A DNA stretch of 64,000 nucleotides from Nannobrachium achirus (Eukaryota > Chordata > Actinopteri > Myctophiformes > Myctophidae), in the NCBI GenBank assembly GCA_963921795.1, contig OY997642.1:63370749-63434748 (forward strand), written 5' to 3'. The notes under the pieces are model-generated. The model worked only from the letters and a program-made list of their open reading frames with translations, was not told the DNA's origin and searched no databases. Position numbers and translations under genes: made by a program. Shown piece by piece: positions 1-64,000 of the stretch (position 1 is its first letter; each line of letters begins with the position of its first letter).

Positions 1-386
1 AAAGAAATTAGAGAAAAAAATTGAGAAAAAAAATTTTTGAGAAAAAAAAAATTTAGAGAAAAAAATTGAGAAAAAAAAATTTGAGAAAAAAAAATTTTTG
101 AGAAAAAAAATGTTTGAGAAAAAAAAAAATTTGAGAAAAAAATTGAGAAAAAAAAAATTTGAGAAAAAAAAATTGAGAAAAAAAAAATTTTGAGAAAAAA
201 AAATTGAGAAAAAAAAATTTTTGAGAAAAAAAAATTGAGAAAAAAAAAATTTGAGAAAAAAAAAATTGAGAAAAAAAATTTTTGAGAAAAAAAAAAAATT
301 GAGAAAAAAAAATTTGAGAAAAAAAAATTGAGAAAAAAAAAAATTTGAGAAAAAAAAAATTGAGAAAAAAAAATTTGAGAAAAAAA
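1..386. repeat. A-rich GAGAAAAAAAATTT tandem array
   Basis: The stretch is built only of units of roughly 12-16 bases of the form TTGAG followed by a run of 6-11 A. The same array recurs at about 2560-2890 and, on the other strand, at 4291-4458, always next to the same F1 element sequence. It is therefore best seen as the variable internal part of that element. Lysine-rich reading frames through it are compositional artefacts. Confidence 0.9.
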
Positions 387-1068
387 GAAAAGGTATGACA
401 CCAGCCGCAAGTCTGTACGACAAACGGATCATGAGTTATAGAGGCACTTCCTGTTTGGTGAAGGGCACTTCCTGTTAAAGAGGGGGCGAGGCTTAATCAA
501 TTACAGCTCATCCCTATTGGTCGGAAAAAGACCAAAGTTGTGCGAGCATTTTACATTTTAAATGACGTTGCTAGGCAAAAGTATGGCAGAGTTATGTGGC
601 GCCAAAGTTTCTGTTTTTTTTTCGGAGTCCCCCATTCAAAGTCAATGGAGTTTTTGGGCGTTGTTTTTTGCGAATTACATCGCAATCGTAAAGCGGATCG
701 GAAAGAAAAGTAATAGCACACCATTCCCGGCCGAGCCGCACATTTTGATGTATATATTGCGGGGGTGGCGTAAATCGTGCGGCAGTTATTACGTGCCGAA
801 GTTTCCCCCATTCTAAGTCAATGGGGTTTTTTGGCGTCGTTTTTTGCGAATTACGTCGCAATGGTAACGCGGATCGGAAAGAAAAGTAATAGCAACCTAT
901 TCCCGGCCGAGCCGCACGTTTTGATGTATATATTGCGTGGGTGGCGTAAATTGTGCGGCAGTTATTACGTGCAGAAATTTGTGGCGAAACTATGGACTTA
1001 ATTAATTAATTAAGTATGGCGGATTACAATAAGTGTTTTGCCATTGCGTTGCATGGCAGGCACACTTA
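387..1068 (+). mobile_element. F1 element fragment (end GGCAGGCACACTTA)
   Basis: This block matches 2892-3558 and 33740-34560, and in inverse 3566-4290. It starts with a segment containing CTTCCTGTTTGG, continues through GGGGGCGAGGCTTAATC and two similar subunits with CCGCACRTTTTGATGTATA, and finishes at GCATGGCAGGCACACTTA. The final bases are the inverted complement of TAAGTGTGCCTGC found at the other end of longer copies. No transposase is encoded, so the element is non-autonomous. The superfamily is not recognised. Confidence 0.75.
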
Positions 1069-1205
1069 ATAATAAATCTTTCTAAGCATTGTGCTGTTCA
1101 CAGTACATCAGATAGTCTGTACCTCAGAGCACCTTGACAAACTCACCCAAACTCCATAGAAATAAATACAAGGACACTTACTGTACATCATCAATATACA
1201 TTTAT
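1069..1205. other. Spacer between two opposed F1 ends
   Basis: 137 bases of AT-rich sequence without an open frame or recognisable repeat separate a forward F1 end from an inverted F1 end. They may be old host sequence or part of another element. Confidence 0.5.
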
Positions 1206-1400
1206 TAAGTGTGCCTGCCATGCAATGGCAAAACACTTATTGTAATCCGCCATACTTAAGTCAGTAAGTAAGTAAGTAAGTAAGTAAGTCATGTTCTTGC
1301 AAATTTCTGCTCGTAATAACTGCCGCACAATTTACGCCACCCACGCAATATATACATCAAAACGTGCGGCTCGGCCGGGAATGGTGTGCTATTACTTTCT
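1206..1400 (-). mobile_element. F1 element fragment, inverted
   Basis: Begins TAAGTGTGCCTGCC and runs in reverse through ACTTATTGTAATCCGCC and the CCGCACRTTTTGATGTATA block, breaking off at about 1400. It contains an AAGT tetranucleotide run at about 1263-1290. It is the mirror of the end of the copy at 387-1068. Confidence 0.75.
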
Positions 1401-2085
1401 AAGAGAAAAGTTGTATCATTTAATTGATATTAATTTATTAGTGAATTAATTTTACCCATTGACTTATAATGGGAATCGCAAAAACTCACATTCAATATTT
1501 TATTCCTCGCAAACCATAGGGGCTACAGTTTCAAAACTTGGAGAGGAGATTTATAATGATATCAAGGATTAAATAAAAAATAATTTCGTCAGTTGGCCTC
1601 ATGGTGGCGCTATAACAGTCCACTTTACCTTTCGGCCTGTAACTCTTGAACCGTGGGTCGGAAAATGAAAATTCCTTTTTCCCTGGATTCCTTGGGTCAT
1701 GACGCATCTCCTCATATAGGCCACGCCCATTTGCGTCAGGATAGATTTTCCGCCATTTTGAATTTTCTTCAAAACACACTTTTTACTCCTTTTCCTACAT
1801 ATTTTCTCCAAATGTCACAAAAATCGATACACACGATCTATGGACTCATGCGATAAACATCTTTAAACGATATTTTGATAGTCCATACCGTTCTTCCGTA
1901 ACAAGGTTCCAAAGTTAGCGGGAGGAGCCCGTTTTGTAAGAAGTAGCCATAAATCACAAACGAAACATCCAGTCAACACCAAATTTTAACCACAAGTGGG
2001 GGGCGCTATACTGAACATATACCCAAAAGCATTTCCACTTCGACCCATAGGGGGCACCACAAACGCGCAAAACGTAACCGCTAAT
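1401..2085. other. Unassigned non-coding stretch
   Basis: No convincing gene is visible. Short open frames on both strands lack codon structure or recognisable domains. The sequence has the look of an old interspersed repeat, with phrases such as GGTGGCGCTATAAC, but I cannot assign a family. Confidence 0.4.
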
Positions 2086-2250
2086 GCTAATGCTAACAAA
2101 TGCTAATGCTAACAAATGCTAATGCTAACACATGCTAATGCTAACAAATGCTAATGCTAACAAATATGCTAATGTTAACACATACAAGGTTGCACACACT
2201 TAGCGAGCTGCAGGCACACTTAAAATTTCTTAGAAATTTTCTTTTCTAGT
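2086..2250 (-). mobile_element. F1 outer end with GCTAATGCTAACA array
   Basis: A short GCTAATGCTAACAAAT array (about 2086-2170) leads into GTTGCACACACTTAGCGAGC, then GCAGGCACACTTAAAATTTC and finally CTTTTCTAGT at 2241-2250. This is the reverse complement of the element start seen at 18389 and 32547, where the array reads TTAGCATTAGCATTTG. It marks the right edge of one F1 copy. Confidence 0.75.
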
Positions 2251-2309
2251 TAAGTGTGCCTGCCATGCAATGCAATGGCAAAACACTTATTGTAATCCGC
2301 CATACTTAA
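2251..2309 (-). mobile_element. Solo short F1 end
   Basis: A 59-base piece runs from TAAGTGTGCCTGCC to GTAATCCGCCATACTTA, wedged directly between two ACTAGAAAAG-type ends. It is the same end that closes the copies at 1068, 3558 and 34560. Its isolation suggests deletion or gene conversion within clustered F1 copies. Confidence 0.7.
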
Positions 2310-2483
2310 TAATAATAATAACTAGAAAAGAAAATTTCCAAGAAATTTTAAGTGTGCCTGCAGCTCGTTAAGTCTGTGCAACCTTGTGTAGCGGTTGGTG
2401 TTAGCATTAGCGTAAAATTTTTTAACATTAGCATTTTTTGCATAAGCTTTAACATTATGGTTCTTCATATGACACCAACCACA

Positions 2484-4530
2484 GCCATTTCGACTAATTA
2501 GTGGCGTTTTGGCGCATTTTTGGCCGTTATCACGGGTCGCACTTTAACGACAGTTTTTTTGAGAAAAAATTGTTTTGTGAGGAAAAAATTGTTTTTTGAG
2601 AAAAAAAAGTTTTTTGAGATTTTTTGAGAAAAAAAAAATTTGGGAAAAAAAAAATTTGAAAAAAAAAAAATTTCGAGAAAAAAAAAATTGAGAAAAAAAA
2701 AATTTGAGAAAAAAAAATTTGAGAAAAAAATTTTTTTGAGAAAAAAAAATTTGAGAAAAAAAAATTTGAGAAAAAAAAATTTTGAGAAAAAAAAATTGAG
2801 AAAAAAAATTTTGAGAAAAAAAAAATTTGAGAAAAAAAAAAATTGAGAAAAAAGAAATTTGAGAAAAAAAAATTGAGAAAAAAAAAATTATGACACCAGC
2901 CGTGAGTCTGTACGACAAACGGTTCATGAGTTATAGAGGCACTTCCTGTTTGGCGAAGGACACTTCCTGTTACAGAGGGGGCGGGGCTTAATCAATTACA
3001 GCTCATCCCTATTGGCCGGAAAAAGACCAAAGTTGTGTGTGCATTTTAAAGTTTAAATCACGTTGCTAGGCAAAAGTATGGCAGAGTTATGTGGCGCCAA
3101 AGTTTCTGGTTTTTTTTCGGAGTCCCCCATTCTAAGTCAATGGGGTTTTTGGGCGTCGTTTTTTGCGAATTACATCGCAATCGTATCGCGGATCGGAAAG
3201 AAAAGTAATAGCACACCATTCCCGGCCGAGCCGCACATTTTGATGTGTATATTGCGGGGGTGGCGTAAATCGTGCGGCAGTTATTACGTGCCGAAATTTC
3301 CCCCATTCTAAGTGAATGGGGTTTTTTGGCGTCGTTTTTTGCGAATTACGTCGCAATGGTAACGCGGATCGGAAAGAAAAGTAATAGCACACCATTCCCG
3401 GCCGAGCCGCACGTTTTGATGTATACATTGCGGGGGTGGCGTAAATTGTGCGGCAGTTATTACGAGCAGAAATTTGCAAGAACATGACTGACTTACCGAC
3501 CGACTTAAGTATGGCGGATTACAATAAGTGTTCTGCTATTGCATAGCAGGCACACTTAATAATGACGGTGCCACAAATTTCGGCACGTAATAACTGCCGC
3601 ACAATTCATGCCACCGCCGCAATATATACATCAAAACGTGCGTCTCGGTCGGGAATGGGGTGCTATTACTTTTCTTTCCGATCCGCGTTACCATTGCGAC
3701 GTAATTCGCAAAAAACTACGCCCAAAAACCCCATTCACTTAGAATGGGGAATATTTCGGCACGTAATAACTGCCGCACGATTTACGCCACCCCCGCAATA
3801 TATACATCAAAATGTGCGGCTCGGCCGGGAATGGTGTGCTATTACTTTTCTTTCCGATCCGCGTTACCATGGCAACGTAATTCGCAAAAAACCACGCTCA
3901 AAAACCCCCATTGACTTTGAATGGGGGACTCCGAAAAAAACCCAGAAACTTTGGCGCCACATAACTCTGCCATACTTTTGCCTAGCAACGTGATTTAAAC
4001 TTTAAAATGCACACACAACTTTGGTCTTTTTCCAGCCAATAGGGATGAGCTGTAATTGATTAAGCCCCGCCCCCTCTATAACAGGAAGTGCCCTTTGCCA
4101 AACAGGAAGTGCCTCTACATCTCATGAACCGTTTATCGTACAGAGTTGTGGCTGGTATCATATGACTTGATTAAGAGTCCTTAACCTTAATTGACGCTTC
4201 CTTCGCCAAACAGGAAGTGCCCTTCACCAAACAGGAAGTGCCTCTATAACTCATGAACCGTTTGTCGTACAGACTCGCGGCTGGTGTCATAAATTTTTTT
4301 TTCTCAAAAAATTTTTTTTTCTCAAATTTTTTTTTTTCTCAAAAAATGTTTTTTTTCTCAAAAATTCTTTTTTTTTTCTCTCAAAAAATGTTTTTTCTCA
4401 AAAAACTTTTTTTTCTCAAAAAACTTTTTTTTTCTCACAAAACAATTTTTTCTCAAAAAACTGTCGTTAAAGTGCGACCCGTGATAACGGCCAAAAATGT
4501 GCCAAAACGCCACTAATTAGTCGAAATGGC
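2484..4530. repeat. Two-kilobase palindrome inside F1 element
   Basis: The outermost bases GCCATTTCGACTAATTAG (from 2484) reappear inverted as CTAATTAGTCGAAATGGC (ending 4530). Moving inward, both arms hold the ATCACGGGTCGCACTTTAAC segment, then an A-rich array (about 2560-2890, with a T-rich counterpart 4291-4458), then the F1 body with CTTCCTGTTTGG and CCGCACRTTTTGATG. The arms differ in array length. The centre is near 3490-3565. Confidence 0.8.
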
Positions 4531-4609
4531 TGACTTCCTGTTTGGTTTCTGATTGGCTGCTGGCCTTGTGACGTGGGTAGAGCTGCGAGGGCCCGGTCAT
4601 CGCTGCTTG

Positions 4610-5275
4610 CAGCTTTAATTCATTAATCGTCCATGACCTTAATTGGGGCCTATTTCGCCAAACAGGAAGTGCCCCTCACCAAACAAGAAGTGACCCTTTA
4701 CCTCGTGAACCGTTTGTCGTACAGACGCGTAGATGGCATCAAATGACTTGATTAAGAGTCCTTAACCTTAATAGGGGCCTATTTCGCCAAACAGGAAGTG
4801 CCCCTCACCAAACAGGAAGTGACCCTTGATCTCGTGAACCATTTGTCGTACAGATGTGCGGGTTGCGTCAAATGACAAGAATAAGAGTCCTTAACCTTAA
4901 TTAGGGCCTATTTCGCCAAACAGGAAGTGCCCCTTACCAAACAGGAAGTGACCCTTTATCTCGTGAACCGTTTGTCGTGCAGACGCGCGGGTGGTGTGAA
5001 ATGACTTGATTAAGAGTCCTTGACCTTAATTGGGGCCTATTTTGCCAAACAGGAAGTGCCCCTCACCAAACAGGAAGTCACCCTATATCTCATGAATTGT
5101 TTGTCGTACAGACGCGTGGATGTCATCAAATGACTTGATTAAGAGTCCTTAACCTTAATTGGGGCCTATTTCGCCAAACAGGAAGTGCCCCTCACCAAAC
5201 AGGAAGTGACCCTTTATCTCGTGATCCGTTTGTCATACAGACATGTGGGTGGTGTCATATGAAGAACCATAATGT
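4610..5275 (+). repeat. 129-bp direct-repeat array
   Basis: About five units with a spacing of 128-129 bases (TGACTTGATTAAGAGTCC at 4744, 5002 and 5130, with a variant at 4873) contain GGGGCCTATTTCGCCAAACA, two AACAGGAAGTG words and GTTTGTCGTACAGAC. A related partial unit lies at 4163-4290. The AGGAAGTG words match the general ETS-site core GGAA, but no function is shown. Confidence 0.85.
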
Positions 5276-5406
5276 TAAAGCTTATGCAAAAAATGCTAAT
5301 ATTAAAAAATGTAATGCTAATGCTAACACCAACCGCTACACAAGGTTGCACAGACTTAGCGAGCTGCAGGCACACTTAAAATTTCTTCGAAATTTTCTTT
5401 TCTAGT

Positions 5407-6028
5407 TTACTGTTGTTATTGTTTCAGAAATGCTTACAGAGCATTGGGAATATAATATACGTACAGTCAACCTTTGACAACATTATTACAAAACTATCAA
5501 CCAATTCAGCCCTACATATCCACACATTGTGAGCTTGTAGATCAGCTATTTTCAAAAGATTTTTAAACATTTTGTTAATTTGAAAACTTGTGAAACAGGA
5601 CATTCTGTATAATGAGTACTTTAACATTTTCATACTTTAAGTAGGCTACATTTTCATGCCAATATTTTTGTACTTTTACTCAAGTACATTTATAATTGCA
5701 GACTTTAACTTGTAACAGAGTATTTCTACATTGTAGTATTGATACTTTTACTCAATTAAAAAAGTGATTAGTTTTCCACCACTCTATTTTCACAATGTGT
5801 GGTATGATTAATGTTATAGAGATTAAGTGGTTTTTATTTAATGTTTTTACAGATAGAATCAGAATCATCCCAGGTTTACAGGTGTAAAACAGAGGGTGAA
5901 ATTAGTTTTTGTTCAACAATAAGCTCCATTTAAACACAACCCTGAGTGTACTGAATACATAGAAACATAAACTATATACATAAATATATACAGTACAGAA
6001 CCCTAACTGTACCTTATACTGTACATAT
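5407..6028. other. Non-coding, teleost interspersed repeat traces
   Basis: No gene is seen. A segment around 5640-5790 with TACTTTTACTCAAGTACATT belongs to the same repeat type as 24390-24560 and 25670-25845. A TTGTGAGCTTGTAGATC word near 5526 recurs at 6740 and 25430, where it forms a palindromic motif. Confidence 0.5.

Positions 6029-6124
<96 letters not shown>
6029..6124. repeat. (CA)n microsatellite
   Basis: Uninterrupted CA dinucleotide run of about 48 copies. On the minus strand it abuts, and replaces, the expected 3' part of the B30.2 exon fragment. Confidence 0.98.
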
Positions 6125-6517
6125 CATGGTCTACATACACTGCTACTCTGTTGGAGTCAGAGGAACCAACAGGGAGGTCAGTCTGCCTACTATTGTGAAA
6201 GACACTGTAAACGCCTATCCCACAGCGCAGACTCCAGAACAGATCATTCCATCCAAACTCACTAGCCTCTCCTCTCCTGCTGATTCCTCTGTAAGCCACT
6301 GCTATCTCAACCCCTCCACTCGTCTCTACCTCCCAGTAACAGCGTCCAGTCAGACCCTCTGTACACAGAACCTGATCATACTTATCATCAAATCTGTCAA
6401 GATGATCAGGGTATGACTGAAGCTCCTTCCCCTCTGGCCAAGTCACCTTCTTGTTGTTCTCAGACAGACAGACTGTTCTGCTCGCTGTGTTTGGATCCAA
6501 TGTGAGACGATGGGAAT
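6125..6517 (-). pseudogene. B30.2 (PRY-SPRY) exon fragment, 3'-truncated
   Basis: The minus-strand frame reads about 130 residues of a PRY-SPRY domain: LTLDPNTA near the start, then RCYWEVE, VAYRGI, a WSL segment and RVAVYVDH. This is the order seen in B30.2 exons of fish TRIM and NLR-like proteins, where the domain serves ligand or pathogen recognition. A splice acceptor sits at 6518-6519, preceded by a (CT)n tract. The exon would begin in phase after the first base of an Asp codon. The usual last 50 or so residues, including the C-terminal SPRY strands, are missing. The frame instead runs into the (GT)n microsatellite right after the YVDH motif. No upstream RING, B-box, NACHT or LRR exon is visible in the window. 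It is most likely a displaced or dead exon, although an unusual coding exon cannot be excluded. Confidence 0.75.
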
Positions 6518-6518
6518 C

Positions 6519-6576
<58 letters not shown>

Positions 6577-6577
6577 C

Positions 6578-6624
<47 letters not shown>

Positions 6625-6625
6625 T
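6518..6625. repeat. (GA)n then (GACA)n compound microsatellite
   Basis: A GA run (6520-6575) passes directly into GACA repeats (6577-6625). Read on the minus strand, the CT run forms the polypyrimidine tract of the acceptor in front of the B30.2 fragment. Confidence 0.97.
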
Positions 6626-7369
6626 TCAACATGTTATTACAAGTCATGGAATTAAAATATACTCAACGAAGTAAAAATAAAAAAAAATCTTTCAAAAATA
6701 GCAGATCTCCAAGCTCACAACATACCAAGATGCAACGCGTTGTGAGCTTGTAAATCTGCTATTTGTTTGCCAAATTAAAGGCTTAAAGTGGTTCTGTTTG
6801 TTTTGTAGACCTATTAATAAAGTAACTATCAACTGACGCTGTCAAATAATTGTAGTTGAGTAAAAAGTACAATATTTTCTCAGAAATGTAGTAGAGAAGA
6901 AGTAATGGAGTGGACACAGAGGATTGATCCTAACAGTGTCCCTGAAAACAGGAATGGAGATAAAAGTCTCCATTTCATTTCCAGGCTTTTTTGCATCTTG
7001 TTCCAGTCATGGAAGTGACCCATGCAGGGACAGAGTGTTTTGGGGACATTAACAGAATGTGTGTCAGAAGGAGTGTTGTATGAGGGGACAGTGGCCCTCA
7101 TTTATCAATGGAGTGTAAAAAGCAGTGTATTTTCCCCCGAATATTGGCGTAGGGCAACGTTGAAGTGACATTTATGAAAGCATCCTAAACAGCCTATCCT
7201 GGCGTACATTTGATCCCAGCGTTGCCGGCTGAATTTAAATAACACGCCCTTAAATATTCTCAAAACGCCCCGATTTTATTACCGGAATACCTGGCAATGT
7301 AAGGAGAGCCAATAGAAAAAAGTTTACCCTGCACGCCATGCCTCACTTCCTTTGTGTCCACGTTATGGT

Positions 7370-7372
<3 letters not shown>
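6626..7372. other. Non-coding stretch with small palindrome
   Basis: No gene is supported. An imperfect palindrome at 6701-6759 (GCAGATCTCCAAGCTCACAA inverted at its right end) matches a better-preserved one at 25389-25450. A TGGCCCTCATTTATCAATG phrase at about 7090 looks like a common fish interspersed repeat. Confidence 0.4.

Positions 7373-7460
<88 letters not shown>
7373..7460. repeat. (CA)n microsatellite
   Basis: Uninterrupted CA run of about 44 copies. Confidence 0.98.
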
Positions 7461-7461
<1 letters not shown>

Positions 7462-8064
7462 CACTGTGGAAACAGCAGTGTTTGACAGTGGAATTAGCAT
7501 TTATTGTGTAAAGTAGGCTAGCAGCATACATGAATGACATCACACCAGCAGTCACATCATCATGAATGGAATTATGTTTGGATATTAATTCAACCCAATA
7601 TCGGTGACGTGCACAGTGTGCTTTGAGTTCTTACACTAAAATAAATCAAGCATGTGTTCCCCAATCCCCACAGTGTGCGCTGGGCTGGGCACAGCCAGGT
7701 TTGGAACTTTGGGTTTTATCATCAGGAAGTGTGTAATCTCCATAGGCTCCTATTCATTGCTGCTGCAAAGAAACGGCTTTATCTCGGAATCTACTTTCAA
7801 AAACCTCATTGATCGCCGAGAAGCGCTTTATTTCAAGGAGACACTTATTTTACCCCATATTAGCCACATGAGCCATCTTGTGGCTGGAGTTTTTCTCTGA
7901 AAACTCCTTTTTTCACATCAATATAATAATGTGGAATATTCTTTGCAACCATAGAGAGGTTGCTGATGCTGGAAGTTCACAGAGGGGTGTTTTGTTTTGT
8001 TTTATGTTTTTGATTTGTATGTCAAGAGGCTCAGAATATGATGTAATTGACCCCAAAGGGAAAG
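7461..8064. other. Non-coding flank of L1 copy
   Basis: Short open frames show no domain. The stretch may include 5' sequence of the L1-type element that begins coding at 8065, but no promoter or ORF1 can be identified. Confidence 0.4.
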
Positions 8065-10952
8065 ATGGGAAAACTTAAATTAATCAGCTTGAATACAAAT
8101 GGTTTGAATAATTTAATAAAAAGGAAGCGGGTAATTCAAAAACTTAAAAAAGAAGGAGGAGAAATTATTTTTTTGCAGGAAACACATCTGAGCAAGGTGG
8201 AACACGCAAAATTGGAGAAATTGGCACCCTCCCAAGTCTTTTCCTCCTCCTTTACATCAGCTAAACGAGGAGTAGCAGTCCTAATTAAAAACAACCTTAT
8301 GTTTAACAGTGAAAAATGTATTAGAGATAAGGAAGGAAGGTATGTTCTTGTTATTGGGGAAATAGAAAATCAATATATAACCCTCATTAATGTCTATAAT
8401 CCACCGGCTCAAGGAGCAGATCTTATGGGAAAAATTCTAACATTGTTAATGACAGAGGGGAAGGGTATGATCATTATGGGAGGTGATCTAGAGTAAAATA
8501 AAACATAAGGCAGAACAAGCAGCAATGTTAATGATAAAAGCTGAAATTGAGTTAGGACTAGTAGATGTTTGGCGCTGCCTTCATCCCCAAGAAAAGGCCT
8601 TCACTTTCTTTTCCGGTGCACATGATGTATATTCAAGACTGGACTATTTTTTTATGTTTAAAAATGAGATTTCAAAGGTTATACAATGTGAAATACTACC
8701 AATAGCAATAACAGACCATGCACCAGTTATAATGGAAATACATTTGGAAAGGAAAAAGGAGAAACCTTATGGAGGCTAAATAATTCCATACTAGATGATC
8801 AGTGTTTTAAGGTAAACATTGAACGAAGTGTGAAGTCTTATTTTGAGATAAATGACAATGAGGAAGTAACATCTATTATTCTATGGGAAGCTGCAAAAGC
8901 AACAATAAGAGGAGAGATAATACAATACTCGTCCCAGAAAAAAGAGGAAAAGAGAAAAAGAAAAAGAAAGGTTGGCAAACAAAATAAAAAGACTACAGGA
9001 ACAGCATGAAATAAATTTGAATAAAGAAATACAGAAACAATTGAAACAAGCCAAAAAAGCTTTGGACACAATTGAAATACAAGAAATCGAAAAAGATCTC
9101 ATGCTGTGTAGGCAAACCTACTATGATAATAGTCCAAAAGCGCTAAAAATATTAGCAACAAAATTAAAGAAGCAGAAAGAAAAAACTGCAATAGCAACAA
9201 TTAGGGACAGGAATGATGTACTTAAGAGAGGCAAATTAAACATAGCGGCATGCTTCAGGGACTATTATCAAAATCTCTATACCCCAGAAACAGTAGATGT
9301 GAGTATGCAAAGAATTAAAGAGTATCTAACACCTTTAAAACTTCCTACAGTAACTGATAAATAAAATAAAGATTTAGTTAAGCCAATAACAGAGGCAGAA
9401 ATTACAAAGGTTATACAGAAAATTTAAACTGGAAAAAGCCCTGGAAGTGATGGGTTCACTAATGAATTCTATAAGTGTTTTAGATCTTTGGTGCTGCATA
9501 TTCTATGTAGAGTCTTTAATGACATTTTACAAACAGGAAAGTGGCCAGAAACTTGGAATTCAGCAATTATTACTGTTATACCAAAAGAAGGGAATACCTG
9601 ACAAATTGTTCATCTTACAGACCGATATCTCTCTTAAATGTAGATCAAAAGATATTCACTTCAATTATAGCCAATAGACTCTCAGTTGTACTCCCAGATA
9701 TAATTAACTTGGATCAAACAGGTTTTGTTAAGGATCGTCTTTTAAGTGATAATGTGAGGCGCACTCTTAACATTATAGATGAAAGGGTAGTAATGAAACA
9801 ACAGATGTTGACATTAACTTTAGACGCCGAAAAGGCTTTTGATCGAGTCTCTTGGTCCTTCCTATTTGGAGTATGTGATAAGTTTGGTTTTCATAAAACA
9901 TTTATTAAATTAATGGAAGGAATGTACAAAGAACCAAACGCAAGAGTGAGAGTTAATGAGATGCTCTCCAAGACATTTAACCTGAAAAGAGGAATAAAAC
10001 AAGGAGATCCGATATCACCTCAAATTTTTAATTTGTGTATTGAGCCTTTAGCAGAACATATCAGGGAAAACAATAAAATAAAGGGAGTTTTTTTAAGGGA
10101 GAAGAACATAAATTGGCAATGTATGCAGATGATATCATAGTGTACCTCACAGATATTCAAAAGTCCTTACCGGGCCTACTAGATGAAATAACAAAATATG
10201 GCGCTATGTCAGGCTATAAGCTAAATCTAAATAAAACAGAAGCTATGTTAGTGGGTGGTCACCTGGAAAATGATTTTAAAAAACAGTTTAATATTAAATG
10301 GGACCAGAAAAAAGTTAGATATCTGGGAGTAACCATACCTAATAATTTAGATGAATTATATCACTGTAATTGTGGGCCACTGGAAAATGCCGTAAAACAA
10401 GACTTCAGTAGATGGAAAATAATACCCTCATCCCTTTTGGAAAAAATTAAGATTATTAAAATGAACGTTCTACCACGCTTCCTATTTTTATTTCAAAACC
10501 TGCCATTGTATATATCACCTACATGTCTTCATGTTTGGGAGGGACTGATGAGAAAGTTTGTATGGGACGCAAAGAAGCCAAGGGTTAAACTTAAAACACT
10601 GCAACAAAACAAAGACAGAGGTGGTCTGGCATTACCTAACCTAACCTATTATCATTATGCAGCACAGATTAAATCTATACTGATCTGGACGAACAATAAG
10701 ATGAACCCCAAATGGAAGCTCATGGAGTCTAAATCAGTTGGGTCACTTAGTACCTTGATATTTTCAGCTTTTAATAAAGCACAGATTAAAACATTCAACC
10801 ACTCTATACGCAATACATTTAAAATTTGGAAAACAATATGTAAAATAAGTAAAGTCAAAGACCAAGAAATGACTTGTCTGAGAGAAATGTCACGTGACTC
10901 AGATTTCACTCCAAATACTATGGATCAAATCTTTAAGATATGGGAAGCATAG
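8065..10952 (+). mobile_element. Degenerate L1-type LINE, ORF2 remnant
   Basis: The endonuclease starts KLISLNTNGLN (from about 8068), with FLQETHL and later SRLDYFF and ITDHAPV, as expected for an apurinic-type endonuclease of L1-like elements. The reverse transcriptase follows with GSDGF (9440s), DAEKAFDRVSW (about 9820), GIKQGDPISP (about 9990) and MYADDIIVYL (about 10120). The reading frame is broken at least at about 8495, 8780, 9361, 9427, 9600 and 10090. The last break lies at a T7 run, just before the YADD motif. No ORF1 is visible, and the C-terminal third ends at about 10952. It is inactive. The clade call (L1, fish type) rests on motif style and is moderately sure. Confidence 0.88.
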
Positions 10953-11109
10953 GACAACTCTAACCTGCATCAATTGGTATTTTATAATTGTCAATTGTAC
11001 CCTATCCATCTAAAAAACAAATTGGATCTCTATTGTATGTATTTTTGATGGAGAATTCAAATATTACCTTCTTTTTTAGATAGGACAACTCTAACCTGCA
11101 TCAATTGGT
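10951..11109 (+). repeat. 28-bp direct duplication at L1 3' edge
   Basis: A 28-base segment starting AGGACAACTCTAACC occurs exactly at 10951-10978 and again at 11082-11109, with about 100 bases between. The first copy sits directly where L1 coding similarity stops. Confidence 0.85.
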
Positions 11110-11120
11110 GCATCAACCTG

Positions 11121-11172
<52 letters not shown>

Positions 11173-11184
11173 ATATCTATCTAT
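11121..11184. repeat. (CTAT)n microsatellite
   Basis: CTAT tetranucleotide run of about 16 copies with one ATAT imperfection. Confidence 0.97.
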
Positions 11185-11363
11185 ACTTCATCTTTAGTCC
11201 AGAAGAGAGTTCAGCCTCAGGAACTTGCACACATGGAACTGTGTCAGACTGTGTCATGGAGCTAAACAGAGCTATGTTAAATACTCACAATGACTCTGAT
11301 GGACCAATCAGGGTGGTGGCGGGGGGAGGGATCAACAATAGACAGAAACTGGATAATGCTTTT

Positions 11364-11880
11364 TTAACTGTCCCACCTAAGTCCCTGCTAGTCTGAACAA
11401 ACATCACCTTCCCTCTCATAACACTACTACTACTACTACATTTATATAAAGCTGCACTTGCATTTGAATTCAAGTCTGACACAAGTTAAGGTTAACTTAG
11501 GTAGTAGTTCATTTTGCTGGCTTTTAGGGACTGTGTGTGAGTGTGTAGGCCCACAAATTATTATAATTGTCATTAAGTGACTCAAAGGGAGACATCTAAT
11601 GGGTGTTTTGTTAACTGTCCCACCTAAGTCCCTGCTAGTCTGAACAAACATCACCTTCCCTCTCATAACACTACTACTACTACTACTACTACTAGTACTA
11701 CTACTACTACATGTATATAAAGCTGCTCTTGCATTTGAATTCAAGTCTGACACAAGTTAAGGTTAACTTAGGTAGTAGTTCATTTTGCTGGCTTTTAGGG
11801 ACTGTGTGTGAGTGTGTAGGCCCACAAATTATTATAATTGTCATTAAGTGACTCAAAGGGAGACATCTAATGGGTGTTTA
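11364..11880 (+). repeat. Two tandem 247-bp units
   Basis: The segment from TTAACTGTCCCACCTAAG to GACATCTAATGGGTGTTT occurs at 11364-11610 and 11611-11880. Each copy contains a (CTA)n run, which is longer in the second copy (about 11671-11710). No coding frame is supported. Confidence 0.9.
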
Positions 11881-12858
11881 TTATTTTAATATTAACTGTG
11901 GGAAGATTATATATTTTTTATTTTGCACTTACAGTGTTGTGATATTATTCCTGAAGGAAGAGGGGTATTTTCACAGTCCAGGGTTTGAACCTAAATGCTG
12001 TTTACATTTTCTATAAATATTTATTTCTATATAAAACTCAGTTGTGTGGAGTTATTGTGTGCCTTTTCTTGTAGCTAAAGAGTCCATTTGTTCACTAGAC
12101 ATTAACTCATATTATGCCATAAACGTACTATACGTCTTTGATCTCCAGTGCCATAAACGCACTTTACGTCTTTTTAATTAATCAAAAGTTTTATCTTTCA
12201 TACCATAATTTTAATTTCAAAAAAATCGCTCCAAACGTTAGCCTAAAGCCTCCGTGACCGGAGTGCCACGACTGATTTGAATGTAGCACCGGTGAACACA
12301 GTCCGACGGGAAACCGGTATAACCGAACATTGGTTCCCGTCCACATTAGCGTTAGCTATACACGTTCGTTTATACACTTGCCGTGCTTCCCAGACGAAGT
12401 ATAAGTACTCAAAAAACTCGAAAAAAATTACGCGATTCCAGCCGTGCCATCCATTCGGCCATCAGAGCCCTTGATAGCGATCGCCAGGGGTCTGAAGTGT
12501 GTAGCATGTTAGAAAAAAGGCCTGGCCAAAATGTAAACAACTAGGCCTGCACCAAAAAAGAATGGAAGTGTCTCTTCCTTCTTCTATTTGTCCATCAGAT
12601 AGTAGGAGACCACCACCTGGTGGTTTTCAAAGGCCATTACACTCTAGAGAACACACAGGCCCAATGACAGCATAAACTATGATGATGATCAAGACATCTT
12701 ACACATGTTCTATTGAAGCCCAAATCTAATGATAGGATATATAAATATAATTTTTTTCCTTTGTAAGAGGGGTAGTGTGGCTTTCGATAGAAGCATAGAT
12801 TTATATATGTAATTTAAGTACAAAATATGATTTTGGCCCCCATAAAAAGGTAAAATTA
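11881..12858. other. Unassigned non-coding stretch
   Basis: No gene is seen. Two near-copies of CATAAACGYACTWTACGTCT lie at about 12120 and 12152. The remainder has no open frame with domain content. Older transposon remains are possible. Confidence 0.4.
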
Positions 12859-14820
12859 AACAATCAATCAATCAATCAAACTTTATTAAGGACACTTGAT
12901 CCATAGCAACATAAAAACATAAAAGTAACATACAAATACAAACAAGGGTGGACATAGTCCACATAAAATCATAAATGATTATACAAGCTTACACGCCAAT
13001 GGTTCCACAATTTAGAAACAAACCTGACCGAGCTCAGTAAAGGGTTTGTCAAGGTTAAAATTACACTGTTAGCAGAGTCAGACAGCCTACACATACATTT
13101 GTACATGAGGTTCCGCAAAACAGCGGAGCAGGTGGGTACACCAATATTTACAAACATTTCACTTGCACTGCTGCATCGTGGTACTCTAAGCAGCAGTCGC
13201 ATGCCATCATTATAGGCTACATTGAGTTTATGCATACTGCTCTTTCTGTAGCGCCGCCACAAGTGGGCAGTATACATAGGTGTACAAAAAGCTTTAAACA
13301 GTGTAGACTTCACAGAAGCTGAACACATGCTAAACTTACGAACAATCATGTTAGCTTGTGCATATAACATTCTACGTTGCCTGTAGATGTCCCTATCATC
13401 AGATAGGTCATTTGTTAGATAATGGCCTAAGTACTTGACCTCATCACAGACCTTGAGGGCAGTACCAGACAGAAAGAAGACAGGAAATGACAGTTTACTG
13501 TCTTCCTTACTTCTTATAATCATAATGTTACTCTTCTTTGCATTGTACATTATGTCAAAATCTAAACCATATTGAGAGCAGACCCTCAGTAGCTGTTGAA
13601 GGCCAGCACTATATGGACAGAGGATAACCAAATCATCCGCATACATCAGGTGGTTGATAATAGTATTACCAACCCGACACCCTGTGTCACAGCTGTTCAG
13701 CTTCTTAGATAAATCATCCATATATAAATTGAATAGCATAGGGGATAAAATACTTCCCTGTCTAACGCCATTGTTTACAGTGAAATGTGCAGACACACAG
13801 TTACCCCATCTAACACACATTGTCTGATGTGCGTACCAAAAAGCCAGGATTCTTATTAGAACTGTAGGAACCCCTCTGTTATATAGTTTTTGGAACAATT
13901 TCTCGTGATTGACACGGTCAAAGGCTTTAGATAGATCAATAAAACATGAAAAAATGGTTGTATTATGCCCATTATATAAATCTAAAATTTCCTTTAAGGC
14001 AAATATACACATATCTGTACCATGTTTAGGTTTAAAACCAAACTGGTTGTCCGAGATAAGGACAAACTTTTCCAATCTGTTCAGTATAGTCCTCTCCAAA
14101 ACCTTAGATAAGATACTGGCCAGGGCTATTGGTCTGTAGTTATCCGAGCTATTCAGTTTTCCAGATTTATCCTTTATAATCGGCACTAGAACCACTGATA
14201 AAATAGAATTTGGTAAAATGCCATGAGTTAAAAACCCAGTAAAGCAGATGGCAAGTAATGGACAGAGTTTTCTACCTGCATATTTTAGATGCTCAGCAGA
14301 TATTTTGTCCAAGCCACACGCCTTATTATCTTTGAGCATCCTGACTGCATCATAGATTTCTTGTGGGGAGACTGTCACGTTCTCATTCTCAGCAATGTTG
14401 CCCACAATGAAGGAGTTGCTTTGCACACAATTGAACAGCTCATAATAATGATTCTGCCACAACTGAGCAATCTCCTCTGGGCCAGTTGCCCCATCAATAT
14501 TGGTAGGCAAGGACGTTTTACAGTTATTTAATACTTTAATTTCTTTCCAGAATTCATTTGTTTCACATTTTTGTAGCTTCTTTGCAAGAGAATCTGCCCT
14601 CATTGTATTTTCGTTTTTTTTTATGAAACGCAAAGCATATTTAAAATTTGCATTTGCACGTTTTTTATGTTCAAATAAAGGACCATGTTTTTGTCTGCCT
14701 GACTCAACCCAAGCTTTGAAAACCCTTCTAGCCTCAGCATGAAGTTCACCCACATACTGATTCCAGCCTGGCTTTTTATAAAACAAAATGGATGGCACCA
14801 GTTTTGTAGATTTTTAATAA
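12859..14820 (-). mobile_element. 5'-truncated LINE, CR1/L2/Rex1 type
   Basis: The minus-strand element ends at about 12859 in a (TGAT)n tail, preceded by an AATAAAG polyadenylation-like word. This tail type is common in fish LINEs of the CR1/L2/Rex1 group. It contains one long open frame (12969-14798) and lacks the endonuclease. An in-frame TAA lies just upstream of the first coding similarity, which places the 5' truncation near 14815-14830. The intact frame suggests a fairly recent, dead-on-arrival insertion. Confidence 0.85.
12969..14798 (-). CDS. LINE reverse transcriptase (partial ORF2)
   Basis: The 609-codon frame begins at a GTG only because the element is truncated, so it is not a real translation start. 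It holds a non-LTR reverse transcriptase domain: NYRPIALASILSKVLER (about residue 220), FIDLSKAFDRV (about 285), GVRQGSILSPMLFNLY (about 345), the catalytic MYADDLVIL (about 385) and a YLGHYL block near 450. A C-terminal domain follows with the Trp-rich and Cys-containing segments usual in CR1/L2-type ORF2 proteins. The protein would copy element RNA by target-primed reverse transcription, but the N-terminal endonuclease is absent. There is no frameshift or stop over the whole length. CR1/L2/Rex1 placement is inferred from motif style and tail. Confidence 0.85.
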   Translation of the reverse strand: MPSILFYKKPGWNQYVGELHAEARRVFKAWVESGRQKHGPLFEHKKRANANFKYALRFIKKNENTMRADSLAKKLQKCETNEFWKEIKVLNNCKTSLPTNIDGATGPEEIAQLWQNHYYELFNCVQSNSFIVGNIAENENVTVSPQEIYDAVRMLKDNKACGLDKISAEHLKYAGRKLCPLLAICFTGFLTHGILPNSILSVVLVPIIKDKSGKLNSSDNYRPIALASILSKVLERTILNRLEKFVLISDNQFGFKPKHGTDMCIFALKEILDLYNGHNTTIFSCFIDLSKAFDRVNHEKLFQKLYNRGVPTVLIRILAFWYAHQTMCVRWGNCVSAHFTVNNGVRQGSILSPMLFNLYMDDLSKKLNSCDTGCRVGNTIINHLMYADDLVILCPYSAGLQQLLRVCSQYGLDFDIMYNAKKSNIMIIRSKEDSKLSFPVFFLSGTALKVCDEVKYLGHYLTNDLSDDRDIYRQRRMLYAQANMIVRKFSMCSASVKSTLFKAFCTPMYTAHLWRRYRKSSMHKLNVAYNDGMRLLLRVPRCSSASEMFVNIGVPTCSAVLRNLMYKCMCRLSDSANSVILTLTNPLLSSVRFVSKLWNHWRVSLYNHL

Positions 14821-15146
14821 AGGGTGGCATTCAGTGGGTTAAGTCAAGGTTACTATTTTGAGTTGAAGCTAAGTGTTTTATTACTTTGTGGTTTAACATT
14901 ATTTAAAAGGCAAATTCATTGTTATGGTTACTTTAGAAGACTGCTTTTGCATTCATGAGAGCCAAGCTAATTCAAAGAGTTAAGTTAAAGGAACACAAAA
15001 CATGACCTAACTCACAGCTGCCATTGGACAGACAGTTACAACATACTCTTATCTTTCACAGAACAGACAATTATCTTTTATTTTATCTTTTGAGACTATG
15101 TAGCTGCTCTAGGGGAAATAGAGCATTAATTTGGGGTGATATATTT
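14821..15146. other. Non-coding spacer
   Basis: AT-rich sequence with no open frame, repeat unit or RNA gene that I can recognise. Confidence 0.5.
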
Positions 15147-17186
15147 GAAGAGTTCATTTGCAAAAACAGATAACTCCGTTTTTATAAATGTTCACAAATC
15201 CAGTTTTTTTATTGTGCACTCAAAGTAATATCAATCAAACTGAAGTTGGGTGGATTTGACTTAGTAAAAATGACTTATCAAAATAGATGTATCATAAAAA
15301 ATGTAACTTTATTAGAAAATAGTCTCATTTAAACTTTGTTTTTTGGCAAAAACAGATAACTCCAACAGTCGTTTTTTATCAAAAACAGATAACTCCACAA
15401 TTGATGTTTCACCATTGAATTTGGCCATATCGAGGACGCAAAAAGGATTTCCAGAATTTTACAAGAGAGCAAAAACAAAGTTTTGACAACATACTTAAGC
15501 AGTCTGTACTTTTATAGGGGCCACATATAGCCACCAGGGGGCACAATAGGGGACAACTCAGGGGCCCCTGGGGTGCTAAAGGTGCACCGTTGCTCCAATC
15601 TGCACCAAACTTGGCACAACCACTGTTCAGGGGTCTACCATGACAATAGTCACACCAGGGGCCACCTCACAGGCCACATCAGGGGCCCCAGTGTACCATA
15701 TCAAGGGCCCCCGGGGGCCCCAGGGTGCCAAAGGCACACCATTGCTCCAATCTGCATCAAACTTAGCATGAACACTGTTTAAGGGTCTGCCATGACAATA
15801 GTCACACAAAGGGCTAAACCAGGGGCCCCAGTGTACCATATCAGGGGCCCCCGGGGACCCCGGGGTGCCAAAGGCACACCATTGCTCCAATCTGCATCAA
15901 ACTTAGCATGAACACTGTTTAAGGGTCTGCCATGACAACAGTCACACAAAGGGCTAAACCAGGGGCCCCAGTGTGCCATATCAGTGGCCACTGGGGTCCC
16001 CAGGTGCCAAAGGCGCACTGCTGCTCTGATCTGCACCAAATATGGCACAAACACTGTCCATGGGTCTACCATGTCAATAGTCACACCAGGGGCCACCTCA
16101 CAGGCCACATCAGGGGCCCCACTGTACCATATCAGGGGCCACTGGGAGCCACACGCCACATGGGGCCACATGGTAGACCCCTGAACATTGTTTGAGAAAA
16201 TGTTGGTGCATAATGGGGCAACAGTGCATCTATGGCACCCAGAGGCCCCTGGGGGCCACACATGGCCCCTGGGAGCCACACATGGCCCCTGGCGTGACTA
16301 TCTTCATGGCAGACCCCTGGAACAGTGTTTGAGACAAGTTTGGTGCATAATGGGGCAACAGTGTGCCTATGGCACCCAGAGGCCCCTGGGGGCCACACAT
16401 GGCCCCTGGGAGCCACACATGGCCCCTGGTGTGACTTTCCTCATGGCAGACCCCTGAACAGTGTTTGAGACACTTTTGGTGCATAATGGGGCAACAGTGC
16501 GCAAAATGGGGCAACAGTACGCCTATGGCACCCAGAGGCCCCTGGGAGCCACACATGGCCCCTGGGAGCCACACATGGCCCCTGGTGTGACTTTCCTCAT
16601 GGCAGACCCCTGAACAGTGTTTGAGACACTTTTGGTGCATAATGGGGCAACAGTGCGCATAATGGGGCAACAGTACGCCTATGGCACCCAGAGGCCCCTG
16701 GGGGCCACACATGGCCCCTGGGAGCCACACATGGCCCCTGGTGTGACTATCTTCATGACAGACCCCTGGAACAGTCTTTGAGAGAAGTTTGGTGCAAAAC
16801 GGGGCAACAGTGCGCCTGTGGCACCCAGAGGCACCTGGGGGCCACACATGGCCCCTGGGGGCCACACATGGCCCCTGGTTTGACTTTCCTCATGGCAGAC
16901 CCCTGAACAATGTTTGAGACAAGTTTGGTGCACAATGGGGCACCATCTTGGATCACGTGGTCTAAACACGCTGCCCCATGGATTTATCTGTTTCTGCAAA
17001 CAAAGAGCTATGTCACTTGTCTGTTTTTGCTACAAAACCTGATATTTGAGGGCGTTTAGAATGGGATATATCTGCCTTAACAACAAAATTGATTTTATAT
17101 TCTAATAAAACTCTAACTGTTATTTACAATAGTCATCTCATTTTTTTCCAAAATGGCTTTTATCTGTTTTTGCAAATGAACTCTTC
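15147..17186. mobile_element. 2,040-bp inverted-repeat element
   Basis: The left edge GAAGAGTTCATTTGCAAAAA is repeated inverted at the right edge, ending CTCTTC at 17186. Both edges are flanked by ATTT (15143-15146 and 17187-17190), a probable 4-base target duplication. CAGATAACTCC words recur in the left subterminal region, with inverted relatives near 16981 and 17015 on the right. The centre is filled by opposed GC-rich arrays (15540-16960). No transposase is encoded. The family is not recognised. Confidence 0.75.
15540..16960. repeat. Two opposed GC-rich minisatellite arrays
   Basis: Forward units (15540-16170), carrying TTGCTCCAATCTGCACCAAA and GGGGTCTACCATGACAATAG, are followed by inverted units (16170-16960) of the type GGCCCCTGGTGTGACT, CATGGCAGACCCCTG and AGTTTGGTGCATAATGGGGC. 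Units are about 120-165 bases. Proline/glycine/histidine-rich frames through the arrays on both strands come from GGCCCC composition and are not genes. Confidence 0.85.
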
Positions 17187-17370
17187 ATTTATCAGCCTAT
17201 TCAATTGATAATGACCAATGGGTGCCAGTTTCTAAGTAGTTAAGCATATTAACATAACAATATATGTGGCCTAGACATGGATATTGCTCACTCAACTTGT
17301 AATCTACAGAAATGTCCACCACATCACACAGTATAAAACCTAGTAGGCTTAGTGGATTCACCTATGTTAA

Positions 17371-17860
17371 AGTTATACCATGTAACTTTTTTTATAAAAC
17401 AAATCTTAAAATGGTCCTAACTGTTAAATCGCTAAAGTTTTAGAACCCCCACTCCGTTATTTTCAGCTTCAAAAGCCTTCTCTTTATATGTTTTCTATGA
17501 GCCGTGAGGGGGGGAGAATTTCGCGGCAAAATGACGTCATCATACTACCGGCCAATCACAGCGAGGGTTATACACTGCCGGCCAATCACAGCGCATCTTG
17601 GAGTGGGGTCGCTAGGGCGGCCATATTTGTAGTCTCCCGCGTGTCTGTATACTCGGTTGCACAGGGAGGCATGGGTGAAGGAGTGTATCTCCGGAATGGC
17701 TGAACGCACAGGAACCAGGGAGCCCTCAAAAGATAGATCTCGGCGAGGTGGAGGCAGACGCGGGGGTGTGAGAACCGAAAAACGGCCGAAAGACGCGGAC
17801 GCGACCGAGGTTTGCTATAGAGCTACTGACCACAAGTTGAGCAACTTACACAGTATAGCT
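17371..17860. mobile_element. TTAA-flanked MITE, 490 bp
   Basis: Starts AGTTATACCATGTAACTT and ends AACTTACACAGTATAGCT, which are imperfect inverted complements. TTAA is present on both sides (17367-17370 and 17861-17864). A second, inverted copy lies at 32169-32546. The internal part is CpG-rich, with AATCACAGCG words in tandem. TTAA duplication is the signature of piggyBac-like transposition. No transposase is present. Confidence 0.8.
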
Positions 17861-17864
17861 TTAA

Positions 17865-18388
17865 ATCATGTCAGGTTAGTTTGGTTCAAGGTTCAAGTAT
17901 AATAATTTATGAGACAAAAATGTAAACAGCACAAATGTACAATCACATCTAGGCTAGAATGATAACATAAAGTCCTGACTAGTCCTTGTTATTGTGGTCC
18001 TAAATACTACAATGATTAGTTTGGATGCATTGCTTCTATCATGTCCAATTAAAAATAAATACATTACATACATACAAAAATCTGCCTTCTCCTGTATTGT
18101 ATTAGTGACATTCATTATAAATAGTAAAATAACAGGACAGAGCAAAAAAGGCCTCTGTTGTGTCATTCCAATGCAAATGGATACTCTGGAACAATCTGAA
18201 ACAATGTATCTTTCCTGTGGCTGTTATAATGAACACAAACAGATCAGAAAGTAATTTAACATTAACCTGTTACATTTATCATACAACAATGTAAGGGATT
18301 CCTTTCTATTAAAAGCAAAATCATCACCGGGTCAAAGTTGTTGCTTGGTTCTCCCCATATAAAGGCATGTAGGTAACAGTAACATGAT
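17865..18388. other. Non-coding spacer
   Basis: AT-rich sequence with no gene or repeat structure that I can support. Confidence 0.5.
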
Positions 18389-18469
18389 ACTAGAAAAGAA
18401 AACTTCTAAGAAATTTTAAGTGTGCCTGCAGCTCGCTAAGTGTGTGCAACCTTGTATAGCAGTTGGTGT

Positions 18470-18985
18470 TAGCATTTGCATTTTTGCATTAACATTAACA
18501 TCATTATTATAATTTTTTACATTAGCATTTTTATCATTAGCTTTAACATTAACATTTTTATTAGCATTAGCTTTAGCATTTTTAGCATTATCATTGAATT
18601 GTTTCCTTTAGCATTTTAAACATTAGGCATTTGTTAGCATTAGCATGTGTTAACATTTTTCCTTTAGCATTTTAAACATTAGGCATTTGTTAGCATTAGC
18701 ATGTGTTAGCATTAGCATTTGTTAGCATTAGCATATGTTAGCATTAGCATATGTTAGCATTAGCATTTGTTAACATTAGCATGTGTTAGCATTAGCATTA
18801 GCATTTTCAGCATTAGTATTTGTTAGCATTAGCATGTGTTAACATTAGCATTAGTTAGCATTAGCATTTGTTAGCATTAGCATATGTTAGCATTAGCATT
18901 TGTTAGCATTAGCATGTGTTAGCATTAGCATTTTTAGCATTAGCATATATTAGCATTAACATTAGCATTTGTTAGCATTAGCATT
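18470..18985 (+). repeat. TTAGCATTAGCATTTG array
   Basis: Imperfect hexamer-based array of TTAGCA and TTTGTTAGCATTAGCATG variants. The matching array in the other copy (32640-33358) is longer, so array length varies between element copies. Confidence 0.92.
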
Positions 18986-19049
18986 AGCGGTTAGCCGTTG
19001 GGACTGTGGGACCACCCACCGAGTTTGAGACCAGTAACGTGTTGGGAAG

Positions 19050-19410
19050 TGGCAACATGGCTGTTTAAAGCCCAGCCAATAGGAAGGCAGAGGGGGCGGG
19101 GCTTAAGCAATTACAGATGATTCCTATTGGCCATGCAAGAACACACAGCGAGTTTTGAGGCGGTACCATGCTGCAAACTGGAGATAGAGCTGTTTAAAGC
19201 TCAGCCAATAGGAAGATAGGGGCGGGGCTTAAGAGGGGACAGGGCTTAAGTAATATGTCCCTATTGGCCTTTTAAATCCAGACACCAAGTTTCAAGACGT
19301 TACCATGCTGTGAACTGGAGTAATGGATGTTTAAAGCCCAGCCAATAGGAATACAGAGGGGGCGGGGCTTAATCAATTACAGCTCATCCCTATTGGCCGT
19401 AAAAAACACC
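19050..19410 (+). promoter_or_regulatory. Repeated CCAAT / GC-box module in F1
   Basis: Three units each hold AGCCAATAGGA, then GGGGCGGGGCTTAA and then the inverse CTATTGGCC. CCAATAGG is the NF-Y (CCAAT box) type of site and GGGGCGGGG the Sp1/KLF type. Their fixed spacing and repetition resemble promoter architecture. The binding and promoter roles are inferences. The same module is found at 33430-33780. Confidence 0.45.
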
Positions 19411-19632
19411 AAAGTTGTTTGTGCATTTTAAAGTTTAAATGACGTTGCTAGGCAAAAGTATGGCAGAGTTATGTGGTGACAAAGTTTTTTTTTAGTCCCC
19501 CATTCAAAGTCAATGGGGGTTTTTGGCGTCGTTTTTTGCTAATTACGTCGCAATGGTAACGCGGATTAGAAAGAAAAGTAATAGCACACCATTCCCGGCC
19601 GAGCCGCACGTTTTGATGTATATATACACACT

Positions 19633-19794
19633 GTAAAGGCCAGGGCTCCAGACTAACTTTTTTCACCAACGTCCCAGGACCGTCCCAAACTTCAAATTTA
19701 ACCGTCCCCAAATGAATGGAATCCGTCCCCAAAAATTATATTAAAAAAATATATAAATTCATGAATTAATATATTATTGTTACCCTTATTATTA
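19633..19794. mobile_element. Fragment of hAT-like repeat
   Basis: Contains CAGGGCTCCAGACTAACTTT (from about 19643) and two CGTCCCCAAA words. The opening resembles the ends of fish hAT-type elements. Only this one end is present, so it is an incomplete copy. The assignment is tentative. Confidence 0.4.
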
Positions 19795-20960
19795 TTACTA
19801 GAAGCTGGGCCGCCCTTCGGGCGGCCCAGCGTCTAGTCGGCGACCTGGCCAACTCGGAACAATGTAAATAGGCAATGAATGCCCCGCCCTTTAATGCAAA
19901 CCCCATTATACCTGTTTTCATAGGACCCGTTTTGACCATCTGTCTGCCTGTGTCCATTTATGCCCATATATGGAGATATCTGTATCTGTCTGTCTGTCGG
20001 CGTCCATTTTATGTCCATATATGGAGATCACTGCAGTTATAGTTCTGGGTCCATTTTATGCCCATATATGCCCATATATGGAGATATCTGTCTATCTGCG
20101 TCCATTTTATGCCCATATATGGAGATCTCTGTATCTGTCTGTCTGTGTCCCTTTTATGCCCGTATATGGAGATCTTTGTGATTGTGCGTCCATTGTATGC
20201 CCATATATGCCATATATGGAGATATCTGTTTATCTGCGTCCATTTTATGCCCATATATGAGATCTCTGTTGCTTTTTCAAACAGATGGTCAAAACGGGTC
20301 CTATGACAACAGGTATAATGGGGTTTGCATTAAAGGGGGAACCGGCACTGTGTCTGCAACACAGTCGGAGGCACAGACAGATACAGAGATCTCCATAATG
20401 GGAATAAAGGGACACAGACAAACAGATGGAGGAGGAGACAAACTTAATGCAAACCCCATTATACCTGTTGTCATAGGACCCGTTTTGACCATCTGTTTGC
20501 CTGTGTCCATTTATGCCCATATATGGAGATATCTGTATCTGTCTGTCTGCGTTCACTTTATGCCCATATATGGAGATCTTTGACCATCTGTTTGCCTGTG
20601 TCCATTTATGCCCATATATGGAGATATCTGTATCTGTCTGTCTGCATCCATTTTATGCCCATATATGGAGATCTATGCAGACACAGTGCCAGTTCCGGAA
20701 AATCCTAATGTCAGACATCAGAATCCGAACCTTTCGTGCTGGTTCGGGAAAAACGTGTATCGGGTCGGGTCGAGGCCGAGCACTGCACTACCTGCTGCGG
20801 TGGGGAACGCGCGTGCCGATTTTGAAATAGGGAATGAATGCCCCACCCTTTAATGCAAACCCCATGAATGCCCCACCCTTTAATGCAAACCCCAATATAC
20901 CTGTTGTCATAGGACCCGTTTTGACCATCTGTTTGGCTTTGTCCACGTATGCCCTTAAAA
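19795..20960. repeat. CCCATATATGGAGAT minisatellite cluster
   Basis: Units of roughly 55-65 bases alternate TTTATGCCCATATATGGAGA with CTGTATCTGTCTGTCTG. A separate phrase, ATTATACCTGTTGTCATAGG followed by CCGTTTTGACC, appears forward at about 19908, 20457 and 20891, and inverted at about 20282-20330. CATATATG is itself palindromic. Open frames through the cluster on both strands are repeat artefacts. Confidence 0.85.
19804..19830. other. Perfect 12-bp GC hairpin
   Basis: GCTGGGCCGCCC, loop TTC, then GGGCGGCCCAGC: a perfect 12-base stem with a 3-base loop at the left edge of the CATATATG cluster. It is likely a structural end of a repeat element and not a bacterial terminator. Confidence 0.8.
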
Positions 20961-20984
20961 TCAAAAAAATATGTTTTGTTTCAG

Positions 20985-21270
20985 GCAGGACACACGTTTC
21001 ATATTTGAAGCATGCCCGATCTGATGGAATGGGTTTCGTGTCTCTCCGACACTTTGAACCCTTTACGATTGCGAAAAAGACACCGAAACCCGGATTTTTG
21101 TCCTTAAAATCAATAAAAAAATCTAAAAAAATCTGTTTGTTTTACGCAGGAAACACTTTTCATATTTGAAGGATGCCTGATCTGATGGAATGGGTTTCGT
21201 GTCTCTCCGACAATTTTAACCCTTTATGATTGCGAAAAAGACACGAAATTTGCACACCACCAACACGATT
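20985..21270 (+). repeat. 161-bp direct duplication
   Basis: ATATTTGAAGCATGCC and the following GGGTTTCGTGTCTCTCCGAC segment (from 21001) recur 161 bases later (from 21162) with minor differences. No coding potential is seen. Confidence 0.85.
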
Positions 21271-21785
21271 ACACATTCTTTCGGATAAAAGACACTTATT
21301 CTGACTTACTTTTTGACGCTGAATCCAACAAACCCGGTCTCATGTCTCTACGACACTCCTAACTCGAAAGGTCAAGGAAAAAGCCACTGTGTACACGGGC
21401 AATAGTTTTACATGACTTTGTGTACACGGCCAATAGTTTTACATGAACATGTCTAGGCTTTAGTACTGTACTGCCTTGTGTAGCCCAACAGAGCCCAGCA
21501 CAGCACAACACGGCCCACCAGAGCCCAATACAGCCTACCAGAGCCCAATAGAGTCCAGCAAACCTAAGTCCAGCCCAGTCCTGCCGAGTAGGAGTATAGA
21601 CCGGGGAAAGGGGGTAGTTAGATGACTCCACCAGGCCATTACTGTCCAGATCTGGCTTGAATAGGCCAGACCAGGGTAGACAGGACTGCACCAGACTCCA
21701 CCAGGCTGCTCCATGCTCCAGCCAGCTCTGTAGATCCTTGCACATGCGATTAACCACTGTGTACACGGGCAATAGTTTTAAGTTT

Positions 21786-22548
21786 TACATGAACCCTCAG
21801 AGGGACACTGTGGGCTTATCAAGTGGTCCATGGCCGGTTCTCAAAGTGAGGTCGGGGGGCCCACAGTGTCCCTCTGAGGGGACACGGCACAGACCGTGTA
21901 CACGAAGGGCAGGAGCAAGTGTTCAAGTCCCATAGAATCTATGGGAAATGTACACAGGCGTGTACAAAGTCACCAGTAGTTTTACATGAACCCTCAGAGG
22001 GACACTGTGGGCTTATCAAGTGGTCCATGGTCGGTTCTCAAAGTGAGGTCGGGGGACCCTCAGAGGGACACTGTGGGCTTATCAAGTGGTCCATGGTCGG
22101 TTCTCAAAGTGAGGTCGGGGACCCTCAGAGGGACACTTTGGGCTTATCAAGTGGTCCATGGTCGGTTCTCAAAGTGAGGTCGGGGACCCTCAGAGGGACA
22201 CTTTGGGCTTATCAAGTGGTCCATGGTCGGTTCTCAAAGTGAGGTCGGGGGACCCTCAGAGGGACACTGTGGGCTTATCAAGTGGTCCATGGCCGGTTCT
22301 CAAAGTGAGGTCGGGGGGGCCCACAGTGTCCCTCTGAGGGGACACGGCACAGACCGTGTACACAAAGGGCAGGAGCAAGTGTTCAAGTCCCATAGAATCT
22401 ATGGGAAATGTACACAGGCGTGTACAAAGTCACCAGTAGTTTTACATGAACCCTCAGAGGGACACTGTGGGCTTATCAAGTGGTCCATGGTCGGTTCTCA
22501 AAGTGAGGTCGGGGGACCCTCAGAGGGACACTGGGCTTATCAAGTGGG
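21786..22548 (+). repeat. 66-bp minisatellite, forward array
   Basis: Units of 65-67 bases with CCCTCAGAGGGACACTGTGG, CTTATCAAGTGGTCCATGG and TTCTCAAAGTGAGGTCGGG, about nine copies in two blocks. The blocks are separated by a spacer containing CCCATAGAATCTATGGG (itself palindromic) and GTGTACACGAAGGGCAGGAG. Confidence 0.92.
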
Positions 22549-22827
22549 AGCACAAAGTTGGTGAGGGGGGTACTAGCTATAGTAGGATGATCAGGCTTGT
22601 CGAGGCCAAAGTGTGTACTAGAGTCTTAATAGGCACCATTAGGTTGTTCTAGGCCATTGTCTGCCCTTTAGCTGCTCACACAATTGAGACCAAACACTGT
22701 GTACAGGAGCCTTAGTTTGTGTGTACATGACCAATAGTTTTAAATGGATATTTCTAGTCCATCGCACACCGCTGCCTTGTGCACCCTTGGTTGGTTCGTA
22801 TTTGTTTGGGAAGGAGGGACTTTGAGG
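22549..22827. other. Spacer between opposed 66-bp arrays
   Basis: Non-repetitive, non-coding loop between the forward and inverted arrays. Confidence 0.6.
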
Positions 22828-23490
22828 ATGTACCTCACTTTGAGAACCGACCATGGACCACTTGATAAGCCCACAGTGTCCCTCTGAGGGTCCCCCGACC
22901 TCACTTTGAGAACCGACCATGGACCACTTGATAAGCCCACGGTGTCCCTCTGAGGGTCCCTCGACCTCACTTTGAGAACCGACCATGGACCACTTGATAA
23001 GCCCACAGTGTCCCTCTGAGGGTCCCCCGACCTCACTTTGAGAACCGACCATGGACCACTTGATAAGCCCACAGTGTCCCTCTGAGGGTCCCCGACCTCA
23101 CTTTGAGAACCGACCATGGACCACTTGATAAGCCCACAGTGTCCCTCTGAGGGTTCATGTAAAACTACTGGTGACTTTTTACACGCCTGTGTACATTTCC
23201 CATAGATTCTATGGGACTTGAACACTTGCTCCTGCCCTTCGTGTACACGGTCTGTGCCGTGTCCCCTCAGAGGGACACTGTGGGCCCCCCGACCTCACTT
23301 TGAGAACCGGCCATGGACCACTTGATAAGCCCACAGTGTCCCTCTGAGGGTCCCCCGACCTCACTTTGAGAACCGACCATGGACCACTTGATAAGCCCAC
23401 AGTGTCCCTCTGAGGGTCCCCCGACCTCACTTTGAGAACCATCACGGACCACTTGATAAGCCCACAGTGTCCCTCTGAGGGTTCATGTAA
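22828..23490 (-). repeat. 66-bp minisatellite, inverted array
   Basis: The same units as 21786-22548 read on the opposite strand, again broken by the CCCATAGATTCTATGGG spacer (about 23198). The two arrays form arms of a palindrome of nearly 1.9 kb that extends to about 23660. Confidence 0.92.
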
Positions 23491-23659
23491 AACTACTGGT
23501 CGTGAACACCAACTAGGGCCTGTGTACATATGGCTCTCTGCTGCCCCCCATTGAGAAACTATAGACGGCACAGACCGTGTACACGAAGGGCAGGAGCAAG
23601 TGTTCAATTCCCATAGAATCTATGGGAAATGTACGAAGTCGTGTACAAAGTCACCGGTT

Positions 23660-24170
23660 GGTACACGAGCCATAGTTTTTTCCATTGTAGCTCCCTACAG
23701 TGTACACGACTTTGATTATTATTATTATTATTGTGTACTGCTGTTTCTATAGCAGATTTCACATTGTGAGCTGCTGTTTCTGTGAGCGCCGATCTCAAAC
23801 CAAAGCCATATCTCAACTGAACTATGAAATGAAAATGTACAAACGTCCTGTGTTTTCCATTTAAAGAGATACTGTTGCTCACAAGTGGCCTTAAATAAAT
23901 TCTGGAAACTATTGAAGTCAATGTCTATTAAAGGATATATTCTGTTCAAGTCTATTCTGTAACTGAAGTGGGGACATGTTGAAATGTATTTTAATGAATT
24001 TGCAAAGCGCTTTATAATGGTCCATTCATTCATTGGGAGGTGAAGTGGTGAACAGTCAACACCAGCGTCCTCACTTCCCACATTCACACACCAACGCTGG
24101 CAAAGCTGACACCAATGGTAATACATGTTTTTCCCCAGTCAAACACCAGTCAGAACAGAAGGCGCTCACA
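23660..24170. other. Non-coding stretch
   Basis: An (ATT)n run lies near 23714-23732. No convincing coding frame is present. The TTCATTCATTGGGAGGTGAA region (about 24027) could be a repeat, but I cannot assign it. Confidence 0.4.
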
Positions 24171-24232
24171 CTTTGTGGTGGTTTGCAGTCAGACTAGGGT
24201 GGAAGTGAGGAAAAAGGCTGGCTTTAGACACA

Positions 24233-24349
24233 GCTTTCACTTTCAGACACCAAGCACTCTCTTCCTTCGGAGCAGCAGTGCAGTTAGTTTTAGTTAATAA
24301 AGTCTGGACTTCTGTTTCTTCAAAGACTCACTCTGTAGACCGTAATAAG
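24233..24349 (+). promoter_or_regulatory. Candidate ISRE promoter and noncoding first exon
   Basis: GCTTTCACTTTC (24233-24244) is the inverse of the GAAANNGAAA pattern bound by IRF/ISGF3 factors. About 50 bases on is a TTAATAAAG word (24294-24302) that could act as a TATA-like box. A strong splice donor, AATAAG followed by GTAAGC, is at 24350. The kinase exon at 35002 has an acceptor 20 bases before its ATG, so an upstream untranslated exon must exist. This is one plausible candidate, 10.6 kb away, but the link is only inferred. Confidence 0.25.
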
Positions 24350-24389
24350 GTAAGCACTGATCTGACAATATACTACATAAAACGTAGAA

Positions 24390-24560
24390 ATGGAAAATAC
24401 TCTAGTAAAAGTCCTCAAGTAATTACTCAAGAGTAGTTATTTTGAGGATATTTACTTTTAAAGTACCTTTTAAATGCTCTGCTTTTACTCTTAGTTTGAG
24501 TAATGTAAATAGTAAATATTTGTACTTTGTTACTTTTCATTCAAAGTCATTTACATTCAG
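24390..24560. repeat. Teleost interspersed repeat (TACTTTTACTC type)
   Basis: Repeated phrases AGTAAAAGTCC, ACTCAAGAGTAG and TACTTTTAAAGTACC. Related pieces lie at 5640-5790 and inverted at 25670-25845, on both sides of the palindrome at 24870-25319. Confidence 0.6.
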
Positions 24561-24869
24561 TAAATAAGTACATTTAATTCAGGTTTTTTACCTACTGTGC
24601 AATTTACATATATTTTCTTAAAAGTGGTTTTCTGATTAGTATTTTTCTCTTCCTGCTTAACAAATTGACTGCCAAGTCACTTTTTCATTTTACAATTATT
24701 ATTATTTTTTATCACATTGCATGAAAAGATCTCATCCATGGTCCCCTTGCAGTTGGGAGAAAAATATAAGATTACCATACAAAAACATGAACAGCTGATC
24801 ACATGATCTAATGCCTATTCAGCATTTCACTGCAGCCACAGGCAGCTCAGAGAGCAGTGGTGTCAGTAG

Positions 24870-25319
24870 TAAATTGGGGACCCCGACCCACAGGTTGAGA
24901 ACCACAGGCCTAAGCTGTCCCAATGCGATGTCATTAAAGGAGTAGTTCACCCTCAAAATGACTTTTTTTTCTGTTGATTACTCATGCTATGGAGACTTGA
25001 GTTCAATAATATTTTCAGTTTTTTGTCGCATTCCTAAGACAATAATTTGATTACAATAAATGTACCCCCATTGATTCCGGATGGGACCCAAATGCATTTG
25101 GGTCCACATCCGGAATCAATGGGGGTACATTTACTATATCCACATTTTTGTCTTAGGAATGCTACAAATACGAAAAAATATTATTGAACTCAAGTCTCCA
25201 TGGCATGAGTAATCAATAGAAAAAAAGTCATTTTGGGGGTGAACTACTCCTTTAATGACATCGCATTGGGACAGCTTAGGTCTGTGGTTCTCAACCTGTG
25301 GGTCGGGGTCCCCAATTTA
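24870..25319. mobile_element. 450-bp near-perfect palindromic MITE
   Basis: TAAATTGGGGACCCCGACCC at 24870 is mirrored by GGGTCGGGGTCCCCAATTTA ending at 25319. The arms stay complementary through CATTAAAGGAGTAGTTCACC and ATTGATTCCGGATG to the centre at AATGCATT (25091-25098). The inner arms resemble a common fish MITE end (AAAGGAGTAGTTCACCC). The outer arms, with GTTGAGAACCACAGG, resemble hAT ends. It is non-coding. Confidence 0.88.
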
Positions 25320-25625
25320 TTTTGTGTGTGGGGTTTTAATACCTCTAAAACGACAAATTAAACATTGGCCAAATTGAAATTGTGAAAATAGCAGATCTAC
25401 ATGCTCACAACGCCTCGCAACGCAAGGCGTTGTGAGCATGTAGATCTTGGCGTGGTGAGCATGTAGATCTGAACTGTTCTATTCAAAATGTAATGCCTCA
25501 ACTCTTAGTGCTCGTCAGGTTGGAGGGGTCCCCATTTAAAATATGATTATATTGGGGGTCCCCAGTTCAAATATGATTATTTTGGGGTTCGCGGCCTGAA
25601 AAGGTTGAGAACTGGCTTAGGTAAC
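25320..25625. mobile_element. hAT-like remnant with palindromic insert
   Basis: GGGGTCCCCAKTTMAAATATG occurs twice (about 25527 and 25555) and is followed by AAAGGTTGAGAACTGGC (25599), an end typical of hAT-like elements that start CAGTGGTTCTCAACC. A 60-base palindrome (GCAGATCTACATGCTCACAA, inverted about 20 bases later) is embedded at 25389-25450. It is probably the remaining half of the element whose other part forms the outer arms of the palindrome to the left. Confidence 0.5.
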
Positions 25626-25669
25626 CATGTAGGCCTAATTAACATTAAAAAAGTTTAAAAAAGGGAAAG

Positions 25670-25845
25670 AAAAAAAAGTAGTCTACTTTTACTTTTTACT
25701 CAAAGAGTAGTTTTTTAAATAGGCTACCCTTTACTCTTACTTTTTGAGTAATTTCCTGGACCAGTACTTTTACTTATACTTTGTCTATTTCACTCAATAA
25801 CAATACTCTTACTTTTAGCAGTATTTTTCCGTAATCTTTCCAACA
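25670..25845. repeat. Teleost interspersed repeat (ACTTTTACT type)
   Basis: Stacked ACTTTTACTTTTTACTC, GAGTAGT and ACTCTTACTTTTTGAG phrases, ending near TCTTTCCAACACTATAC. Same type as 24390-24560. Confidence 0.6.
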
Positions 25846-25903
25846 CTATACATATGTTATAAATGTAATGAAATCAAGTCAGCCTGTATATTATACTGTA
25901 GAG

Positions 25904-26069
25904 CAGTGATTCTCAAAGTGGATTCCAGGGACACTGTGGGTTCCTTTAGGGGGGTCTAAATGGACCCATACAAGTCTGTAACTGTGACAGACATGGACCC
26001 CGGCCAACGGTTCCATTTGTACTCAGAGTTAAGGGGAGACGTTGAAATGTGAAAGTTTGAGAAACACTG
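25904..26069. mobile_element. 166-bp hAT-type MITE with 8-bp duplication
   Basis: Inverted ends CAGTGATTCTCAAAGTG and AGTTTGAGAAACACTG are flanked by CTGTAGAG (25896-25903) and CTGTAGAC (26070-26077), an 8-base target duplication with one mismatch. Both features are characteristic of hAT transposons. It is non-coding. Confidence 0.85.
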
Positions 26070-26105
26070 CTGTAGACCACATACTCTGGAGAGCATGTTG
26101 TTACA

Positions 26106-26107
26106 CA

Positions 26108-26155
<48 letters not shown>

Positions 26156-26172
26156 CACACACACGCACACAC

Positions 26173-26211
<39 letters not shown>
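26106..26211. repeat. (CA)n microsatellite with CG steps
   Basis: CA run with four interspersed CGCA units. Confidence 0.97.
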
Positions 26212-26212
<1 letters not shown>

Positions 26213-26274
26213 CACATTAACATGCCAGTGACCTCTCTCCCCCTCGCTCTACTACCCCACTTTCTCTCTTTAGT

Positions 26275-26275
<1 letters not shown>

Positions 26276-26305
<30 letters not shown>

Positions 26306-26310
26306 GGGGC
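26276..26310. repeat. (GA)n followed by G-run
   Basis: A GA run (26276-26295) passes into 14-16 G. Confidence 0.95.
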
Positions 26311-26595
26311 GCAGTGGAGACACAAACACACTCACTCAGAGAGTAAACAGCGGGCGGTGTTTCACAAAGATGACCACAATCCAGCTTTGCCTGCCCGCGA
26401 CTCCGCGAGCGCACGAACAAGCATGGGAATTTCACGGGACCGTGCCCACTCGCCGGCCCCAAACTTGGCACGGCCAAAATAACCGCCCGCCTCTCAATGA
26501 AAATGAATTTCTAGGAAGCGGTGGCACCCTTGCCCCGTCTGAAAGGTGCTTCAGGCTCTTAATCCTGTACATTGTTCTCTAGTGATGAAGCAGCA

Positions 26596-27251
26596 GTAGT
26601 CCAGGCGTTTCGGGCAGTATTTTGATGGAATCGTGCACTTAGAAGCATGACATTTGGCAGTTCGAACATGCCATATGGAATTTTTTTGGCTATAGGGGCA
26701 TCGCAGATTTGTCTTGGGAAACTTGTGGGAGCCAATTAAAGTTGGGCTCTCATAGACTTTACTATAGAGTAAAATAATACAAAAAAATAAATATGCTTTA
26801 AGTAGCATGTGAGGGGTCAAACTAGGTGTTTTTCGGGATTCTGAATCCAATGCAAACATTTGTTTTGCAGGAAAAACATTCCTTGGGCTAAAAACGGACC
26901 CCATAAAACTATGGTTTAGTGATGAGTCATCACTTTTCAAAGTTTTCTGGCGGCCGTTTCTCGGAAAGGAATGTTTTTCGTGCAAAACAAATGCTTGCAT
27001 TGGATTCAGAATCCCGAAAAACACCTAGTTTGACCCCTCACATGCTACTTAAACATATTTATTTTTTGTATTATTTTACTCTATAGTAAAGTCTATGAGA
27101 GCAACTTTGATTGGCTCCCACAAGTTTCCCAAGACAAATCTGCGATGCCCCTATAGCCAAAAAAAAATCCATATGGCATGTTCTAACTGTGTGCCAAATT
27201 TCATGCTTCTTTCATGAAGTGCACGATTTTTGCCTGAAACGCTCGGACTAC
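26596..27251. mobile_element. 656-bp foldback MITE
   Basis: GTAGTCCAGGCGTTTCGGGC at 26596 is mirrored by TGAAACGCTCGGACTAC ending at 27251. The arms of about 310 bases carry GCCATATGG, TATAGGGGCATCGCAGAT, ACTATAGAGTAAAATAATAC and CACATGCTACTTAA in inverse order. They meet around a GTGATGAGTCATCAC core (26919-26933). The arms differ by scattered substitutions, so the copy is not brand new. It is non-coding. Confidence 0.88.
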
Positions 27252-27355
27252 AGGTTGATGAGTTCAGGAATCCAGTAGAACATGTCTCAACATGTCTCCG
27301 TCTCTCCTCCCTTCATAGAAACCTGATCATGATCTGGTATCGCTTCATATGTCAC

Positions 27356-27358
<3 letters not shown>

Positions 27359-27410
<52 letters not shown>

Positions 27411-27471
27411 GCCGTGCGTGCATGTGTGTGTGCATGTGCGCGTGTGCGCGCGTGCGTGCGTGCGTGTGTGT
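27359..27471. repeat. (GT)n microsatellite with GC steps
   Basis: GT run degrading to GCGTGCGTG near the right edge. Confidence 0.97.
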
Positions 27472-27521
27472 TGCTTCATATCCGACTCTCCGCCATTCGT
27501 TCCTCATTACCACTCCTACAG

Positions 27522-27548
27522 ACCGGGACAGAGGACTCATCAGGACAG
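27522..27548 (+). other. Possible 27-nt untranslated exon
   Basis: A pyrimidine-rich acceptor (CATTACCACTCCTACAG) precedes a 27-base segment that is followed by a donor, GGACAG then GTAAGG. It could be a small 5' exon of the kinase gene downstream. Splice sites of this strength also occur by chance, so support is weak. Confidence 0.15.
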
Positions 27549-27609
27549 GTAAGGACTGCTGGAGCCTCAAACTAAACACAGTTAAGAGGGGAAAGACCAC
27601 CTTTTGAGG

Positions 27610-29150
27610 TCAAATTAAAAGCTCTTTGTTGTACAGTCTATTGGCTAATAGGCCTACAGGCAAGAACGCCTCGCACCGACTAAACATGTTCAGTCACCAT
27701 GATGAAGGCAGTGTGCTGCGTAGACTAACTATATACAGCATGGATCTGTCCGTGTCCATTGTTGTCAGGTATTAGCCATTACACTAACTACAGCATGGAT
27801 CTGTCCATTGTTGTCAGGTATTAGCCATTACACTAACTACAGCACGGATCTGTCCATTGTTGTCAGGTATTAGCCATTACACTAACTACAGCATGGATCT
27901 GTCCATAGAGAAACGAAGCCATGTCGTCATTTGTGTGTAATGTCGCCCTCTAGGGGGTTCATGCTGGTATTGTTTTGTATTCAAATCGCCATTGGGGAAT
28001 CTGCGAACGCCGCATATAAGGACTGTGTTAAAAAAATAAACACACCATGTGCGCGTTTCTGTCAGCGGGGGGGTTCTGCATAGTTTATGATATTCATTCA
28101 TATCTGATATAGCCTGTGTAACTCGTTTCTAGCGTTTATTGTGTTACTCTTTGGGTAAATCTGTACATTTCCACCTTAGTCGATGCTTCATATCCATTTG
28201 GGTCAATCCGAGAGCATGGTGTGTTTATATTTTTAACACAGTTCTTATATGCGGTGATCGCAAATTCCCCAATGGCGATTTGAATACAAAACAATACCAG
28301 CATGAACCCCGTAGAGGGCGACATTTCACGCCATTTCACGGAAGTGACATCACACTTCTGTGCCCTATTGTTGTCAGGTATTAGCCATTACACTAACTAC
28401 AGCATGGATATGTCCATTGTTGTCAGGTATTAGCCATTACACTAACTACAGCATGGATCTGTCCATTGTTGTCAGGTATTAACCATTACAGTAACTTTAT
28501 ACAGCATGTCAAATTAAAAGCTCTTTGTTGTACAGTCTATTGGCTAATAGGCCTACAGGCAAGAACGCCTCGCACCGACTAAACATGTTCAGTCACCATG
28601 ATGAAGGCAGTGTGCTGCGTAGACTAACTATATACAGCATGGATCTGTCCATTGTTGTCAGGTATTAGCCATTACACTAACTACAGCATGGATCTGTCCA
28701 TTGTTGTCAGGTATTAGCCATTACACTAACTACAGCACGGATCTGTCCATTGTTGTCAGGTATTAGCCATTACACTAACTACAGCATGGATCTGTCCATT
28801 GTTGTCAGGTATTAGCCATTACACTAACTATATACAGCATGGATCTGTCCATTGTTGTCAGGTATTAGCCATTACACTAACTACAGCATGGATCTGTCCA
28901 TTGTTGTCAGGTATTAACCATTACAGTAACTTTATACAGCATGTATCTATCCATTGTTGTCTAGGTATTAACCATTACAGTAACTTTATACAGCATGTAT
29001 CTATCCATTGTTGTCATTGTATTAACCATTACACTAACTATATACAGCATGTATCTATCCATTGTTGTCTAGGTATTAGCCATTACACTAACTATATATA
29101 GCATGGATCTATGCATTGTTGTCAGGTATTCACCCACTACAGTAACTTTA
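27610..29150 (+). repeat. 49-bp minisatellite with 897-bp duplication
   Basis: Units of 49 bases (CTAACTACAGCATGGATCTG, CCATTGTTGTCAGGTATTAG) occupy 27725-27905 and 28370-29150, with a 53-base variant carrying CTATATACAGC. A unique leader (AAATTAAAAGCTCTTTGTTG to GCTGCGTAGACTAAC) occurs at 27610-27730 and again at 28507-28627. The offset of 897 bases shows that leader plus array were duplicated as a block. Confidence 0.9.
27906..28370. mobile_element. Foldback insertion in 49-bp array
   Basis: The left arm (AATGTCGCCCTCTAGGGGG, GTATTCAAATCGCCATTGGG, GGACTGTGTTAAAAAAATA) is mirrored at 28205-28325 (AACACAGTTCTTATATGCGG, AATGGCGATTTGAATAC, CGTAGAGGGCGACATTT). The arms are about 130 bases. The block is absent at the corresponding place of the second array block, so it inserted after, or was not part of, the duplicated unit. 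It is non-coding. Confidence 0.8.
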
Positions 29151-29227
29151 TCACCCAGTTGTACCAACAGGAGGGAGGGGCGTGGCCTTGAATGAGTTCA
29201 GAGAGGGGGAGGGAAATAATAAAGGGG

Positions 29228-29238
29228 GGGGGGGGGGG

Positions 29239-29291
<53 letters not shown>
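29228..29291. repeat. G-run plus (ACAG)n microsatellite
   Basis: About 14 G (29225-29239) followed by 13 ACAG units. Confidence 0.97.
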
Positions 29292-30083
29292 GGCAGGTTC
29301 CATTTGTACACTCTGAGTTACAGAGCTGTAAGGGTCCATTTGGTTCCATTTGTACACTCTCAGAGTTACAGAGCTGTAAGGGTCAATTGGGTTCCATTTG
29401 TACACTCTCAGAGTTACAGAGCTGTAAGGGTCCATTGGGTTCCATTTGTACACTCTCAGAGTTACAGAGCCGTAAGGGTCCATTTGGTTCCATTTGTACA
29501 CTCTCAGAGTCACAGAGCCGTAAGGGTCCATTTGGTTCCATTTGTACACTCTCAGAGTCACAGAGCCGTAAGGGTCCATTCGGTTCCATTTGTACACTCT
29601 CAGAGTCACAGAGCTGTAAGGGTCCATTTGGTTCCATTTGTACACTCTCAGAGTCACAGAGCCGTAAGGGTCCATTCGGTTCCATGTGTACACTCTCAGA
29701 GTTACAGAGCTGTAAGGGTCCATTCGCTCTCAGAGTCACAGAGCTGTAAGGGTTCATTTGGTTCCATTTGTTCACTCTCAGAGTCACAGAGCTGTAAGGG
29801 TCCATTTGGTTCCATGTGTACACTCTCAGAGTTACAGACCTGTAAGGGTCCATTTGGTTCCATTTGTTCACTCTCAGAGTCACAGAGCTGTAAGGGTCCA
29901 TTTGGTTCCATGTGTACACTCTCAGAGTTACAGAGCTGTAAGGGTCCATTTGGTTCCATGTGTACACTCTCAGAGTTACAGAGCTGTAAGGGTCCATTTG
30001 GTTCCATGTGTACACTCTCAGAGTTAGAGCTGTAAGGGTCCATTTGGTTCCATGTGTACACTCTCAGAGTTACAGAGCTGTAA
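29292..30083 (+). repeat. 48-bp minisatellite, left part
   Basis: About 16 units of 48 bases with CAGAGTTACAGAGCTGTAAG, GGTCCATTTGGTTCCAT and GTACACTCT. Because 48 is divisible by 3, long repetitive open frames exist on both strands (16-residue periods). They carry no domain and are rejected as genes. Confidence 0.95.
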
Positions 30084-30428
30084 AGGCCGTATCAGAGTGT
30101 ATGGTGGAGAGCTATCCGCCGGTGGAGAGCTTTCCACCGCAAGTCAGAAAATAAGTGCAGGACATCATAGTCACGGGGCCCACGGTGAAGACCTCCCCCG
30201 CCTCCCTCTGGTTCAGACGCAAACTCCGACCAGGTCGACCAATCAGTGAACGAGGTGTAGAGCCTGTCTGTCTGATAGTAAAAACAGAGAGATGTGTTGG
30301 GACTTGCGGTGTAAAGCTCTCCACCGCGAGGAATGACGTAACGCTGTAGTTTCATGACTCAAAAAGACTCGAAAAGACTACACGGCGGTGTAAAGCCTTC
30401 CACCGCCCAGGGAACTATGATGTCGCCT
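30084..30428. mobile_element. 345-bp TIR element splitting the 48-bp array
   Basis: Ends AGGCCGTATCAGAGT and (inverted) AGGCGACATCATAGT are imperfect inverted repeats, flanked by TAA and TTA (30081-30083, 30429-30431). The array unit resumes exactly afterwards. Internal CGGTGGARRGCTTTMCACCG words occur several times in both orientations. A 3-base TWA duplication suggests a PIF/Harbinger-like MITE, which is an inference. Confidence 0.65.
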
Positions 30429-30560
30429 TTAGGGTCCATTTGGTTCCATGTGTACACTCTCAGAGTTACAGAGCTGTAAGGGTCCATTTGGTTCCATGTG
30501 TACACTCTCAGAGTTACAGAGCTGTAAGGGTCCATTTGGTTCCATGTGTACACAGAGCTG
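30429..30560 (+). repeat. 48-bp minisatellite, right part
   Basis: Two and a half further units continuing the array interrupted at 30083. Confidence 0.92.
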
Positions 30561-30862
30561 TAAGAGTCCATTGTTTGTTACAATCTCGACTGCACATATT
30601 TTTTTTCCAATGCATGCCAGGCCGTGTTGTAGCCTACTGGCAGCAGCTGTTAAGTAGCTGTTATGTAAATGCTGTATTTTTCCTTCTGTAAGTTCTGCTG
30701 TAAGGAATAATTGTTCTCTCCCAGAATGCATTGCCATTACAGTTTTGTTATATATTAACTCATTGATTGCTGCAGGACAAGTTTGACGAGTTATGGAGCT
30801 TGTCCAAAGTGCTACCCAGGAGTTTGACGAGTCATCTATTTTGTTAAAGTGCTACCCAGGAG

Positions 30863-32055
30863 TAGGGATGGGTATCGAGAACCGGTTCTTGTTGAGAACC
30901 GGTTCCCCGTGTTTCGGTTCCATGGAATCGTTAGCCAACGTCCTTAACGATTCTGCTATCGATTCCTGCATATGCGCGATGACATCACACACGCGACGCG
31001 CTGCCTTGTTTAGACGTAGCCAACATGTTGTCTAAACAGAGGTGTTCTAAAGTCTGGCTGTATATTTCACGAGAATGTTCATGTTTTGATAATGAGGCGT
31101 CAGCTTTCCTAGTTAAGTTGTTACTCAAGCTCACTGCATGAACGGACAAGTCTCCCGCCGTTCTGTGTCCGAGCTAGAGTGCCCAAAAAAGTTTGTTTTG
31201 CAAGCCCGCCTGCCGCCTCCCACGTTCTTACTACAAAACGGGCGGCATGTCCAATGTGCTCTGTGTTGCTAAATGCTCCCCTATAAATCACATGTGCAAG
31301 AAAGAAAAGCATGTAAATCCTTTGATCCAAAGTGTAGAAGAAGAATGGCTTCTGCTTTAGCGGTGTACAGCAGCAGCTCCGCGAGCTTCGCAACCGACGT
31401 TATGGAGTAGGCTACAGGGGCGCTGGAAGGGGGATCATGAGTTTTTTTTTTACACACACAGAGCTATATTAAAACAATAATGTATTTGACTTTGGGGAAT
31501 ACACTATGTTGAAATAAGGTGTTTGATTATCACATGGTCACCTTGCCACCTCAGGTCGGAAGGGAAGTTGAATTTAAATATTGTTTTCAAATAAATCCCA
31601 CTTTGATGGCACAACAAAGTCTATTTATTTGAGAACTAGAAACTGTCTGTATAGGCTCATTGTTGCAAACTAACACCGTTGTATATGGGGAATAAAAAAC
31701 TGTAGAAAACCATTACAAAAATAATACCCGATGTTGTAGTGTGTGTGTGAGTGACTGACTGACTGTGTGTGTGCATGCGTGCTGTGTGTTGCACTGTGTA
31801 ATAAAATAACTAGTAAACAGCTACTTGTTACACCGTTGTGCGGGAAATAAGCACTCGAAACAGTAATAAAAACCTCTCTAGAAAAAGAAGAAAATGACAG
31901 GAGTAGAACAAGGACTGGAGGAGGTAGAAAAGACCATTGGCCACTTTTTCTGACCAGCCTCCAGCATGGCGAGGGGGCTGAGAATCGATAAGGAATCGAA
32001 TCGATAAGCAGAACCGGAATCGGAATCGCTAAAATCTTAACGATACCCATCCCTA
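30863..32055. mobile_element. 1,193-bp hAT element, non-autonomous
   Basis: Ends TAGGGATGGGTATCG and CGATACCCATCCCTA are perfect inverted complements, flanked by an exact 8-base duplication CCCAGGAG (30855-30862 and 32056-32063). A short plus-strand frame from an ATG at 31025 reads SKVWLYISRE followed by FDNEAS. This recalls the BED-zinc-finger start of hAT transposases, after which the frame is lost. It is therefore a deletion derivative of an autonomous hAT. Confidence 0.9.
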
Positions 32056-32100
32056 CCCAGGAGTTTGCCGAGTCATCTATTTTGTTAAAGTGCTACCCAG

Positions 32101-32143
32101 GAGTTTGACGAGTCATCTATTAAATAGATGACTCGTCAAACTC
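32101..32143. other. 43-nt perfect hairpin within the array
   Basis: A unit ending GACGAGTCATCTATT is followed, after a single A, by its exact inverse AATAGATGACTCGTC: 21-base arms around position 32122. Inversion of one array unit is the simplest reading. Confidence 0.9.
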
Positions 32144-32168
32144 CAAGCTTTAACAACATTTTTGTTAA

Positions 32169-32546
32169 AGCTATACTGTGTAAGTTGCTAAACTAGTGGT
32201 CAGTAGCGGTATTGCAAACCGCGGTCGCGTCTGCCTCAGACCACCGCGTCCGCCCGCACCTCGCCGAGACGATTCTTTAGAGGGGTCTCGCATCCCTCTC
32301 CGACCAGGCATTCTCCTACACCAGACCAGAGTAATGCTGTTCATGCTGTTGTTATGTTGAGGCAAGCTACTTCCTGAGAAGACGGCAAGACGCGCTGTGA
32401 TTGGTCGGCAGTGTATGATCCGTGCTGTGATTGGCCAGTAGTGTATGATCTGGGAGACGCGTATACAGAATGATGCAGATGACGTAATTTTGCCGGGAAA
32501 TGCAATCCCCCTCACGGCCACACGGCTCAGTAGAAAACATATAAAG
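32169..32546. mobile_element. Interrupted TTAA MITE, inverted copy
   Basis: Starts after TTAA (32165-32168) with AGCTATACTGTGTAAGTTG and runs parallel to the inverse of 17371-17860 up to GTAGAAAACATATAAAG (32546). There an F1 copy is inserted. A remnant resembling the continuation, AAGGCTTTTG, appears after the F1 end at about 34565. The remaining roughly 100 bases and the second TTAA end are missing. Confidence 0.75.
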
Positions 32547-33429
32547 ACTAGAAAAGAACATTTCTAAGAAATTGTAAGTGTGCCTGCAGCTCGCTAAGTG
32601 TATGCAACCTTGTATAGCAGTCGGTGTTAGCATGAGCATTTTGCATTAACATTAAAATCATTATTAGAATTTTTTACATCAGCATTTTTATCATTAGCTT
32701 TAACATTAACATTTTTTTAGCATTAGCATTATCATTGATTTTTTTCCTTTAAACATTAGGCATTTGTTAGCATTAGCATTTGTTAACATTAGCATTTGTT
32801 AGCATTAGCATGTGTCAGCATTTGCATGTGTTAGCATAGCATTAGTATGTGTTAACATTAGCATATTTGTTAGCATTAGCACTAGCATTTGTTAGCATTA
32901 GCATGTATTAGCATTAGCATTTGTTAGCATTAGCATTATCATTTGTTAGCATTAGCACTTGTTAGCATTATCATGTATTAGCATTAGCATTTGTTAGCAT
33001 TAGCATTTGTTGGCATTAGCATGTGTTAGCATTAGCATTAGCATTTGTTAGCATTAGCATGTGTTAGCATTAGCATTTGTTAGCATTAGCATTTGTTAAC
33101 ATTAGCATGTGTTAGCATTAACATTAGCATTTGTTAGCATTTGTTAGCATTAGCGTTAGCATTAGCATTTGTTAGCATTAGCATTTGTTAACATTAACAT
33201 GTGTTAGCATTAGCATGTGTTAGCATTTGTTAACATTAGCATTTGTTAGCATTAGCATTTGTTAGCATTAGCATTAGCATTTTTAGCATTAGCATTTGTT
33301 AGCATTAGCATGTGTTAGCATTAGCATTTGTTAGCATTAACATTAGCATTAGCATTAGCGGTTAGCCGTTGGGACTGTGGGACCACCCACCGAGTTTGTG
33401 ACCAGTAACGTGTTGGGAAGTGGAGACAT

Positions 33430-33780
33430 GGCTGTTTAAAGCCCAGCCAATAGGAAGGCAGAGGGGGCGGGGCTTACGCATTTACAGATAGTTCCTATTT
33501 GCCATGTAAGTACACACAGCGAGTTTCGAGACGGTACCATGCTGCCAACTGGAGATAAAGCTGTTTAAAGCTAAGCCAATAGGAAGATAGGTGCAGGGCT
33601 TAAGAGGGGGCGGGGCTTAAGTAATAAGTCCCTATTGGCCGTTTAAGTCCAGACACCAAGTTTCAAGACGGTACCATGCTGTGAACTGGAGTAGTGGCTG
33701 TTTAAAACCCAGCCAATAGGAATACAGAGGGGGCGGGGCTTAATCAATTACAGCTCATCCCTATTGGCCGGAAAAAGACC
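33430..33780 (+). promoter_or_regulatory. Repeated CCAAT / GC-box module in F1
   Basis: Three units of AGCCAATAGGA, then a GC-box (GGGGCGGGGCTTA in the first and third), then CTATTGGCC; the middle unit has a variant GC-box. Same architecture as 19050-19410. NF-Y and Sp1 type site names follow from consensus only. Confidence 0.45.
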
Positions 33781-33970
33781 AAAGTTGTGTGTGCATTTTA
33801 AAGTTTAAATCACGTTGCTAGGCAAACGTTTGGCAGAGTTATGTGGCGCCAATGTTTCTGGGTCCCCCATTCAAAGTCAATGGGGTTTTTGCGCATAGTT
33901 TTTTACGAATTACGTTGCCATGGTAACGCGGATCGGAAAGAAAAGTAATAGCACACCATTCCCGGCCGAG

Positions 33971-34297
33971 CTAGCCTGATTTCCGACTCTACGCTGGGGC
34001 TTGAGTCTGAACGTGTCTCCATTCTACTTGATTGAAAAGGGGAGGGGATTTCAAATTTGAAATCCCCAATCACAAGAAGACTACACTTCCGTCGACCCTC
34101 CCACTCTCTGAGTGCTGCGAGCCTACTGTTAGACCCCCCCCCCCCCCCCCCCCCCCCCTCTCTCTTGCTTTGAATTCATTGGTCCGTGACTCGGTTCGCC
34201 AAGACACCGTATCAAGAGACGCGTCATATGACACATCCAGACCAAGAGATGCAGTTCACTCAGAGAGTGGGCGGGTCTATTGGCTGGAGCCAGGCTA
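33971..34297. mobile_element. 327-bp MITE nested in F1 copy
   Basis: Inserted within CGGCCGAG, which is duplicated on both sides (33963-33970 and 34298-34305). Short inverted ends are CTAGCCTG and the inverse of CAGGCTA. The sequence includes a C-run of over 20 bases (about 34134-34157) and a perfect 24-base palindrome (34044-34067). An 8-base duplication fits hAT-like transposition. Confidence 0.75.
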
Positions 34298-34795
34298 CGG
34301 CCGAGCCGCACATTTTGATGTATATATTGCGGGGGTGGCGTAAATCGTGCGGCAGTTATTACGTGCCGAAATTTCCCCCATTCTAAGTCAATGGGGTTTT
34401 TGGGCGTCGTTTTTTGCGAATTACGTCGCAATCGTAACGCGGATCGGAAAGAAAATAGCACACCATTCCCTGCCAAGTTATTACGTGCCAAAAGATTATT
34501 ATATAAGTATGGCGGATTACAATAAGTGTTTTGCCATTGCATTGCATGGCAGGCACACTTAAAAAGGCTTTTGGGGCGTCATCTATGTTGTTAAAGTGCT
34601 ACTGAGGAGTTTGACGAGTCATCTATTTTGTAAAAGTGCTACTGAGGAGTTTGACGAGTCATCTATTTTGTAAAAGTGCTACTGAGGAGTTTGATGAGTC
34701 ATCTATGTTGTTAAAGTGCTACTGAGGAGTTTGATGAGTCATCTATGTTGTTAAAGTGCTACTGAGGAGTTTGATGAGTCATCTATTTTGTTGCA

Positions 34796-35001
34796 TTTAT
34801 AAAGAATGAATCCAAAATCGGTTACCGATCCAATGTGCCCAAAATAAAGTGCTTCCAGAAACCAAAAATACAGAAATATTCATGATCAAATGGAAAATTA
34901 TCATGACAAAGGAAGCATACATGTAGGCCTACTATGAATGTAAGAGATTATTTAATGATAAAATGCAATTAATTGTCCTATTATTTGTTATTTCCCTCCA
35001 G
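34796..35001. other. Intron sequence before kinase start exon
   Basis: AT-rich, with no repeats recognised. It ends in a good polypyrimidine tract and AG (TTATTTCCCTCCAG, 34988-35001). Confidence 0.6.
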
Positions 35002-35170
35002 ATTAGAGTCTGTGGTGAGAGATGGCACAGAGTGGCAGAGAGACGTTTGGCCCTGACAGCCTGGAGGACTGGGTTTTCATGTGTTCAGGGGGCTTTGGAC
35101 TGGTCTACAAGGCCAAACACAAGGACCGGGGCATCAACGTGGCCATTAAGCTGCTTGATGCTGAGGATGG
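35002..35170 (+). CDS. RIPK-like kinase, first coding exon
   Basis: A splice acceptor (CCCTCCAG) precedes the exon, the ATG lies at 35022 and the donor is GGATGG followed by GTAAGA. Coding therefore covers 35022-35170 (49 codons plus two bases). The product begins MAQSGRETFG and has a glycine-rich loop SGGFGLVYK at about residues 22-30. The ATP-anchoring lysine is in VAIKLL (about 40-45). The first glycine of the usual IGSGGFG loop is replaced by Cys (MCSGGFG). This is the N-lobe of a Ser/Thr kinase of the receptor-interacting (RIPK) or tyrosine-kinase-like group. The acceptor 20 bases before the ATG shows that an untranslated exon lies further upstream. Fish RIPK2, RIPK3 or RIPK4/ANKK1-like identity cannot be separated from this part alone. 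Confidence 0.82.
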
Positions 35171-36035
35171 GTAAGATGACAATGAACTAAAATATCAATA
35201 AATGTAGGTTTTTTACCTACCCATGGCTGTGTCAGTGGTGGTGCAGGAGGGGGGGTTGTACAACATACGATGCAACTGTTCACGTTTGTAGCACTTCCTA
35301 TGGGCAGACCTTAACACATGGGAAGCCAAGGTTTCTAACATTTCTAGCTGTTGCTGCTGCCGCCGTTCACTCACGCTTTATTTTGAAGAGCCTCGGAAGC
35401 TTTGTGCGTGTGCACGTGAGTGTCCGCTGACGATTGAGGAAGATAATCCATTTGTTTACAAACGCTCGCGAAACTAAAATCCAAACCGGGGCCGACCATC
35501 GCGGTAAAGTGTCGTCGTGAAAGTCTGATCTCTGCTTCCCTGGCATTCTTTGCACCTCATTCAGAGATAAAGCCCTTTTTATGTTTCAGCCTAGAATGGA
35601 AATCAATGCAGCCTAGTCGCGCCATTTTCTCTCTCTGGGAGCCACGTTGTGATGTATGGACTAGGGTCATTCTCAGGGAACACAACATGCACGCAGCACG
35701 CTGTACAGTTAACCATTTGTTGTCTCGTTGAGGAACGAGACAACTCCTTTTGGCAGAGCGACCCCTAGTGGCCTTATCTCGTTACTGAACGAGTTTGGCC
35801 CCTTGGGTGTTAAAGTGGTTTCAAGGTGCACTCTATAGAGGCCCCTCAACATTTTGGTGATGATTGGATTTTGAGTTCATAACATCTGGTGTTTTTTGTA
35901 GGAAGAAGCAAAAAGATGTTCTGGCCTGGTGGAGATAGTCATTATGAAATATGTTGATTTACATGAATCACTTATTTCACAATATTCAGTTTTATGTAAC
36001 TGGTTGTACTCTGCTTGTGTCTCCACTCCTAACAG
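35171..36035 (+). other. Intron 865 bp of kinase gene
   Basis: Bounded by GTAAGA and CTCCTAACAG. It contains a small hairpin GTCTCGTT/AACGAGAC (about 35724-35744), with no coding signal. The middle part (35280-35640) has the look of an old repeat, but none is recognised. Confidence 0.75.
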
Positions 36036-36366
36036 CTCTGGTAAGTTGTATGCTGCCCTGTGTCGAGAGGCCGCTTACATGGAAGCTGCAGACCACCAGT
36101 ACGTCCCCAGAGTCTATGGGATGTACTGGGGCCGTGTTCCTGGCCATGGTCCTAAAAAGATACGTGGTATAGTGATGGAGCTGATGGAGGGAGGCTCCCT
36201 GCTGTCCTTTCTACAGACCCTGTCTAAACCTCCACCCTGGCCCCTGGCTTTCCGTCTGGCCCACCAGGTGGCGCTGGCCATGGACTTCCTCCACATCAAG
36301 AAAGGCCTTGTGCACATGGACCTGAAACCTGCCAATATCCTACTGGATGCCAACTTCAATGCCAAG
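36036..36366 (+). CDS. RIPK-like kinase, second coding exon
   Basis: The acceptor CTCCTAACAG and the donor GCCAAG followed by GTATGT delimit 331 bases. Joined to the first coding exon the phase is exact, the split codon giving Gly. The exon carries the alpha-C glutamate in CREAAYMEAA, a hinge VMELMEGGSL and the catalytic loop HMDLKPANILLD. It ends at NAK, just before the expected DFG motif. The Arg before the catalytic Asp is Met, a non-RD kinase loop. RIPK2 and RIPK4 also deviate from HRD here, so this fits the RIPK family. RIPKs act in cytosolic innate-immune and cell-death signalling. The DFG, C-lobe and any death, CARD, RHIM or ankyrin part must lie beyond the window. The frame continues open into the intron without domain content. 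Confidence 0.85.
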
Positions 36367-36535
36367 GTATGTATATATCCCTGCATTTCACCTATAGTAT
36401 TGGGGGGGGGGGGGGGTACTATTTTTTGCACATACTTTGCACATAGTTCTGCTTTTATACTCAAAGCATCTGAGCAGCAGATACAGTGAGTTCATGAGGT
36501 TAAACATAAGGTGTGAAAGTGGTAACACATTAGTA

Positions 36536-39500
36536 GTACACATAGCAGTGGGTTACACCATTAACAACACTTTACACATAGCAGTGGGTTACACCGTTAA
36601 CACCACTTTACACATAGCAGTGGGTTACACCGTTAACACTTTACACATAGTAGTGGTTACACCATTAACACTTTACACATAGCAGTGGTTACACCGTTAA
36701 CACAACTTTACACATAGCAGTGGTTACACCGTTAACACAACTTTACACATAGCAGTGGTTACACCGTTAACAACACTTTACACATAGCAGTGGTTACACT
36801 GTTAACAACACTTTACACATAGCAGTGGTTACACCGTTAACACAACTTTACACATAGCAGTGGTTACACCGTTAACAACACTTTACACATAGCAGTGGTT
36901 ACACCGTTAACAACACTTTACACATAGCAGTGGTTACACCGTTAACAACACTTTACACATAGCAGTGGTTACACCGTTAACAACACTTTACACATAGCAG
37001 TGGTTACACCGTTAACAACACTTTACACATAGCAGTGGTTACACCGTTAACACTTTACACATAGCAGTGGTTACACCGTAAACACTTTACACATAGCAGT
37101 GGTTACACCGTTAACAACACTTTACACATAGCAGTGGTTACACCGTTAACAACACTTTACACATAGCAGTGGTTACACCGTTAACACTTTACACATAGCA
37201 GTGGTTACACCGTTAACACTTTACACATAGCAGTGGTTACACCATTAACAACACTTTACACAGCAGTGGGTTACACCGTTAACACCACTTTACACATAGC
37301 AGTGGGTTACACCGTTAACACTTTACACATAGTAGTGGTTACACCATTAACACTTTACACATAGCAGTGGTTACACCGTTAACAAAACTTTACACATAGC
37401 AGTGGTTACACCGTTAACACAACTTTACACATAGCAGTGGTTACACCGTTAACAACACTTTACACATAGCAGTGGTTACACTGTTAACAACACTTTACAC
37501 ATAGCAGTGGTTACACCATTAACAACACTTTACACAGCAGTGGTTACACCATTAACAACACTTTACACATAGCAGTGGTTGCACCATTAACAACACTTTA
37601 CACATAGCAGTGGTTACACCATTAACAACACTTTACACATAGCAGTGGTTACACCGTTAACACAACTTTACACATAGCAGTGGTTACACCGTTAACACAA
37701 CTTTACACATAGCAGTGGTTACACCGTTAACAACACTTTACACATAGCAGTGGTTACACCGTTAACAACACTTTACACATAGCAGTGGTTACACCGTTAA
37801 CAACACTTTAAACATAGCAGTGGTTACACCATTAACAACACTTTACACATAGCAGTGGTTACACCATTAACAACACTTTACACATAGCAGTGGTTACACC
37901 ATTAACAACACTTTACACATAGCAGTGGTTACACCGTTAACAACACTTTACACATAGCAGTGGTTACACCGTTAACAACACTTTACACATAGCAGTAGGT
38001 TACACCGTTAACAACACTTTACACATAGCAGTGGTTACACCGTTAACAACACTTTACACATAGCAGTGGTTACACCGTTAACACTTTACACATAGCAGTG
38101 GTTACACCGTTAACAAATCTTTACACATAGCAGTGGTTACACCGTTAACACTTTACACATAGCATTGGTTACACCGTTAACACTTTACACATAGCAGTGG
38201 TTACACCATTAAAACACTTTACACATAGCAGTGGTTACACTGTTAACAACACTTTACACATAGCAGTGGTTACACTGTTAACAACACTTTACACATAGCA
38301 GTGGTTACACCGTTAACACTTTACACATAGCAGTGGTTACACCGTTAACAACACTTTACACATAGCAGTGGTTACACCATTAACAACACTTTACACATAG
38401 CAGTGGTTACACCATTAACAACACTTTACACATAGCAGTGGTTACACCATTAACAACACTTTACACATAGCAGTGGTTACACCGTTAACAATACTTTACA
38501 CATAGCAGTGGTTACACCGTTAACAACACTTTACACATAGCAGTGGTTACACCGTTAACAACACTTTACACATAGCAGTGGTTACACCGTTAACAACACT
38601 TTACACATAGCAGTGGTTACACCGTTAACAACACTTTACACATAGCAGTGGTTACACCGTTAACACTTTACACATAGCAGTGGTTACACCGTTAACACTT
38701 TACACATAGCAGTGGTTACACCGTTAACAACACTTTACACATAGCAGTGGTTACACCGTTAACAACACTTTACACATAGCAGTGGTTACACCGTTAACAC
38801 TTTACACATAGCAGTGGTTACACCATTAACAACACTTTACACATAGCAGTGGGTTACACCGTTAACACCACTTTACACATAGCAGTGGGTTACACCGTTA
38901 ACACTTTACACATAGTAGTGGTTACACCATTAACACTTTACACATAGCAGTGGTTACACCGTTAACAAAACTTTACACATAGCAGTGGTTACACCGTTAA
39001 CACAACTTTACACATAGCAGTGGTTACACCGTTAACAACACTTTACACATAGCAGTGGTTACACTGTTAACAACACTTTACACATAGCAGTGGTTACACC
39101 ATTAACAACACTTTACACATAGCAGTGGTTACACCATTAACAACACTTTACACATAGCAGTGGTTGCACCATTAACAACACTTTACACATAGCAGTGGTT
39201 ACACCATTAACAACACTTTACACATAGCAGTGGTTACACCGTTAACACAACTTTACACATAGCAGTGGTTACACCGTTAACACAACTTTACACATAGCAG
39301 TGGTTACACCGTTAACAACACTTTACACATAGCAGTAGGTTACACCGTTAACAACACTTTACACATAGCAGTGGTTACACCGTTAACAACACTTTACACA
39401 TAGCAGTGGTTACACCGTTAACAACACTTTACACATAGCAGTGGTTACACCGTTAACAACACTTTACACATAGCAGTGGTTACACCGTTAACAACACTTT

Positions 39501-42500
39501 ACACATAGCAGTGGTTACACTGTTAACAACACTTTACACATAGCAGTGGTTACACCATTAACAACACTTTACACATAGCAGTGTTTACACCGTTAACAAC
39601 ACTTTACACATAGCAGTGGTTACACCGTTAACAACACTTTACACATAGCAGTAGGTTACACCGTTAACAACACTTTACACATAGCAGTGGTTACACCGTT
39701 AACAACACTTTACACATAGCAGTGGTTACACCGTTAACACTTTACACATAGCAGTGGTTACACCGTTAACAAATCTTTACACATAGCAGTGGTTACACCG
39801 TTAACACTTTACACATAGCAGTGGTTACACCGTTAACACTTTACACATAGCAGTGGTTACACCATTAACAACACTTTACACATAGCAGTGGTTACACTGT
39901 TAACAACACTTTACACATAGCAGTGGTTACACTGTTAACAACACTTTACACATAGCAGTGGTTACACCGTTAACACTTTACACATAGCAGTGGTTACACC
40001 GTTAACAACACTTTACACATAGCAGTGGTTACACCATTAACAACACTTTACACATAGCAGTGGTTACACCATTAACAACACTTTACACATAGCAGTGGTT
40101 ACACCATTAACAACACTTTACACATAGCAGTGGTTACACCGTTAACAATACTTTACACATAGCAGTGGTTACACCGTTAACAACACTTTACACATAGCAG
40201 TGGTTACACCGTTAACAACACTTTACACATAGCAGTGGTTACACCGTTAACAACACTTTACACATAGCAGTGGTTACACCGTTAACAACACTTTACACAT
40301 AGCAGTGGTTACACCGTTAACACTTTACACATAGCAGTGGTTACACCGTTAACACTTTACACATAGCAGTGGTTACACCGTTAACAACACTTTACACATA
40401 GCAGTGGTTACACCGTTAACAACACTTTACACATAGCAGTGGTTACACCGTTAACACTTTACACATAGCAGTGGTTACACCATTAACAACACTTTACACA
40501 TAGCAGTGGGTTACACCGTTAACACCACTTTACACATAGCAGTGGGTTACACCGTTAACACTTTACACATAGTAGTGGTTACACCATTAACACTTTACAC
40601 ATAGCAGTGGTTACACCGTTAACAAAACTTTACACATAGCAGTGGTTACACCGTTAACACAACTTTACACATAGCAGTGGTTACACCGTTAACAACACTT
40701 TACACATAGCAGTGGTTACACTGTTAACAACACTTTACACATAGCAGTGGTTACACCATTAACAACACTTTACACATAGCAGTGGTTACACCATTAACAA
40801 CACTTTACACATAGCAGTGGTTACACCGTTAACAACACTTTACACATAGCAGTGGTTACACCGTTAACAACACTTTACACATAGCAGTGGTTACACTGTT
40901 AACAACACTTTACACATAGCAGTGGTTACACCATTAACAGCACTTTACACATAGCAGTGGTTACACCATTAACACCACTTTACACATAGCAGTGGTTACA
41001 CCGTTAACACAACTTTACACATAGCAGTGGTTACACCGTTAACAACACTTTACACATAGCAGTGGTTACACCGTTAACAACACTTTACACATAGCAGTGG
41101 TTACACCGTTAACAACACTTTACACATAGCAGTGGTTACACCGTTAACAACACTTTACACATAGCAGTGGTTACACCGTTAACAACACTTTACACATAGC
41201 AGTGGTTACACTGTTAACAAATCTTTACACATAGCAGTGGTTACACCGTTAACACTTTACACATAGCAGTGGTTACACCGTTAACACTTTACACATAGCA
41301 GTGGTTACACCATTAACAACACTTTACACATAGCAGTGGTTACACTGTTAACAACACTTTACACATAGCAGTGGTTACACTGTTAACAACACTTTACACA
41401 TAGCAGTGGTTACACCATTAACAACACTTTACACATAGCAGTGGTTACACTGTTAACAACACTTTACACATAGCAGTGGTTACACTGTTAACAACACTTT
41501 ACACATAGCAGTGGTTACACCGTTAACACTTTACACATAGCAGTGGTTACACCGGTAACACTTTACACATAGCAGTGGTTACACCATTAACAACACTTTA
41601 CACATAGCAGTGGTTACACCATTAACAACACTTTACACATAGCAGTGGTTACACCGTTAACACAACTTTACACATAGCAGTGGTTACACCGTTAACACAA
41701 CTTTACACATAGCAGTGGTTACACCATTAACACCACTTTACACATAGCAGTGGTTACACCGTTAACAACACTTTACACATAGCAGTGGTTACACCGTTAA
41801 CAACACTTTACACATAGCAGTGGTTACACCGTTAACAACACTTTACACATAGCAGTGGTTACACTGTTAACAACACTTTACACATAGCAGTGGTTACACC
41901 ATTAACAACACTTTACACATAGCAGTGGTTACACCATTAACACCACTTTACACATAGCAGTGGTTACACCGTTAACACAACTTTACACATAGCAGTGGTT
42001 ACACCGTTAACAACACTTTACACATAGCAGTGGTTACACCGTTAACAACACTTTACACATAGCAGTGGTTACACCGTTAACAACACTTTACACATAGCAG
42101 TGGTTACACCGTTAACAACACTTTACACATAGCAGTGGTTACACCGTTAACAACACTTTACACATAGCAGTGGTTACACTGTTAACAAATCTTTACACAT
42201 AGCAGTGGTTACACCGTTAACACTTTACACATAGCAGTGGTTACACCGTTAACACTTTACACATAGCAGTGGTTACACCGTTAACACTTTACACATAGCA
42301 GTGGTTACACCGTTAACACTTTACACATAGCAGTGGTTACACCATTAACAACACTTTACACATAGCAGTGGTTACACTGTTAACAACACTTTACACATAG
42401 CAGTGGTTACACTGTTAACAACACTTTACACATAGCAGTGGTTACACCATTAACAACACTTTACACATAGCAGTGGTTACACTGTTAACAACACTTTACA

Positions 42501-45500
42501 CATAGCAGTGGTTACACTGTTAACAACACTTTACACATAGCAGTGGTTACACCGTTAACACTTTACACATAGCAGTGGTTACACCGTTAACACTTTACAC
42601 ATAGCAGTGGTTACACCATTAACAACACTTTACACATAGCAGTGGTTACACCATTAACAACACTTTACACATAGCAGTGGTTACACCGTTAACACAACTT
42701 TACACATAGCAGTGGTTACACCGTTAACACAACTTTACACATAGCAGTGGTTACACCATTAACACCACTTTACACATAGCAGTGGTTACACCGTTAACAA
42801 CACTTTACACATAGCAGTGGTTACACCGTTAACAACACTTTACACATAGCAGTGGTTACACCGTTAACAACACTTTACACATAGCAGTGGTTACACCGTT
42901 AACAACACTTTACACATAGCAGTGGTTACACCGTTAACAACACTTTACACATAGCAGTGGTTACACCATTAACAACACTTTACACATAGCAGTGGTTACA
43001 CCATTAACAACACTTTACACATAGCAGTGGTTACACCATTAACAACACTTTACACATAGCAGTGGTTACACCGTTAACAATACTTTACACATAGCAGTGG
43101 TTACACCGTTAACAACACTTTACACATAGCAGTGGTTACACCGTTAACAACACTTTACACATAGCAGTGGTTACACCGTTAACAACACTTTACACATAGC
43201 AGTGGTTACACCGTTAACAACACTTTACACATAGCAGTGGTTACACCGTTAACACTTTACACATAGCAGTGGTTACACCGTTAACAACACTTTACACATA
43301 GCAGTGGTTACACCGTTAACAACACTTTACACATAGCAGTGGTTACACCGTTAACACTTTACACATAGCAGTGGTTACACCATTAACAACACTTTACACA
43401 TAGCAGTGGGTTACACCGTTAACACCACTTTACACATAGCAGTGGGTTACACCGTTAACACTTTACACATAGCAGTGGGTTACACCGTTAACACTTTACA
43501 CATAGTAGTGGTTACACCATTAACACTTTACACATAGCAGTGGTTACACCGTTAACACAACTTTACACATAGCAGTGGTTACACCGTTAACACAACTTTA
43601 CACATAGCAGTGGTTACACCGTTAACAACACTTTACACATAGCAGTGGTTACACTGTTAACAACACTTTACACATAGCAGTGGTTACACCATTAACAACA
43701 CTTTACACATAGCAGTGGTTACACCATTAACAACACTTTACACATAGCAGTGGTTACACCATTAACAACACTTTACACATAGCAGTGGTTACACCATTAA
43801 CAACACTTTACACATAGCAGTGGTTACACCATTAACACAACTTTACACATAGCAGTGGTTACACCGTTAACACAACTTTACACATAGCAGTGGTTACACC
43901 GTTAACAACACTTTACACATAGCAGTGGTTACACCGTTAACAACACTTTACACATAGCAGTGGTTACACCGTTAACAACACTTTACACATAGCAGTGGTT
44001 ACACCGTTAACAACACTTTACACATAGCAGTGGTTACACCGTTAACAACACTTTACACATAGCAGTGGTTACACCGTTAACAAATCTTTACATATAGCAG
44101 TGGTTACACCGTTAACACTTTACACATAGCAGTGGTTACACCGTTAACACTTTACACATAGCAGTGGTTACACCATTAACAACACTTTACACATAGCAGT
44201 GGTTACACTGTTAACAACACTTTACACATAGCAGTGGTTACACTGTTAACAACACTTTACACATAGCAGTGGTTACACCGTTAACACTTTACACATAGCA
44301 GTGGTTACACCGTTAACACTTTACACATAGCAGTGGTTACACCATTAACAACACTTTACACATAGCAGTGGTTACACCATTAACAACACTTTACACATAG
44401 CAGTGGTTACACTGTTAACAACACTTTACACATAGCAGTGGTTACACCGTTAACACTTTACACATAGCAGTGGTTACACCGTTAACACTTTACACATAGC
44501 AGTGGTTACACCATTAACAACACTTTACACATAGCAGTGGTTACACCATTAACAACACTTTACACATAGCAGTGGTTACACCGTTAACACAACTTTACAC
44601 ATAGCAGTGGTTACACCGTTAACACAACTTTACACATAGCAGTGGTTACACCATTAACACCACTTTACACATAGCAGTGGTTACACCGTTAACAACACTT
44701 TACACATAGCAGTGTTTACACCGTTAACAACACTTTACACATAGCAGTGGTTACACCGTTAACAACACTTTACACATAGCAGTAGGTTACACCGTTAACA
44801 ACACTTTACACATAGCAGTGGTTACACCGTTAACAACACTTTACACATAGCAGTGGTTACACCGTTAACACTTTACACATAGCAGTGGTTACACCGTTAA
44901 CAAATCTTTACACATAGCAGTGGTTACACCGTTAACACTTTACACATAGCAGTGGTTACACCGTTAACACTTTACACATAGCAGTGGTTACACCATTAAC
45001 AACACTTTACACATAGCAGTGGTTACACTGTTAACAACACTTTACACATAGCAGTGGTTACACTGTTAACAACACTTTACACATAGCAGTGGTTACACCG
45101 TTAACACTTTACACATAGCAGTGGTTACACCGTTAACAACACTTTACACATAGCAGTGGTTACACCATTAACAACACTTTACACATAGCAGTGGTTACAC
45201 CATTAACAACACTTTACACATAGCAGTGGTTACACCATTAACAACACTTTACACATAGCAGTGGTTACACCGTTAACAATACTTTACACATAGCAGTGGT
45301 TACACCGTTAACAACACTTTACACATAGCAGTGGTTACACCGTTAACAACACTTTACACATAGCAGTGGTTACACCGTTAACAACACTTTACACATAGCA
45401 GTGGTTACACCGTTAACAACACTTTACACATAGCAGTGGTTACACCGTTAACACTTTACACATAGCAGTGGTTACACCGTTAACACTTTACACATAGCAG

Positions 45501-48500
45501 TGGTTACACCGTTAACAACACTTTACACATAGCAGTGGTTACACCGTTAACAACACTTTACACATAGCAGTGGTTACACCGTTAACACTTTACACATAGC
45601 AGTGGTTACACCATTAACAACACTTTACACATAGCAGTGGGTTACACCGTTAACACCACTTTACACATAGCAGTGGGTTACACCGTTAACACTTTACACA
45701 TAGTAGTGGTTACACCATTAACACTTTACACATAGCAGTGGTTACACCGTTAACAAAACTTTACACATAGCAGTGGTTACACCGTTAACACAACTTTACA
45801 CATAGCAGTGGTTACACCGTTAACAACACTTTACACATAGCAGTGGTTACACTGTTAACAACACTTTACACATAGCAGTGGTTACACCATTAACAACACT
45901 TTACACATAGCAGTGGTTACACCATTAACAACACTTTACACATAGCAGTGGTTACACCGTTAACAACACTTTACACATAGCAGTGGTTACACCGTTAACA
46001 ACACTTTACACATAGCAGTGGTTACACTGTTAACAACACTTTACACATAGCAGTGGTTACACCATTAACAGCACTTTACACATAGCAGTGGTTACACCAT
46101 TAACACCACTTTACACATAGCAGTGGTTACACCGTTAACACAACTTTACACATAGCAGTGGTTACACCGTTAACAACACTTTACACATAGCAGTGGTTAC
46201 ACCGTTAACAACACTTTACACATAGCAGTGGTTACACCGTTAACAACACTTTACACATAGCAGTGGTTACACCGTTAACAACACTTTACACATAGCAGTG
46301 GTTACACCGTTAACAACACTTTACACATAGCAGTGGTTACACTGTTAACAAATCTTTACACATAGCAGTGGTTACACCGTTAACACTTTACACATAGCAG
46401 TGGTTACACCGTTAACACTTTACACATAGCAGTGGTTACACCATTAACAACACTTTACACATAGCAGTGGTTACACTGTTAACAACACTTTACACATAGC
46501 AGTGGTTACACTGTTAACAACACTTTACACATAGCAGTGGTTACACCATTAACAACACTTTACACATAGCAGTGGTTACACTGTTAACAACACTTTACAC
46601 ATAGCAGTGGTTACACTGTTAACAACACTTTACACATAGCAGTGGTTACACCGTTAACACTTTACACATAGCAGTGGTTACACCGGTAACACTTTACACA
46701 TAGCAGTGGTTACACCATTAACAACACTTTACACATAGCAGTGGTTACACCATTAACAACACTTTACACATAGCAGTGGTTACACCGTTAACACAACTTT
46801 ACACATAGCAGTGGTTACACCGTTAACACAACTTTACACATAGCAGTGGTTACACCATTAACACCACTTTACACATAGCAGTGGTTACACCGTTAACAAC
46901 ACTTTACACATAGCAGTGGTTACACCGTTAACAACACTTTACACATAGCAGTGGTTACACCGTTAACAACACTTTACACATAGCAGTGGTTACACTGTTA
47001 ACAACACTTTACACATAGCAGTGGTTACACCATTAACAACACTTTACACATAGCAGTGGTTACACCATTAACACCACTTTACACATAGCAGTGGTTACAC
47101 CGTTAACACAACTTTACACATAGCAGTGGTTACACCGTTAACAACACTTTACACATAGCAGTGGTTACACCGTTAACAACACTTTACACATAGCAGTGGT
47201 TACACCGTTAACAACACTTTACACATAGCAGTGGTTACACCGTTAACAACACTTTACACATAGCAGTGGTTACACCGTTAACAACACTTTACACATAGCA
47301 GTGGTTACACTGTTAACAAATCTTTACACATAGCAGTGGTTACACCGTTAACACTTTACACATAGCAGTGGTTACACCGTTAACACTTTACACATAGCAG
47401 TGGTTACACCGTTAACACTTTACACATAGCAGTGGTTACACCGTTAACACTTTACACATAGCAGTGGTTACACCATTAACAACACTTTACACATAGCAGT
47501 GGTTACACTGTTAACAACACTTTACACATAGCAGTGGTTACACTGTTAACAACACTTTACACATAGCAGTGGTTACACCATTAACAACACTTTACACATA
47601 GCAGTGGTTACACCATTAACAACACTTTACACATAGCAGTGGTTACACCGTTAACAACACTTTACACATAGCAGTGGTTACACCATTAACAACACTTTAC
47701 ACATAGCAGTGGTTACACCATTAACAACACTTTACACATAGCAGTGGTTACACCGTTAACAACACTTTACACATAGCAGTGGTTACACTGTTAACAACAC
47801 TTTACACATAGCAGTGGTTACACTGTTAACAACACTTTACACATAGCAGTGGTTACACCGTTAACACTTTACACATAGCAGTGGTTACACCGTTAACACT
47901 TTACACATAGCAGTGGTTACACCATTAACAACACTTTACACATAGCAGTGGTTACACCATTAACAACACTTTACACATAGCAGTGGTTACACCGTTAACA
48001 CAACTTTACACATAGCAGTGGTTACACCGTTAACACAACTTTACACATAGCAGTGGTTACACCATTAACACCACTTTACACATAGCAGTGGTTACACCGT
48101 TAACAACACTTTACACATAGCAGTGGTTACACCGTTAACAACACTTTACACATAGCAGTGGTTACACCGTTAACAACACTTTACACATAGCAGTGGTTAC
48201 ACCGTTAACAACACTTTACACATAGCAGTGGTTACACCGTTAACAACACTTTACACATAGCAGTGGTTACACCATTAACAACACTTTACACATAGCAGTG
48301 GTTACACCATTAACAACACTTTACACATAGCAGTGGTTACACCATTAACAACACTTTACACATAGCAGTGGTTACACCGTTAACAATACTTTACACATAG
48401 CAGTGGTTACACCGTTAACAACACTTTACACATAGCAGTGGTTACACCGTTAACAACACTTTACACATAGCAGTGGTTACACCGTTAACAACACTTTACA

Positions 48501-51500
48501 CATAGCAGTGGTTACACCGTTAACAACACTTTACACATAGCAGTGGTTACACCGTTAACACTTTACACATAGCAGTGGTTACACCGTTAACAACACTTTA
48601 CACATAGCAGTGGTTACACCGTTAACAACACTTTACACATAGCAGTGGTTACACCGTTAACACTTTACACATAGCAGTGGTTACACCATTAACAACACTT
48701 TACACATAGCAGTGGGTTACACCGTTAACACCACTTTACACATAGCAGTGGGTTACACCGTTAACACTTTACACATAGCAGTGGGTTACACCGTTAACAC
48801 TTTACACATAGTAGTGGTTACACCATTAACACTTTACACATAGCAGTGGTTACACCGTTAACACAACTTTACACATAGCAGTGGTTACACCGTTAACACA
48901 ACTTTACACATAGCAGTGGTTACACCGTTAACAACACTTTACACATAGCAGTGGTTACACTGTTAACAACACTTTACACATAGCAGTGGTTACACCATTA
49001 ACAACACTTTACACATAGCAGTGGTTACACCATTAACAACACTTTACACATAGCAGTGGTTACACCATTAACAACACTTTACACATAGCAGTGGTTACAC
49101 CATTAACAACACTTTACACATAGCAGTGGTTACACCATTAACACAACTTTACACATAGCAGTGGTTACACCGTTAACACAACTTTACACATAGCAGTGGT
49201 TACACCGTTAACAACACTTTACACATAGCAGTGGTTACACCGTTAACAACACTTTACACATAGCAGTGGTTACACCGTTAACAACACTTTACACATAGCA
49301 GTGGTTACACCGTTAACAACACTTTACACATAGCAGTGGTTACACCGTTAACAACACTTTACACATAGCAGTGGTTACACCGTTAACAAATCTTTACATA
49401 TAGCAGTGGTTACACCGTTAACACTTTACACATAGCAGTGGTTACACCGTTAACACTTTACACATAGCAGTGGTTACACCATTAACAACACTTTACACAT
49501 AGCAGTGGTTACACTGTTAACAACACTTTACACATAGCAGTGGTTACACTGTTAACAACACTTTACACATAGCAGTGGTTACACCGTTAACACTTTACAC
49601 ATAGCAGTGGTTACACCGTTAACACTTTACACATAGCAGTGGTTACACCATTAACAACACTTTACACATAGCAGTGGTTACACCATTAACAACACTTTAC
49701 ACATAGCAGTGGTTACACTGTTAACAACACTTTACACATAGCAGTGGTTACACCGTTAACACTTTACACATAGCAGTGGTTACACCGTTAACACTTTACA
49801 CATAGCAGTGGTTACACCATTAACAACACTTTACACATAGCAGTGGTTACACCATTAACAACACTTTACACATAGCAGTGGTTACACCGTTAACACAACT
49901 TTACACATAGCAGTGGTTACACCGTTAACACAACTTTACACATAGCAGTGGTTACACCATTAACACCACTTTACACATAGCAGTGGTTACACCGTTAACA
50001 ACACTTTACACATAGCAGTGGTTACACCGTTAACAACACTTTACACATAGCAGTGGGTTACACCGTTAACACTTTACACATAGTAGTGGTTACACCATTA
50101 ACACTTTACACATAGCAGTGGTTACACCGTTAACACAACTTTACACATAGCAGTGGTTACACCGTTAACACAACTTTACACATAGCAGTGGTTACACCGT
50201 TAACAACACTTTACACATAGCAGTGGTTACACTGTTAACAACACTTTACACATAGCAGTGGTTACACCATTAACAACACTTTACACATAGCAGTGGTTAC
50301 ACCATTAACAACACTTTACACATAGCAGTGGTTACACCATTAACAACACTTTACACATAGCAGTGGTTACACCATTAACAACACTTTACACATAGCAGTG
50401 GTTACACCATTAACACAACTTTACACATAGCAGTGGTTACACCGTTAACACAACTTTACACATAGCAGTGGTTACACCGTTAACAACACTTTACACATAG
50501 CAGTGGTTACACCGTTAACAACACTTTACACATAGCAGTGGTTACACCGTTAACAACACTTTACACATAGCAGTGGTTACACCGTTAACAACACTTTACA
50601 CATAGCAGTGGTTACACCGTTAACAACACTTTACACATAGCAGTGGTTACACCGTTAACAAATCTTTACATATAGCAGTGGTTACACCGTTAACACTTTA
50701 CACATAGCAGTGGTTACACCGTTAACACTTTACACATAGCAGTGGTTACACCATTAACAACACTTTACACATAGCAGTGGTTACACTGTTAACAACACTT
50801 TACACATAGCAGTGGTTACACTGTTAACAACACTTTACACATAGCAGTGGTTACACCGTTAACACTTTACACATAGCAGTGGTTACACCGTTAACACTTT
50901 ACACATAGCAGTGGTTACACCATTAACAACACTTTACACATAGCAGTGGTTACACCATTAACAACACTTTACACATAGCAGTGGTTACACCGTTAACACA
51001 ACTTTACACATAGCAGTGGTTACACCGTTAACACAACTTTACACATAGCAGTGGTTACACCATTAACACCACTTTACATATAGCAGTGGTTACACCGTTA
51101 ACAACACTTTACACATAGCAGTGGTTACACCGTTAACAACACTTTACACATAGCAGTGGTTACACCGTTAACAACACTTTACACATAGCAGTGGTTACAC
51201 CGTTAACAACACTTTACACATAGCAGTGGTTACACCGTTAACAACACTTTACACATAGCAGTGGTTACACCGTTAACAACACTTTACACATAGCAGTGGT
51301 TACACCATTAACAACACTTTACACATAGCAGTGGTTACACCATTAACAACACTTTACACATAGCAGTGGTTACACCATTAACAACACTTTACACATAGCA
51401 GTGGTTACACCGTTAACAATACTTTACACATAGCAGTGGTTACACCGTTAACAACACTTTACACATAGCAGTGGTTACACCGTTAACAACACTTTACACA

Positions 51501-54500
51501 TAGCAGTGGTTACACCGTTAACAACACTTTACACATAGCAGTGGTTACACCGTTAACAACACTTTACACATAGCAGTGGTTACACCGTTAACACTTTACA
51601 CATAGCAGTGGTTACACCGTTAACAACACTTTACACATAGCAGTGGTTACACCGTTAACAACACTTTACACATAGCAGTGGTTACACCGTTAACACTTTA
51701 CACATAGCAGTGGTTACACCATTAACAACACTTTACACATAGCAGTGGGTTACACCGTTAACACCACTTTACACATAGCAGTGGGTTACACCGTTAACAC
51801 TTTACACATAGTAGTGGTTACACCATTAACACTTTACACATAGCAGTGGTTACACCGTTAACACAACTTTACACATAGCAGTGGTTACACCGTTAACACA
51901 ACTTTACACATAGCAGTGGTTACACCGTTAACAACACTTTACACATAGCAGTGGTTACACTGTTAACAACACTTTACACATAGCAGTGGTTACACCATTA
52001 ACAACACTTTACACATAGCAGTGGTTACACCATTAACAACACTTTACACATAGCAGTGGTTACACCATTAACAACACTTTACACATAGCAGTGGTTACAC
52101 CATTAACAACACTTTACACATAGCAGTGGTTACACCATTAACACAACTTTACACATAGCAGTGGTTACACCGTTAACACAACTTTACACATAGCAGTGGT
52201 TACACCGTTAACAACACTTTACACATAGCAGTGGTTACACCGTTAACAACACTTTACACATAGCAGTGGTTACACCATTAACAACACTTTACACATAGCA
52301 GTGGTTACACTGTTAACAACACTTTACACATAGCAGTGGTTACACCATTAACAACACTTTACACATAGCAGTGGTTACACCGTTAACACAACTTTACACA
52401 TAGCAGTGGTTACACCGTTAACACAACTTTACACATAGCAGTGGTTACACCGTTAACAACACTTTACACATAGCAGTGGTTACACCGTTAACAACACTTT
52501 ACACATAGCAGTGGTTACACCGTTAACAACACTTTACACATAGCAGTGGTTACACTGTTAACAACACTTTACACATAGCAGTGGTTACACCATTAACAAC
52601 ACTTTACACATAGCAGTGGTTACACCATTAACAACACTTTACACATAGCAGTGGTTACACCATTAACAACACTTTACACATAGCAGTGGTTACACCATTA
52701 ACAACACTTTACACATAGCAGTGGTTACACCGTTAACACAACTTTACACATAGCAGTGGTTACACCGTTAACACAACTTTACACATAGCAGTGGTTACAC
52801 CGTTAACAACACTTTACACATAGCAGTGGTTACACCGTTAACACCATTTACACATAGCAGTGGTTACACCGTTAACACAACTTTACACATAGCAGTGGTT
52901 ACACCGTTAACAACACTTTACACATAGCAGTGGTTACACCATTAACAACACTTTACACATAGCAGTGGTTACACCGTTAACAATACTTTACACATAGCAG
53001 TGGTTACACCGTTAACAACACTTTACACATAGCAGTGGTTACACCGTTAACAACACTTTACACATAGCAGTGGTTACACCGTTAACAACACTTTACACAT
53101 AGCAGTGGTTACACCGTTAACAACACTTTACACATAGCAGTGGTTACACCGTTAACACTTTACACATAGCAGTGGTTACACCGTTAACAACACTTTACAC
53201 ATAGCAGTGGTTACACCGTTAACAACACTTTACACATAGCAGTGGTTACACCGTTAACACTTTACACATAGCAGTGGTTACACCATTAACAACACTTTAC
53301 ACATAGCAGTGGGTTACACCGTTAACACCACTTTACACATAGCAGTGGGTTACACCGTTAACACTTTACACATAGTAGTGGTTACACCATTAACACTTTA
53401 CACATAGCAGTGGTTACACCGTTAACACAACTTTACACATAGCAGTGGTTACACCGTTAACACAACTTTACACATAGCAGTGGTTACACCGTTAACAACA
53501 CTTTACACATAGCAGTGGTTACACTGTTAACAACACTTTACACATAGCAGTGGTTACACCGTTAACACAACTTTACACATAGCAGTGGTTACACCGTTAA
53601 CAACACTTTACACATAGCAGTGGTTACACCGTTAACAACACTTTACACATAGCAGTGGTTACACCATTAACAACACTTTACACATAGCAGTGGTTACACT
53701 GTTAACAACACTTTACACATAGCAGTGGTTACACCATTAACAACACTTTACACATAGCAGTGGTTACACCATTAACACAACTTTACACATAGCAGTGGTT
53801 ACACCGTTAACACAACTTTACACATAGCAGTGGTTACACCGTTAACAACACTTTACACATAGCAGTGGTTACACCATTAACAACACTTTACACATAGCAG
53901 TGGTTACACCGTTAACAACACTTTACACATAGCAGTGGTTACACTGTTAACAACACTTTACACATAGCAGTGGTTACACCATTAACAACACTTTACACAT
54001 AGCAGTGGTTACACCGTTAACAACACTTTACACATAGCAGTGGTTACACCGTTAACAACACTTTACACATAGCAGTGGTTACACCATTAACAACACTTTA
54101 CACATAGCAGTGGTTACACTGTTAACAACACTTTACACATAGCAGTGGTTACACCATTAACAACACTTTACACATAGCAGTGGTTACACCATTAACAACA
54201 CTTTACACATAGCAGTGGTTCCACCGTTAACACAACTTTACACATAGCAGTGGTTACACCGTTAACAACACTTTACACATAGCAGTGGTTACACCGTTAA
54301 CAACACTTTACACATAGCAGTGGTTACACCGTTAACAACACTTTACACATAGCAGTGGTTACACCGTTAACAACACTTTACACATAGCAGTGGTTACACC
54401 GTTAACAACACTTTACACATAGCAGTGGTTACACCGTTAACACTTTACACATAGCAGTGGTTACACCATTAACAACACTTTACACATAGCAGTGGTTACA

Positions 54501-55057
54501 CTGTTAACAACACTTTACACATAGCAGTGGTTACACTGTTAACAACACTTTACACATAGCAGTGGTTACACCGTTAACACTTTACACATAGCAGTGGTTA
54601 CACCGTTAACACTTTACACATAGCAGTGGTTACACCATTAACAACACTTTACACATAGCAGTGGTTACACCATTAACAACACTTTACACATAGCAGTGGT
54701 TACACCGTTAACACAACTTTACACATAGCAGTGGTTACACCGTTAACAGCACTTTACACATAGCAGTGGTTACACCATTAACAACACTTTACACATAGCA
54801 GTGGTTACACCATTAACAACACTTTACACATAGCAGTGGTTACACTGCTAACAACACTTTACACATAGCAGTGGTTACACCGTTAACAACACTTTACACA
54901 TAGCAGTGGTTACACCATTAACAACACTTTACACATAGCAGTGGTCACACTGTTAACAACACTTTACACATAGCAGTGGTTACACCATTAACAACACTTT
55001 ACACATAGCAGTGGTTACACCATTAACAACACTTTACACATAGCAGTGGTTACACCA
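36536..55057 (+). repeat. 35-bp minisatellite, main block (18.5 kb)
   Basis: Units carry TGGTTACACCGTTAAC, then a variable 5-8 base stretch, then CTTTACACATAGCAG. The length is 35 bases for AACAACA and AACACAA types, 32 for the short AACA type, and 36 when GTGGGTTAC or GTAGGTTAC occurs. About 540 units. Stops TAA and TAG recur in every unit, so no protein is encoded. Just upstream (36505-36535) the single-copy words GTGGTAACACATTAGTAG and TACACATAGCAG look like the seed from which the array grew. Confidence 0.97.
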
Positions 55058-55061
55058 TTAA

Positions 55062-55745
55062 CTCTTTGAGTGCCTATCCCGAACTAGTTCGGGATATTCG
55101 GGATCAAAAACAATTTTTTATTTGCTATTTTACTTACCCCGAGCTGCTTGGAGCAACGTGGGTGGTCCCGGCTCGCCCAGCGCTCACCAACAAGAGACGC
55201 TAGATGCTCCGACGATTTATTCCATTGAAAATGGTTTAAAATAAAGTTTAGACCCCCCCCAATGTTCACCCAATGTTCATTGTAGGCGGCGCGACGTATT
55301 CCAGGGTGCCTATCCCGAACTAGTCCGGGATATTTAATGAAATGGAATAAAATGATAAGAGGCCTTCTGAAGCCTGGCCTGATTTTTCTAGCTACTAGCC
55401 AAAAGCTAGCAACCTCCCGTCCGGCCGTTATTTGCGAACGAATTCGCCAATCTCCGCCTAATCCAATGAAAGACCACATCTTTGAAGGCTTATATCTCTG
55501 GATTGTGTCTTTAGGGAAGCGGCGCAAGGTTTATTTACGGCGAAATGATCGGCCCAAAAATGATCTTTTAGATGACAAAATGGGAATAGCCATTCTGTAA
55601 GCATTATCATCCGGGACCTTTCCATGACGTGCATGAACGTGAGCACTTGATGTCCTGGAAGGTGAGGTCCTGGAAGCTAAAGCGCTCGCCTTTGAGAGAT
55701 ACCCTGGCATTATATGGCCCCTAGAGGGCGCTGGCACCAAATTAG
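55062..55745. mobile_element. 684-bp TTAA-flanked piggyBac-like MITE
   Basis: Starts CTCTTTGAGTGCC and ends GGCACCAAATTAG (inverse CTAATTTGGTGCC). TTAA is on both sides (55058-55061 and 55746-55749), and the array resumes in register. GTGCCTATCCCGAACTAGTY occurs twice (about 55070 and 55307). TTAA duplication and the CTCTTTGAGTGCC-type end are typical of piggyBac-like elements. Short open frames inside show no transposase motif. Confidence 0.85.
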
Positions 55746-58700
55746 TTAACAACACTTTACACATAGCAGTGGTTACACTGTTAACAACACTTTACACATA
55801 GCAGTGGTTACACCATTAACAACACTTTACACATAGCAGTGGTTACACCATTAACAACACTTTACACATAGCAGTGGTTACACCCTTAACACCACTTTAC
55901 ACATAGCAGTGGTTACACCGTTAACACAACTTTACACATAGCAGTGGTTACACCGTTAACAACACTTTACACATAGCAGTGGTTACACCGTTAACAACAC
56001 TTTACACATAGCAGTGGTTACACCGTTAACAACACTTTACACATAGCAGTGGTTACACCGTTAACAACACTTTACACATAGCAGTGGTTACACCGTTAAC
56101 AACACTTTACACATAGCAGTAGGTTACACCGTTAACAACACTTTACACATAGCAGTGGTTACACCGTTAACAACACTTTACACATAGCAGTGGTTACACC
56201 GTTAACAACACTTTAAACATAGCAGTGGTTACACCATTAACAACACTTTACACATAGCAGTGGTTACACCATTAACAACACTTTACACATAGCAGTGGTT
56301 ACACCATTAACAACACTTTACACATAGCAGTGGTTACACCGTTAACAACACTTTACACATAGCAGTGGTTACACCGTTAACAACACTTTACACATAGCAG
56401 TAGGTTACACCGTTAACAACACTTTACACATAGCAGTGGTTACACCGTTAACAACACTTTACACATAGCAGTGGTTACACCGTTAACAACACTTTACACA
56501 TAGCAGTGGTTACACCGTTAACACTTTACACATAGCAGTGGTTACACCGTTAACACTTTACACATAGCAGTGGTTACACCATTAACAACACTTTACACAT
56601 AGCATTGGTTACACTGTTAACAACACTTTACACATAGCAGTGGTTACACCGTTAACAACACTTTACACATAGCATTGGTTACACCATTAACAACACTTTA
56701 CACATAGCAGTGGTTACACCATTAACAACACTTTACACATAGCAGTGGTTACACTGTTAACAACACTTTACACATAGCAGTGGTTACACCGTTAACAACA
56801 CTTTACACATAGCAGTGGTTACACCATTAACAACACTTTACACATAGCAGGGGTTACACTGTTAACAACACTTTACACATAGCAGTGGTTACACCATTAA
56901 CAACACTTTACACATAGCAGGGGTTACACTGTTAACAACACTTTACACATAGCAGTGGTTACACCATTAACAACACTTTACACATAGCAGTGGTTACACC
57001 ATTAACAACACTTTACACATAGCAGTGGTTACACCATTAACAACACTTTACACATAGCAGTGGTTACACCATTAACAACACTTTACACATAGCAGTGGTT
57101 ACACCGTTAACAACACTTTACACATAGCAGTGGTTACACCGTTAACAACACTTTACACATAGCAGTAGGTTACACCGTTAACAACACTTTACACATAGCA
57201 GTGGTTACACCGTTAACAACACTTTACACATAGCAGTGGTTACACCGTTAACAACACTTTACACATAGCAGTGGTTACACCGTTAACACTTTACACATAG
57301 CAGTGGTTACACCGTTAACACTTTACACATAGCAGTGGTTACACCATTAACAACACTTTACACATAGCATTGGTTACACTGTTAACAACACTTTACACAT
57401 AGCAGTGGTTACACCGTTAACAACACTTTACACATAGCATTGGTTACACCATTAACAACACTTTACACATAGCAGTGGTTACACCATTAACAACACTTTA
57501 CACATAGCAGTGGTTACACTGTTAACAACACTTTACACATAGCAGTGGTTACACCGTTAACAACACTTTACACATAGCAGTGGTTACACCATTAACAACA
57601 CTTTACACATAGCAGGGGTTACACCATTAACAACACTTTACACATAGCAGTGGTTACACCGTTAACAACACTTTACACATAGCAGTGGTTACACCATTAA
57701 CAACACTTTACACATAGCAGTGGTTACACCATTAACAACACTTTACACATAGCAGTGGTTACACCGTTAACAACACTTTACACATAGCAGTGGTTACACC
57801 GTTAACAACACTTTACACATAGCAGTGGTTACACCGTTAACACTTTACACATAGCAGTGGTTACACCGTTAATACTTTACACATAGCAGTGGTTACACCA
57901 TTAACAACACTTTACACATAGCAGTGGTTACACTGTTAACAACACTTTACACATAGCAGTGGTTACACCGTTAACAACACTTTACACATAGCATTGGTTA
58001 CACCATCAACAACACTTTACACAAGGCAGTGGTTACACCATTAACAACACTTTACACATAGCAGTGGTTACACTGTTAACAACACTTTACACATAGCAGT
58101 GGTTACACCGTTAACAACACTTTACACATAGCAGTGGTTACACCATTAACAACACTTTACACATAGCAGTGGTTACACTGTTAACAACACTTTACACATA
58201 GCAGTGGTTACACCATTAACAACACTTTACACATAGCAGTGGTTACACCATTAACAACACTTTACACATAGCAGTGGTTACACCATTAACAACACTTTAC
58301 ACATAGCAGTGGTTACACCATTAACAACACTTTACACATAGCAGTGGTTACACCATTAACAACACTTTACACATAGCAGTGGTTACACCATTAACAACAC
58401 TTTACACATAGCAGTGGTTACACCGTTAACAACACTTTACACATAGCAGTGGTTACACCATTAACAACACTTTACACATAGCAGTGGTTACACCATTAAC
58501 AACACTTTACACATAGCAGTGGTTACACCCTTAACACCACTTTACACATAGCAGTGGTTACACCGTTAACACAACTTTACACATAGCAGTGGTTACACCG
58601 CTAACAACACTTTACACATAGCAGTGGTTACACCGTTAACAACACTTTAAACATAGCAGTGGTTACACCATTAACAACACTTTACACATAGCAGTGGTTA

Positions 58701-59590
58701 CACCATTAACAACACTTTACACATAGCAGTGGTTACACCATTAACAACACTTTACACATAGCAGTGGTTACACCGTTAACAACACTTTACACATAGCAGT
58801 GGTTACACCGTTAACAACACTTTACACATAGCAGTAGGTTACACCGTTAACAACACTTTACACATAGCAGTGGTTACACCGTTAACAACACTTTACACAT
58901 AGCAGTGGTTACACCGTTAACAACACTTTACACATAGCAGTGGTTACACCGTTAACACTTTACACATAGCAGTGGTTACACCGTTAACACTTTACACATA
59001 GCAGTGGTTACACCATTAACAACACTTTACACATAGCAGTGGTTACACCGTTAACAACACTTTACACATAGCATTGGTTACACCATTAACAACACTTTAC
59101 ACATAGCAGTGGTTACACCATTAACAACACTTTACACATAGCTGTGGTTACACTGTTAACAACACTTTACACATAGCAGTGGTTACACCGTTAACAACAC
59201 TTTACACATAGCAGTGGTTACACCATTAACAACACTTTACACATAGCAGTGGTTACACCGTTAACACTTTACACATAGCAGTGGTTACACCGTTAACAAC
59301 ACTTTACACATAGCAGTGGTTACACCGTTAACAACACTTTACACATAGCAGTGGTTACACCATTAACAACACTTTACACATAGCAGTGGTTACACCGTTA
59401 ACAACACTTTACACATAGCAGTGGTTACACCGTTAACAACACTTTACACATAGCAGTGGTTACACCGTTAACACTTTACACATAGCAGTGGTTACACCGT
59501 TAACACTTTACACATAGCAGTGGTTACACCATTAACAACACTTTACACATAGCAGTGGTTACACTGTTAACAACACTTTACACATAGCAG
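55746..59590 (+). repeat. 35-bp minisatellite, second block (3.8 kb)
   Basis: About 111 further units, mostly of the 35-base AACAACA type. Private variants GCATTGGTTAC and GCAGGGGTTAC recur at intervals of about 765 bases (for example 56603 and 57368), showing local block duplication distinct from that of the first block. Confidence 0.97.
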
Positions 59591-62209
59591 TATCTATCTA
59601 TCTATCTAGGTCGTCCTCAGACGAGCCCTCCATCGTTGTTTCCAGTCATCTCGGTTCTCCATACATCTGGCCAGCTCATTGGTGTTCTGTGTCCCTACGT
59701 CTTCCTTGAGTACGTCCACGTATGTTTTTGTGGGACGTCCTCGCGACCGGTGCCCATGTGTTGGCTCCCACAGTACCAATTTGCTGGCTGGAAGCTCCTG
59801 GTGTCTTTGGCAGTGTCCTGCTAGTCTCATTCTTCTGGTGGCAATTTTCTCGCTTACCTTTGGTATTCCCTCATACAGGCTCCTGTTTGTAACATGTGCA
59901 CTCCTGTTGATGTTGAGTACTGCACGCAACATTCTAGTGTAGCACCCGTCTAGAGACTTCTGCAGGGTTGGCTTCAGGGTCCAGCATTCACTGCCATAGA
60001 GGAGAACAGACTCCACCGTTGCAAAGAAGAAGCTAAGTTTGATTTGGCGGGGGAGGTTAGAGTTCCATACACTGTTCATGCCGTTCAGGGCCCTCCAAGC
60101 GAGTGCCTTCCTTACTTTAAGGTCTTTCTCAGTTGAGTCGACCCATGCGCCCAGGTACTTGAAGTCCTTGACTTCCTTCAACACAGCTCCTTCTGTTGTT
60201 GTCAGAGGTGAGTGATCAGGTAGGTTATAGGTGATAACCTCAGTTTTCTTAGCATTTAGCCTGAGACCAACTTTGGCACACTCTATCTCCACCCTGTTCA
60301 GGAGTTCTTGTGCTTGTTCCATGCTGTCGGAGAGCAGGCTGATGTCGTCCGCATAGTCCAGGTCTGTCAGAACTACTGCGGGATGCCGCCTTGACCTCCT
60401 TGGTGTTAGCGTGAAGCCAAGCTCTTGTTCTCGTCCCCCTATGGCTTTCCTGAGCGCATAATCTAGAACTATGATGAAGAGGTAGGGGGCTAGGGTGTCT
60501 CCTTGCATTACACCCGCTCGGATGTCAAACACCTCACTGCTGCCATCTGGAGTCACCACTTTGGCCCTTGTTTTTGCGTACATGGTCTCGATAGCCCGGA
60601 GAATGTTGGGAGGGACATTGTAGGCCTCAAGGATCTTCACCATCTTGCTTCTGTGGATAGAATCAAAAGCCTTTTTGAAGTCAATGAAGCACAGTACAGC
60701 TGCTAGGTTGTCCTTTTTCACCTCCTCTATTAATCTCCTTAATGCCAGGAAATGTGCTACGGTTGTTCTCTCCTCTCGAAAACCATTTTGGTTTTCTCTC
60801 AGGTGAGGGTCGATGGCATGCCGTATCCTGTTCAGTATCATTCGGTTGAAGACCTTAGCTGTAATACATGTCAGGCTGATGCCTCTGTAGTTGTCTGGCT
60901 TTGAGAGGTCTCCAGCTTTAGGCACCGGGATGATGTTAGACAGAGACCATATTTCAGGTTGCTTGTTGTGCTGTAGAGCATTGTTGCAAAAGTCTAGGAT
61001 GAGGTTGTCTAGGTCGCAGTTCTTCAAGACCTCTGGGGGTATGCCATCCGGCCCAGCACTCTTTCCCTCTCTCAGGGTGGATTTTGCCCTGGCGAGCTCG
61101 CTGGTTGTGAAGGTTCCATCGTCGATGTTCAGGCCCTGGAGGACTGTCGGTATATTTTCCTCCTCTCCCTCTTCCACTGATGTTCCCAGGAGCCTCTGGA
61201 AGTGGTCGAACCATGTTGCCACCCTCTCCTCTGGGCTGTGTCCTTCCACCTGGCCCTCCTTGGCCCTTTTCCGCCCTGTCATCTCATTTATTACCTTCCA
61301 GGCCTCCCCGTATTGCCTTTCACCTTGCGCCGCCTGCACTCTTCGCACACTTTCCATCACTTCTTCCCCTTTGATGGTGTCGTAGGTGCTGAAGAGAGAC
61401 TGTTTGGCTTCGTTCAGTGTCTCGCGACTCTCCTCTGTTGGCTCACGCTCAAAGTTGAGTCGTGCTTCCTCCAACCTGCCTCGTGCTGCTACAACCTTCG
61501 GGTGTCTGGACCATGGTGGTGCTCTTACTCTGTTCAGCACTGGCACGCACAGTCTGGTCGCCTCCTCGTTCGCTGTGATGAATCTCCCATATTCACGGCT
61601 GGGCTCCTCTCCCCTATCCAGCTGCCGAAAGCGCTTCCTGACTTCCTCCGTGTACCTGGTTTGGAGGCCCGGATTGGTCGTGAATGCCTTCCAGTCATGC
61701 CGAATCTTGGGGCTTGGCTTTGGGACCCTGAGGCTCAGTCGCACCCTCATGGAGACCACACGGTGATCAGAGCCTACAGAGCTGAACGTGCTGTATGGCT
61801 CAGCGTTCAGGATGGAATTCCTCCACTTTAGCCTCACTAGGATATAGTCCAACTGATATAGCCTAGGTAGCTCTCCAGGCCTCGAGGCTCGGTCTCGGAA
61901 GGTCCATCTCTTCCCTGTTTTCTTCCTGAACATGGTGTTTGCTGCCAGGAGCTGGTGTTCCATGAGAAGGGCTGTGAGGTATGCGCCGTTGCGGTTGGTA
62001 GACTCATGGTATGGGAATGGTGCATCCTCCTGTCCGATCCTGGCGTTGAAGTCGCCAAGGATTGCCAGGAAGTTGTGCGCTGGGACACCTCGGACTGCTG
62101 TTGTGAGGTCCTCATAGAACTTCTCAACATCCTCAGGTGATGCCGTGTTAGTGGGCGAGTACACCACTATGACTGTTGTTACTGGGTTACCTGCAAATTC
62201 AGCCTAGCC
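59591..62209 (-). mobile_element. RTE-type LINE inserted in minisatellite
   Basis: A minus-strand element of 2,619 bases ends in (GATA)n (59591-59607). It is flanked by CATAGCAG on both sides (59583-59590 and 62210-62217), an 8-base target duplication created within one array unit. The 5' end is truncated inside the endonuclease. A very short 3' end with a simple-repeat tail is typical of RTE-clade elements such as fish Rex3. One open frame spans nearly the whole copy, so the insertion is young. Confidence 0.88.
59606..62167 (-). CDS. RTE-type LINE ORF2, endonuclease (partial) and RT
   Basis: 853 codons without a stop. The frame extends about 10 codons upstream of the nominal GTG start, to the truncation point. 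Residues 1-140 are the C-terminal part of an APE-type endonuclease: GDFNARIG at 38-45, LDYIL at about 106 and the catalytic SDHRVV at 133. A linker rich in Arg/Glu follows. The reverse transcriptase then has NYRGISL, FIDFKKAFDS (about 490), GVMQGDTLAPYLF (about 550) and LDYADDISLL (about 605). A C-terminal region has SECWTL and a MRLAGHCQRH block. The stop codon TAG is the first part of the GATA tail, so the 3' UTR is effectively absent. Missing N-terminal catalytic residues make it non-autonomous. Confidence 0.88.
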   Translation of the reverse strand: MVYSPTNTASPEDVEKFYEDLTTAVRGVPAHNFLAILGDFNARIGQEDAPFPYHESTNRNGAYLTALLMEHQLLAANTMFRKKTGKRWTFRDRASRPGELPRLYQLDYILVRLKWRNSILNAEPYSTFSSVGSDHRVVSMRVRLSLRVPKPSPKIRHDWKAFTTNPGLQTRYTEEVRKRFRQLDRGEEPSREYGRFITANEEATRLCVPVLNRVRAPPWSRHPKVVAARGRLEEARLNFEREPTEESRETLNEAKQSLFSTYDTIKGEEVMESVRRVQAAQGERQYGEAWKVINEMTGRKRAKEGQVEGHSPEERVATWFDHFQRLLGTSVEEGEEENIPTVLQGLNIDDGTFTTSELARAKSTLREGKSAGPDGIPPEVLKNCDLDNLILDFCNNALQHNKQPEIWSLSNIIPVPKAGDLSKPDNYRGISLTCITAKVFNRMILNRIRHAIDPHLRENQNGFREERTTVAHFLALRRLIEEVKKDNLAAVLCFIDFKKAFDSIHRSKMVKILEAYNVPPNILRAIETMYAKTRAKVVTPDGSSEVFDIRAGVMQGDTLAPYLFIIVLDYALRKAIGGREQELGFTLTPRRSRRHPAVVLTDLDYADDISLLSDSMEQAQELLNRVEIECAKVGLRLNAKKTEVITYNLPDHSPLTTTEGAVLKEVKDFKYLGAWVDSTEKDLKVRKALAWRALNGMNSVWNSNLPRQIKLSFFFATVESVLLYGSECWTLKPTLQKSLDGCYTRMLRAVLNINRSAHVTNRSLYEGIPKVSEKIATRRMRLAGHCQRHQELPASKLVLWEPTHGHRSRGRPTKTYVDVLKEDVGTQNTNELARCMENRDDWKQRWRARLRTT

Positions 62210-63435
62210 ATAGCAGTGGTTACACCGTTAACAACACTTTACACATAGCATTGGTTACACCATTAACAACACTTTACACATAGCAGTGGTTACACTGTTA
62301 ACAACACTTTACACATAGCAGTGGTTACACCGTTAACAACACTTTACACATAGCAGTGGTTACACCATTAACAAGACTTTACACATAGCAGTGGTTACAC
62401 TGTTAACAACACTTTACACATAGCAGTGGTTACACCATTAACAACACTTTACACATAGCAGTGGTTACACCATTAACAACACTTTACACATAGCAGTGGT
62501 TACACCATTAACAACACTTTACACATAGCAGTGGTTACACCGTTAACAACACTTTACACATAGCAGTGGTTACACCATTAACAACACTTTACACATAGCA
62601 GTGGTTACACCATTAACAACACTTTACACATAGCAGTGGTTACACCCTTAACACCACTTTACACATAGCAGTGGTTACACCGTTAACACAACTTTACACA
62701 TAGCAGTGGTTACACCGCTAACAACACTTTACACATAGCAGTGGTTACACCGTTAACAACACTTTACACATAGCAGTGGTTACACCGTTAACAACACTTT
62801 ACACATAGCAGTGGTTACACCGTTAACAACACTTTACACATAGCAGTGGTTACACCGTTAACAACACTTTACACATAGCAGTAGGTTACACCATTAACAA
62901 CACTTTACACATAGCAGTGGTTACACCGTTAACAACACTTTACACATAGCAGTAGGTTACACCGTTAACAACACTTTACACATAGCAGTGGTTACACCGT
63001 TAACAACACTTTACACATAGCAGTGGTTACACCGTTAACACTTTACACATAGCAGTGGTTACACCGTTAACACTTTACACATAGCAGTGGTTACACCGTT
63101 AACACTTTACACATAGCAGTGGTTACACCATTAACAACACTTTACACATAGCAGTGGTTACACTGTTAACAACACTTTACACATAGCAGTGGTTACACTG
63201 TTAACAACACTTTACACATAGCAGTGGTTAAACCGTTAACAACACTTTACACATAGCAGTGGTTACACCATTAACAACACTTTACACATAGCAGTGGTTA
63301 CACCGTTAACAACACTTTACACATAGCAGTGGTTACACCATTACCACCACTTTACACACAGCAGTGGTTACACCATTAACAACACTTTACACATAGCAGT
63401 GGTTACACCGTTAACAACACTTTACACATAGCAGT
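62210..63435 (+). repeat. 35-bp minisatellite, third block (1.2 kb)
   Basis: About 35 units that continue in register after the LINE, with GTAGGTTAC variants at about 62882 and 62952. The array stops at TAGCAGT (63435). Confidence 0.97.
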
Positions 63436-64000
63436 TGTAGTGCACATATGAATACTGAATATGGATACAGTATTAATATATATCGTAATATTAAAAATAA
63501 TATTTCATAAAATAATTATGAAACAATTTTTCTATCACGCTATTGTTTACAAGCGTGAGTTCTTGGCAGAGTTGCAATAAATGTTCATTACTGTGCATAC
63601 ATACTGTAAAATATGAATATTTACGAAAAATGACAAATTACCTTTTAATAGAATGCCTAAGCATTTAAGATTCCAGTACCAATCACATCAATTCAAAACA
63701 CACAGAAAGAAATGTCAATTGTCCACACTGTTTCGCTAAAATATGAAAAAGTGATTTATTATAAAAATCATAAAATGTACATTCAGACTAGCATAACTAT
63801 GTCTGATTCTTCAAGCAAAAGATAGATAATGGGTTCTTAGGGAAATGGAAAGCATAGTATCTTCACTGGCTATTCGTTAACCGATAACCAAATAAAAGAA
63901 TATATATTTCAAAACTGTCAAATTGTTGTACAAAAATAGTTGGCAGACTACTGTACAGTATTATTCAGTTTTGCAAAGTGTTTCCCAAAAAAAAAACATA
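63436..64000. other. AT-rich intron sequence after array
   Basis: No exon, repeat or RNA gene recognised. It is presumably still the kinase intron. Confidence 0.5.

Follow-up and report, generated by a model that had tools for sequence, protein, structure and literature searches.

An intronic minisatellite of about 900 units, probably of local birth, in a RIPK-like kinase gene of Nannobrachium achirus

In Nannobrachium achirus, a RIPK-like kinase gene carries in its second coding intron a minisatellite of, as assembled, 904 units, counted as anchors, with 31,156 bp of repeat spread over a 42,872-bp span in five blocks separated by four insertions (Table 1). We think it likely that this array was born locally, grew by block duplication and is spliced out as a passenger without dedicated function. 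The window, by which we mean the whole 64,000-nucleotide stretch analysed, ends inside the locus, and the continuation of the array was traced in the 114 kb examined of one assembly. Inside the window, the three blocks amount to 684 units by anchor count and to 23,599 bp of repeat, which bears out the roughly 690 units and 23.6 kb that an earlier note had estimated there; as a total for the array this figure is too low, since the locus extends past the window. The extent to position 63435 given in the same note likewise describes the part inside the window, but the position is the edge of an insertion rather than the true end of the array, which restarts at 65418 and runs to 79405.

Table 1. 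Features of the kinase gene, its giant intron and the array; positions beyond the window are continued coordinates.
Feature	Position	Strand	Remarks
Coding exon 1, RIPK-like kinase	35022..35170	+	start ATG, open frame, GT donor, in-frame join to exon 2
Coding exon 2, catalytic loop HMDLKPAN	36036..36366	+	AG acceptor, GT donor, Pfam kinase match
Giant intron, part inside window	36367..64000	+	starts with exon 2 donor GT at 36367; true end at continued coordinate 79692
Minisatellite block 1	36534..55060	+	537 anchors
149-unit segment	39570..44700	+	5,131 bp; recurs without base difference in next copy
Second copy of 149-unit segment	44701..50006	+	175 extra bp (5 units) at 47593-47767, otherwise identical
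Insertion 1	55061..55747	.	687 bp (~0.69 kb); TTAA on both sides
Minisatellite block 2	55748..59591	+	111 anchors
Insertion 2	59592..62208	-	865-aa open frame with reverse transcriptase domain
Minisatellite block 3	62209..63436	+	36 anchors
Insertion 3	63437..continued coordinate 65417 (in window: 63437..64000)	.	1,981 bp
Minisatellite block 4, beyond window	continued coordinates 65418-71563		179 anchors
Insertion 4, beyond window	between block 4 and block 5		6,431 bp
Minisatellite block 5, beyond window	continued coordinates 77995-79405		41 anchors
Next kinase exon (exon 3), DFG motif	continued coordinates 79693-79832	+	in frame, AG/GT edges

Judged by its kinase domain, the host gene is a RIPK-like kinase. 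Pfam PK_Tyr_Ser-Thr matches the joined exons over residues 22-274 (E 1.2e-45), and in a search of solved structures with the first 160 aa the best 19 rows are RIPK4, RIPK3 and RIPK2, with RIPK1 next. Subfamilies of RIPK are named by a C-terminal RHIM, CARD or ankyrin region. The DFG-bearing exon is found 15.7 kb beyond the window end, on the same strand as exon 2 and in frame with it, and the array therefore sits within one intron, following the catalytic-loop exon as the earlier note had proposed. This intron measures 43,326 bp. Joining the exons across the array yields a single open frame of 275 aa that spans the kinase domain, and exon 2 is most likely spliced to exon 3 across the array in this copy of the gene, here called C5 after its chromosome.

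The earlier note was also right to call the sequence a minisatellite. Its head-to-tail units have a period of 35, within the range of about 10-100 bp typical of such repeats, with 93-95% matches across the five blocks; Tandem Repeats Finder places 666 copies of a 35-bp unit at 36537-59591 (93% matches) and a further 35 copies at 62209-63435. Among the 898 cleanly cut units, lengths of 35 (694), 32 (149), 36 (30), 33 (22) and 34 (3) occur, so that the previously listed lengths of 32, 35 and 36 are all present and the 33-base unit was missing from that list. Unit variants are interspersed, with 80 distinct units, 43 of them seen once. Random unit pairs are 94% identical, and neighbours agree perfectly in 32% of pairs versus 16% of random pairs.

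Several roles that a repeat of this kind might have were considered. On the gene strand the repeat blocks run without a stop for at most 60 codons, a length reached in the 18.5-kb block 1, and on the opposite strand for at most 26; a coding tandem repeat is rejected, there being no long open frame through the array. None of ten donor- or acceptor-like strings, which are simple strings without a chance control, occurs on the gene strand of the array, while two of the ten occur once each on the strand opposite the gene; the missing strings argue weakly against cryptic splicing. The gene strand of the array is C-rich, with a skew of -0.30. RNA-DNA hybrids are favoured by the opposite skew, and a role through such hybrids was set aside for this reason.

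The order of the units is far from random. Agreement between separate parts of the array runs unbroken over 84 units, compared with at most 8 in 20 shuffles, and 487 of the 898 units lie within exact repeated strings of at least 10 units, compared with 0 in each of 10 shuffles. By contrast with these long strings, the longest perfect tract is only 7 units, and tracts of five or more hold only 94 of the 898. The two copies of the largest repeated segment show zero base differences across 2,892 + 2,239 bp. Taken together, the long exact copies suggest that the array grew as blocks were duplicated, or that assembly error produced part of it. Further block copies occur at many lags, some with mismatches, and block duplication is thus a common process in this array. 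Of the insertions, the first is probably a non-autonomous TTAA-type DNA transposon. The second is bounded on both sides by CATAGCAG, the pattern expected of a target-site duplication, and is probably a 5'-truncated non-LTR retrotransposon.

Where did the unit come from? Six paralogs in the same genome have a homologous intron, of 295, 715, 726, 1031, 1183 and 1944 bp, which leaves the C5 intron 22 to 147 times longer. C15a is the closest of the six, with 97% identity over 471 exon bases and fork support of 88/96, although the forks pairing it with C5 fall short of the tool's full support mark. Its intron contains exactly two units. They are separated by a small element of 132 bp, flanked by TTAA and with perfect inverted ends of 15 bp, that is excluded from the unit count. 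The intron of another paralog, C129, contains one unit. These units occupy the spot homologous to the C5 array, and none of the paralogs examined has more than two. Since one- and two-unit states persist in paralogous introns, the most likely source of the array is the sequence of the intron itself.

A different origin, in which the array would descend from a satellite dispersed in the genome or from a repeat that a mobile element brought in, and would thus be foreign to the intron, seems very improbable to us. The left flank (36436-36534) has 31 genome matches including itself, at 77-100%, and in seven of the eight fetched no kinase exon 3 motif is found in the 500-600 bp read, so that this flank is part of an older interspersed repeat. 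In these eight places the matches stop near the array start, however, between 8 bases before and 23 bases into the repeat, and the unit core, at no more than two edits, is absent from all of them; a birth from the dispersed repeat is therefore only partly rejected, and the single and paired units that paralogous introns have at the corresponding position also speak against it. A dispersed or centromeric satellite would form large arrays of one unit at many loci. A genome search with the unit gave 216 matches, of which those listed all lie on chromosome C5, and a one-unit query gave 18, in a count where even the C5 array figures as a single match and further arrays may thus be hidden. A three-edit pattern was discarded: of its 14 matches in L045, 12 belong to an unrelated array that repeats about every 127 bp, and for this reason only two-edit counts were used. 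Could the array be real and its length partly an error, with the 149-unit block assembled twice from two alleles or overlapping contigs? We consider this unlikely, though it deserves more weight than any other alternative. The copies differ by no base and by only 175 extra bp, against the 94% identity of random unit pairs. On the other hand, block duplication recurs at many other lags with some mismatched copies, four unlike insertions anchor the array, the 114 kb examined contain no N, and about 750 units would remain without the duplicated block (904 minus 149 to 154).

Under the local-birth reading that we prefer, one stretch of 35-36 bases in the second coding intron would have been duplicated head to tail; a two-unit state is still present in C15a. 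The C5 copy would then have reached about 900 units as single units, and blocks of up to about 150 of them, were copied again and again through unequal exchange, gene conversion or replication slippage, and mobile elements would have inserted during or after this growth. The array would be removed with its intron by splicing, and it is probably a harmless passenger, whose main expected effect would be passive: with an intron of 43 kb instead of 0.3-2 kb, it would add to the time needed to transcribe the kinase gene, by roughly 10-20 min at elongation rates of 2-4 kb per min. Slower transcription, altered splicing and length polymorphism, which the earlier note proposed, draw no support from the present results. 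A regulatory role, in which array length delays or lowers expression and allele lengths tune an immune or cell-death gene, would fit the 22- to 147-fold lengthening but is in our view improbable, as no paralog examined retains more than two units and the C5 copy shows no demonstrated constraint. Comparisons of C5 with the six paralogs give pN/pS values of 0.49 to 1.38 (0.71, from 13 differences, against C15a) and detect no purifying selection; with broken family members as well (a 1-base deletion in exon 2 of C15a, a frameshift in exon 3 of C355), no selection on this copy is demonstrated. That the array gave one member of a young family a long intron, and that its length heritably delays or dampens an immune or cell-death kinase whose paralogs remain rapidly expressed, is a long shot.

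With one, two and about 900 units at one intron position among gene copies of a single genome, minisatellite birth and growth become directly readable. The locus also offers a natural test of a 22- to 147-fold intron lengthening in one member of a gene family, with an array whose size is beyond the resolution of short reads.

The array belongs to a known kind of DNA, of which it is a clear and unusually large representative, and the literature matches listed for intronic minisatellites, minisatellite birth, teleost minisatellites and RIPK3, gigantic introns and CACNA1C include no report of this locus. Hypervariable minisatellites such as MS32 have been studied by variant-repeat mapping and were selected for polymorphism. 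Like them, the C5 array has interspersed unit variants that form a readable duplication map, but they are polymorphic by selection of study, whereas it is known from one assembly. The human ABCA7 VNTR lies in an intron. It is a minisatellite whose alleles are listed at 10,000 bp (PMC6857246); both are gene-associated minisatellites, the ABCA7 repeat being shorter, human and in another gene. TRACT is a 30-bp VNTR of 3-30+ kb that lies within an intron of the human gene CACNA1C (PMC13131567), and the two arrays are alike in being intronic, with units of about 30-35 bp, several variants and tens of kb (31 kb here). The growth of TRACT, for which population data exist, is attributed to one variant repeated in perfect tracts, which reach 26 units in the shortest alleles of the long type (PMC13131567), whereas block duplications dominate in C5, which unlike TRACT is split by four insertions. 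Drosophila kl-3 and kl-5 have gigantic satellite-filled introns and require RNA-binding proteins for their expression (PMC6508621); as in C5, an intron that must be transcribed consists mostly of tandem repeats, but those introns hold megabases of simple satellite and this one 31 kb of a 35-bp unit.

The minisatellite in the second coding intron of the RIPK-like kinase gene on contig C5 extends past the window, which occupies positions 63370749-63434748 of that contig in a genome of 1.66 Gb and 564 contigs. Within the window, Tandem Repeats Finder reports a 35-bp array at 36537-59591 and 62209-63435, and counting anchors gives 684 units in three blocks (uninterrupted runs of units) totalling 23,599 bp, in good agreement with the three blocks, about 690 units and about 23.6 kb of the earlier note. 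That note also placed the end of the array at 63435; the array stands but this end does not, as two further blocks run to 79405 (window numbering continued along C5). Among the matches listed for a query with the array start, those on C5 reach 63450129, and adding 50 kb past the window brings the total to five blocks and 904 anchors, a count that excludes five lone fuzzy matches outside the blocks. The repeat sequence sums to 31,156 bp within a 42,872-bp span, and the anchor has no opposite-strand match in the window or the added 50 kb. The earlier observation is confirmed and extended.

Features of the array and its host gene (positions beyond 64000 continue the window numbering)
Feature	Position	Strand	Size	Detail
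Block 1	36534-55060		537 anchors	
Block 2	55748-59591		111 anchors	
Block 3	62209-63436		36 anchors	
Block 4	65418-71563		179 anchors	
Block 5	77995-79405		41 anchors	
Insertion 1	between blocks 1 and 2		687 bp	flanked by TTAA copies
Insertion 2	between blocks 2 and 3	-	2,617 bp	CATAGCAG on both sides
Insertion 3	between blocks 3 and 4		1,981 bp	
Insertion 4	between blocks 4 and 5		6,431 bp	
Kinase exon	35022-35170	+		open frame, splice edges
Kinase exon	36036-36366	+		open frame, splice edges
Kinase exon	79693-79832	+		open frame, splice edges
Kinase exon	79929-79978	+		open frame, splice edges
Kinase exon	80904-81059	+		open frame, splice edges

The five predicted exons, with AG/GT at their inner edges, together give a single 275-aa open frame whose residues 22-274 form the kinase domain; in a solved-structure search RIPK4 was the top match to the first 160 aa (E 5.6e-22), ahead of RIPK3 and RIPK2. 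The introns measure 865, 43,326, 96 and 925 bp, and in-frame exons flank the array, which upholds at sequence level its proposed place in a RIPK-like kinase intron. The exon family is multi-copy, with 41 matches to exon end plus intron start (some spanning the intron part only) on C5, C15, C321, C129, C355, C398, C1, C11, C16, C6 and other contigs, and the members read include intact and frameshifted copies. Tandem 129-bp and 176-bp repeats, together with A-rich ones, make up a composite at 10-5242 on one side of the gene, and this composite recurs on the far side of the gene (L041, about 89.4-93.8 kb, continued) and beside the paralog C15b (L046/L047), as if it had travelled with the gene copies. 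The window holds many other minisatellites (16169-16942, 18489-18985, 21990-23482, 27753-30553, 32754-33359), and the locus of paralog C15a carries a separate, unrelated array that repeats about every 127 bp (L045 4815-6220); the intron array represents the far end of this local minisatellite tendency.

How did the array grow? The 898 cleanly cut units comprise 80 distinct sequences (43 singletons, 18 common to two or more blocks), the commonest being TACACATAGCAGTGGTTACACCGTTAACAACACTT (261/898), followed by TACACATAGCAGTGGTTACACCGTTAACAACACTT with ACCATT (201/898). Of adjacent unit pairs 32% are identical, compared with 16% of random pairs; the longest single-unit run is 7, and 94 units lie in runs of at least 5. 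Exact repeated strings of at least 10 units hold 487 of the 898; in all ten shuffles the number was 0. The two top-scoring block copies agree without a break for 84 and 65 units, whereas 20 shuffles gave no more than 8. Together they make up a single duplication, 39570-44700 versus 44701-50006, identical across stretches of 2,892 and 2,239 bp, the second copy having 175 extra bp.

Insertion 2 contains an 865-aa open frame with a reverse transcriptase match (E 7.3e-35) and is probably a 5'-truncated, minus-strand retrotransposon. For insertion 4, frames of at least 90 aa number none in L039 7600-10000 and one (96 aa) in L040 1-3990, both stretches of C5 beyond the window; at its right end TGTAACCCACTG (about 77983-77994), the reverse complement of part of the unit, directly adjoins forward units in a palindromic junction. 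The stretch left of the array has 31 genome matches and belongs to an older interspersed repeat: of eight matches fetched, one (L056, on C6) has the exon 3 motif and seven lack it in the bases read.

The counterpart intron spans 1,031 bp in C15a, 1,183 in C15b, 1,944 in C15c, 295 in C321, 715 in C129 and 726 in C355, these six paralogs being the part of the family with both intron edges available. C15a is the nearest of them to C5 (97% over 471 exon bases) and its sister in the tree (support 88/96), in which no fork reaches the tool's mark for full support. Between two TTAA its intron carries an element of 132 bp whose 15-bp inverted ends match perfectly; minus this element it holds exactly two units, then TTGGCAGAAAC. 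C129 has a single unit at the same place, with TTGGCAG again after CACTT, and C15c and C321 have, by eye, a diverged single stretch. The unit core with up to two edits occurs twice in C15a and once in C129, and is absent from the exon-bearing stretches of C15b, C15c, C321 and C355 (L046, L048, L050, L007). These one- and two-unit introns point to a step from one copy to two that predates, or falls close to, the C5/C15a split, and to growth to hundreds of units on the C5 side, unless C15a lost copies instead of C5 gaining them, as it may have done.

Querying with the C129 unit gave 18 genome matches, including C15c, C5, C321, C15a (both sides of the element), a C6 copy and another C355 place, with the C5 array itself reported as one match, so that arrays are not resolved. 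Because these matches do not settle arrays elsewhere in the genome, our confidence is slightly lowered; we still consider a locally born, block-grown, spliced-out intronic minisatellite the best explanation overall, and a likely one. The repeat blocks contain no long open frame (maximum 60 codons), and none of ten splice-like strings sought in the array on the gene strand was found. The C5 kinase frame is intact; C15a and C355 are frameshifted, so the family includes broken copies. Over exons 2 and 3, pN/pS for C5 is 0.71 against C15a, from 4 synonymous and 9 nonsynonymous differences, and 1.38 against C15b, 0.49 against C15c, 0.60 against C321, 0.68 against C129 and 0.80 against C355. A passive role for the array has the best support.

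Among described cases, the nearest one found is the array in CACNA1C (PMC13131567), which is intronic, with a 30-bp unit and a length of 3-30+ kb, lower expression being associated with long alleles. The C5 array is likewise intronic and of the same size class, and therefore not new by size alone. It differs in its growth pattern, its insertions and the one- and two-unit states in its paralogs. A more extreme neighbour is found in Drosophila, whose satellite introns reach megabases (PMC6508621). The C5 array belongs to a known kind.
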